A DNA stretch of 48,141 nucleotides, taken from positions 1 to 48,141 of the IMG/VR virus record IMGVR_UViG_3300003322_000196; one strand, 5' to 3'. This document shows, in pieces, positions 1 to 48,141 of the stretch; the first letter of the stretch is position 1, and the number at the start of each line of letters is the position of its first letter. The notes under the pieces are model-generated. The model did no database searches. It was not told the origin of the DNA and saw nothing but the letters and a program-made list of their open reading frames with translations. The translations under genes were made by a program, and so were the position numbers. This stretch comes from a virus.

Positions 1-129
1 GGTATCCGCTGGTCTGTGGATCTTGACGACGATGATCTTGAGATCTCGATTACCCCTGAGGGACTGGCCAACTTGGTAGGGCGTGCCCGTAAGTGCTGTG
101 AGGCGTGCCCAGGGTGCAACCGGGCCTAG
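1..129 (+). CDS. 3' end of an unknown rightward gene (partial)
   Basis: The window opens inside a reading frame that gives 42 residues and stops at TAG 127-129. The fragment is acidic in its first half (WSVDLDDDDLEISITPEG) and ends in a Cys-rich tail with CC..C..C spacing (residues 33-39), which could bind a metal. The start lies outside the window, so length and function cannot be judged. It is the only rightward gene before the repeat region and runs towards the leftward block, so the two transcription units converge on 130-955. The open frame and non-random composition support coding; the product is unknown. Confidence 0.6.
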   Translation, partial: GIRWSVDLDDDDLEISITPEGLANLVGRARKCCEACPGCNRA

Positions 130-316
130 GGCGCGGCTGGTCTACGTGTGAGGGAATCGATCTTGTTAGAGGGGCGTACATCCAAGATCACTGCGCCCCC
201 TACTTGATACCCCTACCCCCTATACCTATACCCCCTACGGGTATGGGCCTACATGTGCACCCCTAGTGATCACATACACACCATGCGTATACACACGTAT
301 GCATACCCATACACCA

Positions 317-330
317 TGCACACGTGTGCA
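317..330. repeat. Perfect 14-base palindrome TGCACACGTGTGCA
   Basis: A perfect palindrome inside the CA/TG-rich field. It is followed by GTACGTAC (about 335-342) and preceded by two copies of ACACCATGC. It is a possible protein-binding site or cruciform; no function can be assigned. Confidence 0.6.
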
Positions 331-667
331 CACAGTACGTACACATGTGATGCGGTGTCAGGTGATCATGGTAGAGCGTGTGCGACTACTGGTCTATACC
401 TCATATGCGCATAGGATGTATTCACATAGCATGTATGTACGTATTCACACACGCATTACATGAATACAGGACTAGACCACACCCTCTATGTGGCCTAGAC
501 CACACGTGCCTACCGGTCTAGACCCTTCCTGCCTATGCCTGCCTGGTCTATGCCTCTGTGGTCTAGTCCACCATGATCACATGACGCTGTGTCACCTGAC
601 TACACGTCAGATCATCTTTGCTCTGACGCCCTGTCAGTCTGACGGACCATCAGTTTCTGACTACCAC

Positions 668-682
668 TCATGTGGATCATGC
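668..682. repeat. Direct repeat, copy 1 (TCATGTGGATCATGC)
   Basis: Fifteen bases, identical to 805-819 and 137 bases apart, both inside the GTCAG-rich non-coding field. The repeat contains an internal CATG..GATC..ATG arrangement. It is likely a cis-acting site. Confidence 0.65.
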
Positions 683-745
683 CTGTGACCAGGGAGTTTG
701 CACCCTCTGCTACTGGCACACTGTCAGGACGTGATGATCCGTCAG

Positions 746-785
746 ATCTGATTTGCAGTCAGTTTGCTATCTGATTCGCAGTCAG
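746..785. repeat. Tandem-like direct repeat pair, period 23
   Basis: Copies at 746-762 (ATCTGATTTGCAGTCAG) and 769-785 (ATCTGATTCGCAGTCAG) match at 16 of 17 bases with a 23-base period, i.e. about two helical turns. This is iteron-like spacing within the wider GTCAG motif field. Confidence 0.65.
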
Positions 786-804
786 GTCACTCTCTGACAC
801 GTAG

Positions 805-819
805 TCATGTGGATCATGC
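805..819. repeat. Direct repeat, copy 2 (TCATGTGGATCATGC)
   Basis: Identical to 668-682. The surrounding bases differ, so the conserved unit is the 15-mer itself rather than a larger duplication. Confidence 0.65.
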
Positions 820-955
820 AAACGTGCAGGTCAGAGCGATGTGATGCCCCCTCAGATGACGTGCCGTCAGTTGATCACCCCCTGGGGGGTATGTGCTACT
901 GCAAATCGCGGGACGGACACGTGAAATATTTTTCGAACCTCGTGGAAAAAGTCGG

Positions 956-1126
956 TTACTCTCCGTAGTCAGACACTACAGAGTGCCATATCGCGTCCAC
1001 CAGACAGTCCCGAGAGGGCCTGCACGGTCCGTGTCGCGTCATCAGCGTCTCCCAGACCCGCCTCCAGTGGATCGTTACCACCTCGGGGACCTCCACGCCG
1101 GGGATTCGGTCTGAACGGTTACACAT
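956..1126 (-). CDS. Small unknown protein, last gene of leftward block
   Basis: A 56-residue protein. Its ATG (1124-1126) overlaps the TGA of the upstream gene (TGATG), and an AGAGGA ribosome site precedes it. A GTG three bases earlier is also possible. The sequence is Trp- and Cys-containing (C2, C35, C41) with no recognised family. It is the promoter-distal gene of the leftward series; no strong hairpin terminator is evident after it, only an AT-rich patch around 930-955. Coding is supported by the coupled start and balanced composition. Confidence 0.6.
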   Translation of the reverse strand: MCNRSDRIPGVEVPEVVTIHWRRVWETLMTRHGPCRPSRDCLVDAIWHSVVSDYGE

Positions 1127-1392
1127 CACAGCACGTCCTCTCCGGCCATCAGCTTCCGGTAGGACGCTTCCAGGTCCCACGTCCGCCGCATGAGCACATA
1201 CTCGATCGGATAGACGCCATCCCGCCAGTCCGGGTCCACCTGACACATAGCCGTATGCCCCGTCTCGGGGTGCCGCCACCACAGAGCGAGCACTTTCTTT
1301 CCCGACAAGACGTCTTCTTCATAGGGGTCCCAGTAGTACTCGAACCCCTCCCCGCCGACCGATGTCCATTCGCCGGTTACTATCCCTGCCAT
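1126..1392 (-). CDS. Small unknown protein, Trp-rich
   Basis: An 88-residue acidic protein with many aromatics (for example FEYYWDPYEEDVLSGKK near the N terminus). The ATG at 1392 is chosen; a GTG at 1395 directly before it is equally reachable from the weak AGGGG upstream. It couples to the next gene through a TGATG overlap. Family unrecognised; probably a soluble cytoplasmic early protein by position. Confidence 0.75.
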   Translation of the reverse strand: MAGIVTGEWTSVGGEGFEYYWDPYEEDVLSGKKVLALWWRHPETGHTAMCQVDPDWRDGVYPIEYVLMRRTWDLEASYRKLMAGEDVL

Positions 1393-1403
1393 CACTACAA
1401 CCC

Positions 1404-1610
1404 CTATCCGAACGAAGACAGCTTACGTACGTCCACATTCACGGACCCCGACCACGGGACCCACTCGACGTCCTCGACTACGTACTTCTCGAATGACGCG
1501 TCATAGTGGGTGCGCAGCAGCACCTTTTCGCCGACCCGAGGTATCGCGTCCATAGAGTGGGTGATCAGAGGGGGCTCATGTGGGCCGTTCTCAAAGAAAG
1601 CGACGTGCAT
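1404..1610 (-). CDS. Small protein, possible SH3-like/KOW-type fold
   Basis: A 68-residue protein. The central PRVGEKVLLRTHYD followed by YVVEDVEWVPW and a VDVRKL end resembles the small beta-barrel proteins with a G-x-x-V start common in actinophages. The gene at 9260-9502 in the same block has a similar outline. The start overlaps the stop of the preceding gene (ATG 1608-1610, TGA 1610-1612) with AAGG upstream. Fold assignment is inference from pattern only. Confidence 0.7.
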   Translation of the reverse strand: MHVAFFENGPHEPPLITHSMDAIPRVGEKVLLRTHYDASFEKYVVEDVEWVPWSGSVNVDVRKLSSFG

Positions 1611-1837
1611 CAGATCTTGACCTTCTCTCGCTTGAGTACTCGCATTACGGCCACCATCAAATCGTAAGAGGGTTCGTCCTCGTAGTGCGGACCGCGTTCA
1701 TCGGGAATGCCGTGGGCCTTCAGCACCCCCGCCAGAGCCTTGTACAGACGGGCTTCCAGCTCGATTTCACGCTTCGCCCGGCGCCAGACGAAAGGGTGCC
1801 GTCGCTTGAAGCGACGGACTTCGCTAGAGAACGTCAC
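1610..1837 (-). CDS. Small basic helical protein
   Basis: About 75 residues, rich in Arg/Lys in the first half (VRRFKRRHPFVWRRAKREIE) and predicted mostly helical, which suggests nucleic acid or membrane-surface contact. The start is set at a GTG that overlaps the upstream TGA (GTGA, 1834-1837). A TTG 15 bases upstream (1852) would add five residues, but neither has a strong ribosome site. Function unknown. Confidence 0.65.
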   Translation of the reverse strand: MTFSSEVRRFKRRHPFVWRRAKREIELEARLYKALAGVLKAHGIPDERGPHYEDEPSYDLMVAVMRVLKREKVKI

Positions 1838-1941
1838 CAGAGCACCGCCCAAAGTCCGTAGAAGATGATTGCGTAGTAGACGGACATTACGAAGTAGTAG
1901 GTCCAGTCTTCAATCCGTCTGTTCTTCAACCAGGAAAGCAT
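1834..1941 (-). CDS. 35-residue membrane miniprotein
   Basis: Starts MLSWLKNRRIEDWTYYF and then has one hydrophobic segment (about residues 14-34, aromatic and Ile/Leu/Val-rich) reaching the C terminus, so a single-pass membrane peptide with a basic N-terminal end. The ATG at 1941 has GGAG eight bases upstream. The longer frame running up to 2058 overlaps two other genes and is less likely. The gene overlaps the 3' end of the upstream zinc miniprotein by 32 bases. It may be a host-membrane effector, which is inference. Confidence 0.6.
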   Translation of the reverse strand: MLSWLKNRRIEDWTYYFVMSVYYAIIFYGLWAVLW

Positions 1942-2056
1942 ACGTGCACTCCGGGTCGTCGCAGATTGCGTAGACGGTGCCGTCATCGGAACCCTCCTCT
2001 CGTGTGCAGGTGCACCCGCATTCGGGGCACCAGTACCTTCTATCGGCAGTATCCAC
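1910..2056 (-). CDS. Zinc-ribbon-like miniprotein (48 aa)
   Basis: The frame carries CPECGCTC followed about 18 residues later by CDDPEC, a pattern of paired cysteines fitting one zinc site. The GTG at 2054-2056 has GAGGG upstream and overlaps the previous stop (2040) by 17 bases. The open frame continues to 2203, but that extension lies over the neighbouring gene and looks like a shadow (Arg/Ser-rich). Likely a small metal-binding protein; partner unknown. Confidence 0.6.
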   Translation of the reverse strand: MDTADRRYWCPECGCTCTREEGSDDGTVYAICDDPECTYAFLVEEQTD

Positions 2057-2216
2057 AAGCCCAGCCCTCACAGCCCCAGAGATCCACGAGTTTGACAGCC
2101 GCGCGAGCATTGCAGACCTCGCATACCTCAACCTCGGAGTCGTCCACGACATCGGCGCGTTCGTCCCGGACCACCGGCCAGGAGGGATCGATGTCATACC
2201 CATCCCTTTGCGTCAC
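2040..2216 (-). CDS. Zinc-ribbon-like miniprotein (58 aa)
   Basis: An acidic N-terminal half (DIDPSWPVVRDERADVVDD) is followed by CEVC and a terminal C-x6-C-x2-C group, consistent with one zinc site. Start GTG 2214-2216 has GGAG ten bases upstream and overlaps the stop of the gene before it by 23 bases. A tempting ATG overlapping the upstream TGA (about 2194) is in another frame whose product is not protein-like. Function unknown. Confidence 0.6.
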   Translation of the reverse strand: MTQRDGYDIDPSWPVVRDERADVVDDSEVEVCEVCNARAAVKLVDLWGCEGWACGYCR

Positions 2217-2499
2217 AGACTTCACACTCCATCTTTGCAGGCTCGCCGTAATAGTCATCCAACGGCCACTTCGGGTAATAACCCCGGCCCCCACACCGCG
2301 TGCACTTGTCCGGACGGCAAGAGGGGCACCACGACTTCCCGTAGTACGCGTCCCTTGCCAGCCGGTTTACCTTCCACTGCGAGTACTCGGCCGTCAGGAG
2401 CAGCAGGCGGACACGCTCATCGCCGTCGTCTACCCAGGGATCATCCAGGAAGGGCCTGCGGCACACCTCGCAGCGGAGGTTATAGCTGACCTCGATCAT
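2194..2499 (-). CDS. Multi-zinc-finger protein with DnaJ-like CxxCxGxG motif
   Basis: A 101-residue protein starting MIEVSYNLRCEVCRRPF. Cys pairs occur near residue 10 (CEVC), in the middle (CPSC, then CTRCGGRGYY) and at the end (CEVCDAKGW). The last two resemble half-sites of DnaJ-type zinc fingers, which bind unfolded protein, although no J domain is present. ATG 2499 has GAGAGG upstream and overlaps the previous stop. A plausible role is as a metal-stabilised host-protein binder; unproven. Confidence 0.75.
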   Translation of the reverse strand: MIEVSYNLRCEVCRRPFLDDPWVDDGDERVRLLLLTAEYSQWKVNRLARDAYYGKSWCPSCRPDKCTRCGGRGYYPKWPLDDYYGEPAKMECEVCDAKGWV

Positions 2500-2594
2500 C
2501 GCTGCCTCTCTTCGAGCCACAGGTAGGGGCAGTCCCACTCGTGACTCTCACCCTTCCAATAGTCGGGGAATTCCTTACAGGTGCACTCGATCAT
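2496..2594 (-). CDS. 32-residue Cys-containing miniprotein
   Basis: Begins MIECTCKEFPDYW and ends DCPYLWLEERQR, with CxC and a distant Cys. The ATG at 2594 has a strong GGGAGG five bases upstream and overlaps the stop of the preceding gene (ATGA), the best start in this stretch. A much longer frame extends to 2924 but is Arg-rich and covers the next gene on the same strand, so it is rejected. Too short for a family call. Confidence 0.6.
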   Translation of the reverse strand: MIECTCKEFPDYWKGESHEWDCPYLWLEERQR

Positions 2595-2959
2595 GAGACC
2601 TCCCTCGGCGGAAGCATGCCGTCGCACTTGTCCGGGTCGGCACACCGGTCGAAGGAGTCCTGCCCGAAGTGCTTGTGGCGGGCCGTATGCATAGCCTCGA
2701 CCATGGCCGAAGCGACCTCGGGAGAGATGCGCCAGTGTGACACCCCGCAGACGTAGCAGTCGCACTCCTCCGGCTCTCGCTCGATGGACCACTTCTCCTC
2801 CGGCCCGGAGAAGAACGTCGCGTAGGCATGATTGCCGGTGCCGATCCACAGCTCGTACTTCCCGACAACAATGTCCAGGGTCCAGATACCCGCGTTGCGG
2901 GGCGTGGTCCCTCGGAAGATCCACCAGGACCAGATGCCCTTGTCTTTATCCCAGCTCAT
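2591..2959 (-). CDS. Unknown protein (122 aa), Trp- and Cys-containing
   Basis: Starts MSWDKDKGIWSWWIFRG and has a middle CDCYVC and a late C-x4-DKC group; the rest looks alpha/beta. It overlaps the downstream miniprotein by four bases (ATGA) and is itself overlapped by its upstream neighbour by four, a typical translationally coupled chain. No family recognised. Confidence 0.75.
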   Translation of the reverse strand: MSWDKDKGIWSWWIFRGTTPRNAGIWTLDIVVGKYELWIGTGNHAYATFFSGPEEKWSIEREPEECDCYVCGVSHWRISPEVASAMVEAMHTARHKHFGQDSFDRCADPDKCDGMLPPREVS

Positions 2960-3159
2960 CGCAGATCTACGATCTCTCCGTTAGGGCCGTAGCCCCACTC
3001 GTCGTCCTCTTCTGGCTCGTAGGCGATCTCCACGAGATCCAATTCCACGACCCTGGTGCCGGGCGCCATACAGTCGGAACCCAGTACGTCCTTGATGTGG
3101 TAGTGCCTGCCGTCCAGCCAGACGGTCCCTCGGGACGCCCAGCCCTCATTCGTCGACAT
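2956..3159 (-). CDS. Unknown acidic protein (67 aa)
   Basis: Beta-rich sequence with RGTVWLDGRHYHIKDVLGSD and an acidic C-terminal half ending GEIVDLR. It overlaps the next gene by four bases. The start ATG 3157-3159 lies inside the end of the upstream 42-residue gene. No recognised domain. Confidence 0.7.
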   Translation of the reverse strand: MSTNEGWASRGTVWLDGRHYHIKDVLGSDCMAPGTRVVELDLVEIAYEPEEDDEWGYGPNGEIVDLR

Positions 3160-3274
3160 CGACCAGTTCCCATTCCTCGTCGTTGGCCACGTGGTCCGCG
3201 TCCGCCCCTCGGCAGGCGCAGGTACCTACGTAGACCCAGTCCTTGCCGGGCGGCGGTGTGTAGTCGTTCACCAT
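3146..3274 (-). CDS. 42-residue acidic miniprotein
   Basis: A short gene: ATG 3272-3274 preceded by AAGGAG eight bases upstream, stop TGA 3146-3148. The product begins MVNDYTPPPGKDWVYVG, has a CAC motif, and ends in a strongly acidic stretch (NDEEWELVDVDE). It overlaps both neighbours (14 bases downstream, 7 upstream). Support comes from the strong ribosome site, fit into the coupled chain and composition. Function unknown. Confidence 0.65.
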   Translation of the reverse strand: MVNDYTPPPGKDWVYVGTCACRGADADHVANDEEWELVDVDE

Positions 3275-3543
3275 GCCAGCCACTCCTTACAGTTCGCACA
3301 CCGTACGACCATCTTGTACGGGTGAGATTCGATCTTACCTTCGCACCCATTAGTGCAGAAGGGGATGGGAACCATCACAGGCGAGGGTACCCTACGCGGA
3401 TTAAAGAGGCAACTACCGGGGTCGTAGCCATGGCAGTTAGAGCACTCGTGGTCGTCGTACGGGCATTCGCAGGTCCAGGGGTAGAAGATGCCCCCGGGCT
3501 CGTCGATTTGATCTCTGTGCCGGGGGCAATCTTCCGCGTTCAT
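3268..3543 (-). CDS. Cys-rich (zinc-binding) protein, 91 aa
   Basis: Contains CECPYDDHECSNCHGYDPGSC in the first half and FCTNGCEG plus CANCKEW in the second, about nine cysteines in all and probably two zinc sites. The start touches the stop of the upstream gene. Composition and Cys spacing make coding certain enough; the role is unknown. Confidence 0.8.
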   Translation of the reverse strand: MNAEDCPRHRDQIDEPGGIFYPWTCECPYDDHECSNCHGYDPGSCLFNPRRVPSPVMVPIPFCTNGCEGKIESHPYKMVVRCANCKEWLAW

Positions 3544-3767
3544 TAGCCGCGTTCTCCTTCTCGGTACTCGCCCTCTGTCGTACGGCAGTTAGGGCATACG
3601 GCGTATACACGCATTTCGGTTGTGTAGTTGGACGCCTGGCTCTCGTGGATGTACCAACCGAGGCGCTGGGCATTGCTGAGGGATTCCATCCGGTTGTACA
3701 CCGGCATATACCCGCAGTAGTTATGGCACTTGTCGCAGGAGACGTGATACGTCGTTTCCAGAGGCAT
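3543..3767 (-). CDS. Zinc-ribbon-like protein, 74 aa
   Basis: Starts MPLETTYHVSCDKCHNYCG and ends with CPNC before an acidic/basic tail: CxxCxxxC then CxxC about 40 residues later, the classical spacing of a zinc ribbon with a long loop. Start and upstream stop overlap as TAATG. Likely metal-binding and cytoplasmic. Confidence 0.8.
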   Translation of the reverse strand: MPLETTYHVSCDKCHNYCGYMPVYNRMESLSNAQRLGWYIHESQASNYTTEMRVYAVCPNCRTTEGEYREGERG

Positions 3768-3979
3768 TACTCGGCTGGCCTCAGACGCTCGGTCGGCTTA
3801 CGGTCAAGAAGCCAGATGACGTCGTTGTAGCACCCCAGGCATAAGTCCAGAGTCTCCTCCGCCTGCGGGGCTCCCCTGGTTACTGGCTTGTAGGGGTTGT
3901 AGAACTTGAACGTCTTGTGAACCGGTGAATCGATGCCGTGCTTCCAGCACGAATCGCAAACACTCTTATTGATCTTCAT
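3767..3979 (-). CDS. Zinc-ribbon-like protein, 70 aa
   Basis: Cys pairs CDSC (residues 8-11) and CLGC (about 47-50) frame a basic, aromatic loop. It overlaps the upstream gene by 14 bases. Same architecture as its downstream neighbour, which suggests an expanded family of single-zinc miniproteins in this block. Function unknown. Confidence 0.8.
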   Translation of the reverse strand: MKINKSVCDSCWKHGIDSPVHKTFKFYNPYKPVTRGAPQAEETLDLCLGCYNDVIWLLDRKPTERLRPAE

Positions 3980-4175
3980 ATCCGAATTCCCTCAGTAGTT
4001 CCTTTTCCCACTCCGCCAGCCGATAGTCCATGGCGTACTGGCAAATGCAGGGCTCGATGTGCGGCGGCTCTCCCATGCTGTAATACGTGGGCCCCTCCGC
4101 TGGATAGGACAGCTCTTCGTTGATACCACTCCAGCCGCAGAACAGACAGCCCTGCTGGTATTGAGGATGAAGCAT
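3966..4175 (-). CDS. Cys-containing protein, 69 aa
   Basis: Starts MLHPQYQQGCLFCGWSG; a second pair CIC occurs about 30 residues later, followed by an acidic helix (EWEKELLREFGYEDQ). A zinc site is possible with C10, C13 and the later pair. The ATG overlaps the upstream TGA (TGATG). Confidence 0.75.
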   Translation of the reverse strand: MLHPQYQQGCLFCGWSGINEELSYPAEGPTYYSMGEPPHIEPCICQYAMDYRLAEWEKELLREFGYEDQ

Positions 4176-4405
4176 CAGCGCCAGCTCGTCTTGAAGAACT
4201 TACCAGTGTGCTTGAGGCAGGGGTATACCCGTACAGCCCGGTCCCGCCTCTTGGACTCGAATCGGCCTAGTTCGGAGTCCTTGTTGTTGTCGATGAAAAT
4301 GTGGTCGACAATGCAGCCGCACTTATGCTGCCAGCCGTGGCTGGCGTGAGTGTTCCCCCAGTCCATCTTGGCCTGTAGCCTCTTTCGGTAAAATCCCCGG
4401 AACAT
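4175..4405 (-). CDS. Small basic Cys-containing protein, 76 aa
   Basis: Starts MFRGFYRKRLQAK, with a central HKCGC and a later single Cys. Strongly basic at both ends, so nucleic-acid binding is possible. The ATG at 4405 overlaps the upstream stop (TGATG) with an AGGGTGG-like ribosome site. An open extension to 4462 is Arg/Gly-rich and lies over the neighbour, so it is left out. Confidence 0.7.
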   Translation of the reverse strand: MFRGFYRKRLQAKMDWGNTHASHGWQHKCGCIVDHIFIDNNKDSELGRFESKRRDRAVRVYPCLKHTGKFFKTSWR

Positions 4406-4593
4406 CAGTGCACCACCCTGTCGCCCTCGCACGGGCCCTCGTGATAAGGCCCGAGGTGGCAACCCCAGGCATGTGCTTCTACCTCTTCGAGGTCATCGCA
4501 GTAGCAGTAACAGTCCTTACGGTCGCAGGACCCCTGGCCATCCTCGGACATCCGGCAGCCACCGAACCAGCAGTACGTGCAGACCTCGCTCAC
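4405..4593 (-). CDS. Cys-rich miniprotein, 62 aa
   Basis: Nine cysteines in 62 residues: CTYCWFGGC near the N terminus, then C, CYCYC in the middle and two late ones with His. This is one of the densest metal-ligand sequences in the block and could fold around two zinc ions. Start is GTG 4591-4593 overlapping the upstream TGA (GTGA). Confidence 0.75.
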   Translation of the reverse strand: MSEVCTYCWFGGCRMSEDGQGSCDRKDCYCYCDDLEEVEAHAWGCHLGPYHEGPCEGDRVVH

Positions 4594-4745
4594 AGCGGCT
4601 GTCCGTTCTCGTCGTTGTAGTCGGGGTCCAGCTCCACGTTGAGAGCCAGATACCTACCACCGTCGTCGAACGAGTCACTGTCCAGCAGCTCTACGATCCG
4701 ATACCACTGGCCGCCGAAGTAAACCGCGCCTAAGTACTCACTCAT
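4590..4745 (-). CDS. 51-residue acidic miniprotein
   Basis: ATG 4743-4745, stop TGA 4590-4592. The product starts MSEYLGAVYFGGQWYRIVEL and ends acidic (DPDYNDENGQPL). It overlaps both neighbours by a few bases, keeping the coupled chain intact. No Cys. Composition is clearly protein-like; no family recognised. Confidence 0.65.
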   Translation of the reverse strand: MSEYLGAVYFGGQWYRIVELLDSDSFDDGGRYLALNVELDPDYNDENGQPL

Positions 4746-4950
4746 CTCGCTTCACCCACTCGTCTCTTTTATGAGTAGGGCAGTAGAAATCCCAAGCGAC
4801 TTCTACTCCGTCGAATATCCATTCCCGGGCTATAGCCTGCCAACCAGTCTGACGGGCAGATATCAGGGCCCCGGATCGGGAAGTGTCTCCGTATTCGCAG
4901 ACATCCCCACATACCTCACACTGAGCCCGGTGAAAAGTCCAGAAGGTCAT
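4738..4950 (-). CDS. Cys-containing protein, 70 aa
   Basis: Starts MTFWTFHRAQCEVCGDVCEYG and has a late YCPTH, so CxxCxxxC plus CxxH can make one zinc site. The start at 4950 overlaps the upstream stop (ATGA, 4947-4950). The frame stays open to 4998, but that part is over the upstream gene. Function unknown. Confidence 0.75.
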   Translation of the reverse strand: MTFWTFHRAQCEVCGDVCEYGDTSRSGALISARQTGWQAIAREWIFDGVEVAWDFYCPTHKRDEWVKRDE

Positions 4951-5150
4951 TCCACTACCTTTGGGATTACCTCGGTGACGTCCTCGCTGGCATCCCACTC
5001 GTCCGTGAAGTACTCGCGATTTCCGTCCACGATACGGCCGATGACATTGCCGGTGAAGCCGCAGGCTGGGCAGTTGATCCCGTCCCAGGCAATATCACCC
5101 CGGATGGTGAACTTCTCCTCGCATTCCGTACATACGAGCTTGAACTTCAT
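4947..5150 (-). CDS. Zinc-ribbon protein, 67 aa
   Basis: MKFKLVCTECEEKFTIRGD..., with CTEC and CPAC 18 residues apart, a classical short zinc ribbon, then an acidic tail. The start is set at ATG 5148-5150, preceded by GGGAGG and overlapping the stop of a separate upstream gene (5147). The frame is open to 5261, but the intervening DNA codes for that other gene in another frame. Confidence 0.78.
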   Translation of the reverse strand: MKFKLVCTECEEKFTIRGDIAWDGINCPACGFTGNVIGRIVDGNREYFTDEWDASEDVTEVIPKVVE

Positions 5151-5302
5151 ACCCCAGCCTCCCGTCCAATGCACCACGGGCCTATCGTCACCGACCAGCC
5201 GGAAGGCCACCTTGCATATCCCAGGCCGTTGTAGCCAGTCTGCATACGGTAGATGTTCCATCGCCAGCCCTTCTTCAAGAGACGTCGGGTACTACGAACC
5301 AT
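5147..5302 (-). CDS. 51-residue basic Trp-rich miniprotein
   Basis: A gene hidden behind a longer in-frame extension of its neighbour. ATG 5300-5302 has GGAGG eight bases upstream, and TGA 5147-5149 overlaps the next ATG. The product starts MVRSTRRLLKKGWRWNIYRM and has five Trp in all, a basic amphipathic N-terminal half and a small C-terminal half with one Cys. It could be a membrane- or nucleic-acid-active peptide. The ribosome site and both overlaps favour it over the alternative frame. Confidence 0.65.
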   Translation of the reverse strand: MVRSTRRLLKKGWRWNIYRMQTGYNGLGYARWPSGWSVTIGPWCIGREAGV

Positions 5303-5616
5303 GCTGGTTCCTCCTCCAGTTCTACACCCAGAACGGAGGCTGCCTGTAGCAGCTTCTCCTTCCAGTCGTTTTCCTGGTGCCCGAGGGAGAAGGGGTCGAC
5401 CCTGGCTACGTCTCCGTAATCGACCTCTTGGCAGTAGGTCACAAGGAAAAGTCGGTCGTGATCGTAATCTCCGGCCAGTAGGTAGCTGACTCCTAGATCA
5501 CGAACCATGTCGTTGATGTCTTCGGGATCATCGATACTACGCCAGAGCGGGTGATCGTAGGCGTACTCGGCGATCTGTGCCCCGAAGCCGAAGTACGTGG
5601 AATAGGACATGCCCAT
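5275..5616 (-). CDS. Unknown acidic protein, 113 aa
   Basis: Starts MGMSYSTYFGFGAQIAEYAYD, acidic throughout, with a repeated D/Y pattern in the middle and an EEEPAW end. AAGGA lies upstream, spaced by the stop of the preceding gene. The 3' end overlaps the next miniprotein by 28 bases. Alpha/beta character; no recognised family. Its opening resembles small actinophage proteins of unknown role, a weak impression only. Confidence 0.75.
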   Translation of the reverse strand: MGMSYSTYFGFGAQIAEYAYDHPLWRSIDDPEDINDMVRDLGVSYLLAGDYDHDRLFLVTYCQEVDYGDVARVDPFSLGHQENDWKEKLLQAASVLGVELEEEPAWFVVPDVS

Positions 5617-5618
5617 TG

Positions 5619-5990
5619 TTAATCCTTCAGGTACTTGAGGGCGTTCTTTACGCGGTTTAGCTTGGTCTTCGCCTCGACTTTCTCGCCGTCGGTGAGGTAG
5701 TAAGACTTCTTGATAGCCTCGTGGAGCTGGTTGACCGGGGTATCCACCTCGAAGTCCCAGCTCAGGTTGCTGTCAGAAGGACGGTACTCGTAGGCGTAGT
5801 TGCAGGAGCAACCCGAATCCTTGTACGCGGCGTACTGCCATGCACCATCCGCCTGGCCGTGCCAGCGGCGTACAAGCGACAAGCACTCCCAGTCGTAACC
5901 CCCGCTGTTGCTCTCCCACAGGATCTCTACCTTGATGTCCGGGTTCTGGTCCCAGCTCTGTCCCCAGTTACGAATAGGCTCTACAGTCAC
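5619..5990 (-). CDS. Unknown protein, 123 aa
   Basis: GTG 5988-5990 overlaps the upstream TGA (GTGA) and has GGAAAG upstream; a TTG at 6002 would add four residues. The N-terminal half is aromatic and beta-rich (WESNSGGYDWECLSLV) with a CSC pair; the C-terminal 40 residues form a basic helix (GEKVEAKTKLNRVKNALKYL). No recognised family. Confidence 0.75.
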   Translation of the reverse strand: MTVEPIRNWGQSWDQNPDIKVEILWESNSGGYDWECLSLVRRWHGQADGAWQYAAYKDSGCSCNYAYEYRPSDSNLSWDFEVDTPVNQLHEAIKKSYYLTDGEKVEAKTKLNRVKNALKYLKD

Positions 5991-6325
5991 AGCACTTTCC
6001 AATCTGCTGGGATATCGGAGACGACTTCTTCAACTACTGCGGGTACTTCTTCAACTTCCGGTACGACTTCTACTCCTACTGGGGATACTTCATCAGCAGG
6101 GACCAAATCCTTGATGAACATCTCATCGAGAGCCATAGTGATAGTCACAGACCTACGAGGCTTCATAAGCCGTAGGGCTCCATCGAAGTCCCAGGCGTCC
6201 ATGAACTCGTCCTGCTGGATCTCCAGATCGTTCACGTACCCGATGAAGACCCATTCTCGATCTCCAGCGTTCATATAGATCCGTGTGGGACCGTTCTGCT
6301 CTGGGCTTAATCGGGTCATCATCAC
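5987..6325 (-). CDS. Unknown acidic protein with Val/Glu/Pro-rich tail, 112 aa
   Basis: An N-terminal 75 residues that look folded (TRIYMNAGDREWVFIGYVND) are followed by a low-complexity acidic tail with repeated VEE/VPE steps. The start is at a run of three ATG codons at 6317-6325 overlapping the upstream stop. The tail suggests an extended or partner-binding segment. Confidence 0.75.
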   Translation of the reverse strand: MMMTRLSPEQNGPTRIYMNAGDREWVFIGYVNDLEIQQDEFMDAWDFDGALRLMKPRRSVTITMALDEMFIKDLVPADEVSPVGVEVVPEVEEVPAVVEEVVSDIPADWKVL

Positions 6326-6546
6326 TTGTCCTTTACATTCAACGGCTTTCCGTCAGACTTCGGGTGCTTCACCCGGAACCGTTCGTACAGATCCATGACG
6401 GACTGGTCTTCCTCGTTACCCTGTTCAGGGATAAGCTCCAGTACGAAGTCGGTTCTGTCGCCGAGGAAGTTGACGGGGATCTTGCCCTCTCGTTCCACAG
6501 TGACTTTGATCTTGTCGTTGGGCAGAGTCTCGATACTGAGGCGCAT
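6322..6546 (-). CDS. Unknown protein, 74 aa, first gene of the leftward 6.5-kb run
   Basis: ATG 6544-6546 is chosen because GGAAG lies six bases upstream; a TTG at 6558 is possible. Product MRLSIETLPNDKIKVTVERE... is a small beta-rich fold followed by a helix and a basic end. It is divergent from the glycoside hydrolase gene, so the leftward promoter should be in 6547-6613. Confidence 0.75.
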   Translation of the reverse strand: MRLSIETLPNDKIKVTVEREGKIPVNFLGDRTDFVLELIPEQGNEEDQSVMDLYERFRVKHPKSDGKPLNVKDK

Positions 6547-6552
6547 GCGGAC

Positions 6553-6580
6553 TTCCAATCCGAATTATCTACGTTATTAT
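6553..6580 (+). promoter_or_regulatory. Possible promoter for the GH16 gene
   Basis: In the divergent AT-rich gap, TTCCAA (6553-6558) and TATTAT (6575-6580) are 16 bases apart, and the ribosome site GAGGAGG follows at about 6599-6605. The -35 match is poor, so this is tentative. The gap must also hold the leftward promoter. Confidence 0.3.
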
Positions 6581-6613
6581 GGTACCTACCTGAACCCGAG
6601 GAGGTCAAGTATC

Positions 6614-7531
6614 GTGAGGTTTAAGGTACTGATGGTTGCAGGAGTGCTGGCTGGGGCTGCTGCTCTAGCTACCGCTCCGGCTAACGCAGCCGACACATTC
6701 CCGTCGCAGGATGCGTGCGGGGTCATCAACAACAACATGCCGTCTGGGAACTGCGGTCCGTTCACCCAGACCTTCAAGGAGAACTTCAACGGGGATACTG
6801 TTCCTCTGGGCAGTTTCTCCGACTGTAACCACAACGTGGATACGGCTGCCGCGTACTGCGGTGGCCTGGCGTCTTACCCGGAGTACTACGCCAACTGGTG
6901 GGCGTACCCTACGGGCTGGGACGACACCGCGAAGTCCGGAGCCGATGGTAACGGTGGTGCGCCGTACGGCGGTGCCTACCGTGCCGACAAGGTGACCAGC
7001 GTCAGTCCGAACGGGTACGACGGCACGGGCACCATGAAGGTCGACATGTACCGTCCGTCGACTGGCACCGACAACTACGTGGCGGCCATGGTCCCACGTA
7101 AGTGCATGCAGCAGCGCTACGGCAAGTACTCGGAGCGTTGGAAGGTCACCCGTAACGATGGTGGCTTCAAGTCGGCTCACCTCTTCTACGAGGGTGGTCA
7201 GGAGATCGACTACCCTGAGAACGACTACGGTCAGCAGATCTCGGCGTACACCCACCCGCAGGGCGGCAACTGGGACACCAATGTCAACTGGACCGGGGCG
7301 GCTCACACCACCTCGATCGAGTGGACGCCCAACACCGTGAAGTTCTACCTCGACGGAAAGCTCGTCGGTCAGGGCTCTACGGCAATGCCAACGGCTAGCT
7401 GGATTCTCCAGAACGAGTCGAGCATTATGGGGCCGTACGCGGCCCGTGGCGCTCACTCCGTTCTGGAGACTACCTGGGTGACGTGCTACAAGTACAACTC
7501 CACAGTTGCCAAGCGGCTGAAGTGGAAGTAA
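6614..7531 (+). CDS. Secreted GH16-type glycoside hydrolase
   Basis: A 305-residue protein. The start GTG at 6614 follows GAGGAGG. Residues 1-26 form a Sec signal peptide (basic start, LMVAGVLAGAAALATAP core, ANA-A cleavage). The mature part carries the GH16 signature E-x-D-x-x-E (GGQEIDYPENDYG; E197, D199, E202) and the later HTTSIEWTPNTVKFYLDGK segment (231-249) typical of this lectin-like jelly-roll family, which cleaves beta-glucans, agars or related glycans by a retaining mechanism. Substrate cannot be read from sequence. Six Cys may form disulfides outside the cell. It is the only rightward gene in the leftward block and has its own terminator, so it looks like a moron. It is not fused to tail domains. 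Confidence 0.82.
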   Translation: MRFKVLMVAGVLAGAAALATAPANAADTFPSQDACGVINNNMPSGNCGPFTQTFKENFNGDTVPLGSFSDCNHNVDTAAAYCGGLASYPEYYANWWAYPTGWDDTAKSGADGNGGAPYGGAYRADKVTSVSPNGYDGTGTMKVDMYRPSTGTDNYVAAMVPRKCMQQRYGKYSERWKVTRNDGGFKSAHLFYEGGQEIDYPENDYGQQISAYTHPQGGNWDTNVNWTGAAHTTSIEWTPNTVKFYLDGKLVGQGSTAMPTASWILQNESSIMGPYAARGAHSVLETTWVTCYKYNSTVAKRLKWK

Positions 7532-7559
7532 GCTAGTAGGCACGGCTGGCACCGAAAGG

Positions 7560-7592
7560 AAAGGGACCCTCGGGGAGAGGGTCCCTTTCTTA
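7560..7592 (+). terminator. Bidirectional terminator after GH16 gene
   Basis: Perfect 12-base-pair stem (7560-7571 with 7577-7588), GGGGA loop, followed by CTTATTT on the plus strand and by TTTCCTTTC on the minus strand. It lies between the rightward hydrolase and the convergent leftward-coded gene 7590-7835. Confidence 0.88.
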
Positions 7593-7835
7593 TTTGATGA
7601 CCGCGACATGTTCGCCGGTCTGACACAGAACACAGAAGACGTTGGAGCGCTGAGCGTGGTAGATGACCTCGGGATCGAAGCACTCCCCGCAGACGAACGC
7701 TCCGTATGCACGGTTGATATAGCACTCGTCGCCTCGCCAGGCGTAATCCCAGATGTCCTCGGCCGATGGTCGGCTTGCACCGACATCGCTGCCGCACAGG
7801 TCGCAGATGAGGGTGTAGCTAACACTTAACCCCAT
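7590..7835 (-). CDS. Zinc-binding protein with three Cys pairs, 81 aa
   Basis: MGLSVSYTLICDLCGSDVG then CGEC in the middle and CVLC near the end: three Cys pairs, at least one zinc ribbon. ATG 7833-7835 overlaps the upstream stop (TAATG) with GGAGG eight bases before it. It is last in its run and its stop abuts the terminator. Role unknown. Confidence 0.8.
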   Translation of the reverse strand: MGLSVSYTLICDLCGSDVGASRPSAEDIWDYAWRGDECYINRAYGAFVCGECFDPEVIYHAQRSNVFCVLCQTGEHVAVIK

Positions 7836-7981
7836 TACGAATACCTCCGGTTCAGCTCAGCCAGGTCGCGTGCCGCAAGGGCAAAAGGCAGGTAATTCCA
7901 GAAGACAATGAACCAGAAGGTTACGACCCTAGCCCACGCGATGAACATCGCCATCGTTAGCAGGGGTAGTCTTGTGTTCAC
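7835..7981 (-). CDS. Small membrane protein, 48 aa
   Basis: GTG 7979-7981 is chosen because GGAGG lies seven bases upstream. The product has a hydrophobic stretch from about residue 8 to 36 (LTMAMFIAWARVVTFWFIVF and following) and a polar, Arg-containing C terminus, so one or two membrane passes. It overlaps the next membrane protein gene by 53 bases in a different frame. The pair may work together. Confidence 0.65.
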   Translation of the reverse strand: MNTRLPLLTMAMFIAWARVVTFWFIVFWNYLPFALAARDLAELNRRYS

Positions 7982-8156
7982 GCTCAGACCTCCACTCGAT
8001 AAAGGTAGCAATAGCACCAACAAGGGCTGCTGGCCCTACACCGAGTACTAGATAGACGCCTGCTGGCTCGCCGCAAGGTAGTGCAATGACACCACCAATG
8101 ACGACGAGCCAGCAGACTGCGGTAAAGATCAGTGACAAACGGAGTCCGTAGCTCAT
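7929..8156 (-). CDS. Two-helix membrane protein, 75 aa
   Basis: Two hydrophobic helices (about residues 6-26 and 34-53) separated by a short loop with one Cys, then a charged C-terminal tail (EWRSEREHKTTPANDGD). ATG 8156 has a strong GGGAGGG. It could be an inner-membrane early protein such as a superinfection-exclusion type factor; that is only inference. Confidence 0.75.
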   Translation of the reverse strand: MSYGLRLSLIFTAVCWLVVIGGVIALPCGEPAGVYLVLGVGPAALVGAIATFIEWRSEREHKTTPANDGDVHRVG

Positions 8157-8197
8157 GGACCCTCCCGTGGGGGATAGCGTGTCACTAAGATTACAGT

Positions 8198-8518
8198 TTA
8201 GGCACGTCGCCTGTCAATCGACTCGACCCAGCAAACGGCCACCGCTGCGACCTGCACCAATTCCTCACGTAGCCGGTCAAGGTCGCTTTCTGCGAAGGCT
8301 TCATAGACCTCTTCGAGCAGGATGTCTCGCCAGGTCAGGGTGCCACTGTCAACGTAGAAGTCGTTGAGAGCCTTTACCCGGTTGGCACGCCATTCATCCT
8401 CTGTCAGGTTCGTGCCATCTGGGTGGTTCTGCTCGCCCCATCGGTCGTCCTGTTTTGCGCGTTCTGCGTACACGTCAACTAAGACGTTGCGAATGGAGTC
8501 TCCGGGCATTTTCTTCAC
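8198..8518 (-). CDS. MazG-like NTP pyrophosphohydrolase
   Basis: 106 residues. The opening of the domain (VYAERAKQDDRWGEQ) and the EEVYEAFAESD...LREELVQVAAVAV pair match the all-alpha NTP pyrophosphatase pattern in which two Glu-rich helices bind magnesium and the nucleotide triphosphate. Phage members hydrolyse (d)NTPs or lower ppGpp-related signals to favour phage DNA synthesis. GTG 8516-8518 overlaps the upstream TAG, with GAGGA before it. It is the only clearly enzymatic gene in the leftward small-gene block. Family confidence is good; substrate unknown. Confidence 0.75.
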   Translation of the reverse strand: MKKMPGDSIRNVLVDVYAERAKQDDRWGEQNHPDGTNLTEDEWRANRVKALNDFYVDSGTLTWRDILLEEVYEAFAESDLDRLREELVQVAAVAVCWVESIDRRRA

Positions 8519-8730
8519 TACAGTTCCTCGTCGTAAAGGCCGTACTTAGCCGCGTAGATCAGCAGCTTCTTAGCGATAGGGGTATACAGCTCGTCTGAGA
8601 GCACACCGTCGTCGTCGTTGAAGAACTCGGCTAGTCCCTTGAGTTCTTCGGGGGTGAATAGTACGGATAGGCGCTGAGGTTGAGTTTCCCTCGCCTCTTC
8701 CGATACTGCCTTTGCGTCCACCATGTCCAC
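8518..8730 (-). CDS. Unknown protein, 70 aa
   Basis: The start is set at GTG 8728-8730 with AAGGA seven bases upstream, 13 bases after the stop of the previous gene; a TTG at 8790 would overlap that gene and looks weaker. The sequence has an SVLFTPEELKGLAEFF helix and an acidic loop, then a helix ending DEEL. No family recognised. Overlaps the MazG-like gene by one base. Confidence 0.68.
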   Translation of the reverse strand: MDMVDAKAVSEEARETQPQRLSVLFTPEELKGLAEFFNDDDGVLSDELYTPIAKKLLIYAAKYGLYDEEL

Positions 8731-8743
8731 AGGAGCATCCTTA

Positions 8744-9139
8744 TCATGGGTGGGCCCTTCGAAAGAACCCCGGTCCGTATTCCAGCTCAACCAGTGTCCG
8801 ATCGTACTCCGCCCTTTCTTCCTTGTTCAACCGGTTGTCGCGATCTAACGCCACGTTCCACCGGTACTTGCGGTTTACGTCGGATACGTTGTCGTATCCG
8901 GTATTGTAGGGCAGGGTCATTTCGTCTTGCACTCCGGGCATCGACTCGGAAATCGACCGCGTGAACCATTCCGGAAGACCTGGGTCCCGCAATCCACGCA
9001 CGTCCTCGGCCGTGTAGATCTGTTCGTGTCTTCCGATGTGGGCGAGGATGGTGTCACTGGAGCCGAGGGGACCGACGATGATTCCGCCGGGGGCGTACGG
9101 CGTGACGAAACCGTGCTCCCCTTCGTCTTGCAGTCGCAT
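8744..9139 (-). CDS. Unknown protein with a tape-measure-like GGxxxGPxxSxD motif, 131 aa
   Basis: Residues 17-50 (PGGIIVGPLGSSDTILAHIG, then EQIYTAEDVRGL) match the pattern repeated three times in this phage's tape measure (GG..xGPGSGTSDSI.ARLSNGEYV...AV). The C-terminal 60 residues are acidic and polar. ATG 9137-9139 has a closely spaced GAGGA. The first 220 bases overlap another plausible gene in a different frame. An alternative is a 58-residue product from ATG 8918-8920, which overlaps that gene's stop. The motif match is the reason for preferring the long form. Confidence 0.6.
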   Translation of the reverse strand: MRLQDEGEHGFVTPYAPGGIIVGPLGSSDTILAHIGRHEQIYTAEDVRGLRDPGLPEWFTRSISESMPGVQDEMTLPYNTGYDNVSDVNRKYRWNVALDRDNRLNKEERAEYDRTLVELEYGPGFFRRAHP

Positions 9140-9267
9140 CCGTCCTCACAGACACAGTCAAGGGTGTAGGCGTTGAAGCAGCAAGGGCCGAAGCACTGAC
9201 AGTACTCCAGCCCTCCCGGCATCCTTTTCAGGTGCCGGTCGCCGCCCACGAGATCGTGGTTAGACAT
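8917..9267 (-). CDS. Two-part Cys-rich protein overlapping the next gene, 116 aa
   Basis: The N-terminal half has eight cysteines (CQCFGPCCFN, CVCEDGCDC). A Ser/Thr/Pro-rich linker of about 40 residues follows. The C-terminal 27 residues have CVDCG...RGRFPSRCPEC, the C-x2-C...R-G-R-x-P-x-R-C-x2-C zinc motif common in actinophage proteins. ATG 9265-9267 overlaps the upstream stop. The C-terminal 223 bases are also read in another frame by the next gene, so either this is dual coding or one frame is illusory. Confidence 0.6.
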   Translation of the reverse strand: MSNHDLVGGDRHLKRMPGGLEYCQCFGPCCFNAYTLDCVCEDGCDCKTKGSTVSSRRTPPAESSSVPSAPVTPSSPTSEDTNRSTRPRTCVDCGTQVFRNGSRGRFPSRCPECKTK

Positions 9268-9502
9268 CGATCGGTTCCAGTTCCTTTGCGTAGAAGGGCC
9301 ACGCGACATCAGGCTCTTCGTCGAAAGCAACGTTGATCCGAGGGTCGTCGAAGAAGACGTAGTAGATAACCTCCTGCTGGAGATTGTCCTTGATTTCGCT
9401 GATGATGCCTGTATGTCCCTGAAACACGAGAGGGTCGCTCGCATCGTTAGCGTCGTACCCGTTGGTTCCGATTACGACGCGGATGCCCTCAGTCAAAGTC
9501 AT
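9260..9502 (-). CDS. Small beta-barrel-like protein, 80 aa
   Basis: Pattern GIRVVIGTNGYDA, GHTGIISEIKD, VIYYVFFDDPRI and PFYAKELEPID suggests an SH3/KOW-like barrel of the kind annotated as DUF4314-like in actinophages. It shares this outline with gene 1404-1610. It overlaps both neighbours (8 and 14 bases). Often such proteins are of unknown function; no active site is visible. Confidence 0.72.
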   Translation of the reverse strand: MTLTEGIRVVIGTNGYDANDASDPLVFQGHTGIISEIKDNLQQEVIYYVFFDDPRINVAFDEEPDVAWPFYAKELEPIDV

Positions 9503-9674
9503 AGTCGTTGAACTCCCGTACGTCTCGGGCCGCCTCTGGGCGATCCATCAATTCGAGCCAACTGGCGATTGTCTCGCCATACTCACGGAGGATGTCCTCC
9601 GCAAGTCGCTTACCGTACTCCCCGAGACCAAAATGGCGAGCCATTCGGTCTCGGGCAGATTCTGGCTTAGTCAC
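9489..9674 (-). CDS. Unknown helical protein, 61 aa
   Basis: GTG 9672-9674 follows AAGGA by eight bases and overlaps the stop of the preceding gene. The product is almost entirely helical (ARDRMARHFGLGEYGKRLAE...) with an acidic end. The frame continues open to 9752, but that part is Ser/Arg-rich shadow of the upstream gene. Family unknown. Confidence 0.7.
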   Translation of the reverse strand: MTKPESARDRMARHFGLGEYGKRLAEDILREYGETIASWLELMDRPEAARDVREFNDYDFD

Positions 9675-10023
9675 GGAAAATGTCCTTCGGTACGGGGCTG
9701 TGATCGAAGCCGAGGAACCGACGCTCTTCGAGGGACAGGGCATCAGACGCACCCATCACACTTTCGAAGGGTCCGAACCACTCCACGCCATCCTGGCAGC
9801 CCCACCCAGTGGTGTCGGCCCAACCGCTGTAGGCGTAGTAGGTGTTGATGTCGAACTGGTAGATTCCCGCGCAGTCCAGGGAGCCGTAGCCCTCCGGAGA
9901 AATCGCGTAAGAGCTGACCAGTGTCGCCTTGTCCCGCAGGCCGGAAATACGCTCAGGGGCCTTTGCCCAGATCTGGTCGTAGTCGTACTCGTCCATCTCG
10001 TACGGTTCGGTTTCGTCGTACAC
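9667..10023 (-). CDS. Unknown acidic protein, 118 aa, first gene of the leftward block
   Basis: GTG 10021-10023 follows GAGGG with good spacing; starts further upstream (to 10065) lack a better ribosome site. Aromatic and acidic N terminus (YDETEPYEMDEYDYDQIW) and a beta-rich centre (FDINTYYAYSGWADTTGWG). It is promoter-proximal in the leftward series, so probably among the earliest products. No family recognised. Confidence 0.7.
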   Translation of the reverse strand: MYDETEPYEMDEYDYDQIWAKAPERISGLRDKATLVSSYAISPEGYGSLDCAGIYQFDINTYYAYSGWADTTGWGCQDGVEWFGPFESVMGASDALSLEERRFLGFDHSPVPKDIFRD

Positions 10024-10050
10024 GATTCCCTCACTTTTGATCACTGCTGG

Positions 10051-10056
10051 TAGAAT
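10051..10056 (+). promoter_or_regulatory. Candidate -10 box (TAGAAT) before the late operon
   Basis: GGTAGAATGATCAG here matches GGTATAATGATCAG at 46231-46244 in all but one base; both precede rightward genes. No clear -35 is visible, so recognition may depend on the -10 or on a phage factor. Flanking TGATCA sites (about 10038 and 10057) could bind a regulator in this divergent gap. Confidence 0.45.
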
Positions 10057-10145
10057 GATCAGCATACCGCGCCATTTAGTGGACGCAAGACCTGGTGTCC
10101 GATCTTCTTAGGCCCAGACTACATGCACTAAAGGAGTTAACGCAA

Positions 10146-10283
10146 GTGTCACCTTCCGACTACTGCTTAGAGGGCGAACCGCACTCCTGGGACCTCACTG
10201 GCGAGGAGTGTACCTGCGGAGATGGCATGTGCCGACTGGAGTGCTCCGAATGTGGAGCGACTGACTACTACTGCGAGAGCTAA
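10146..10283 (+). CDS. Cys-rich miniprotein (45 aa) ahead of the terminase
   Basis: GTG 10146-10148 with AAGGAG at 10131-10136. Product VSPSDYCLEGEPHSWDLTGE... has CTCGDGMCRLECSEC and a final CES: seven cysteines in 45 residues, likely a zinc knuckle pair. First gene of the rightward packaging operon. It is not a recognisable small terminase. Function unknown. Confidence 0.65.
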   Translation: MSPSDYCLEGEPHSWDLTGEECTCGDGMCRLECSECGATDYYCES

Positions 10284-10288
10284 TAGAC

Positions 10289-10453
10289 ATGCTGACCTGT
10301 GAAGAGTGTGGCTGCCTGGTGGACCCGGAGATGACCGACACCCACCAGGACTGGCACGAGAGTCTTGTGAGGATTGCCAAGGAGTCGGTTGCTAACCCTA
10401 ACCGTACTCAGATCGACGAGCCATGGCCTGGGTTTTTCGTCCAGGACTGCTAA
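10289..10453 (+). CDS. Zinc-finger-like miniprotein (54 aa)
   Basis: ATG 10289-10291, stop TAA 10451-10453. MLTCEECGCLVDPEMTDTHQ continues DWH: C-x2-C followed by H-x3-H gives a single C2H2-type zinc site, a pattern I associate with small actinophage proteins beside the terminase. It lies six bases after the previous gene and ten before the terminase, so it is co-transcribed. DNA binding near packaging is a reasonable but untested guess. Confidence 0.68.
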   Translation: MLTCEECGCLVDPEMTDTHQDWHESLVRIAKESVANPNRTQIDEPWPGFFVQDC

Positions 10454-10462
10454 GGAGTCCAA

Positions 10463-11992
10463 ATGCTGCCCGATTGGAAGGCCGAGTTAGCCAAGGTAGA
10501 CCCTCGGCTTCTCGAAACCTCCGAGGGAAGGCGCGCTCTGTGTGAAACAGACCCTATGATGTTCGCCCTCACGTACTTGAGTCATCACCTCAAGGATGAT
10601 GAGGGCAATATCACCTTCGGAGAACATCATTTCAAGTGGTTTGAGCACGCAAAGAAGTGGATGGACCCCGCTCCACGCTTCCGAGAGTACCGTGACGCCT
10701 ATCTAGCCCCTCGATCCAGCGGTAAAAGTACCTTCTGGTTCCTAATTTTGCCTCTTTGGTGGGCTGCGTACGGCTATTCCACCTTCCTGGCGGCTTTCGC
10801 GGACTCCGGAGGCCAGGCTGAGCTGCATCTTCTGACCTTCAAGCGCGAATTGGATGAGAATCCGCTCCTCCGAGAGGATTTCCCAGACCTTTGCGCCCCT
10901 AAGAAGCGTGCTCGTGGCTCTGTCGAAGGTGACGCCAAGGGTATTCGTCTCTGTGCCAACGGTTTCATCTTCATGGCGAAGGGTGCGGACGCCAGTTCGC
11001 TCGGTATGAAGGTCGGTGCGAAGCGTCCAGACACGCTTTTGCTCGACGACATCGAGCCGGACGAGGCCAACTACTCCGTTTATCAGATGGAGCAGCGTCT
11101 GATCACCATTCAGGACGCCATTTTGCCGCTCAACGAGCGTGCAAGGGTCGTTTTGTCTGGAACCGTGACCATGCCTGGCTCTATTACCCACCAGTTGGTC
11201 AAGTATGCGGCCGGTTGGGTGGACGAAGAGAACCAGTTCGAGTGGATTGAGGCTCAGAACTTCCGCGTTCACCACCAGTTGCCCATCGAGGACAATCCTG
11301 ACGGCACAAGGCGCTCTTTCTGGCCTGCTAAGTGGTCTCTGACTGAGCTGGAGAACATCGAGCACACTCGCTCGTACCAGAAGAACTTCCTGAACAACCC
11401 GATGGCCATCGATTCCGAGTACTGGACGATGGACGACTTCACATACGGGGATCTGGACTTCTGTTCGTCCACAATCCTGTCTATCGATGGTGCGGTCACC
11501 GCAACCAAGGAATCTGACTACACTGGCATCGCAATTGTGGGCTACAGGCCACGTCATAGGGATAGTTCCGGAATACAGCCGCCACGTTGTGTCGTAAAAT
11601 ACGTGCGTGCTGTCAAAATGCACGGTAACGCCCTTCGAAGCCTCGTATTGAGCCTTCTGGAGTCAAATCCCGAGGTACGAGCCATTCTGGTAGAGACAAA
11701 CCAGGGTGGAGACAAGTGGCTTGAGACCCTGCATGGCATGCCCGTCAAGATCTACACGGTGCACAACAAGGAGAAGAAGGAGTCCAGGGCTGGACGACTT
11801 CTCAACTTGTATCAGATGTCACCGTCCCGCGTAATTCACACGAAGGTGTTCCCTCCGCTCGAAGAGCAGATGATCAACTTCCCGAAGGGCGCGAATGACG
11901 ACCTTATCGACGCTGTCGGTAACGCCGTCTTGATGTACCAGCGGCCAGAGAAGAAGCCGAAGGCCGGAGTTAAGTACCGACAGCCACGTTAG
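10463..11992 (+). CDS. terL: Terminase large subunit
   Basis: 509 residues; AAGGAG five bases before ATG. The N-terminal ATPase has a Walker A-like APRSSGKST (82-90) and Walker B TLLLDDIE (191-198), and an SGT coupling motif near 232-234. The C-terminal RNase-H-like nuclease shows D342 (SIDGAVTATKESDY), E411 (VETNQGG) and D479/D480-D483 (NDDLIDAVGNA), the usual acidic metal-binding set. It powers DNA translocation into the prohead and cuts the concatemer. No small subunit is recognisable upstream. Full length for the family. Confidence 0.93.
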   Translation: MLPDWKAELAKVDPRLLETSEGRRALCETDPMMFALTYLSHHLKDDEGNITFGEHHFKWFEHAKKWMDPAPRFREYRDAYLAPRSSGKSTFWFLILPLWWAAYGYSTFLAAFADSGGQAELHLLTFKRELDENPLLREDFPDLCAPKKRARGSVEGDAKGIRLCANGFIFMAKGADASSLGMKVGAKRPDTLLLDDIEPDEANYSVYQMEQRLITIQDAILPLNERARVVLSGTVTMPGSITHQLVKYAAGWVDEENQFEWIEAQNFRVHHQLPIEDNPDGTRRSFWPAKWSLTELENIEHTRSYQKNFLNNPMAIDSEYWTMDDFTYGDLDFCSSTILSIDGAVTATKESDYTGIAIVGYRPRHRDSSGIQPPRCVVKYVRAVKMHGNALRSLVLSLLESNPEVRAILVETNQGGDKWLETLHGMPVKIYTVHNKEKKESRAGRLLNLYQMSPSRVIHTKVFPPLEEQMINFPKGANDDLIDAVGNAVLMYQRPEKKPKAGVKYRQPR

Positions 11993-12000
11993 GAGGGGAA

Positions 12001-12891
12001 GTGCCGTTACCACCAGGGATTTCGACTGTTACGGTTACAGGAAAGTTCCTGGGCCCTGACGGCTCTCCCCTTTCTGGGGAAGTCAAGTTCTACTTACCTT
12101 CCACCATCTCTGTACCGGCTAACGACCTGTTTGTGGACGGCGTTTCTAACAACACGCTGGACGCTAGCGGTAATTTCACCGCCACTCTGTTCGCTACGGA
12201 CAATACGGGTATCAGCCCGACTGGCTGGGCCTACGAGGTGGTTGAAAAGACCAGCGCTAGGACTCGTAGTTACTGGATTGCACTGCCATCCAGCCCATCT
12301 TCGGTAAATCTGGCCGACATTGCCCCTTCTGACCCCGCACGAGGCGATTACGTCATCGTACAGGGTGCAGACGGCGAGCCCGGCCCTCCGGGGGCCCCAG
12401 GAGCTGACGGGGCTGACGGGGCTGATGGTTCCATTATCCGTACGAACACTGTTCGTATCACCAACGACAACCTGTCCGGTATTCCGGCTGCGGCGTCTTG
12501 GGCCATTGTCAAGACGTCCGGAAACACTCCGCTCCAGTGTTCGATTACTGCCTCGGCAGGCGATCGAATTCGCGTGAGCGGTGCTTTTATGAGGAACGGT
12601 TCTCGCTTCCTCGACTGGGCACTTCTGGATAGTGCCGGAAACATCGCGGTCTACGCCGCTTCTCAGACCAGCACCCCACTGTCTGAGGGTAACCCGACCA
12701 TGTACCCAAGCCTGAGCTTCAGCTACGTGCCTGGCGAAGAGATGTTCACCGTAGGTTCCGGCCATATCGATGGGACCGGCAAGGTGACCGTGGCTCTTGT
12801 CAACCAGGGCGTCGCTTCAGGCGTTGTGTATGCGCACCCCGTTTACCCATGGCGGCTGCGACTCGAAAACATCGGTCCTGAGCCGTCTTAA
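12001..12891 (+). CDS. Collagen-repeat fibre-like structural protein
   Basis: 296 residues; GTG 12001 with AGGAGGGG directly upstream, overlapping the end of the terminase gene. Residues 1-115 form a beta-rich domain of fibre-attachment type (GISTVTVTGKFLGPDGSPL). Residues 122-143 are eight G-x-y collagen-type triplets (GADGEPGPPGAPGADG and on). 145-296 is a beta-sandwich-like C-terminal domain. The layout fits a trimeric fibre or head-surface spike. Its place between terminase and portal, instead of among the tail genes, hints at a head fibre. Function is inferred from architecture. Confidence 0.7.
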   Translation: MPLPPGISTVTVTGKFLGPDGSPLSGEVKFYLPSTISVPANDLFVDGVSNNTLDASGNFTATLFATDNTGISPTGWAYEVVEKTSARTRSYWIALPSSPSSVNLADIAPSDPARGDYVIVQGADGEPGPPGAPGADGADGADGSIIRTNTVRITNDNLSGIPAAASWAIVKTSGNTPLQCSITASAGDRIRVSGAFMRNGSRFLDWALLDSAGNIAVYAASQTSTPLSEGNPTMYPSLSFSYVPGEEMFTVGSGHIDGTGKVTVALVNQGVASGVVYAHPVYPWRLRLENIGPEPS

Positions 12892-12905
12892 GAAAGGGAG
12901 GTGCC

Positions 12906-14567
12906 ATGACTACGTCTAACGAAGAGCCACAGAGCTACGAAGACCTTCGCTGCGGTTACTGGGAGCTGGTTGATGCTCGCGGTGCCTATGAGCGTGCGGC
13001 AGCCTTCTACGAGGGAACTGTTGACGAGGTCTACAGCTCCCCCAAGGTAACCCGACTCTTAGCCAAGTTCGGTCTCGACGCTATCGAGTCTTTCAACTTC
13101 GCTCACATCCCCGTTGACGCCGTTGCTAACAAGATGCTTTTGCATTCTGTAAACGGTGACAGCGAGGGAAACGAAGAGGGCATCGTCGAGAAGAACGAGG
13201 AAGTCAACTCGGTTATCGACGATCTCTGGGAATACAACGAGCTTGAGGAAGAGCTTCCTAACATCTTCCGCAACACCGGCAAGTACGGCGACTACTACCT
13301 CATGGTGTGGCCCGTAGTTGGTGAGGAAGAGGACGATTCTGTAGCTCGTGGTTTCGACCCCTACAACTCCGCCCGTCAGCTTGAGACTGGTGACACCGTT
13401 GTTGAGGATGACGAAATCGCATCTGTTCCTCTGACCCGTAAGACCATCGTAGCGGTAGATATCCTCCCGCTCGATCCCTTTACCACTCGCGTGTTCTACG
13501 ACACGGAGAACCCAAGGAAGAAGACCTACGCAATCCGTTCTTGGATTGAGGGTGAAGGCACCAACATCGTCGTTCGTGCCAACCTCTATTACGAGGACCG
13601 TATTGAGCGCTGGATGCACGAGGGAAAGCCCTCTAAGCGTAAGGGTGCTAAGCAGAAGTGGAAGCCATTCAATCAGGATGGTAACCCTGCTGTACTGGCT
13701 AATCCGTTCGGCGAGGTCCCTATCTTCCACTTCCGTACGGAACGTACATATGGGCGTCCGGATCACATCAACGCCTACGGCCCGCAGCTTGCTATCAACA
13801 AGATCGTGACCTCACATCTTGCGACTGTGGACTACCAGAGCTTCCCCCAGAGGTATGCGCTGCTCGACCCTATGGCCGATCAGAGCGGAATTCAGGGAGC
13901 AGACTCCGACCCCTTCGCCCCCGAGTTAGGGGACGATCCGGAGGATGACGATAACGAGTCTCAGCTTGAGGCTGATCCAGCGGCTGTCTGGCAGTTCTCT
14001 GGCATGAAGGCTGTAGGGCAGTTTGAGGCCGCTAATGCGGAATCTTTCCTCAAGCCGTTCGACCGTTACGTGAAGGCTCTTGCACAGGCGACTGATACGC
14101 CGTTCCACTACTTCGACCGTACGGGCGAGCGTCCTCCGAGTGGGGAGAACATTCGTCAGGTCAACGAAATGCTCAACAAGAAGGCGGGCTTCCGTCAGAC
14201 CTCCTACGGAGGCGAGATCAAGAAGTTTGTCACCCTGGCCCTCGTAATGATGGGTGTCGATGTTGAACGAATCAACGTCGAATGGGAGCCACTGGAGAAT
14301 GTCAGCTCGTATGTCGAGTGGCAGGCCGTCAATGAGAAGATCACTGCCGGTGTTCCAATGGAAGTTGCACTTGTTGAGGCAGGGTATCGCCCCGCTCAGG
14401 TTGCTGAGTGGAAGCGTCAGGCCGAAGCCCAGGCTGAGAAGGAACGTCAGCAGGCTATGGAAGACGAGAAGGCGAAAATGGAAGCCGCTGCTGCATACAA
14501 GCAGCAGACGCTGTCTCAGAACAATTCTGGCGGCACTAAGCCGAGTTCGAGCAGCAATTCACAGTAA
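12906..14567 (+). CDS. Portal protein
   Basis: 553 residues; GGAGG precedes ATG. Size, place after the terminase, and segments such as VDAVANKMLLHSV, GDYYLMVWPV and the C-terminal TDTPFHYFDRTGERPPSGENIRQ stretch fit the SPP1 gp6-like portal family, which forms the dodecameric ring at the capsid vertex for DNA passage and nucleates head assembly. The last 80 residues are a charged, Gln/Ala-rich helix ending in a Ser-rich tail, typical of portal C termini. Confidence 0.85.
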   Translation: MTTSNEEPQSYEDLRCGYWELVDARGAYERAAAFYEGTVDEVYSSPKVTRLLAKFGLDAIESFNFAHIPVDAVANKMLLHSVNGDSEGNEEGIVEKNEEVNSVIDDLWEYNELEEELPNIFRNTGKYGDYYLMVWPVVGEEEDDSVARGFDPYNSARQLETGDTVVEDDEIASVPLTRKTIVAVDILPLDPFTTRVFYDTENPRKKTYAIRSWIEGEGTNIVVRANLYYEDRIERWMHEGKPSKRKGAKQKWKPFNQDGNPAVLANPFGEVPIFHFRTERTYGRPDHINAYGPQLAINKIVTSHLATVDYQSFPQRYALLDPMADQSGIQGADSDPFAPELGDDPEDDDNESQLEADPAAVWQFSGMKAVGQFEAANAESFLKPFDRYVKALAQATDTPFHYFDRTGERPPSGENIRQVNEMLNKKAGFRQTSYGGEIKKFVTLALVMMGVDVERINVEWEPLENVSSYVEWQAVNEKITAGVPMEVALVEAGYRPAQVAEWKRQAEAQAEKERQQAMEDEKAKMEAAAAYKQQTLSQNNSGGTKPSSSSNSQ

Positions 14568-14586
14568 TGCCGAGTAAGGCACCTCA
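14567..14586 (+). repeat. Intergenic 20-base repeat, copy 1 (before scaffold gene)
   Basis: ATGCCGAGTAAGGCACCTCA, matching 15450-15469 at 19 of 20 bases. It contains a TGCC/GGCA hairpin. It lies between the portal stop and the scaffold start. Confidence 0.6.
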
Positions 14587-14604
14587 GAAAAGGATGATCG
14601 GGTA

Positions 14605-15432
14605 ATGATCAGCAACGAAGTCACATTCGAAAACTCTCCACTGACTAACCGTCCCGGAACAGTTGTTGGCTACCGTGCAAATGGAAAGCCCATTTATACT
14701 GTTGGCGGTGGTTCTATTGACGTTACCGACGACGATGTAGTGGATGACGACAACGATTCGGATGACGACACCGACGACAACGACGAAGACCACTGGGAGC
14801 CTCCGACCAAGGAGGACTGGCAGAAGCTGATGGCCGACAAGCGTAAGGCCGACAGCGAAGCCGCTCAGCGTAAGCGTTGGATGCGTGATAACGGTCTCGA
14901 CCCTAAGACCGGTAAGCCTGTGGCTAAGCCGAAGGTAGAGGTCGACGATGATGACGATGCTGATGTACTCGTCCCGTCTGCGACTAAGCAGAAGAAGGAC
15001 GAAGACAACAACGACTCGCGTGGTTTTGACCGCGAGAAGTTTGAGAAGCAGTTCCAGCGTCAGCTTGACCGTGAGGTCGAAAAGGCGCAGTCCGGTGGAC
15101 GTAGGTCTGCTTACTCTCTGATTTCCGAGGTGCCTTCTGCACTCGAAGAAGCGGGTTGGAATGGTAAGAACCTCCCCCGCATGATCAAGCTCCTCGACCT
15201 CGACTCTGTTGAGATTGACGAGGATGGCGTCGATTACGACGCTCTTTCGGCTCAGGTGGCTGAGCTGAAGAAGGACTTCCCTGAGTTCTTCAAGCGTACG
15301 CGCATGAAGGATGCGGCGAAGGAAGTAGCCGATACCGGCGCTGCCGGTGGAGGAAAGAAGCAGGCTCCTGCCTCGACAGAGGACATGGACTGGAAGACGC
15401 GCATGAAGTTGCAGCTCAACGGCGGCGCGTAA
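14605..15432 (+). CDS. Scaffolding protein
   Basis: 275 residues, extremely acidic in the first half (Asp-rich blocks around residues 38-62 and 112-120), with basic helical segments (REKFEKQFQRQLDREVEKAQ) and a basic C terminus. No protease motif is visible. Position between portal and major capsid protein and this composition fit a scaffold that guides capsid assembly and then leaves. Flanked on both sides by the 20-base repeat. Confidence 0.8.
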   Translation: MISNEVTFENSPLTNRPGTVVGYRANGKPIYTVGGGSIDVTDDDVVDDDNDSDDDTDDNDEDHWEPPTKEDWQKLMADKRKADSEAAQRKRWMRDNGLDPKTGKPVAKPKVEVDDDDDADVLVPSATKQKKDEDNNDSRGFDREKFEKQFQRQLDREVEKAQSGGRRSAYSLISEVPSALEEAGWNGKNLPRMIKLLDLDSVEIDEDGVDYDALSAQVAELKKDFPEFFKRTRMKDAAKEVADTGAAGGGKKQAPASTEDMDWKTRMKLQLNGGA

Positions 15433-15449
15433 GCGGGTCATACCCAAGC

Positions 15450-15469
15450 ATGCCGAGTCAGGCACCTCA
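15450..15469 (+). repeat. Intergenic 20-base repeat, copy 2 (after scaffold gene)
   Basis: ATGCCGAGTCAGGCACCTCA, 19 of 20 identical to 14567-14586. The single difference is in the hairpin loop, so the TGCC/GGCA stem is kept. It lies just before the ribosome site of the major capsid gene. Confidence 0.6.
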
Positions 15470-15499
15470 TTCACATAACTCACCGGAAAGGTAAACGCC

Positions 15500-16456
15500 A
15501 TGGCTATTCAGCCGAATGCGGGCGCAACTTACCTTGATAACTGGATTCCGATCGAGTGGGACTCTGAAGTCATCTCTCGTGTTATGGCATCCAGCGCTAT
15601 CGAGGCTACTGCTCAGCGCCACGGAATGAACACCTCTACCAAGCGTATCCTGCGTCAGAGCGGATACACCGTTACTTCTGGTAGCCAGTACACCGTTGAC
15701 ACAGGTGCTCTGGACTACGTAATCCTCACCGCTCGTCGTTTCATGGGTCAGTCTGTTCTGGACGAGGACGACCTGGCCGACACCGAGCTGATCGTTGACA
15801 CCATCGCACAGCGTGCCCTCGACTACGCGATCTCTTACGCTACGTCTCTGGACAACGCCTGCATCGGTGTTACCGCTGCTGAGGATTCTGGTGCCGCTAC
15901 TGCCAAGGTTCCGTTCACCTCTATCTACCGTGCTGTTCGTAACAACGGTTCTGGTGGCGAGTCTAGCTACGTAGCTGACGCCAACTACATCAACTGGTCT
16001 GGTGCAGCTTCTGCTGCTTACGACAACCTCTCTGAGGCATTACGTCGTGTAGAAACCAGCGACTACTGGGACGCTAACAACGCCCTCATCATCGCCAACC
16101 CAGCCTTCCGTGACGTTCTGCGTCGTGTGAAGGACAACAACGGTACTCCAATCTTCGTTCAGGGTCAGGGTGGTGACTCTGGTCAGCCGGACACCCTCTT
16201 CGGCGTGAACATCTTCTGGAGCCGTGGAGCCAAGACCTCTCCGGTTATGTCTGCCACCCCTGGCGGTAACCCACTTCTGGTCTTCGTTGGTGACCGTAGC
16301 CTCATGAAGCTCGGTGTACGTTCTGGCCCTGAGTCTCGTCTCGATGTGTCTCGTGCGCACGACGACGTTGACGACACTGCGGTCAAGTTCCGTACTCGTC
16401 GTGGCTTCCAGCTCGGCCGTATCGCCGGATTCTCTGTCCTGGAGAAGACTGGCTAA
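15500..16456 (+). CDS. Major capsid protein (HK97-like)
   Basis: 318 residues starting MAIQPNAGATYLDNWIPIEW; ribosome site GAAAGG. Directly after the scaffold and before the strongest head-region terminator. The layout (N-terminal arm, Ala-rich long helix ADTELIVDTIAQRALDYAIS, and a late FRTRRGFQLGRIAGFSV segment) fits HK97-fold capsid proteins of actinophages. Codon choice is notably uniform, as expected for a highly expressed gene. Confidence 0.88.
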   Translation: MAIQPNAGATYLDNWIPIEWDSEVISRVMASSAIEATAQRHGMNTSTKRILRQSGYTVTSGSQYTVDTGALDYVILTARRFMGQSVLDEDDLADTELIVDTIAQRALDYAISYATSLDNACIGVTAAEDSGAATAKVPFTSIYRAVRNNGSGGESSYVADANYINWSGAASAAYDNLSEALRRVETSDYWDANNALIIANPAFRDVLRRVKDNNGTPIFVQGQGGDSGQPDTLFGVNIFWSRGAKTSPVMSATPGGNPLLVFVGDRSLMKLGVRSGPESRLDVSRAHDDVDDTAVKFRTRRGFQLGRIAGFSVLEKTG

Positions 16457-16475
16457 TCCCAGTTGAATAAGAACG

Positions 16476-16522
16476 ACCCTCCTGCCGATGCCGCCCTCAC
16501 TTCGGCGGGAGGGTTCTCTTTT
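16476..16522 (+). terminator. Rho-independent terminator after major capsid gene
   Basis: Stem ACCCTCCTGCCG (16476-16487) with CGGCGGGAGGGT (16503-16514), 12 pairs with one T-G wobble, then TCTCTTTT. Likely partial read-through lowers the expression of the head-tail joining genes relative to capsid. Confidence 0.85.
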
Positions 16523-16542
16523 GACTGAAAGGCGGTGAACGA

Positions 16543-17031
16543 ATGGCTTGGGCAACAGAAGCAGAAACTCTTACCTACACGGGTATTACCGTTACCAGTG
16601 CGGAGATCGAGCAGGCTCAGGCAATCGTGGAGCTGTTCGCGGATACCAGCATCGAGGCATCTGATGCGGGTCTTATCAGCTCTAAGAACCTCCGCTTCCT
16701 CAAGATGGCTGTGGCTTACCAGGCAGCCTGGATTACCGAGCACCCGGATCTCTTCACTCACGTAGACGTGAGCACGATGCTCCAGGACGGTCTCCAGTTC
16801 GTCGCTGGGCATGAAAATGCCTTCGTACTAGCCCCGTTCGCGCGTAGGTCTATCAACAGGCTCTCGTGGAAGCGTAACCGCTCAATCAGGGCAAGGCGCT
16901 CTAAGCGTCAGACCGCTGCGGGCATCCGCAGGATTGAGTACATGGGCACTATCGACCACATCAACACTGATGGCGGTGCAGCTCACTATGACACGGACCC
17001 TAGCTGGTCTGTCTGGGGAGCTGATGAGTAA
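16543..17031 (+). CDS. Head-tail connector (adaptor) protein
   Basis: 162 residues starting MAWATEAETLTYTGITVT. An N-terminal helical part (AEIEQAQAIVELFADTSIE, then a KNLRFLKMAVAYQAAWI helix) is typical of adaptor proteins that bind the portal ring in SPP1/HK97-like phages; a basic Arg-rich segment (about 100-125) could face DNA. First gene after the capsid terminator, and its stop overlaps the next start by one base. Confidence 0.75.
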   Translation: MAWATEAETLTYTGITVTSAEIEQAQAIVELFADTSIEASDAGLISSKNLRFLKMAVAYQAAWITEHPDLFTHVDVSTMLQDGLQFVAGHENAFVLAPFARRSINRLSWKRNRSIRARRSKRQTAAGIRRIEYMGTIDHINTDGGAAHYDTDPSWSVWGADE

Positions 17032-17360
17032 TGTACTCCCGTGCCACTACCAAGATCACGATCTATCGAGGTCAGGGTGTGGATGACTGGGGAGACACGA
17101 TCGATAACGACACCCCGGCCGCAACCGGGGTGTTGGCCTCCATTCTGGAGCAGAAGATCTGGTCCTCTCCAGAAGTCACCACTCAGCCCCACAACTACCG
17201 TTACGCCCGTCTTCGTGTGAAAAAGGGTACGGATGTCCAAGTCAATGACCGCATCTTCGATGAGCGTCTAAATCAGACCTGGACCATCACGAATATCAGT
17301 CCTTACCAGAACCCTGTAGTGGGTCAGGATCTCCGAATCGACTTGATGTTCGTGGGATGA
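17031..17360 (+). CDS. Head closure (stopper) protein
   Basis: 109 residues, beta-rich, starting MYSRATTKITIYRGQGVDDW and ending LRIDLMFVG. Size and position between adaptor and the gp10-like neck protein fit the head-closure ring that retains DNA. The ATG overlaps the stop of the adaptor gene. Confidence 0.7.
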   Translation: MYSRATTKITIYRGQGVDDWGDTIDNDTPAATGVLASILEQKIWSSPEVTTQPHNYRYARLRVKKGTDVQVNDRIFDERLNQTWTITNISPYQNPVVGQDLRIDLMFVG

Positions 17361-17371
17361 TCACCCTCACG

Positions 17372-17377
17372 TATAAT
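17372..17377 (+). promoter_or_regulatory. Candidate -10 box (TATAAT) within the head-tail operon
   Basis: A perfect TATAAT 12 bases after the stopper gene in a 159-base gap. No convincing -35 is present at normal spacing. An isolated TTGACA at 17391-17396 has no good -10. If active, its transcript would begin with the structured leader at 17447-17508. Confidence 0.4.
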
Positions 17378-17446
17378 TCCACACGTAGGGTTGACATGCC
17401 TTAACACCCGTAAACGGTGCGCGTGACTACCCCCTCACTCCGTAAA

Positions 17447-17508
17447 GGAAGGGACCATGTCTGGTCAGCTTTAAGCTGCCCTTCCAACGGCATGGTCCTT
17501 TTCTGTTT
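17447..17508 (+). promoter_or_regulatory. Attenuator-like leader or pseudoknot
   Basis: Two pairings compete or interlock: GGAAGGG (17447-17453) with CCCTTCC (17479-17485), and GGACCATG (17452-17459) with CATGGTCC (17491-17498). The second is followed by TTTTCTGTTT and so looks like a terminator. An inner CAGCT/AGCTG hairpin sits at 17466-17478. The order A-B-A'-B' is that of an antiterminator/terminator switch or an H-type pseudoknot. It ends 12 bases before the GGAGG of gene 17520-17888. Confidence 0.6.
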
Positions 17509-17519
17509 GGGGAGGTGTT

Positions 17520-17888
17520 ATGGGTCGCGTTGACTGGGAGCCTGGTTGGTACGAACGTATCGACAAGGAAATCGACAACTTCATGGAGAAGTTGGCTGAA
17601 GATGTCCTCCAGGACATGATTATCCACGCGCCATACCGCACCGGAGCCCTTAAGGCGGACCTGGACAAGGAATACGACAATCGCAGCAAGGTTGCCCGTA
17701 TCGGTGCTAAGAGCGTCCCCTACGCCATCTACGTAGAAGAGGGAACCCCACCTCACGTCATTCGAGCCAAGAACAAGAAGGCTCTTGACTGGAATGGCTC
17801 CCTTCATCCGATGAAGGACGTTGACCACCCTGGAGCCTCGGCTACGCACTTCATGAAGAACGCACTCTATAAGGAGCGTCGTCCATGA
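17520..17888 (+). CDS. Neck/tail-completion protein, HK97 gp10-like
   Basis: 122 residues starting MGRVDWEPGWYERIDKEID. The segment with APYRTGALKADLDK and VPYAIYVEEGTPPHVI is the recognisable pattern of HK97 gp10-like proteins (apyrTG.Lr.s ... yA.yvE.GT.p), which act at the head-tail joint. GGAGG lies before ATG. The stop overlaps the next start by four bases. Confidence 0.82.
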   Translation: MGRVDWEPGWYERIDKEIDNFMEKLAEDVLQDMIIHAPYRTGALKADLDKEYDNRSKVARIGAKSVPYAIYVEEGTPPHVIRAKNKKALDWNGSLHPMKDVDHPGASATHFMKNALYKERRP

Positions 17889-18361
17889 GGCCAGCAAACT
17901 CCGAGTTAGCCGCAATCGCGTGGCTGAAGACAGTTCCCGGAATGCCGGTTAATCAGATCGGCACCACTCTCCCGCAGGACAACACGACTTGGGCAGCCTC
18001 TGGCTATGTACAGCCCATCGTTGTCGGCAAGGGAAGTTCTAGTCCGTACTACGGCTACAGGGCCCCGGTTATCCAGGTCCACTGCTGGGCGGTAAATCCG
18101 ACCAAGCAGACACCGCCGTGGTGGAAGGCCAACGAATTGGCCGAAAACATCTACGCACATCTCCTGCGAGACAACGGCGTAGAAAACCTCGCCACTAAGA
18201 CCGGCTATCGAAATGTGCGCATTCTCGAAGCCTGGGCTATTGACGAGCCAAAGAGGATTCCGTGGGGATTCCCTTCGGGACAGGGTTCATTCGTTGACCC
18301 TGGTGACGCAGCTCACTACACAGTGAGCTTCCAGCTAGCTTGGGCGGAGCTACCGGAATGA
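17885..18361 (+). CDS. Tail terminator protein
   Basis: 158 residues, starting MRPANSELAAIAWLKTVPG. An alpha/beta layout with YRAPVIQVHCWAV and late AAHYTVSFQLAW strands fits tail terminator proteins, which form a hexameric ring capping the tail tube next to the neck. Position between gp10-like protein and the major tail protein supports it. It overlaps both neighbours (ATGA). Confidence 0.72.
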   Translation: MRPANSELAAIAWLKTVPGMPVNQIGTTLPQDNTTWAASGYVQPIVVGKGSSSPYYGYRAPVIQVHCWAVNPTKQTPPWWKANELAENIYAHLLRDNGVENLATKTGYRNVRILEAWAIDEPKRIPWGFPSGQGSFVDPGDAAHYTVSFQLAWAELPE

Positions 18362-18591
18362 GTAAGAAACTGTTTGTCTATGTCGGTGCTGTTTCCGGAG
18401 AAGTACTTACCTTCCGAGGAAAGGCACTCGTACACGACAACAAGGCCGAAATGGAATTTCTTGTTCCCGGCAACCGAGTGGTTCCGCTCCCTTCCTATTG
18501 GGGCGAGGAGCTGACATTTCCACTCAAGGATCATCCAGATATGGATACTGTTCAGTTCCCGCTGGCCCAGCACATGGACCAGTTCCAGTAA
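18358..18591 (+). CDS. Unknown protein between tail terminator and major tail protein, 77 aa
   Basis: The ATG at 18358-18360 overlaps the upstream TGA; an earlier in-frame ATG (18340) lies inside the terminator gene. The product starts MSKKLFVYVGAVSGEVLTFRG, beta-rich, ending DQFQ. Its place suggests a minor virion or tail-assembly factor. Family not recognised. Confidence 0.7.
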   Translation: MSKKLFVYVGAVSGEVLTFRGKALVHDNKAEMEFLVPGNRVVPLPSYWGEELTFPLKDHPDMDTVQFPLAQHMDQFQ

Positions 18592-18615
18592 CGCTTCGAA
18601 AGGAAGTGAAACCAA

Positions 18616-19212
18616 ATGGCTGCAAACGTAGTTAACCTCGTACAGGGTCCAGCTACCGTGTTCATCGGTGCCTTTGGTGCGGCCGAGCCTGCTAACGCTG
18701 CGGTAAACACCACCCCTGCTGCATCTGCCTGGACCGACGTCGGTGGAACCACTGACGGATGTGAGATCTCTGTTAACCAGGAGTACAAGGAGTTAGAGGT
18801 CGACCAGGTTGTCGACATTCCGGGTCGTCGTCTCGTAAAGCGTGACATGTCTGTGAAGACTAACCTCGCCGAGCCTACCCTTCAGAACCTCCTGTACAGC
18901 CTCAACGACGTAAACGGTGGTTCTCTGGGGGCCTCTGGTGCCGGATTCTCCGGATACTACGAGCCTGCCTTCACCGACTCTGCTACTCAGCCTACTTACC
19001 GTGCCGTTCTCCTGTGGGGATGGGCTCCGGGTGGCTCTGGCGCTGGTGGTAGCACCTCTAAGCGTCGTATGGTCATCATGCGTAAGTGCCTGTCTAGCGA
19101 CAACGTAGAGTTCGCTTACAAGAAGGAAGACCAGACCGTCTTCTCTGTAACTTGGAGCGTCCACTACGTATCCAGCTCTATCGCTCCGTTCAAGATCATC
19201 GACGAGGCGTAA
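18616..19212 (+). CDS. Major tail (tube) protein
   Basis: 198 residues starting MAANVVNLVQGPATVFIGAF. It lies directly before the frameshifted tail chaperones and tape measure, the invariant place of the tube protein. The sequence has the WTDVGGTTDGCEISVNQEY and RDMSVKTNLAEPT segments typical of actinophage tube proteins. By hand alignment, residues 9-88 match a domain at the right end of the window at 42 of 80 positions without gaps. Confidence 0.88.
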   Translation: MAANVVNLVQGPATVFIGAFGAAEPANAAVNTTPAASAWTDVGGTTDGCEISVNQEYKELEVDQVVDIPGRRLVKRDMSVKTNLAEPTLQNLLYSLNDVNGGSLGASGAGFSGYYEPAFTDSATQPTYRAVLLWGWAPGGSGAGGSTSKRRMVIMRKCLSSDNVEFAYKKEDQTVFSVTWSVHYVSSSIAPFKIIDEA

Positions 19213-19218
19213 GCATCA

Positions 19219-19250
19219 GAATGGGCCTCTCCTTCGGGAGGGGCCCATTC
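19219..19250 (+). terminator. Strong hairpin after major tail gene (TTCG tetraloop)
   Basis: Fourteen-pair stem (19219-19232 with 19237-19250, one T-G wobble) closed by TTCG, but followed by GTCATGTTAC and not a T-run. It may slow polymerase, terminate weakly, or protect the 3' end of a processed tube-protein transcript. Confidence 0.7.
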
Positions 19251-19276
19251 GTCATGTTACGGGTCGATCTTGCTGA

Positions 19277-19282
19277 TAGAAT
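19277..19282 (+). promoter_or_regulatory. Candidate -10 box (TAGAAT) before tail chaperones
   Basis: TAGAATAGATAT resembles TAGAATAGCATA at 44733-44744. It lies between the hairpin at 19219-19250 and the ribosome site of the chaperone gene. No clear -35. Confidence 0.35.
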
Positions 19283-19324
19283 AGATATCGTCAACGCCAA
19301 TAGGCACTAGTTGTGAGGGTAATC

Positions 19325-19702
19325 ATGCCGTACCGCAAGGACATCGAGAATGAGGAGACCAAGGTCGACGAGACTGAGGTAGATAACTCCTCCACCAACG
19401 TTCTCTCTTTCAAGAGCAAGAAGGAGAAGGGTGACCGTGTAGTTCTCTTCACTATCGATGATGAGGAGTACACCGTCCCCGCTAAGCCAAAGGCTAACGT
19501 CACCCTGAAGTTCCTGGACGAGTTACGTCGTACGGGTAACGAGATGTTCGCCGCTCTGAGCCTCATGGAGACCATGCTAGGCAAGGAGAAGTACCAGAAG
19601 TTCCTCGACTGGGAGGACCTGGAGGACGAACAGCTTTCTGAGGTTCTGGAGCAGGTTGTAAGCCTGGCCATGAGCCGTGTAGAGGGTGACCAGGGAAAAT
19701 AA
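19325..19702 (+). CDS. Tail assembly chaperone (short, gpG-like)
   Basis: 125 residues. ATG 19325 follows GAGGG; a GTG at 19313 overlaps that ribosome site and is less likely. It is acidic at the N terminus, then a small fold with IDDEEYTVPAKPKANVTLKF and two helices. It ends DQGK-stop right on the slippery GGGAAAA, so most ribosomes stop here and a fraction continue in -1 to make the longer chaperone. Both forms coat the tape measure during tail assembly. Confidence 0.88.
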   Translation: MPYRKDIENEETKVDETEVDNSSTNVLSFKSKKEKGDRVVLFTIDDEEYTVPAKPKANVTLKFLDELRRTGNEMFAALSLMETMLGKEKYQKFLDWEDLEDEQLSEVLEQVVSLAMSRVEGDQGK

Positions 19703-20073
19703 GGGAGCTGGCCTCCCCGCACTTGTGGGTAGTCGTGTGGCAGGAGGAAGTTGAGGCGGACTTCCTCGCGTTCTACCACATTTTCGACATCCTGGATGAT
19801 CCGAAGTTGGATGGTCCCCGACTCCTACGACTGGCTGCTCAGTTGCCTCGCTATCAGGGAGCCGTACGAAACCGGCTCGAATATGAAGCGTCGCTTGACC
19901 AGAAGGCAGTCGAAGTCCGAGAAGGGGACCCCACTTTTGCACCTGGAGAAACCATGAGTATGAGTGAGGCCCTGGCCCGATCTAAGGGCGATGACATGGC
20001 CGTGTTGAACTCGCTCAGTAACGACAGCAGGAATGCAGGTCTAGGGGACCTGTTCGAGTACGAAACCGGCTAG
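19325..20073 (+). CDS. Tail assembly chaperone, frameshift product (gpGT-like)
   Basis: Read 19325-19699 in the first frame, then 19699-20073 in the -1 frame, giving 249 residues. The extension begins IRELASPHLWVVVWQEEVEA and contains DFLAFYHIFDILDD and an acidic C terminus (LFEYETG), a T-domain type extension that binds the tube protein. There is no good start for the second frame alone. It ends 27 bases before the tape measure gene. Confidence 0.9.
19693..19699 (+). promoter_or_regulatory. -1 ribosomal frameshift site GGGAAAA
   Basis: The heptamer fits X-XXY-YYZ in the zero frame (G GGA AAA followed by TAA 19700-19702). Slipping back one base continues at ATA 19699 into the downstream frame, which is open to 20073. 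This is the classical arrangement for siphovirus tail chaperones. Confidence 0.93.
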
Positions 20074-20100
20074 GGGATATCCACCTAGGGAGGAATGAAG

Positions 20101-23100
20101 ATGCCAGTAGGATTCCGCATTGCGTCTGCCTGGGTGGATATTCGCGCCGAGGATAAGGGACTCAAGCAGCAGATCAAGACAGCGGTTGAGAAGGCGGCCA
20201 AGGGTAACGACGCCAAGATCCCGCTCAATATCGACAGCAAGGGCCTCCGTCGTGAGGTATCCGATGCTCTCAAGGAAGCCACCTCTAAGCAGAAGCCAAA
20301 GGTGGCTATTGGCATTTCCTCTAAGGGTTTACGTGCTGAGGTAACTAAGGCTCTGAAGGCTGCTACTGAGAAGCAGAAGCCTAAGGTAAAGCTCGGCATC
20401 AACGCCACCGGTCTCAAGGGCGAGGTTCAGCGTGCCCTTACTGCGGCTACCAAGGGGCAGAAGCCTACTGTCAAGCTGGGTATCTCCTCCGTCGGTCTCC
20501 GTGGAGAGGTCCAGAGGGCTCTGAACGAGGCTACAGCGGGCCAGAGTGGCACGGTGACTATCAATGCCCGTGTGGACGGTGACAGGCTCCAGAGGGCCCT
20601 TGCAGACGCCGATCCGACTATCACTCCTCACGTCGACCACCGTGCCCTGCGCCAGAGTCTGATGTCGGCTATCCGTCGTATCAACGTAAACGATGATGTA
20701 ACGATCAACGCCAATATCGATGGCGATCTACTTGCTCGACAGATTCAGTCTGAAATCGGTCGACTGAGGGACCGTTTCCGTGTCCGCATTCACCCCGACG
20801 TGGATGTGGATACTTTTGCTGCCCGTTTACAGGCGGCTGCTCGCTCTGTACCTAGCGATATCGATATCGACCTCAACCCACGGATCAACCAGCTCAAGTT
20901 AAGGGCTGAAGCCGGAAGGGCCTTTGCCGCCCTCCGTGGAAAGATCCAGTTCGACGGTGAACTCAAGACCGCCATGCTGGCAGCTCAGGTAAAGGCTGCG
21001 CAGGCTGCTCTTAACCGTATGGGTCGCGACCTGACTTTCCGTGCCAAGGTTGATGTAGACACCGCCGCTGCCCGAGCAAAGATCGCAGCTATGAACGCGA
21101 TGCTCAGGGATCATGGCGGACACTGGACTCGCTGGGCTCAGATTGCCGTAGCAGCCGCCCTTGCTGTTGGTCCAGCCCTTTCTGTCGTAGACCGTGCTCT
21201 TCGCTCTACAGGCGCGTCTCTGGCCGTTCTCGTGCCAATGGTGACGGGCCTCTCTGCCATGCTCGCAACCTTCTTCGTAGGTATGAGCGGCGTGGCGGCC
21301 ACCATCTCTGGTGTATTCGAGACCAGCAAGACTGCCATTAACCAGCTCGGAGACAACTTCGAGCGACTGTCACCAGAGGCCAAGAAGTTCATCCAGGCAC
21401 TCCAGGGCGTAAAGACTGGATTCACCCAGCTCCGTATCGACGTCCAGGACCAGCTCTTCAAGGGTATGGACAAGACTCTGGAGAACTTCACCCACGCCAG
21501 CATGCCTGCCCTGCGTAGGGGTCTTGCTGAGACCGCCATGAACATGAACGCCATGGCTAAGGGTGCAACTGACGTAGTTAACCGTGCATCTCGTATGGGT
21601 GAACTGGACGCTATGTTCCAGGGTATCAACGTTGCTTTCGGTCAGCTTATCCCGTTACCAGGTCAGTTCCTCAACGGCCTGATCAAGACTTCCATCGCCG
21701 CTACTCCGCTGCTCACCCGAATGAACTCTGCATTCGCTAACTGGGCACGTAACATGACGGACCGCCTCAACCAGGCGTTTACCGATGGAACTCTTCAGCG
21801 TGCTATCTCTTCTGCTGGTGACACCATTGTCAACTTCTTCCGTCGTATCGCTAACAACCCTGAGTGGAACACCTTCGTAAGCCGTATGAAGGAAAACGGC
21901 CCTCGTATGGCCGAGGCATTCGCCCACATCTCTGAGGCGCTGCTGAAGATCCTCAACGCTCTGTCACCTATCACAGGTGTGATCATGACCGTTGTGGATG
22001 CCTTCGCGCGCATGATCAACGCGATGCCGATCGAAGTCCTTACCCTGATCATTACCAAGCTGGTCCTCTTCAAGACTGCTCTGCTGATCGGTACCTTCGT
22101 AGTTTCTCTGACCGATAAGATCATCTTGCTGCGTAGGGCTATGGTGACCCTCGGCAGCCAGGCGGCGATGGTTGACGCCATTCGTGGACGTCTTACTGCT
22201 CTCGGTCTGACCGCTCCTGCTATCAACCGAGTAGCCACTGCTATGCGTGCGGTTGGCAGGGCCATCATGGGTGCTCTGCTCATCACTACTCTGGTATGGG
22301 CATTCGAGGCCATTGGTAACAAGGCCAAGGGTGCTGCTCCAGATGTGGAGAAGCTGTCTACTTCTCTGAAGGAGCTTGCCGTATCCGGTAAGTTCACTGG
22401 TGAGCTGAAGAAGAACTTCGGTAGCAACATCGATGATGTCGTTGAGAAGCTGCACACGCTTCACGAGAAGATGGCGGAGCACAAGAAGGATCTGAGTGAG
22501 GGTAACTTCGGTCCAGACACCCCTCTTGACGACTTCGGTCAGTGGATCTCTGACGGTATCAAGAAGATGTCCGAGGGTCACGACTCTCTGTGGGCGCTGA
22601 AGGATGACTTCAAGTCCTTCGACAAGGCTCTCGCAGACATGGCCAACAATGGCTACAGCACCCAGGCTGCTGAGGACTTCGCCAAGCTCAAGAAGGCTTG
22701 GCTGGAGGCTGGTTACCCTCTTGACGAACTCATCAAGAGCTTCCCTGAGTACAAGGATGCTCTGGGTGGTCTGAAGACCGCTCAGAAGCTGGCTGCTGAG
22801 GGAATGGGTGCGTACGGTGCTCAGGCTGTCGTAATCCAGGGTCAGCTTGATGCTCAGCGTCGTGCGGCCGATGGTCTCAAGCAGTCCATTGAGGCTCTGA
22901 ACGATGCCCACCGTCAGGCTGCCGGTGGAGAGATCGCTATGGAGTCTGCTCTTGACTCCGCAACCGGCACTATCGAGACCAACATGAAGGCGCTCAAGGA
23001 CTCCTCTATGGGCCTTGACGTTCACACGGAGAAGGGCCGCCAGAACAGGCAGGCTCTGCTCCAGCTTGCTCAGACAACCTCTGATTACGCTCAGGCCAAG

Positions 23101-26100
23101 CTCCAGGAGACCGGTTCTTACACCGAGGCCAACAAGATCTACGAGCGTGGTAGGGAGCAGTTCGTCAAGCTGGCTATGGCTGCGGGTGCGACTCGTGAAG
23201 AAGCCAAGAAGCTGGCTGAGCAGTGGCTCAAGATGCCGGACAAGAAGATCGCTCTTGATGCCGATGTCGATTCTCTTGACCGTAAGATCGCAGATGCCCA
23301 GGCTGAAATCGACAAGCTGAAGCAGAAGCGCAAGGTTGCCGTTGGAGCCGACAAGAAGGATCTTGATGACAAGATCACTAAGGCTCAGGCTGAGCTGGAC
23401 CTTCTTGAGGCCCGTAAGAACGAAGTTCTGATCGAGGCCACTATTGACGATCTGAACACTAAGATCGACAAGGCTCAGCAGACTGTCGATGACCTTAAGC
23501 AGAAGCGTAAGACTGCTGTCGGTGCTGATAAGAAGGACCTTGACGATAAGATCAAGAAGGCTCAGGAAGCCCTTGACGCTCTGAAGCAGAAGAAGAAGGC
23601 TGCTATCAAGGTCAAGGACGAGACTAAGCAGACTATCGACAACATCCAGTCACGTCTCGATGGAATCAAGGACAAGACCGTTACCGTCACCGTTATCGGT
23701 AACAACGTCTACAAGTACAAGGAAGGCGCCAACATCCCTGGCTACGGAGGCAACATTCCGAGCCATGCGACCGGTGGTCTGATCAGGGGTCCGGGTTCTG
23801 GTACCTCTGACAGCATCATGGCGCGTCTGTCCAACGGTGAGTACGTCATGACTGCCGCCACCGTAGAGAAGTACGGCGTCGGTTTCATGAAGGCGCTCAA
23901 CAACGGCACCCTCAAGCTGCCGAAGTTCGCCGCTGGTGGTCCCGTCACAGGCGGTGGAGGCACCTCTGGGGCTTCCGGAGTCAAGGCAGGGGAAACTACA
24001 GGTACCTTCACCGTCAAGGACGGCACAGGCAAGCCTGTGGCTTCTGCGGTCAACAACTTCAAGGCACTCAAGATCGCCCTCAGCCAGACCTACCAGGACA
24101 TGGCTACCAAGACTACGCTCTTCGGTAACCAGTTCCAGGCCAAGTCTGACGTGACCTACAAGGCTGTTCAGTCTGCGGGTACTGAGTTCGGACGTAAGCA
24201 GGTTAACGATCTCAACGCCACTCGTAACAAGTCCCAGAACATCTGGAGTTCTTGGAAGAGTGGTATGCAGAACCGTACTACTGCTACTTACAAGACTCTT
24301 CAGACGCAGGGCAGTGCCTTCCAGAAGAACCACACCGCCACCGCCTCTAAGGCCAGCAGCTCTACCCAGAGCATCTGGACTGGGTGGAGGACCGGTATGA
24401 CCACCCGTACCAACGACACCTACAAGAAGATCAACTCTGCGACCAGCAGCTTCTCTAAGCAGTCCACTACCAAGATCGGTCAGGCCCGTGACGGTATGGG
24501 TGCTGCCTGGGGTGGTTTGAGCCCTAAGTTCAAGCCACCTGTCAGCTACCTGGTTCACACAGTCATCAACAAGGGTGTTGTTGGCTCTATGAACGCCATC
24601 ATGCAGAAGCTCGGTGGCGGTAAGAGCGTAGGTGGAATCAGCGTCCCTGGATTCGCTACTGGTGGTCCTATCTACGGAGCCGGAAGCAAGACTTCCGACT
24701 CTATTCCTGCTCGCCTGAGCAACGGTGAGTACGTAATCCAGGCCAAGGCCGTGGATAAGTTTGGCGTGGGCTTCTTCAACCAGCTCAACCGTGGAAGCAT
24801 GCCGGGTCAGGGTGCAGGCTACAAGCCTGGATTCGCAACCGGCGGCCCAGTCAATATCAGGATGGCTGGATTCGCTAGCGGAGGTCTTGCTGGAGTTCCG
24901 TCTGCTGACACCCTTAACAAGATCATGGGTGAAGGTGGCGACGCCGACGTCAAGAAGATGACCGACTTCATCATGAACAACTACGTCCTTCCGCTGATTG
25001 ACAGCGGTCCGGGCGGTTCTGCGATGAAGGACGTTCAGCGTGCCGGAATGAACCACATCCGTAGCAACGTAGAGAAGTTCGTCAAGGACAACTTCGGCGG
25101 TGCCGGATCTGCGGCTGCGGGTCTCCGTTGGGCTAAGACTCAGTACGGGAAGCCTTACCAGTGGGGTGGAAATGGTAACCCTAGCTGGGATTGTTCAGGG
25201 TTCATGTCTGCTATTGAATCCGTAATTCGTGGCGAGAAGCCACACCGTCGTTGGAGCACTCACGCCTTCTCTGGTGCTACTGCTCCTTCTGGTTGGCGTC
25301 TTGGAGCCAAGGCTCCATTCCAGATCGGTATCACTAACGCGGGTGTTGGTCACACCGCCGGTACTATCGGCAAGGAGAACGTCGAGTCTTCTGGTGGAAT
25401 CGGTGTCCACGGTGGTGTAGGAGTTCCGCGTGGAGCCCACGACGGTCTCTTCAGCGCGGTTTACGGATATGTCGGCCCGAACGCCACTAAGAAGGCCCGT
25501 GGTGGATACATCAGCGGACCTGGCGGCCCTCGTGACGACAAGGTTGCTGCATGGCTGTCTAACGGCGAGTTCGTTATGCGTGCCGCCGCCGTTAAGAGGC
25601 TGGGTACTGGCTACCTCAACGCCCTGAACAGTGGGCAGATCCCAGGATTCGCATCTGGTGGTTCTACCAGCAGCACCACTTACAAGGTGAAGTCCGGAGA
25701 CACCCTTTCTGAGATTGCTCAGAAGTTCCACACCACTGTTAGCGCCCTGATGGCTCTGAACAAGAACATCAAGGATGCCAACAAGATTTACGCGGGGCAG
25801 ACCCTCGTAATCAAGAAGGCTATCTCCAAGGGCAGCAGCGGTTCGTCTTCGTCTGGCAAGGTGGCTACTGCGCCGAAGGGCGACATCCAGGATGCCGGTG
25901 CCAAGACTTCTCTCCAGAACCTGGTAACGCTTCGTGAGAGTCAGGTAATCGCCAACTCCAAGGCGGGCGCCAAGTACATGAACGAGGCGATGACTAACAT
26001 CACCGCCCAGAGTGATATGGATACCCTGGTATCCAACCTCACTCAGTTCAAGAGCGCCATTCTCGACGCTTTCAAGGGCAAGACCCAGGATGTTCTGGCA

Positions 26101-27009
26101 GCCAAGTTCACTTCTACCGCCAACAAGCTGATTCCTCTTCAGAGCAAGCTCGATGGCGTAACCAAGAAGCTGGGCGAGGCTCAGGAGAAGCTGGACGACC
26201 TCAAGCAGAAGTTCGACAGCCTCAAGGATTCCGTATCCGGAGCCGTTTTGGACTTCGGAAAGATCACCAAGGTTGGAACCTACGGAACCAGCGGTTCTAC
26301 CCTCCTTGCTCAGCTCCAGAAGGACACAGGCAAGGCTACCGAATTCGCCAACATGCTGGAACAGCTTAAGGCGAAGGGTGTTAGTGGAGATCTGATCGGA
26401 CAGATTGCCGAGGCCGGAGTTACTGGCGGTGGAATGGCGACAGCCCAGACCGTCCTGAATATGACTCCGGAGCAGCTTAAGCAGCTCAACTCTCTCCAGG
26501 CTGAGCTGACCAAGCAGGCAAACAAGGCCGGAGAAGCTGCGGCTACTGGCATGTACGGAGCCGGTGTTGCGGCTGCTGAGGGCCTGGTAAAGGGTCTTGA
26601 GGCTCAGCAGAAGGCTATTGAAGCCCAGATGAAGGTAATCGCCGACGCCATGGTGCAGGCGATCCGTCAGGCTCTTGGCATCAAGTCCCCATCCACGGTC
26701 ATGATGCAGGTAGCCGACTTCACTGCTGACGGTCTTGTAAACCAGCTTATTGCCCGTAAGGACGAAGTCGACCAGACCATGCGTTCTTTGGTAACTGTTC
26801 CTACCGCTGGAATCAATGCACCAGCCACTGGAGCTGGTACAATTGGCGGTGGATCTAGTGTTACTCAGGTAACCCGTATCGAGAACCTTCACGTTCACGT
26901 TAACGGAACCTTCGAGTTGAATACCCCTGCCTCTCGCAAGACTCTGGCTAAGACCATTGTCAAGGAGATGAAGGAAGAGATTCGTCTGGACGACAAGAAG
27001 CGCAAGTAA
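20101..27009 (+). CDS. Tape measure protein with NlpC/P60 and LysM domains
   Basis: 2,302 residues from ATG 20101 (GGGAGG seven bases upstream; the ATG at 20095 is too close). The N-terminal part has about four 28-residue repeats (SKGLR.EV..AL.EAT..QKPKV), then hydrophobic segments near 340-405 and 630-660, and coiled coils with repeated DKKDLDDKI..AQ around 1060-1170. Three 45-residue GG..GPGSGTSDSI.ARLSNGEYV repeats start near 1225, 1521 and 1801. An NlpC/P60-like peptidase around 1675-1790 has catalytic C1698 (WDCSGF) and a GHTAG His. A LysM domain lies at about 1859-1907 (YKVKSGDTLSEIA). At roughly 0.15 nm per residue the tail would be near 340 nm. The peptidase probably opens peptidoglycan at DNA entry. 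Confidence 0.93.
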   Translation: MPVGFRIASAWVDIRAEDKGLKQQIKTAVEKAAKGNDAKIPLNIDSKGLRREVSDALKEATSKQKPKVAIGISSKGLRAEVTKALKAATEKQKPKVKLGINATGLKGEVQRALTAATKGQKPTVKLGISSVGLRGEVQRALNEATAGQSGTVTINARVDGDRLQRALADADPTITPHVDHRALRQSLMSAIRRINVNDDVTINANIDGDLLARQIQSEIGRLRDRFRVRIHPDVDVDTFAARLQAAARSVPSDIDIDLNPRINQLKLRAEAGRAFAALRGKIQFDGELKTAMLAAQVKAAQAALNRMGRDLTFRAKVDVDTAAARAKIAAMNAMLRDHGGHWTRWAQIAVAAALAVGPALSVVDRALRSTGASLAVLVPMVTGLSAMLATFFVGMSGVAATISGVFETSKTAINQLGDNFERLSPEAKKFIQALQGVKTGFTQLRIDVQDQLFKGMDKTLENFTHASMPALRRGLAETAMNMNAMAKGATDVVNRASRMGELDAMFQGINVAFGQLIPLPGQFLNGLIKTSIAATPLLTRMNSAFANWARNMTDRLNQAFTDGTLQRAISSAGDTIVNFFRRIANNPEWNTFVSRMKENGPRMAEAFAHISEALLKILNALSPITGVIMTVVDAFARMINAMPIEVLTLIITKLVLFKTALLIGTFVVSLTDKIILLRRAMVTLGSQAAMVDAIRGRLTALGLTAPAINRVATAMRAVGRAIMGALLITTLVWAFEAIGNKAKGAAPDVEKLSTSLKELAVSGKFTGELKKNFGSNIDDVVEKLHTLHEKMAEHKKDLSEGNFGPDTPLDDFGQWISDGIKKMSEGHDSLWALKDDFKSFDKALADMANNGYSTQAAEDFAKLKKAWLEAGYPLDELIKSFPEYKDALGGLKTAQKLAAEGMGAYGAQAVVIQGQLDAQRRAADGLKQSIEALNDAHRQAAGGEIAMESALDSATGTIETNMKALKDSSMGLDVHTEKGRQNRQALLQLAQTTSDYAQAKLQETGSYTEANKIYERGREQFVKLAMAAGATREEAKKLAEQWLKMPDKKIALDADVDSLDRKIADAQAEIDKLKQKRKVAVGADKKDLDDKITKAQAELDLLEARKNEVLIEATIDDLNTKIDKAQQTVDDLKQKRKTAVGADKKDLDDKIKKAQEALDALKQKKKAAIKVKDETKQTIDNIQSRLDGIKDKTVTVTVIGNNVYKYKEGANIPGYGGNIPSHATGGLIRGPGSGTSDSIMARLSNGEYVMTAATVEKYGVGFMKALNNGTLKLPKFAAGGPVTGGGGTSGASGVKAGETTGTFTVKDGTGKPVASAVNNFKALKIALSQTYQDMATKTTLFGNQFQAKSDVTYKAVQSAGTEFGRKQVNDLNATRNKSQNIWSSWKSGMQNRTTATYKTLQTQGSAFQKNHTATASKASSSTQSIWTGWRTGMTTRTNDTYKKINSATSSFSKQSTTKIGQARDGMGAAWGGLSPKFKPPVSYLVHTVINKGVVGSMNAIMQKLGGGKSVGGISVPGFATGGPIYGAGSKTSDSIPARLSNGEYVIQAKAVDKFGVGFFNQLNRGSMPGQGAGYKPGFATGGPVNIRMAGFASGGLAGVPSADTLNKIMGEGGDADVKKMTDFIMNNYVLPLIDSGPGGSAMKDVQRAGMNHIRSNVEKFVKDNFGGAGSAAAGLRWAKTQYGKPYQWGGNGNPSWDCSGFMSAIESVIRGEKPHRRWSTHAFSGATAPSGWRLGAKAPFQIGITNAGVGHTAGTIGKENVESSGGIGVHGGVGVPRGAHDGLFSAVYGYVGPNATKKARGGYISGPGGPRDDKVAAWLSNGEFVMRAAAVKRLGTGYLNALNSGQIPGFASGGSTSSTTYKVKSGDTLSEIAQKFHTTVSALMALNKNIKDANKIYAGQTLVIKKAISKGSSGSSSSGKVATAPKGDIQDAGAKTSLQNLVTLRESQVIANSKAGAKYMNEAMTNITAQSDMDTLVSNLTQFKSAILDAFKGKTQDVLAAKFTSTANKLIPLQSKLDGVTKKLGEAQEKLDDLKQKFDSLKDSVSGAVLDFGKITKVGTYGTSGSTLLAQLQKDTGKATEFANMLEQLKAKGVSGDLIGQIAEAGVTGGGMATAQTVLNMTPEQLKQLNSLQAELTKQANKAGEAAATGMYGAGVAAAEGLVKGLEAQQKAIEAQMKVIADAMVQAIRQALGIKSPSTVMMQVADFTADGLVNQLIARKDEVDQTMRSLVTVPTAGINAPATGAGTIGGGSSVTQVTRIENLHVHVNGTFELNTPASRKTLAKTIVKEMKEEIRLDDKKRK

Positions 27010-27024
27010 TGGGAGGAGGCTCAA

Positions 27025-28236
27025 ATGCCGCATTCTGCATCTGGATACGGTGAAGTACGAATTGGCCGATTCTACGTAGTCGAAATGGAAAAGGCCACCG
27101 AATCCACAGACGGCAAACTGAGCATTACCGGTCAGGAATCTAGTCCTCCCACTACGGGACCATTAGTGACCTTCCTGCATGGCCAGGTCGTGGCTTTGCA
27201 GGAGGGTCGTCTGGTGCCCGTACAGTTCAGGGACAAGGCTGAACGTAACGGCTACTACGCAGTTACTCAGGCCACTTCTGACCTGACCGACTACCAGAGT
27301 GAAGTCCTTTTAGCAGACTGGCAGATCGACCTTGAGCGCCAGGGTTCTGACAAGGAGGTGGACATTCAGTCACGCCTCACTGGAGCTGTCCGTACGAACG
27401 ACTTTGCTCTCACTGGTACCCGCTGGCACGCTCCAGCAATCGGCCACTATGGCTACCACACCGGCACATCGATTCCGTCGGGTTCTGTCACTCGTACGGG
27501 TGCCGACGGAGCGATGACGGTGTACCTAGGAGTGCCTGCGAACATCCACCCTAAGTGGGGATGCTCTGTGGCTAACTTCTACAACGGTCGCGTCCGTCTC
27601 ACCGATACACTTGAAGTTTCTACTGAGAACGAGGTTGAGGGTGTCAACCGGCAGATTTCCGCTTCCGGTTGGAGTCTCAGTAATGGCCTCATCAACGTAA
27701 CTCCTACTGCTTCAGCGGGAATTATCGATGTGCAGTACCACAACGGCACCTCTTACGTCAGCAACACCTGGCGTCTTCAGAGGAACTTCATCAACTTGCC
27801 TTCGTGGGACGCTGCCACCATCATCCGAAACGATTTCGAGGAAGTCATTCTCCGTCTGACTGCCACCACTTCTGGCGGTGGACGTACGTCGGTCGACCTC
27901 AAGCTCAAGAGGGGTTCTCGTTTCGTAGAGGGGTACATGCAGACCAGTACTAGCACCACCCTTAAGGTGATGCCTAACAACCTGTCTGCGGCCACTTCCG
28001 GGTCCGGCTACCAGGTGCAGTCTGCGGGTACTCATCGCTGGACAGCAGGCTCTGCCCGTACTATGACCTTCGATAACACCAACGGTGGTATTTCTAGGAA
28101 CTCTACCACCGTAATGGACTTCTACATCGGTGTGGTTATCAACGCTGCCGCTCCGTCTACTGGAGACGCTGCTACTGATTTGAGGGACCAGTACATCGCA
28201 TCCCTGCCGGAACTTACTTATGCTGTAAGGAGGTAA
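27025..28236 (+). CDS. Distal tail / minor tail protein
   Basis: 403 residues; GGGAGGAGG upstream. First gene after the tape measure, beta-rich throughout, with an N-terminal part (GEVRIGRFYVVEME) and long jelly-roll-like C-terminal half. Position fits a distal tail (Dit-like) or first baseplate protein. Two bases separate its stop from the next start, so it is translationally coupled with the large tail protein. Exact role inferred. Confidence 0.75.
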   Translation: MPHSASGYGEVRIGRFYVVEMEKATESTDGKLSITGQESSPPTTGPLVTFLHGQVVALQEGRLVPVQFRDKAERNGYYAVTQATSDLTDYQSEVLLADWQIDLERQGSDKEVDIQSRLTGAVRTNDFALTGTRWHAPAIGHYGYHTGTSIPSGSVTRTGADGAMTVYLGVPANIHPKWGCSVANFYNGRVRLTDTLEVSTENEVEGVNRQISASGWSLSNGLINVTPTASAGIIDVQYHNGTSYVSNTWRLQRNFINLPSWDAATIIRNDFEEVILRLTATTSGGGRTSVDLKLKRGSRFVEGYMQTSTSTTLKVMPNNLSAATSGSGYQVQSAGTHRWTAGSARTMTFDNTNGGISRNSTTVMDFYIGVVINAAAPSTGDAATDLRDQYIASLPELTYAVRR

Positions 28237-28237
28237 C

Positions 28238-31200
28238 GTGTCTGTCACCCAGGTGCACGAGGCATTAGGTTCTTTTGAATTCGAGCTTCTAGGCAATGTG
28301 CCTCGTGAAGTCCTCGACAACATCGATCACTTCGACCACATCGCGATTATCCCTGGTCGAATTGACCCACGTCAGTATGGCGATGGGTGTCTTTCTGCTG
28401 CCCGTTACGTAGGCGTCGTTCGCAGGAAGAAGATTGCGGACGACGGTCGTACCAACCTGATCGAGGACGACATCCGCATTTCCGGTGTCGGTATGGAGTT
28501 CTGGTTAGGAGATGACGACGGCAAGGGTGCGGTACTGGAGAGCGAGGTCGTATTCAACGGCTCTAGCTTCACCACAGTAATCAACACCCTGCGTCCCTCG
28601 TCTGTATCTAACGGCACCATCTACACCGTGACTGGGTCCTACGCGGGTCGCCACATCTACGAGACCCCTCGTAGTGCCATCAAGTACGTATGCCAGACCA
28701 TGTCGACCACTGCCATTCCGGTCGGCTACAAGATGAACAACACGGGCTCTCTCGATGCGGGTCCAGAGTCCAACCTGTTTGTGACTAACCCTACGTGCAT
28801 CATTATGCGTAAGGGCAGCACCCAGGGTGAGGACATGTTCATGCGTGCTCTGCCGAGCACCGTGGACATGGATATTGACATGGAGGACTTCGCTACCCGT
28901 GTAGTGATGTTAGCGGAGGCCGATGGAGACTCTTTCGCTACCGGTACAGCAGATATTGCTACGGTGGCTCCAGGAGTCAACGTCTACAAGGACTTGTTCG
29001 GAAACTCTCTGTCCCTTACCAAGCTGGTGTCTGAATCCGACACGTTGGAGCAGAATGCCGATACTCGTGCGGCTTTAGCTCTTAAGGAAGTTGTCGCTCC
29101 GCACAGGACTCTTACTATCTCCACCCAGGACTTCGACGTCCATGGGTCTTTCGAGGTGGGAGACTACATCTACGCGTACGACCCGGATTCCGGTCTGGTG
29201 GATACCTCTAACGAGGCGTACGTCCGTGGTGTTCGTATCAACCCGATCAAGCTCCGTGTTACCGAGCTAGACTTTGCTATCACGGAGAACTACACCGTAG
29301 CTCACCGAGACAAGAACGGTGTATGGACTGATCTCTCTGACTACGTACACTACGAAGAGGAGCAGCCTAACCAGGTTGTCATTGGAGACTTCAATCGCGA
29401 CCTGACGTCTTCTGGTGGCGTAGTCGACGGGCGTACCGGTTCTGTCACCCCTCCCAACAACACCATTCCAGCCGCTCCTACGTGGGTTACAGCCTCTTTC
29501 CAGACCACCAACTACAACGACAGCCACGGTAACCCGAAGGCTCGTCAGAAGCTGGTCTGGAATCAGCCACTCAACACCAGCGGATCTGCCATCACCGATG
29601 GCGACCACTACGAGATCCGTTACAGGCTGAATGCCGGTTCTATGTACTCTCAGACCTGGTCTGCTGCCAGCACCCAGACCTGGGACGGTTTAGGTACCTG
29701 GGATCAGCCGGTCAACCCCGACGAAACCGTGTGGCAGACAATCGTCGTGCCTTGGGGTGATACCTCCACGGTTATCCATGAGCTGCCTGTAGGTACAGCA
29801 TTCGAGTCTCAGATTCGTGCAGTCGATACGGGCATGAACCAGGGTGATTGGTCCACTCTGTCTATCTGGACCACGTCCGAGGACGACATTGCACCGTCTG
29901 CTCCGGCGGCTCCCGTCGTTGCGGGTAACCCCGTGTCGATTCAGGTCGTACACGAGCTGGGAATGGCCTCTGGGGGCACGTTCAACCTGGAGAACGACCT
30001 TGCCTACCTTGAGGTCCACTACAGCGCCGACAACAGCTTCTTCCCTACAGAGGCAACACTTGCCGGTCGCATCCGCGCGAACAAGGGCATGATGCAGGCG
30101 CAGACCCCTGCGGTAGGTACCTTCACCATCACCGAGACTGCCGACGTTTACGTCAAGGTCGTTGCGGTCGACATGGGTGGAAACAGGTCAAGTGCATCCG
30201 AAGCTGCGCAGGTAACTGCGGAGCTGATTGACTCTGCCCACATTTCTGACCTGACTGCGTCTAAGATCACCGCCGGTACTCTGAACGCTAACATCATTCT
30301 CGCCGCGTCTATCAAGACTGCCGAGACTGGTCAGCGTATGGAGATGAATTCCCAGGGTCTTCAGGCTTACGACCAGAACGGAGACCTGGTCTCTAACCTG
30401 TCGTCTGATCCGTCCGGTACAGGAGAGTTCCTAGGATTCCGTGACTCCAATGGAGACCTTATCGCACAGATTGACGACTCTGGAAACGGATCGTTCAAGC
30501 AGGTCTTCACAGACGACATCTTCATTGCCGGTTCGGATTTCTGGGATGTCGTAGACCCGCTGCCAAGGGGTATTATTGCCCTGACTACAAACACAGTGAA
30601 CTCATCTGCAACCACAGGTGCGGATGCTGCGGGTCAGGTCATCTTCAACCGCATTAAGATCCCGAATTTCGACGGTACTCGTCAGTACCGAATCGGGTAC
30701 ATGGCACACATCGATCCTAACGGTACTTTCCCTGGGTACATCGGTTTCTATGTTCGTTACCACTGGGATGCTCAGACCACCACATCTGACCCTATCCTGT
30801 TCCAGCAGCAGTGGGGTGGCCGTTATACGTCTAGTGCCTCGGACGTTATTGCCTCGGGACACTGGCCATTCAATGACACCACACCTGACGGAACCGATAT
30901 GCACCTCGGGTTCTATGTCTACTCTCAGATCGCGGGTACGCGTTCTCAGGGTGACGCCTGGTGTCGTGTATGGATTGAGGACATGGGTCCGGCTATCCCG
31001 TACGAGACCTTCGACGCGGGCGGTACAGGCGACGGTGGTTCTGGTGGAGTCCAGACTTACACCAAGACCTACAGCGCCACCTGGTGCGGTCGCTACAACG
31101 GATCTGGTAGCCGTATCAGCTCCAACAGCGATATCTACCAGGGTCAGTACGACGGCACTAACGGAAACCAGAAGTCCATTATCGGATTTGACTGGAACAC

Positions 31201-31564
31201 TATTCAGTCCGATCTGGCAGGTGCCACTATTACCAAGGTTGAGGTCACCCTCAAGAACAAGCACTGGTACAACAATGCCGGTGGCACTGCGGTAATCGGT
31301 ACCCACAACAGTTCTGCCTCTTCTGCTCCCTCTAGCTGCCCAACTCTGAATGACGACCTGGGACAGTTCAGCGGCTGGCCCAAGCTGGCTACCTGGGCGG
31401 TTACCGTAGACAACACCGACTTTGGTGTTGCCCTCAAAAACGGTACGGCAAAGGGTCTTTGCATTGGTCCTGGACCGAGCACATCCCATGAATACTACGG
31501 CTACTTCGCGGGGTCTAACGACTCTACGAACAAGCCGAAGATTACAATTACCTACACCAAGTGA
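28238..31564 (+). CDS. Large tail-tip protein (Tal-like) with FnIII-like part
   Basis: 1,108 residues; GTG 28238 with AAGGAGG upstream. Residues 1-370 resemble tail-associated hub proteins (ISGVGMEFWLGDDD, late FEVGDYIYAYDPDSG). About 400-640 has fibronectin-III-like segments (PAAPTWVTASF, APSAPAAPVVAG). 650-690 contains DSAHISDLTASKITAGTLNA, the helical motif found before receptor-binding domains in many hub proteins. The C-terminal 350 residues are beta-rich and Gly-rich, possibly sugar-binding. It likely contacts the host surface. Confidence 0.8.
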   Translation: MSVTQVHEALGSFEFELLGNVPREVLDNIDHFDHIAIIPGRIDPRQYGDGCLSAARYVGVVRRKKIADDGRTNLIEDDIRISGVGMEFWLGDDDGKGAVLESEVVFNGSSFTTVINTLRPSSVSNGTIYTVTGSYAGRHIYETPRSAIKYVCQTMSTTAIPVGYKMNNTGSLDAGPESNLFVTNPTCIIMRKGSTQGEDMFMRALPSTVDMDIDMEDFATRVVMLAEADGDSFATGTADIATVAPGVNVYKDLFGNSLSLTKLVSESDTLEQNADTRAALALKEVVAPHRTLTISTQDFDVHGSFEVGDYIYAYDPDSGLVDTSNEAYVRGVRINPIKLRVTELDFAITENYTVAHRDKNGVWTDLSDYVHYEEEQPNQVVIGDFNRDLTSSGGVVDGRTGSVTPPNNTIPAAPTWVTASFQTTNYNDSHGNPKARQKLVWNQPLNTSGSAITDGDHYEIRYRLNAGSMYSQTWSAASTQTWDGLGTWDQPVNPDETVWQTIVVPWGDTSTVIHELPVGTAFESQIRAVDTGMNQGDWSTLSIWTTSEDDIAPSAPAAPVVAGNPVSIQVVHELGMASGGTFNLENDLAYLEVHYSADNSFFPTEATLAGRIRANKGMMQAQTPAVGTFTITETADVYVKVVAVDMGGNRSSASEAAQVTAELIDSAHISDLTASKITAGTLNANIILAASIKTAETGQRMEMNSQGLQAYDQNGDLVSNLSSDPSGTGEFLGFRDSNGDLIAQIDDSGNGSFKQVFTDDIFIAGSDFWDVVDPLPRGIIALTTNTVNSSATTGADAAGQVIFNRIKIPNFDGTRQYRIGYMAHIDPNGTFPGYIGFYVRYHWDAQTTTSDPILFQQQWGGRYTSSASDVIASGHWPFNDTTPDGTDMHLGFYVYSQIAGTRSQGDAWCRVWIEDMGPAIPYETFDAGGTGDGGSGGVQTYTKTYSATWCGRYNGSGSRISSNSDIYQGQYDGTNGNQKSIIGFDWNTIQSDLAGATITKVEVTLKNKHWYNNAGGTAVIGTHNSSASSAPSSCPTLNDDLGQFSGWPKLATWAVTVDNTDFGVALKNGTAKGLCIGPGPSTSHEYYGYFAGSNDSTNKPKITITYTK

Positions 31565-31571
31565 GGCTTGA

Positions 31572-32621
31572 ATGAGTAGCACTACCTCTCGCGTCTCTCT
31601 CTACAAGCCCGCTGGTGGAGAGAACGTAAACGTAACGACCGACATCAACAACAACATGGACAAGATCGACACGAACTTGAACTTCCGTGTTGTGGCAACT
31701 CAGACGGCTCGAAATGCAATCAGCCCCTTCTGGGAGGGGCTGAATGTACGGCAGACCGATACAGGTAAGCTCTACGTTTCTAACGGAACTCCACCCATTT
31801 CGGCGTCTTGGACTGAAATTGTCCAGGTGAACAACCGTACGGCCGACGAGCTTCTGTTAGGAAACCTGGTCCGCCAGCAGCGAGCCAACGCTACAGATAG
31901 CGCGTACGAGTCTCGTGTTACTGGAGACGGTAACGCTCGATGGTTTACCCAGATCGACGGTAAGACTTGGTGGGGTCCAGGCTCTGGAGCTGTAGATACC
32001 AACTTGTATCGAAATGCAGCCAATGAACTGAAGACTGATGACGCCTTTACGGCCACTGGTGATATCACCACGGGTGGCAATGTCGTCTTCAGTGCGAATG
32101 GTTCCGAGAAGAACACTGACCTGTCCACCCCTCCAGGTGCCATCTCCAACACCACTACAGAGACGGTAGTAGCCACCTACACCATCCCTGCCAACGATGC
32201 TGTTGCAGGTGCAGTGTATAAGTTAACCGCCTGGGGCACCTGTACTACGTCTACCTCCCCTCCTACCCTAACCTTTGCGGGACGAATTGGTGGAGTTGCG
32301 GGTACTCAGTTCGGTACTACAAATGCCTTCTCTGTACAGGCCAGCATGTCCAACCGTGTGTGGAAGGCAGAGATCTACTATGTCATCCTCACCACAGGCG
32401 CTAGTGGTACAGGTTTCGGTAATATCCATGTGATGGAAAGCCTTAACACGGGAGGTACTACCAACCCTGCAACCTCTCTTACCCACCGTATGGATGGTGG
32501 GGCTAGCCATACTGTGGATACCACTACATCTAAGGACTTAGTCCTTACTGTCAAGTGGACAACGGTAGTATCCACAGCAAGTATTCAGTGTCGCGGGTAC
32601 TCTGCTGAGCGAGTGTCATAA
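31572..32621 (+). CDS. Minor tail / fibre protein
   Basis: 349 residues, starting MSSTTSRVSLYKPAGGENVN. The N-terminal NNNMDKIDTNLNFRVV and GKLYVSNGTPPISASWTEI pattern is a common attachment segment of actinophage tail fibres; the C-terminal 170 residues are Thr/Gly/Ser-rich beta structure. It is the last gene of the rightward late run and is followed by a strong terminator. Confidence 0.75.
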   Translation: MSSTTSRVSLYKPAGGENVNVTTDINNNMDKIDTNLNFRVVATQTARNAISPFWEGLNVRQTDTGKLYVSNGTPPISASWTEIVQVNNRTADELLLGNLVRQQRANATDSAYESRVTGDGNARWFTQIDGKTWWGPGSGAVDTNLYRNAANELKTDDAFTATGDITTGGNVVFSANGSEKNTDLSTPPGAISNTTTETVVATYTIPANDAVAGAVYKLTAWGTCTTSTSPPTLTFAGRIGGVAGTQFGTTNAFSVQASMSNRVWKAEIYYVILTTGASGTGFGNIHVMESLNTGGTTNPATSLTHRMDGGASHTVDTTTSKDLVLTVKWTTVVSTASIQCRGYSAERVS

Positions 32622-32624
32622 AGA

Positions 32625-32655
32625 AAGGGCCCTAGCACCTGCTAGGGCCCTTCTT
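32625..32655 (+). terminator. Terminator at end of late operon (bidirectional)
   Basis: Perfect 12-pair stem (32625-32636 with 32641-32652), ACCT loop, followed by CTT. On the minus strand it follows the stop of gene 32663-33010 with TTTCTTTA. It separates converging operons. Confidence 0.85.
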
Positions 32656-32662
32656 CATAGTG

Positions 32663-33010
32663 TTAAAGTACGGTAGCCCATACGCCCCATACACTCAAGT
32701 GAATGAAGGGTACAGACGGGGTTCCTGAGTAACTGTAGACGTTAACATACACGGTATTGTTAGTACCTGCCTGGAAGCTGACATTGATGTCCGACATCGG
32801 ATCAGTTAACAGGGTGGGGTCAGAATCTGGGTGAATCTTGTAGCTGAAGCCCACAAACACATCGGTTTCTAAGTCCTCGGCGGGGATTTCGAATGTCTGC
32901 TGATACGCCGCAGAGGCTGCCAAGGTAATGTTGTCGTTGAGTTCGAGACCCTTTACATAGACCTTAGAAGCACCTAGTTCGAAAGTCAAACTTCCTCCGT
33001 AAAAAGACAT
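32663..33010 (-). CDS. Unknown, probably structural protein, 115 aa
   Basis: Beta-rich sequence (GSLTFELGASKVYVKGLELN, later VNVYSYSGTPSVPFIHLSV) resembling small virion or fibre accessory proteins. The ATG at 33010 lies inside a hairpin with only GGGG upstream. A TTG at 32989 has a proper GGAGG and would give 108 residues, so the start is uncertain. It is last of the leftward sugar-cassette operon and may be its substrate or a carrier on the virion; that is inference. Confidence 0.65.
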   Translation of the reverse strand: MSFYGGSLTFELGASKVYVKGLELNDNITLAASAAYQQTFEIPAEDLETDVFVGFSYKIHPDSDPTLLTDPMSDINVSFQAGTNNTVYVNVYSYSGTPSVPFIHLSVWGVWATVL

Positions 33011-33034
33011 AGCCCCAGCTCAGGGGCTATGTCT
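33001..33034 (-). terminator. Hairpin with T-run overlapping a gene start
   Basis: Twelve-pair stem (33005-33016 with 33023-33034) followed on the minus strand by TTTTT (33001-33005). It should end much of the leftward transcription after gene 33056-33283. The ATG of the next gene is inside the stem, so expression of that gene depends on read-through or on a local promoter (TATAAT at 33035-33040, minus strand). Confidence 0.75.
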
Positions 33035-33055
33035 ATTATAGCATGTACTTCGGAT

Positions 33056-33283
33056 CTACAACCCTTCAGTTCGCACTACCTGAACTCGACCTACATCGAT
33101 GGGGTTCGAGGTTAAGGACTGGAGATAGTTCCTTACGAAGGTAAGGATTTGCGCCTCGGTAGCTCCGGACAAAGCTCCGGAACCTTTGGTGATCTCTACC
33201 TTGATGTAGAGATTCTGGCTGTCGTCACTTCCACCTGCACTGGTGATTTCGTAGTAGGTGGAAACTACCTGCTGTGTAGGCAT
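33056..33283 (-). CDS. Unknown small protein, 75 aa
   Basis: Starts MPTQQVVSTYYEITSAGGSD; beta strands flank a helix (EAQILTFVRNYLQSLTSNP) and the end is VGRVQVVRTEGL. GGAGGGG lies directly before ATG. Possibly a minor virion protein; no family recognised. It sits between the sugar cassette and the hairpin at 33001-33034. Confidence 0.7.
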   Translation of the reverse strand: MPTQQVVSTYYEITSAGGSDDSQNLYIKVEITKGSGALSGATEAQILTFVRNYLQSLTSNPIDVGRVQVVRTEGL

Positions 33284-33292
33284 TACCCCTCC

Positions 33293-33742
33293 TTAGCGGA
33301 CGTTGATCCCGTAGATCCACTCGGTGGGCAGGGTCTTGCTGGCTACACGGTACGGAGGGCCGTACGTCTCGAAGCCGTCGGCACGGGCGCCCTCGCCGAC
33401 CAGGCGGAGGTACATTTCGTGCTCACCCTGGTCCAGAGTCTCCCGGCGATCGAACGCCTTGAGGTAGACACCATCCTCTACCCAAGGGAAGGCTGTCAGA
33501 GCCTCTACGGGGCGCTCTGCGGGCTTCTGAAGCTCGATGGGTACCTCGGGAGGCCAGACATCCTCAGAGCCCGGCATAGGCTCGTCTGGAAGGTTCAGCT
33601 CCTGGCTCAGTTGAGTCAGCTCGTCGGCCGCGTCACGCGCCTTGAGATCTTCGATCATGTCGGCCTTGGCACGGGAAGGCTTGATTCCCTTCTCAAGGCA
33701 CAATGCCTTTAATTCAGCAGCAGTAAGCTCACTGTAGTCCAT
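33293..33742 (-). CDS. SAP-like domain protein, 149 aa
   Basis: Start ATG 33740-33742 with AAGGA upstream, one base after the stop of the glycosyltransferase. The N-terminal 35 residues (DYSELTAAELKALCLEKGIK, then PSRAKADMIEDLKA) match the SAP/Rho-N helix-turn-helix pattern of two amphipathic helices, seen at the end of phage head or tail accessory proteins. An acidic Pro-rich linker follows, then a basic beta part ending EWIYGINVR. Nucleic acid binding or virion assembly are both possible. Confidence 0.68.
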   Translation of the reverse strand: MDYSELTAAELKALCLEKGIKPSRAKADMIEDLKARDAADELTQLSQELNLPDEPMPGSEDVWPPEVPIELQKPAERPVEALTAFPWVEDGVYLKAFDRRETLDQGEHEMYLRLVGEGARADGFETYGPPYRVASKTLPTEWIYGINVR

Positions 33743-33743
33743 T

Positions 33744-34334
33744 TCACATCCTTGCGTCGCCGTGGTTGGCCAGACCGCTTGTGTTCTGTCCGTGTGCATT
33801 CCAGAGCCAAGTACGCTGAGGGATGTGGACGATCTTGGCACCTGCGGCAATGCATTCGACGGTGAACTGGAAATCTTCACCATAACGCTGGCCATCAATC
33901 AGTCTACCAGGTTCTACGTCCCGAAAGCCCACTGACTGAGCGAGTTCCGTACGAACTAGAGTAGTGATCGTAGTCTGCGTCGGATTCTCAGGATCGAAGA
34001 CCTTACCGAAGTGCGGGAGAGGATCATAGCGGAATCCAATCGGGTCATACCACGTGTAGAGGTAGTCTGCCCCCGTTGCCTGGGCTCCGTGTGCCAGAGT
34101 TTCCAGGTGGTTCTTCTTCATCTGATCGTCCGAGTCCAGGAATGCCACCCATTCGGTAGTGACCTTCTGAAGCCCTCGGTTACGGGTTACCGCTGCGCCC
34201 TCGCGGTACTTGTCGACCTCAACGATAAGCCCAGAGGGCGTAAAGCTCTGCATCAGTGCAGAGCCAAACGCCCTCTTGGTCATACCGTTGCTTAACCGCG
34301 CCGGGTGCGTCGGGATAACAACGGTGATGTCCAT
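33744..34334 (-). CDS. GT2-like glycosyltransferase, 196 aa
   Basis: Starts MDITVVIPTHPARL, the usual beginning of a GT-A nucleotide-sugar domain. AFLDSDD (about 63-69) is the metal-binding DxD, and GEDFQFTVECIAAG is the acceptor-side ED motif of family 2. Short but complete for a single-domain enzyme. Last glycosyltransferase of the cassette; its start overlaps the upstream stop (TGATG). Confidence 0.83.
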   Translation of the reverse strand: MDITVVIPTHPARLSNGMTKRAFGSALMQSFTPSGLIVEVDKYREGAAVTRNRGLQKVTTEWVAFLDSDDQMKKNHLETLAHGAQATGADYLYTWYDPIGFRYDPLPHFGKVFDPENPTQTTITTLVRTELAQSVGFRDVEPGRLIDGQRYGEDFQFTVECIAAGAKIVHIPQRTWLWNAHGQNTSGLANHGDARM

Positions 34335-35017
34335 CAGCTAAACAGCCTGCCTTCCTGTGACCTGTGGCCCCACATATGGACCGCGTAGGAGTTTGCTGCC
34401 AGTCCTCGGACCTCGAAATCCTCGAAGTCGTCGGTACCGTACGGAACTTCTTCGTGGTGTACGGGGTAGAAAGCCTCCCGAGAGAGGATCTTTACGTCGT
34501 AATCACCGCTCCGCCACACTCGGGTGAGGTGCTGCGGGCCGGTAGCGACTTCCATACCGATGCCTTCGTAATTCATCAGGCTGGCATTCAGTGTGTGGAT
34601 GGTGTCAGTGAAGAGAGGATGATGGGCCTCTCCACCCATGACCGCGTTACAGACGTGGTAGTCGTCTTCCATCCCCAGGAAGGCGCTGTGCTCCGTCAAT
34701 CCGTCAAAGGACTTCAGGGGGAGCATATCGCAATTGAGGTAGACACCCCCGAACTGATGAATCAGTTCGTAGGCTGCGATGTCCGCCCGCATAACGGCCA
34801 CGGCCCGATCGTGAGACATCTGAACGCCACACGACTTAGCAGTCTCAGCCACGTGGTCGAAAGCCCACTGATTGTGTAGCTCTGGAAGATTATGCTCCGT
34901 CCAGGTGTAGAACTCCCAGTCCGGATGAAGCTCTTGCCAGGCTATCCAGTACTCGTCGTACCGGACGGGGCGCTCACGCGCCCCGAACCAGATACGGTGA
35001 AACCTCTTAGGAATCAC
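34334..35017 (-). CDS. GT32-like glycosyltransferase (OCH1/capsular type), 227 aa
   Basis: Begins IPKRFHRIWFGARERP, and has the ADIAAYELIHQFGGVYLNCD segment characteristic of the DxD sugar-binding region of family 32, although the motif here reads NCD and not DxD. GTG 35015-35017 overlaps the upstream TGA. It transfers a hexose or similar sugar to a glycan or protein; acceptor unknown. The altered DxD might change metal use. Confidence 0.8.
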   Translation of the reverse strand: MIPKRFHRIWFGARERPVRYDEYWIAWQELHPDWEFYTWTEHNLPELHNQWAFDHVAETAKSCGVQMSHDRAVAVMRADIAAYELIHQFGGVYLNCDMLPLKSFDGLTEHSAFLGMEDDYHVCNAVMGGEAHHPLFTDTIHTLNASLMNYEGIGMEVATGPQHLTRVWRSGDYDVKILSREAFYPVHHEEVPYGTDDFEDFEVRGLAANSYAVHMWGHRSQEGRLFS

Positions 35018-35874
35018 AGTCGCTCCGAAATCTCCCTGTACTGATCCAGGATGTCCGTCTGCTTACGGATGTGATCCGTATGCGGGAAGAAGGAGAGATG
35101 GGACACCAGAGCATTTCCAATGATCATGTTCGGCACGTTCCTGTTAAGAGGTTCGTGCACGGTGTGCCAGCTCTCTTCCTCGTAGTAACTGAGGTTACCA
35201 GGTCCGGCGGGGAGGCTGGCGTACATCTGCCCGTTCGAGGCGAAGCACGATACCGAGAACTGAAGTCCGATCGGAAGCTGGATATCGTGGTGAAGGAATA
35301 GGTCCTCCACCGTGTCGTCCCGGATATTGGCCAGCAGTAGCCGATGGATCTGCTCAGCGAAGTGAGCGTCACCCCAGCCGACGGGGTCCATGCAGTAAGG
35401 CGCACGAACCACGCCAAAAGCCTCGGGGATCTTCCCCATCTTCTGGAGCCAGTACGAACAGATCGCGTTGTGCCAGATGATCGGGAAGTGGGCCACGGTC
35501 ATGCCCGACGCAATCTTCGAGGCGGCTAGCCTTTCGATCGCCTTGTCATGAACGTAAACGATATCGTCGTCGAGACGGATAAAGATGGTGTCCGGCTCGA
35601 TAGCGTGCAGGTAGAAGAAACCCGTGTTGAGCTGCTTAGGGTGAAGGACTGCCCGGTCTGCCGGACGGTCCTTCAGCTTGATCCAGTCGTACTGCTCGGC
35701 CAGTTCGTGGGCGTATGCCACGTCCTCTACCTGATCCGGATCGGTGTTCATGTACAGCCAGTACTCGTCCACGATTCCGGCGTCATGGTCCCGCTTCATG
35801 TACTTAGAGAGGATAGTCATGGTCTCCTTACGTCCGTAAGGAGTCCACGTCACTACTCGGCGTCCGTCGATCAC
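35014..35874 (-). CDS. Putative glycosyltransferase (GT-A fold), 286 aa
   Basis: GTG 35872-35874 overlaps the TGA of the epimerase gene and follows GGAG; an ATG at 35898 has no ribosome site. A central IFIRLDDDIVYVHDKAIERL gives a GT-A-style acidic DDD with surrounding strand-helix pattern. The rest, including MTVAHFPIIWHN and FFPHTDHIRK, is unlike families I know. Position inside the coupled sugar cassette supports a transferase role. Family assignment is uncertain. Confidence 0.65.
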   Translation of the reverse strand: MIDGRRVVTWTPYGRKETMTILSKYMKRDHDAGIVDEYWLYMNTDPDQVEDVAYAHELAEQYDWIKLKDRPADRAVLHPKQLNTGFFYLHAIEPDTIFIRLDDDIVYVHDKAIERLAASKIASGMTVAHFPIIWHNAICSYWLQKMGKIPEAFGVVRAPYCMDPVGWGDAHFAEQIHRLLLANIRDDTVEDLFLHHDIQLPIGLQFSVSCFASNGQMYASLPAGPGNLSYYEEESWHTVHEPLNRNVPNMIIGNALVSHLSFFPHTDHIRKQTDILDQYREISERL

Positions 35875-36827
35875 TGCTCGCTCCAGTGTGGGTACCATTC
35901 AGTGTGGTAGTACTCTACGGTCTCACCAATGCCCTTACGAAGGCTCGTAAAGGTGTCCTCGTGGAATTCCGCAGGAAGCTGGAGTAGAGAGCCTACGTCG
36001 GCGCATACAACCGCGTTAGGAACCTCTCCCGGCCTCATTGGTAGGTGGGCGACCTGTACAGGCTCCTTGCCGGTCACAAGAGCCACCTCATTACGGACCA
36101 GGTCTGCCACCTGGTTAACGGTTACAGAGGAGGCAGGTCCGACACCGACTGGTGTTTCGAGTGCTCCGTGCTGATCGGTGTATTCGAGGGCTCCGACAAA
36201 GACGCGAGCGACATCTCCCACGTACACACAATCCGAAATCTGAGTTCCGTCTCCGTAAATTTCGATGGTGTGACCAGCGAGTGCACGACAGACAAAACTC
36301 GGCATGATTTTGCGGACCTTGGATGTCCCATAAGGTGCAGCAACAGACTGTCCCGGCCCGTAAGCGTTGACGGGGCGAACAACGGAGATGCGGCTTCCTC
36401 GGTACTTGTTGAACATTCGAGTGAAGTCTTCAGCCGCAGTCTTCGAAATGGTGTAGGCCCCTGTTCCGTGGTCACGCATCCAGTGGTTTCCCACCCCTGC
36501 GTACACCACGGGCAGGTCATACTGGTTAGCAGCTTCGAAGACATTGAGCGATCCCAAGATGTTCGTTTCAGCAGACGGACGAGGGTTTTCAATGGTCTCC
36601 TGCGTACCGAGTACAGCAGCAAGGTGGATGATCCCTTCGACGTGAGCTGCCAACTCTACCACGGCAGTTGCGTCGCGTACATCTCCCTGGAAGAACTCGG
36701 CTTCCCCACCACAAGTGAGCCAGTGGTTGTGACGGTCGAATACGACCACCTCATGACCACGATCAAGTAATTCCTTGGTAATCCAGGAGCCGATAAAGCC
36801 CTGGCCTCCAGTTAAGCCTACCTTCAC
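35871..36827 (-). CDS. NAD-dependent epimerase/dehydratase (extended SDR)
   Basis: 318 residues from GTG 36825-36827, which overlaps the TGA of the dehydratase gene and has AAGGAG upstream; the frame is open to 36905. Rossmann GGQGFIGSW (GxxGxxG) binds NAD; HLAAVLGTQETI and YTISK (YxxxK catalytic pair) follow; late FVGALEYTD. Resembles UDP-glucose 4-epimerase or related sugar epimerases/reductases. The usual Ser of the triad region reads AGVGNHW, so activity may be unusual. It works with the dehydratase to make a modified nucleotide sugar. Confidence 0.82.
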   Translation of the reverse strand: MKVGLTGGQGFIGSWITKELLDRGHEVVVFDRHNHWLTCGGEAEFFQGDVRDATAVVELAAHVEGIIHLAAVLGTQETIENPRPSAETNILGSLNVFEAANQYDLPVVYAGVGNHWMRDHGTGAYTISKTAAEDFTRMFNKYRGSRISVVRPVNAYGPGQSVAAPYGTSKVRKIMPSFVCRALAGHTIEIYGDGTQISDCVYVGDVARVFVGALEYTDQHGALETPVGVGPASSVTVNQVADLVRNEVALVTGKEPVQVAHLPMRPGEVPNAVVCADVGSLLQLPAEFHEDTFTSLRKGIGETVEYYHTEWYPHWSEQ

Positions 36828-37834
36828 AGCAGCCACTCCTTGTGGTCCACGGTCCACTCGACCGTACGTCGTAGAGATTCCTCGAATGAGATTGGGGCTC
36901 GCCACCCCACACCGGCTAGCTTAGATCCATCGAGAGCGTATCGAAGGTCGTGACCCGGCCTGCTTTCATGGAAGTTGACCGGCCTTAGATACGCAGGAAC
37001 CTTCAAGATATCAGCCACCAATTCTACCATCTCCCAGTTGTTGACCTCCCTTTCTCCAACGATGTGGAATCGCTGAGGGGTGTCGTACTCGGGATAGGTC
37101 TGAAGGAACCCTCCATTGGCGCTGAGGAAGGTCCAGGCATCCGCCAGATTCCTGGCGTGAAGGTAGAACCGAGAGCCTGGTACCAGGTCTGGAGAGACGT
37201 GCACAGGTACGTGCTCTCCTGCTAGCAGCTTGCTGATCGTCATCGGCAGGAACTTCTCCTTGTCCTGCATTTCACCGATGATGTTCATCGTGTTAGTGAT
37301 GACAATAGGCAGGCCATATGTACGCCAGTAAGAAAAGCAGATAGCTTCCTGAGCAGCCTTGGACCCGCTGTACGGATTGGACGGTTTGATGGCGTCCCAC
37401 TCCAAGTGGTTATAGCCCTGGGGAGCCGGACCGTAGACCTCGTCCGTACTCATCTGGAGAATGAGGTTGGGGTGGATCTTACGGGCGTAATCCAGGACGT
37501 TGACCATCAGGTCGACATTGTTCTGGATGAACCGGCCGGGCTCCTCAATGGAGCGATCGACATGGGAGTCCGAGGCGACATTCCAGATCTCGTCTACCTG
37601 TCCAATACGCTGGATAGTGGGCTCATCGATCGGCGCCGTCAGGTCGAGCATGATGACCTGAACTCGACGCTGCCAGTCTTCGTTCCCCTCAAGGGCTGAG
37701 GCGATACGGTCACTCTTACCCCTGTGGGTGAAAGTGACCGGGCATACGACGTGCCAAGTCGTGTTCATCAGGATATGGCGTAGAACGTGGCTTCCCACGA
37801 ATCCGCCTGCACCTGTTAAGAAGATACGCTTCAT
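36824..37834 (-). CDS. dTDP-glucose 4,6-dehydratase-like enzyme (RmlB family)
   Basis: 336 residues. TGAGGFVGSH (NAD-binding), ASDSHVDRSIEEP (RmlB signature), STDEVYG (Asp-Glu catalytic pair) and YSGSK (YxxxK) appear in the proper order, with TNTMNIIGE afterwards. RmlB makes dTDP-4-keto-6-deoxyglucose, the first step to deoxysugars such as rhamnose. The ATG at 37834 overlaps the upstream stop (TGATG); GTG codons just before are weaker. Full-length for the family. The presence of a dedicated enzyme suggests the phage does not rely only on host sugar pools. Confidence 0.88.
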   Translation of the reverse strand: MKRIFLTGAGGFVGSHVLRHILMNTTWHVVCPVTFTHRGKSDRIASALEGNEDWQRRVQVIMLDLTAPIDEPTIQRIGQVDEIWNVASDSHVDRSIEEPGRFIQNNVDLMVNVLDYARKIHPNLILQMSTDEVYGPAPQGYNHLEWDAIKPSNPYSGSKAAQEAICFSYWRTYGLPIVITNTMNIIGEMQDKEKFLPMTISKLLAGEHVPVHVSPDLVPGSRFYLHARNLADAWTFLSANGGFLQTYPEYDTPQRFHIVGEREVNNWEMVELVADILKVPAYLRPVNFHESRPGHDLRYALDGSKLAGVGWRAPISFEESLRRTVEWTVDHKEWLL

Positions 37835-38862
37835 CACCACTCCGTAAGAGCCTTGGCCCAGTCGTCAATGTTGCCCTCTAAGGTCCACTGACGGGCCTTT
37901 TCCTTAGCCGCTGCACCCATCTCGGCACGCATATCGGTGTCATTCACCAACTCGTTGAGGAACTTAGCCCACTCGTGATCCCTCTTGACAAGGAAACCGG
38001 TCTTGCCGTGCTCAACGAATTCCGGGTAAGGGCCACAATCACTGGCAACAAGAGGAATGCCTAATGCCGCAGCTTCCAGAGCTTTGAGGTTGGACTTGGA
38101 CTGGTTGAAGACGTGCGGACGTAACGGAGCCAGAGCGATATCGAAATCGATAGAGCGCCATACATTCTCTACCCCGTTGATCCACTCGGTGTAGCGGACC
38201 TGCTCTTCAGGGAGCTTGAACCAGTTACCGTACTTACCACCCATCAGGTGGAAGCCGACTTCCGGGTTGCGCTTGAGGAAGCGAGACACGTGAGGAGCGG
38301 CCTGCTCCCAGTCCATGGAGTGGGTGTGGGAACCCATCCAACCGATGGTCAGGCGCTCGTTCTTTGGCCTCTCCCAATCGAGAACCCACTCCGGGATGCG
38401 GTTCGGTACAACGACGACGTTTTCGTTGTACTGGCGGACTAAGTTAGCCAGAGCGTCAGTAGTAACTGTAACGCGGTCAGCTACCGAGATGTTGGCCTTG
38501 ATGTTGCCCTGCACATCGTGGAAGGTCTGTGTACGGAAGTCGTACCCGTTGATGAACCAGTCGAAGGCCGCCACGTTGCTCGGGTCGACGTTCCACAGGT
38601 CGTCGTCCAGCTCGTAGACGAGCTTAGGACGCTGGCCTGGGTAATGGGCCATGGTCTGCCAGAGATTGGTAGGGGAGTCCTTGCAGACACGCTGGCCGAG
38701 AAGCACCTTAGGCATGAACCCCTTGGTCTGTAACTTCTCGTCGTACTTGACCGAGATGCCCCGCTCTTCTTCCAACGTGTCTAATGGCTGCATCACTCGG
38801 ATGGTGCCACAACCGGCACGGTCGGCTAACCAGCCGAATACGTCAACAGTATCGGTACTCAT
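37834..38862 (-). CDS. GT-B (GT4-like) glycosyltransferase, 342 aa
   Basis: The C-terminal SNLKALEAAALGIPLVASDC and GPYPEFVEHGKTGFLV segments are the classical donor-binding EX7E-like region of family 4. A middle LTIGWMGSHTHSMDWE begins the second Rossmann domain. The N-terminal 130 residues form the acceptor domain. First gene of the sugar cassette proper; the ATG overlaps the upstream stop (ATGA). Donor nucleotide sugar is probably the product of the two neighbouring enzymes, by inference. Confidence 0.83.
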   Translation of the reverse strand: MSTDTVDVFGWLADRAGCGTIRVMQPLDTLEEERGISVKYDEKLQTKGFMPKVLLGQRVCKDSPTNLWQTMAHYPGQRPKLVYELDDDLWNVDPSNVAAFDWFINGYDFRTQTFHDVQGNIKANISVADRVTVTTDALANLVRQYNENVVVVPNRIPEWVLDWERPKNERLTIGWMGSHTHSMDWEQAAPHVSRFLKRNPEVGFHLMGGKYGNWFKLPEEQVRYTEWINGVENVWRSIDFDIALAPLRPHVFNQSKSNLKALEAAALGIPLVASDCGPYPEFVEHGKTGFLVKRDHEWAKFLNELVNDTDMRAEMGAAAKEKARQWTLEGNIDDWAKALTEW

Positions 38863-39044
38863 TCAGCGCCCTCGAATTCTGGTAGGTGTAGATCTACTAC
38901 TGGCCTTGGCCGACAGTTGTTGATGTGGCGCAAGTACCATTCGATGATGTCTCGATCCCGGCGGCTGGCTGGCTGCTCAGGACAATCGCAGATGTAGAAG
39001 GTCTTCCATCGCGTTGTGATGACCTTGGTCCTCAGATTAGCCAC
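38859..39044 (-). CDS. Unknown Cys-containing protein, 61 aa
   Basis: GTG 39042-39044 lies within the end of the WhiB gene (13-base overlap) and is the only reasonable start. The product starts VANLRTKVITTRWKTFYICD and has CDC and a distant Cys, basic in the centre and ending LPEFEGAE. It bridges the WhiB and glycosyltransferase genes. Function unknown. Confidence 0.6.
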   Translation of the reverse strand: MANLRTKVITTRWKTFYICDCPEQPASRRDRDIIEWYLRHINNCRPRPVVDLHLPEFEGAE

Positions 39045-39568
39045 TGCTCGAAGTTCTCGTCCTTGTATTCCTGGCCCGGCTCCCACGCTTTGAGTCGGTC
39101 CCTGTGATATCGGAACTTGCGCGAGGTGACGTCATATACATTCGGCAACTCGGCAAGTGCCGGATAGTCGTAGGCGGAGATATTGCGATCCGCGCCTTCG
39201 CCCTTTCCTGCCCGGATATTCTCGGGGATTCCTCCCCACATCCCGTAGCGTTCACCTGACGCGCACGCATACTTAAGGCATTGTAATCGAATAGGGCAGG
39301 CAAAGCAATGATCCGCTGCTACGGCAGAAGGCCGAGTATCACCCGGGCAGTGCCAGATGTTTGGGTCAACCCCATCATCTTCTACTGCCCTGATGCACTC
39401 GGCCTTCTCCCAATCCACCTTGACGGCAGCACCTCGAACGAAGCGCTCCATCAGGCGTGCGATTTCACGCTCGACCTTACGGCGCTGATCCTCCGGGCCT
39501 ACGTATTCTACGACGTCCTCAAATTCGAGGTCTTCGCCGTACTCTAGCGTATCCCAGTTGTCAGCCAC
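39032..39568 (-). CDS. WhiB-like [4Fe-4S] transcription factor
   Basis: 178 residues. Cluster cysteines C58, C88, C91, C97 (C-x29-C-x2-C-x5-C; HCFACPIRLQCLKYA) followed by GMWGG (109-113), the beta-turn that contacts the host sigma factor region 4. An additional C74 is present. It has an acidic N-terminal arm (1-50) and a C-terminal basic tail (about 150-178). WhiB proteins bind RNA polymerase sigma A and redirect transcription, so this is the best regulator candidate in the window. Start is GTG 39566-39568. Confidence 0.88.
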   Translation of the reverse strand: MADNWDTLEYGEDLEFEDVVEYVGPEDQRRKVEREIARLMERFVRGAAVKVDWEKAECIRAVEDDGVDPNIWHCPGDTRPSAVAADHCFACPIRLQCLKYACASGERYGMWGGIPENIRAGKGEGADRNISAYDYPALAELPNVYDVTSRKFRYHRDRLKAWEPGQEYKDENFEQWLI

Positions 39569-39574
39569 GGTGTC

Positions 39575-41968
39575 TCAATTCACTCGAATGGACGAGGAGA
39601 TCAGAACGTCCGAAAGGAACAGACGCTTCCTATCCTCGAACCACTTCCACCTGTCCTTGTACTTTCCAAAACGGATGTCCTTGAAGATCTGACGAGAGGA
39701 CGGCGGCTTCCCAGGGAAACCCATGTCTCCGTACCACTCGGCAAAGTCCTTGTAGAGCTTGGAACCATCGGTCTTGGTGCCAGGAGCTGCCTGAGAGTTC
39801 TCGGCCATGAAGATGAGGAACGCGTCCCCTTCTTCCAGCATATCCACCGCTTCGGTCTGAAGATCGGCGGGCACTTCGAGACCCATTTCAAGGTACTTAC
39901 GAGTTCCTTCAAGTATCCAGTTCAGGATACCAGGACCCTCCTTATTGGTCAAATACTGGAGAACCGTAGAGTTGAATGCGTCAGTGAAAGAGTTCCACTG
40001 CTCAGAACTCGGCTTCTCCGTCCACTTGACCGGACGGAAACGACGGACGATAGCCTGGTCGGCGGGCAGATCCGGCATAACGTTCGTACGGAAGTGCAGA
40101 GTGAACTTCGGGGTGTACTCCCACGGGTTCATCATCTTGGCTTCCGCCTTGATTGTGCCACCACCCGTGATCTCCTTGAGGAGACCATCGTCCAGCTTGC
40201 CCTCGTTCAGCTCGTCCACCAGGACCATGCGCATGCCCTCGTAAGAGGCAATGTCGGCCGGGATGCGGTTAGCGTTCGCCTTACGCACGAACGTGTCTCG
40301 CTGACCGGCTGTTGCGTATTCGCCCATCACAAACTTGCAGCAGTCCAGGAAGACGCCCTTACCGTTACCGCCGTTACCGATGTGCAGGGCGAAGATCTGG
40401 TCTCGTCCAACCTCACCGATGACGGTGTAACCCATAAGCCGCTGGAGGTATTCACGGTGCACAGCGTTCGGCTGCACGATGCTGAGGAACCGGAGGAATT
40501 CCGGGCACGTAGCATCAGGGTCGTACTTGACTTCCTTGGAGATCTTGGTGCACATGTGCTCGCGCTCATGAGGCATCAGTTCTCCGGTACGGAGGTCGAT
40601 AACACCGTTGGAGACATTCAGGATGTAGGGCTCCACGTCGAAATCATCGGACTCACACCAAAGAGGGTCCCGCCCCTTCAGCATGCTCATGGTGTCCTTG
40701 ATTTTGCTGGAGTAACGCTGATTTCCAGCCCATTCGATAAGGAGTTCCTTGTAGGTCTTCGGAGACTTCTTGTCCTTTTCGCTAGGCGGAATGGCGAAGT
40801 CGTCGTAGAAAGGTCCTTCAGTAGAGGCGATACGGGAATGCACGTCCTCTACAACAGAACGAATGTGGCCATCCTTGGCTTCGATCCATCGGGTGTCCGC
40901 CCAGTAGTAGAACTTCTCCCGGACAGGGTCGAAACGCAGATCCTGTCCACGCCAGAAAACCACACGGTTGGCATTACCGATGTCGTCCCTGGTGAAAGTA
41001 CCCAGGATGTTGATGTCATTGGTGAGGGCCCGGTCAACTGGGTCAGGGTCAGCAAAAGCAGCTCGCTTTCCTGAATCGATAGCCGTAAGCGCGCGATTGC
41101 GCGGGTGACCGCCCTCCTGGCACGCCTCTTCCAGGGCTAACTGAGCCTCTTCAGGATCAATCATCCCGGCAAAAGCAAGGGAGAACAGCACACGGCTACC
41201 CGTGTAGATAAGGATGTTCTGTGTACCATCTGGAGCAGACGTAATACGGTCGCACCAGTACTCGACTGTCTTTTCTACGTGCTCACGCTCGGAATCAGAC
41301 AGCTTGTCGAGATCGAACTGCTTCTGCTGCTCGATCTGGAGCATGCGTGCTTCTGAGTTCCAGCGGTTCTGGGTCAGGTAGTTCTTGATGGCGTCCAGCA
41401 GCCAATCTGGGGCAGGCTGAGGGTCCATCTCCTTGACCTTGGTGTACTGCTTGTCTCCGTTGCGGGACGGAGGTACTAGGTGGTAACTACCGGATGCCTT
41501 GATGTCGATGCCCGGCCAGAGCTTCCCGATGATCTGTGGGAAGTCGAAGTTGGGCATCTTGAAGACGAAGTGCAGGCCGCCGGATGGCGACTGGTTCGTC
41601 TCGGTCTCGATAGCACCGTGCTTTTCGATCAGCTTATCGTAAGACTCCTTGCCACCATGGCCAGGGTCGTACTCCATGACAAAGATCCCGTGGTCCTTGC
41701 CAGTGGGAACACCAATCGCTGTGCATTCGGGGTGCTGTCGCATCCAGGCAGCAAACTGGTTCGGGTCGTCAGTGGCTGCGTAGAAGCCGTGGCAAAGGCC
41801 GCCTGTCTGTAAGCACTGGCAAGTCGCGCGGTGAGCTACGTCAGACTTGTTCTTGCATGCATCACAGTTTGCGTACGGCATCTTGTTGCCGCCGATCGGG
41901 AATACCTTTCGGCCCCGACCGATCAACTCGTTTACAGCCTCCTGTAATTCGGAAACGGCACTATTCAC
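39575..41968 (-). CDS. Primase-polymerase / SF3 (D5-like) helicase fusion
   Basis: 797 residues from GTG 41966-41968 (AAGGG upstream). The N-terminal AEP prim-pol domain has residues 94-106 GIFVMEYDPGHGG (E99-x-D101 where most have DxD) and 129-135 SGGLHFV. A Cys-rich insert (35-59: CDAC, CQC, C) may bind zinc. After a linker comes the D5-N region (about 430-520) and an SF3 helicase with Walker A GNGGNGKG (531-538), Walker B MVLVDE (581-586), the TN sensor motif and Arg finger (629-643). It primes and unwinds DNA at the phage fork. Separated from WhiB by six bases. Confidence 0.9.
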   Translation of the reverse strand: MNSAVSELQEAVNELIGRGRKVFPIGGNKMPYANCDACKNKSDVAHRATCQCLQTGGLCHGFYAATDDPNQFAAWMRQHPECTAIGVPTGKDHGIFVMEYDPGHGGKESYDKLIEKHGAIETETNQSPSGGLHFVFKMPNFDFPQIIGKLWPGIDIKASGSYHLVPPSRNGDKQYTKVKEMDPQPAPDWLLDAIKNYLTQNRWNSEARMLQIEQQKQFDLDKLSDSEREHVEKTVEYWCDRITSAPDGTQNILIYTGSRVLFSLAFAGMIDPEEAQLALEEACQEGGHPRNRALTAIDSGKRAAFADPDPVDRALTNDINILGTFTRDDIGNANRVVFWRGQDLRFDPVREKFYYWADTRWIEAKDGHIRSVVEDVHSRIASTEGPFYDDFAIPPSEKDKKSPKTYKELLIEWAGNQRYSSKIKDTMSMLKGRDPLWCESDDFDVEPYILNVSNGVIDLRTGELMPHEREHMCTKISKEVKYDPDATCPEFLRFLSIVQPNAVHREYLQRLMGYTVIGEVGRDQIFALHIGNGGNGKGVFLDCCKFVMGEYATAGQRDTFVRKANANRIPADIASYEGMRMVLVDELNEGKLDDGLLKEITGGGTIKAEAKMMNPWEYTPKFTLHFRTNVMPDLPADQAIVRRFRPVKWTEKPSSEQWNSFTDAFNSTVLQYLTNKEGPGILNWILEGTRKYLEMGLEVPADLQTEAVDMLEEGDAFLIFMAENSQAAPGTKTDGSKLYKDFAEWYGDMGFPGKPPSSRQIFKDIRFGKYKDRWKWFEDRKRLFLSDVLISSSIRVN

Positions 41969-42050
41969 GATTACCCTTTCGGCGGAGGCAGGAAGAAGAG
42001 GAAACGTCTATGGTATCACGGGCTTACCCGCCTGAATTCAGACGGAGCCG

Positions 42051-42284
42051 CTATAAACCGGTGGAGGGAGAAGGGCTACCTGTGGGCGTCACCCCGGCTG
42101 TCGGCCGAGACCCCTTCTCTTCGTTCGGGACATCAGATCCCGGGTTGATAATCCAGACGACTACGGCGGCCAGCAACAAGGTAGCGGTAGCTGTTCCGAG
42201 CCAGAAAAGCGGAGTTGGCTTGAAGGTCCAACTAGTCCGCCCCCTGTGCTGGCCGGTCGCGCGCCCTATGTATCGGCGCATCAT
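42051..42284 (-). CDS. Single-pass membrane protein, 77 aa
   Basis: A basic N-terminal segment (RRYIGRATGQHRGR), one hydrophobic helix (about 27-46: LFWLGTATATLLLAAVVVWI), and a Pro/Ser/Thr-rich outer tail. Overlaps the upstream nuclease stop (ATGA). Orientation with the basic end inside is expected. Function unknown; an 82-base gap follows before the primase gene and holds no obvious gene. Confidence 0.68.
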   Translation of the reverse strand: MMRRYIGRATGQHRGRTSWTFKPTPLFWLGTATATLLLAAVVVWIINPGSDVPNEEKGSRPTAGVTPTGSPSPSTGL

Positions 42285-42598
42285 GATCCGTACGGCCTCC
42301 CGAGTTCTGCGGCGATCAGATCGTCACCGAGGTCTGCACCCTCGGAGTTGAAGATCTGCGCCTCGATGTTCCCGCGACGGTCCTTGGATGTGTGGACGAT
42401 GAAGGGGCCGTGCTCCGGAGCGAGCCACTTCTCGGTGAAGGTGCGAGCCTGGTTCCCCTTGGGCCCGTACTTCTGAGTCTCTACGTTGCTGAGTCGGACC
42501 TCTACCGAGTAGAAGAGACCGAAGCCCAGGTCCAGCTTGACAGCTACGGTGTCACCCGAGATGATCTGCCGGACCTCAGCGATTTCGTACTGATACAC
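42281..42598 (-). CDS. Staphylococcal-nuclease-like (SNase fold) protein
   Basis: 105 residues. Pattern VRQIISGDTVAVKLDLGFGL then VEVRLSNVETQKYGPKG and KDRRGNIEAQIF resembles SNase-fold nucleases (GDTV.V..D....vRL.gi.tpE...pg...r; DkyGR.la). Candidate catalytic residues are R55 and E60 in RLSNVET and one of the Arg pair R77/R78 in KDRRGN. It may degrade host DNA or process phage DNA. No signal peptide. Confidence 0.68.
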   Translation of the reverse strand: MYQYEIAEVRQIISGDTVAVKLDLGFGLFYSVEVRLSNVETQKYGPKGNQARTFTEKWLAPEHGPFIVHTSKDRRGNIEAQIFNSEGADLGDDLIAAELGRPYGS

Positions 42599-42606
42599 GG
42601 TTCTCC

Positions 42607-42780
42607 CTAGAAGTCGATGTCCCAGCCATCGCCGTCGGTGAAGATTCCGACGCCGAGCAGCCAGGCGACGATGAAGCAGATGCCGCCGACGAGCGCGGCC
42701 AGTGCTGCCTGATCCGTGTGCGCGAAGGTGAGAGCACCGGAGATGGCTCCGACGATCACACCGAACAAGAATGCCAACAT
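42607..42780 (-). CDS. Two-helix small membrane protein, 57 aa
   Basis: ATG 42778-42780 follows GGAGG; residues 1-21 and 29-48 are two hydrophobic helices (MLAFLFGVIVGAISGALTF and ALVGGICFIVAWLLGVGIF), ending in an acidic tail (TDGDGWDIDF). The frame is open to 42798, but that part carries the ribosome site. Holin-like size, on the opposite strand to the amidase endolysin; it may work with the exported hydrolase. Uncertain. Confidence 0.68.
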   Translation of the reverse strand: MLAFLFGVIVGAISGALTFAHTDQAALAALVGGICFIVAWLLGVGIFTDGDGWDIDF

Positions 42781-42825
42781 GAGACCTCCTGCGGTCAAGT
42801 GTAGCGGGGAGTTAGTGGAAACAGC

Positions 42826-42857
42826 AAGGCCCCGACCGAAGCCGGGGCCTTACTATT
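42826..42857 (-). terminator. Terminator after exported hydrolase gene
   Basis: Nine-pair G+C-rich stem (42826-42834 with 42843-42851), then on the minus strand a short T-containing tract (TTGCTGTTTCC). Located between the hydrolase stop (42867) and the ribosome site of the next leftward gene; it insulates the hydrolase from the genes below. Confidence 0.7.
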
Positions 42858-42866
42858 TGTGTTCGA

Positions 42867-44393
<1,527 letters not shown>

Positions 44394-44427
44394 CTACTCC
44401 TTGGTTAGACCTCTCGTTGGCTACCCT

Positions 44428-44448
44428 CACTGTTACATTGTAACAGTG
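44428..44448. promoter_or_regulatory. 21-base palindromic operator upstream of Rpf hydrolase
   Basis: Arms CACTGTTACA and TGTAACAGTG around a single central T, a perfect palindrome. It is 41 bases upstream of the hydrolase ATG and covers TACAAT (a possible -10 on the minus strand), so a repressor bound here would block transcription. The regulator is not known. Confidence 0.7.
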
Positions 44449-44481
44449 CCTCCGTAGGGCATGATCCTTAGCTCTAAGTGA

Positions 44482-44694
44482 TCAATCAGCGTCTCCTAGC
44501 AGCTCGTCGATCTCCTTCTGACTCGGCAGCTTCACGGCGTTGAAACCCTGGGTCTCCATGAAGTCCTGGAAGACCGTAGCACAGTCCTCGTTGTTGAACT
44601 TGGCCAGGGGGTACACGTCTGTCGTGTCCGCGTCGGCTAAGCAGAGCCAGTATGACCCGTCTTCTAACTTGCCGATGTTCAAGGTCAGCTTCAT
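44482..44694 (-). CDS. Unknown small protein, 70 aa
   Basis: Starts MKLTLNIGKLEDGSYWLCLA, an N-terminal beta meander followed by helices with acidic C terminus (KEIDELLGDAD). GGAG precedes ATG. It is the first gene of the leftward middle block; 33 bases then separate it from the operator palindrome. No family recognised. Confidence 0.72.
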   Translation of the reverse strand: MKLTLNIGKLEDGSYWLCLADADTTDVYPLAKFNNEDCATVFQDFMETQGFNAVKLPSQKEIDELLGDAD

Positions 44695-44715
44695 GTCAGT
44701 CTCCTGCCGAATTTC

Positions 44716-44759
44716 TTAGACGCGTTCTAACGTAGAATAGCATAGTTGTACACTCAACT
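44716..44759. promoter_or_regulatory. Divergent control region: TTAGA/TCTAA palindrome, TAGAAT box, AGTTG/CAACT repeat
   Basis: TTAGACGCGTTCTAA (44716-44730) is an interrupted palindrome. TAGAAT (44733-44738) is a -10-like box for the rightward lysis genes. AGTTG...CAACT (44744-44748, 44755-44759) follows near the expected start of transcription. The order operator, -10, hairpin resembles a regulated lysis promoter; -35 is poor. Confidence 0.45.
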
Positions 44760-44782
44760 GATCTGTCGCTCCCGGAGGACCG

Positions 44783-45121
44783 ATGTTAGAGATTTTCACA
44801 AACCTCGGTATTGTTGCCGGGGCAATTCTGGCTTTAGGGGCAGTTCTGAAGCCTCTGTACATGATGGTGCGTCGCGTAGAACAGGTTCATACCAAGGTCG
44901 TTGTAGAGCTTCCTGTTTGGCAGGAGCATGTAGACAAGCACATCAAGGAACTCTACCCAAACAGTGGCTCATCTATCAAGGACCAGGTGGGTAACACCAG
45001 TCGGGATGTAGCTCGTCTCAAGCAGCTCGTTCAGGAACACATCAACGATACTGGCGCCCACTCTGTACGCCAGATCAGGGCCCGAATTCAGCTCGACTCG
45101 CTTCCTACAGACGACGAGTAA
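44783..45121 (+). CDS. Membrane-anchored coiled protein (DUF2746-like) in lysis cassette
   Basis: 112 residues; GGAGG before ATG. One N-terminal membrane helix (about 7-28: NLGIVAGAILALGAVLKPLYMM), then a polar helical domain with LYPNSGSSIKDQVGNTSRDV, reminiscent of the DUF2746-type proteins next to actinophage lysins. It probably takes part in lysis timing or anchoring near the holin. Function inferred from location. Confidence 0.72.
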   Translation: MLEIFTNLGIVAGAILALGAVLKPLYMMVRRVEQVHTKVVVELPVWQEHVDKHIKELYPNSGSSIKDQVGNTSRDVARLKQLVQEHINDTGAHSVRQIRARIQLDSLPTDDE

Positions 45122-45156
45122 TGATCTACACTCAAGATCTGAAAGTGAGGTGAATC

Positions 45157-46023
45157 ATGGCTACTCCAATGACAGCTAGCCAGATCGTCGCACAGTTGAA
45201 GAAGTGGGGCATCAAGTACGTTGAAGTGAAGTCTTGGGAGACCCACAACCGCAACTCTAAGGGTCCTTGGGGCGGCGTCAACGGCTTCATCTGGCACCAC
45301 ACCGGAGCTGACACCAGCAACCCTGCTGCGTACGCTGCCGGAACTCTCTACGACGGTATCTCGGGTCTTCCAGGCCCTCTGTGCCACTTCGGCTTAGCTC
45401 CTGACGGCACTGTGTACCTGGTGGGTTGGGGACGTGCCAACCACGCGGGTGGTGGCGACCCGGCGGTCCTGAACCATGTGATTAACGAGGACTACACAGG
45501 ACAGCTCAAGCCAACTAAGGGCAACAGCAACGGAGTTGACGGCAACGCTCACTTCTATGGCGTTGAGATCATGTACTCCGGCTCTCACAAGATGACGGAT
45601 GCTCAGTACAAAACTGCTCTCAAGTTATCTGCTGCCATCTGTGAGTTCCACGGCTGGTCTGAGAAGAGCGTCATCGCTCACGGTGAGTGGTCGTCTGACA
45701 AGTGGGACCCTGGCTACGCAAGCGGCAAAATCATGAACATGGTCGAGGTCCGTGCTGACGTCAAGGCCGTTAAGGCTGCTGGTCCTAAGCCAACTACTAC
45801 TCCACCTCCAACTACCCCGGAGACTCCCGTGGTTGACAAGCCAACCCCTAAGACAGCTACCTACAAGGAAGTCTGGGACCTGGACGCGGCTACACCGCCC
45901 GCCGGTCACGCTACTGCGGAGAACCCGTCTTGGGCTCCGATGAGTCTTCTTCGAGGCATCTACGAAAAGGTAGAGGGCCTGGAGAAGGAAGTTGCCGCGC
46001 TCAAGGCAAAGCTCGGCGAATAG
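45157..46023 (+). CDS. Endolysin, N-acetylmuramoyl-L-alanine amidase (Amidase_2/PGRP)
   Basis: 288 residues, no signal peptide. Zinc ligands H47 (FIWHHTG), H175 (SVIAHGEWS) and D184 (KWDPG) in PGRP order, with HFGLAPDGTVYLVGWGRANH between. A Pro/Thr linker (about 209-232) leads to a C-terminal segment of 55 residues with a helix (LLRGIYEKVEGLEKEVAALK) that may oligomerise or bind wall. It cleaves the amide between MurNAc and the stem peptide. Located between the membrane protein and the holin-like gene, so the main lysis enzyme. Confidence 0.88.
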   Translation: MATPMTASQIVAQLKKWGIKYVEVKSWETHNRNSKGPWGGVNGFIWHHTGADTSNPAAYAAGTLYDGISGLPGPLCHFGLAPDGTVYLVGWGRANHAGGGDPAVLNHVINEDYTGQLKPTKGNSNGVDGNAHFYGVEIMYSGSHKMTDAQYKTALKLSAAICEFHGWSEKSVIAHGEWSSDKWDPGYASGKIMNMVEVRADVKAVKAAGPKPTTTPPPTTPETPVVDKPTPKTATYKEVWDLDAATPPAGHATAENPSWAPMSLLRGIYEKVEGLEKEVAALKAKLGE

Positions 46024-46036
46024 GAAAGGAATCGAC

Positions 46037-46222
46037 GTGTTCGTAAAGCGTCTCGTTGAGGAAGCTGCTTACGCATTCGTAGGTGGTTTCGCTGTAGCTC
46101 TCCAGACCTCTGGTGACCTCAGCACCGCCGCATTAACCGGTGCAGCTCTTGCCGGTGTTCGTGGCGTAGTCGGTGTTCTTGTGAAGAACTTCGGTGACAA
46201 GGACAAGCCGTCTGTGCAGTAA
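46037..46222 (+). CDS. Holin-like membrane protein, 61 aa
   Basis: GTG 46037-46039 with AAAGGA upstream. Starts MFVKRLVEEAAYAFVGGFAVAL if GTG is read as Met, with two weakly hydrophobic helices (about 8-22 and 28-50) rich in Ala/Gly/Val, and a basic C-terminal tail (KNFGDKDKPSVQ). Directly after the endolysin. Hydrophobicity is modest, as in several actinophage holins. Function by position. Confidence 0.72.
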   Translation: MFVKRLVEEAAYAFVGGFAVALQTSGDLSTAALTGAALAGVRGVVGVLVKNFGDKDKPSVQ

Positions 46223-46232
46223 GCACTCACGG

Positions 46233-46266
46233 TATAATGATCAGGGACTCGGGTTTCCGGGTCCCT
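46233..46266 (+). promoter_or_regulatory. TATAAT box followed by a hairpin
   Basis: TATAAT 46233-46238, then a ten-pair stem (46243-46252 with 46257-46266; one T-G pair; GTTT loop) followed by GTTCTATT. This could be a promoter with a 5' hairpin leader, or the terminator of the lysis cassette, or both. The ribosome site GGAGG follows about 10 bases on. Confidence 0.5.
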
Positions 46267-46285
46267 GTTCTATTGGAGGATTGGG

Positions 46286-46873
46286 ATGTCTAACGACACA
46301 ATCAAGTGGGTGCCTTTTGCCCGCATCGATAAGTACAGCCCAGAGGTTGTGGAAGAGCTAACCCGTATCCTCGGATACGAACCACAGGCTGCTGACTTCA
46401 AGCGCTTCAGCGCAGACCCTTATGCCGTCACCGAGGTAGAAGGAAATGTCCTCTGCATCGGTGGTTTAGGCTTTATCACCGCTGCGTTAATCTCCGGTAC
46501 CTTCGACCCACTTACTCAGGCTCGTGCCTTCGTTGGTGTAGGTACTGACTCGGCTACCGCCGCTGCTGCATCTCAGACCGCATTAGTCGGTGCTTCGCAG
46601 TACTACAACACCTTCGACGCCAACCCGACACGTGTGACTACGTCTCAGACTAACGACTCTATTCAGGCAGTCTCTACCTTCGGTACCTCCGTAGCCAACT
46701 TCGCCTGGAATGAGTGGGGTTGGTTCACCACTACTACTGGAACCATCACTCCTGGTACCGCTGTCAACGTCTCTTCTGGTACGGAGACCATGTGGAACCG
46801 TCGTGTTGTTTCCATGGGTACGAAGGCATCCGGAGCCTCTTGGGCCTTCACCACTAAGGTTCAGTTCACGTAA
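46286..46873 (+). CDS. Probable tail or fibre structural protein, 195 aa
   Basis: Starts MSNDTIKWVPFARIDKYSPE, a helix-rich N terminus, then GLGFITAALISGTFD and ARAFVGVGTDSATAAAASQT, a pattern seen in phage tail proteins of the beta-sandwich type. GGAGG precedes ATG. It is followed by another structural gene. No enzymatic motif is visible. Confidence 0.68.
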   Translation: MSNDTIKWVPFARIDKYSPEVVEELTRILGYEPQAADFKRFSADPYAVTEVEGNVLCIGGLGFITAALISGTFDPLTQARAFVGVGTDSATAAAASQTALVGASQYYNTFDANPTRVTTSQTNDSIQAVSTFGTSVANFAWNEWGWFTTTTGTITPGTAVNVSSGTETMWNRRVVSMGTKASGASWAFTTKVQFT

Positions 46874-46891
46874 TCCAGGGAGGAGGGTGAA

Positions 46892-48141
46892 ATGGCTAAG
46901 CTGTCGACACTCTTCGATGATTTCGAAAACGGCACTTTCGACACCACCCTCTGGAATGACAGCGTAAACGTTACAGAGGCTAGTGGTTATGCCACAATTC
47001 CCCAGTCGGCTGCCTATACCAACAAGTTAGGTACGACCAACACCTACGACTTCTCTTCGGATTCGTTCCAGTTCGAAATGACGTTCCCGAGTGCAGCGGT
47101 CACTGGTGCTGAGCAGTATTGCCAGATCTACACTGGAGCGGCTGGACAGACGATTCAGATGGGTCGTCTCCAGCAGTCGATTGGTTACGACTACAACGGA
47201 AACAGTGAATTCGTCACGTATAACGCGACGAACCACCGCTTCTGTCGAATCCGTACGACTGCTACCCAGATCTTCTTCGAGACATCGAGCGACGGAAGTA
47301 CTTGGGTAAACCCGTTTACTACCGGTGTACGTACTCTTGCCGCTTGGAGCTTAACCAGCGTAGCCGTCCAGTGGATCAACGGATTCTTCTCCGGTGCCGG
47401 TGGCGGCGACATGCGCATTATGCAGGTCGGTGTCAACTCCACGACGGCTGTTACAGGTTCGGACACCGAGACTGGAGTAGAGACTCAGTCCATCGGTATC
47501 ACCGACGCTGAGACAAGCACTGGTGTTGAGAGCAACACTATTTCGTCTAGCGGCTCTCAGACTGAAACTCAGACCGGTGCCGAAAACGAAGTGATCGGCG
47601 TTACCAGTACGGACACCAGTTCGAGTACAGAGTCCGAATCGATCGCACAGCCTACCAGCGATTCGGAAGTCACAGGTGCTGGTACAGAAACGCAGAGTAT
47701 TGCGTCTAGTCTTTCTGATACCGAGACCGAGACGGCTGCGGAGACGTTCTCTCTGGCTGTCCAGATTTCCGACTCCGACACGGCGTCGAGCTTGGACTCC
47801 GAGAATGTAGCCGATGATCCCGAAGAACAGGATGCCTTTGTCGGCGGCGAGTCCGAGTGGATTCAGATCCTCGGGGCCCCCGCTACCGAGCGCTCTCTGG
47901 TCTTGGGGCCCGCCACCCTCTACATTGCTCCATTCGGGGCTGTAGAGCCCGCTAACGGCCTCGTAGGCAGTGCGCCAGACTCCGGAGTCTGGACGGACCT
48001 CGGAGGCATTCTGGGAGGCGTAGAGCTATCAGTCGACCAGGAGTGGATCGAGGTTGAGCTAAAGCAGCTTCCGGACAAGCCGATGAAGCGGCTGAAGAAG
48101 CGCAGGCTGACGATCAAGACCCAGCTTGCTGAGCCGACACT
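46892..48141 (+). CDS. Lectin-like, Ser/Thr repeat and tail-tube-domain fusion (partial, runs off right edge)
   Basis: ATG 46892 with GGAGGAGGG upstream; open for 416 codons to the window end. Residues 1-185 look like a concanavalin/laminin-G-type jelly roll (STLFDDFENGTFDTTLWND). Residues about 190-305 are seven 15-19-residue acidic Ser/Thr repeats (pattern D-T-E-T-x-x-x-E-x-x-S-I). From residue 337 the sequence (VLGPATLYIAPFGAVEPAN) aligns to the major tail protein of this phage (42 of 80 identical by hand, no gaps). This is the only second copy of that domain in the window. It may be a decorated tube subunit or a tail-surface spike. The C-terminal end is not visible. Confidence 0.8.
   Translation, partial: MAKLSTLFDDFENGTFDTTLWNDSVNVTEASGYATIPQSAAYTNKLGTTNTYDFSSDSFQFEMTFPSAAVTGAEQYCQIYTGAAGQTIQMGRLQQSIGYDYNGNSEFVTYNATNHRFCRIRTTATQIFFETSSDGSTWVNPFTTGVRTLAAWSLTSVAVQWINGFFSGAGGGDMRIMQVGVNSTTAVTGSDTETGVETQSIGITDAETSTGVESNTISSSGSQTETQTGAENEVIGVTSTDTSSSTESESIAQPTSDSEVTGAGTETQSIASSLSDTETETAAETFSLAVQISDSDTASSLDSENVADDPEEQDAFVGGESEWIQILGAPATERSLVLGPATLYIAPFGAVEPANGLVGSAPDSGVWTDLGGILGGVELSVDQEWIEVELKQLPDKPMKRLKKRRLTIKTQLAEPT

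Follow-up and report, generated by a model that had tools for sequence, protein, structure and literature searches.

A second tail-tube paralogue forms the C-terminal part of a stalked Con A-like protein in a relative of Streptomyces phages

A phage related to the Streptomyces phages encodes, besides its ordinary major tail protein, a second and diverged tail-tube paralogue that serves as the C-terminal part of a protein with an N-terminal Con A-like domain and a long acidic stalk. We consider it probable, though well short of certain, that this fusion is an accessory virion protein, anchored in the tail tube, which displays its Con A-like arms to host glycans and thereby aids adsorption. The gene lies at the end of the window, by which we mean the whole virus record of 48,141 bases. 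Comparison of the window with itself found no end repeats, and the contig is thus read as incomplete. From an ATG at 46892, preceded by a GGAGG-type ribosome site, the reading frame extends on the + strand for 416 codons (to 48139), is open to the last base and runs off the contig end. Together with about 104 residues modelled on a sister phage described below, the full protein would comprise about 520 residues. Among named phages, no nucleotide relative of the window's last 4 kb was found.

Table 1. Parts of the fusion gene and related or neighbouring genes in the window.
Feature	Coordinates	Strand	Basis
Normal major tail (tail tube) protein	18616..19212	+	phrog_2175, sub-threshold PF25681, KimJongPhill gp22
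Endolysin (Amidase_2)	45157..46023	+	Pfam PF01510, E 2e-19
Small hydrophobic protein, putative holin	46037..46222	+	Sequence inspection
Gene preceding the fusion, phrog_23653	46286..46873	+	Rhodococcus relatives annotated minor tail protein
Fusion residues 1-185: Con A-like (lectin/glucanase-type) beta-sandwich	46892..47446	+	phrog_14065, AlphaFold, Foldseek
Fusion residues 186-312: acidic Ser/Thr stalk, seven imperfect 16-19 residue repeats	47447..47827	+	Composition, motif chain versus shuffles
Fusion, tail-tube-protein (TTP) domain, first 84 residues, cut by the contig end	47888..48141	+	Identity to the phage's own major tail protein, phrog_2175, L002

The C-terminal part of the fusion is homologous to the phage's own tail tube protein. 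BLAST of the translation against the window aligned fusion residues 335-416 with the major tail protein without gaps at 43 of 82 identical positions (E 2e-22), a recount that leaves the originally predicted 42 of 80 essentially exact. Because the alignment begins at residue 7 of the tail protein, the fusion holds the tube domain from its first strand onward. The ordinary protein is 43% identical along its length to gp22 of Streptomyces phage KimJongPhill, annotated as major tail protein, and phrog_2175 matches both the ordinary protein and the tube part of the fusion (fusion E 1e-9). The fusion gene is located 28 kb away from the tail module, the terminator-to-chaperone interval in which the ordinary gene holds its canonical place; this position rules it out as the main tail protein, though not as a paralogue. 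Elsewhere on the + strand, the window encodes a tape measure protein of 2304 residues in which endolysin/transglycosylase-type and LysM matches occur (20095-27009) and, between the terminase and portal genes, a tail-fibre-like protein with collagen-type repeats (12001-12891).

A scan of IMG/VR returned a single locus related to the fused tube domain; this locus, L002, lies at one end of the 61.6 kb contig G001 (IMGVR 3300046616_000205). At this locus a repeat-like stretch (PSDSDTPSVSESWSIVIFGASVP) leads in frame to ERSLVLGPATLYIAPFGAVEP and on through the remaining tube domain to FRVVDAA and a stop codon, after which come a hairpin terminator of 19 pairs and a gene in convergent orientation. 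G001 has thirty tRNA genes a short way past the fusion gene (53336-60304); the window has none. The two tube parts are 76-82% identical where they are shared, and over its full length the L002 domain shares about 50% identity with close ordinary tail proteins. When reversed, the first ~7 kb of G001 map onto window positions 959-8545, while a 24.9 kb contig from the same metagenome, G007, maps onto 8521-35062. Since the two maps adjoin, the contigs abut, and they very probably represent one sister phage. G007 carries the ordinary tail protein, 83% identical to that of the window, so the fusion is a true second paralogue in the sister as well. The arrangement implies a circularly ordered genome of about 100 kb, in which the fusion gene sits where the window end meets the G001 end. 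Its repeats probably caused both contigs to break inside this gene, and the break accounts for the truncation; the N-terminal half is missing from the sister contig, and the lectin domain is observed in one of the two fusions, that of the window.

The sister locus allowed the tube domain to be examined in full. Homology to the phrog_2175 TTP family covers the first 84 residues in the window and the whole domain in L002, which is 35-52% identical to 58 TTPs. AlphaFold modelled the L002 domain with a mean pLDDT of 86 from 60 aligned sequences, and Foldseek against the PDB retrieved the tail-tube and connector proteins of Douge, Bxb1, Mycofy1, JBD30, Chi, YSD1 and lambda V, indicative of a tail tube fold. 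With both paralogues present in the sister phage and a complete tube fold there, the proposal that the C-terminal part is a true TTP paralogue is borne out, whereas the possibility raised alongside it, that the similarity would stop soon after the window and lack a tube fold, is contradicted.

A tree built from 60 tube proteins grouped the two fusions in a clade with 100/100 support and a stem length of 0.77 changes per site, and this clade fell within the group of the window's own tail protein with modest support (82/83). The 58 ordinary TTPs share 62 positions that are at least 85% conserved; the fusion's tube copy keeps 49 of these and alters 13, among them D82 (to K) and P141 (to L), both invariant in 58 of 58. 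Six of the altered positions (76-92) fall within or beside the loop that joins the two longest strands of the AlphaFold model (59-79 and 89-103). In the JBD30 tail tube a hinge loop mediates the contacts between discs, and by analogy the changed loop may correspond to it and form a likely ring-stacking contact. Given the changes at invariant residues, those in this loop included, we find it as credible that the tube copy forms a dedicated ring or has another partner as that it is inserted at random along the tube. A ring built from the fusion's tube copy is plausible, and the lost invariant residues and long stem may mean that this copy is unable to co-assemble with the main tube.

The TTP fold is used in many parts of the tail, tail terminators and distal tail proteins among them. 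This range, the changes at residues that are invariant among ordinary TTPs, some of them in the loop between the two long strands, and the two major tail proteins reported for actinophage clusters EL and DJ would all suit a protein whose tube-fold domain forms one dedicated ring or adaptor at a tail end, at the neck or the tip, so that the arms make a collar or tip crown instead of decorating the side. We regard such an end location as unlikely, if worth serious weighing: the domain is nearest to the major tail proteins of its own phage group and keeps most of their conserved positions (the 49 of 62 above), and its sequence carries no mark of an end location.

At the other end of the protein, the N-terminal ~185 residues match positions 465-635 of phrog_14065 (E 3.7e-10). 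AlphaFold, given 54 related sequences, produced a model with a pLDDT of 84, for which Foldseek retrieved Con A-like domains from GH43 and GH16 enzymes, a legume-lectin-like domain and, among viral models, BRock and the minor tail protein of KimJongPhill. By homology and fold, the domain belongs to the Con A-like phrog_14065 domain group. The GH16-type ExDxE catalytic motif is absent from it, and a PDB sequence search with its profile gave no match; a single-sequence scan of viral sequences found no relative, whereas the alignment query did. The Con A-like scaffold is common to non-binding and enzymatic domains too. The term "lectin-like" used in the original prediction is a fair description of the predicted fold, a Con A-like beta-sandwich, and holds as such. 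Separately, a 401-residue protein encoded at 6326-7531 (+ strand) matches GH16 with an E value of 1.4e-6, above the Pfam cut-off, and has a 45% identical copy in G001.

The 127-residue middle segment contains 50 Ser or Thr residues and has a net charge of -27, and within it the motif E/D-x-x-S/T-I/L/V occurs seven times at a spacing of 16-19 residues. The longest such chain in 10,000 shuffles was four; as the motif was chosen after viewing the sequence, this comparison is supportive but not strict. Tandem Repeats Finder reported nothing on the fusion gene DNA because the repeats are degenerate at that level. Composition and motif chain together agree with the acidic Ser/Thr stalk of seven repeats that had been described from the sequence at the outset. 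On the minus strand, positions 33744-38862 encode a phage-type glycosyltransferase (phrog_14775), a GDP-mannose 4,6-dehydratase-like protein, an NAD epimerase-like protein and a group 1 glycosyltransferase, a cluster that might glycosylate virion proteins, perhaps the Ser/Thr stalk.

The fusion gene was first placed right after the lysis genes. It does lie with the endolysin and the putative holin, but one gene intervenes, that of the phrog_23653 protein. The putative holin itself gave no family match. Between it and the intervening gene we noticed a GC-rich hairpin of 11 pairs followed by a weak T run (46242-46267), which may separate the lysis operon from the pair formed by the intervening gene and the fusion. 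Besides the amidase endolysin, the window encodes on the minus strand (42867-44387) a 506-residue multi-domain cell-wall hydrolase with transglycosylase-like, NlpC/P60-like, LysM and M23-type peptidase segments. Location by the endolysin and putative holin would also be expected of a late protein that is not part of the virion, is freed at lysis and binds host debris or neighbouring cells while its tube domain adheres to tails or caps them. This reading appears very improbable, given that no signal peptide or membrane segment was seen by eye in the fusion protein, that annotated tail proteins contain the lectin family, and that relatives of the intervening gene's product are annotated as minor tail protein.

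Comparison with the sister phage bears on whether the tube part is functional at all. With two examples only and a long stem branch, it could be a functionless, accidentally fused copy of the tail protein that is in the course of decay. The tube parts of window and sister differ with a Ka of 0.13 against a Ks of 1.23 (Ka/Ks about 0.1), indicative of purifying selection, by which decay is disfavoured; the lack of stops, the complete domain, the good ribosome site and the strong hairpin terminator after the sister gene argue the same way, and we give the decay reading hardly any credence. Least credible of all is an assembly chimera, in which the contig end would have been joined to another phage's tail-tube gene fragment, as the GC step from 0.54 to 0.63 at the tube segment and the stop of the gene at the contig end might suggest; we rejected it because L002, in another record, has the identical in-frame junction of repeats and ERSLVLGPATLYIAPFGAVEP with mostly synonymous divergence. 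The GC step could mark acquisition of the tube domain, although the GC of L002 (0.57) is not so high.

In our preferred reading, an accessory virion protein with a tube anchor, the fusion would be produced late, and its tube paralogue would enter or cap the tail, as mixed-in subunits or as a specialised ring, and so hold the protein in or at the tail tube. The stalk, perhaps up to roughly 40 nm when fully extended, would keep the Con A-like domain off the tail, where its putative binding activity might provide weak, multivalent contacts with host surface glycans and help adsorption. Supporting this are the homology and fold of the tube part, the presence of both paralogues in the sister phage, purifying selection and the 100/100 clade. 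Sequence comparison adds support, with the lectin family found in annotated minor tail proteins that share the lectin-repeat-module layout and relatives of the intervening gene found beside repeat-stalk proteins with other C-terminal modules; so, by analogy, do the tube modules of 936 phages and Douge, which bind host cells or glycans. Against it speak the lost invariant residues, the long stem, the position of the gene outside the structural operon and the existence of only two examples, one of which shows the lectin domain.

The lectin-plus-stalk part is a common display architecture of actinophages in which the C-terminal module varies; in the window phage that module is the tube paralogue. 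Relatives of the N-terminal domain were found in Streptomyces phages Hiyaa, Galactica, Spocter, Kromp and Ponzi, those of Hiyaa and Galactica being annotated as minor tail protein, as is KimJongPhill gp28, which also contains the lectin family. Scanning with the lectin alignment yielded 80 loci, many of which encode the lectin domain, short repeats and then a C-terminal module; this module is LtfC-like in IMG/VR locus L178 (below the Pfam cut-off) and a short, unassigned end in others. Hiyaa gp13, Galactica gp11, L178 and L189 thus resemble the fusion in N-terminal family, repeats and the presence of a C-terminal module, but theirs is LtfC-like or another short domain where the fusion has a tail-tube domain. 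In Rhodococcus phages Shagrat (gp3-gp5) and REQ1 (Orf62-Orf64), as in the window, a homologue of the intervening gene's product is encoded near repeat-stalk proteins, here with D-(S/T)-G-x-G-x-D-x-x-x-V repeats, and in REQ1 also near a lysin; these stalk proteins differ in having another N-terminal domain (glycine-rich in REQ1) and an "RTVKV"-type C-terminus without a tube domain. A 354-residue protein of L027 (12666-13727), encoded near an endolysin, starts with a Con A-like motif (SDDFNRAN) and ends with IPAERRRLTV/AAEPRTLII repeats, a lectin-repeat-module layout with yet another C-terminal module.

We infer that the C-terminal module may decide where a display protein docks. A bolder extension, possible though we doubt it in its full form, holds that the diverged tube paralogue builds a dedicated accessory ring bearing N-terminal lectin arms on long Ser/Thr stalks, possibly O-glycosylated (genes for glycosyltransferases and sugar-nucleotide enzymes are present in the phage itself), and that the tube fold is purely an anchor, swappable with the family's other C-terminal modules. 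If true, the tail-tube fold has been copied and reused as a dock for host-binding arms encoded away from the tail operon, and a widespread, little-characterised actinophage lectin-stalk architecture is tied to defined virion positions through swappable C-terminal modules, with the testable rule that the C-terminal module tells the position of the arm.

The fusion itself appears to be rare. Among about 130 tube-domain loci examined, a coding N-terminal extension was present only in the window and L002; the IMG/VR tube-domain scan comprised the best 80 of 157 tube loci, so that a distant fusion among the others could be missed. A fusion-specific IMG/VR scan with both fusion tube domains returned L002 alone, and across 50,697 phage records the fusion occurred in no named phage. 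In the Streptomycetales-order neighbourhood of 392 genomes, all 12 TTPs lay in open frames of 185-241 residues, which leaves no room for a fusion. Apparent upstream extensions of some TTPs at high-GC loci were rejected, as their translations are rich in Arg, Pro and Ser and a normal start lies at the domain edge. In the literature searched for second tail tube proteins, only the pairs of clusters EL and DJ were relevant, and no diverged tube paralogue anchoring a stalked Con A-like domain beside lysis genes was found.

Decorated tail tubes are well known from other phages. In the 936 lactococcal phages, the tail-tube carbohydrate-binding extension TpeX binds host cells (PMC6669499), and in mycobacteriophage Douge an Ig-like domain of the TTP binds mycobacterial host glycans (PMC13033339). 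TpeX resembles the fusion, as predicted here, in that a carbohydrate-binding module is joined to a tail-tube protein and decorates the tail. In contrast, TpeX extends the main tail protein at its C-terminus by a programmed frameshift and adds a BppA-type module, whereas the fusion is a separate in-frame paralogue gene with an N-terminal Con A-like module on a long acidic stalk, and thus falls outside the 936-type class. Lambda gpV, SPP1 gp17.1*, JBD30 and Douge likewise place a surface domain on the tube, as proposed for the fusion; theirs is a small C-terminal Ig domain of the same gene product, carried by every or many subunits, with no stalk and no second gene. For actinophage clusters EL and DJ a pair of major tail proteins is reported (PMC11080557, PMC10652937), and these phages, like the window phage, have two tail-tube genes per genome; unlike those of the window, Damascus gp17 and gp19 lie two genes apart, and the available text of these reports describes no lectin-stalk fusion. 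The description of the fusion as an uncommon way to decorate a tail is fair for its layout, but the decoration of tail tubes with carbohydrate-binding modules is already known from the 936 phages and Douge. Given that decorated tubes and second tail proteins have both been described before, what is new here is a separate tube paralogue as the C-terminal anchor of a stalked Con A-like domain.
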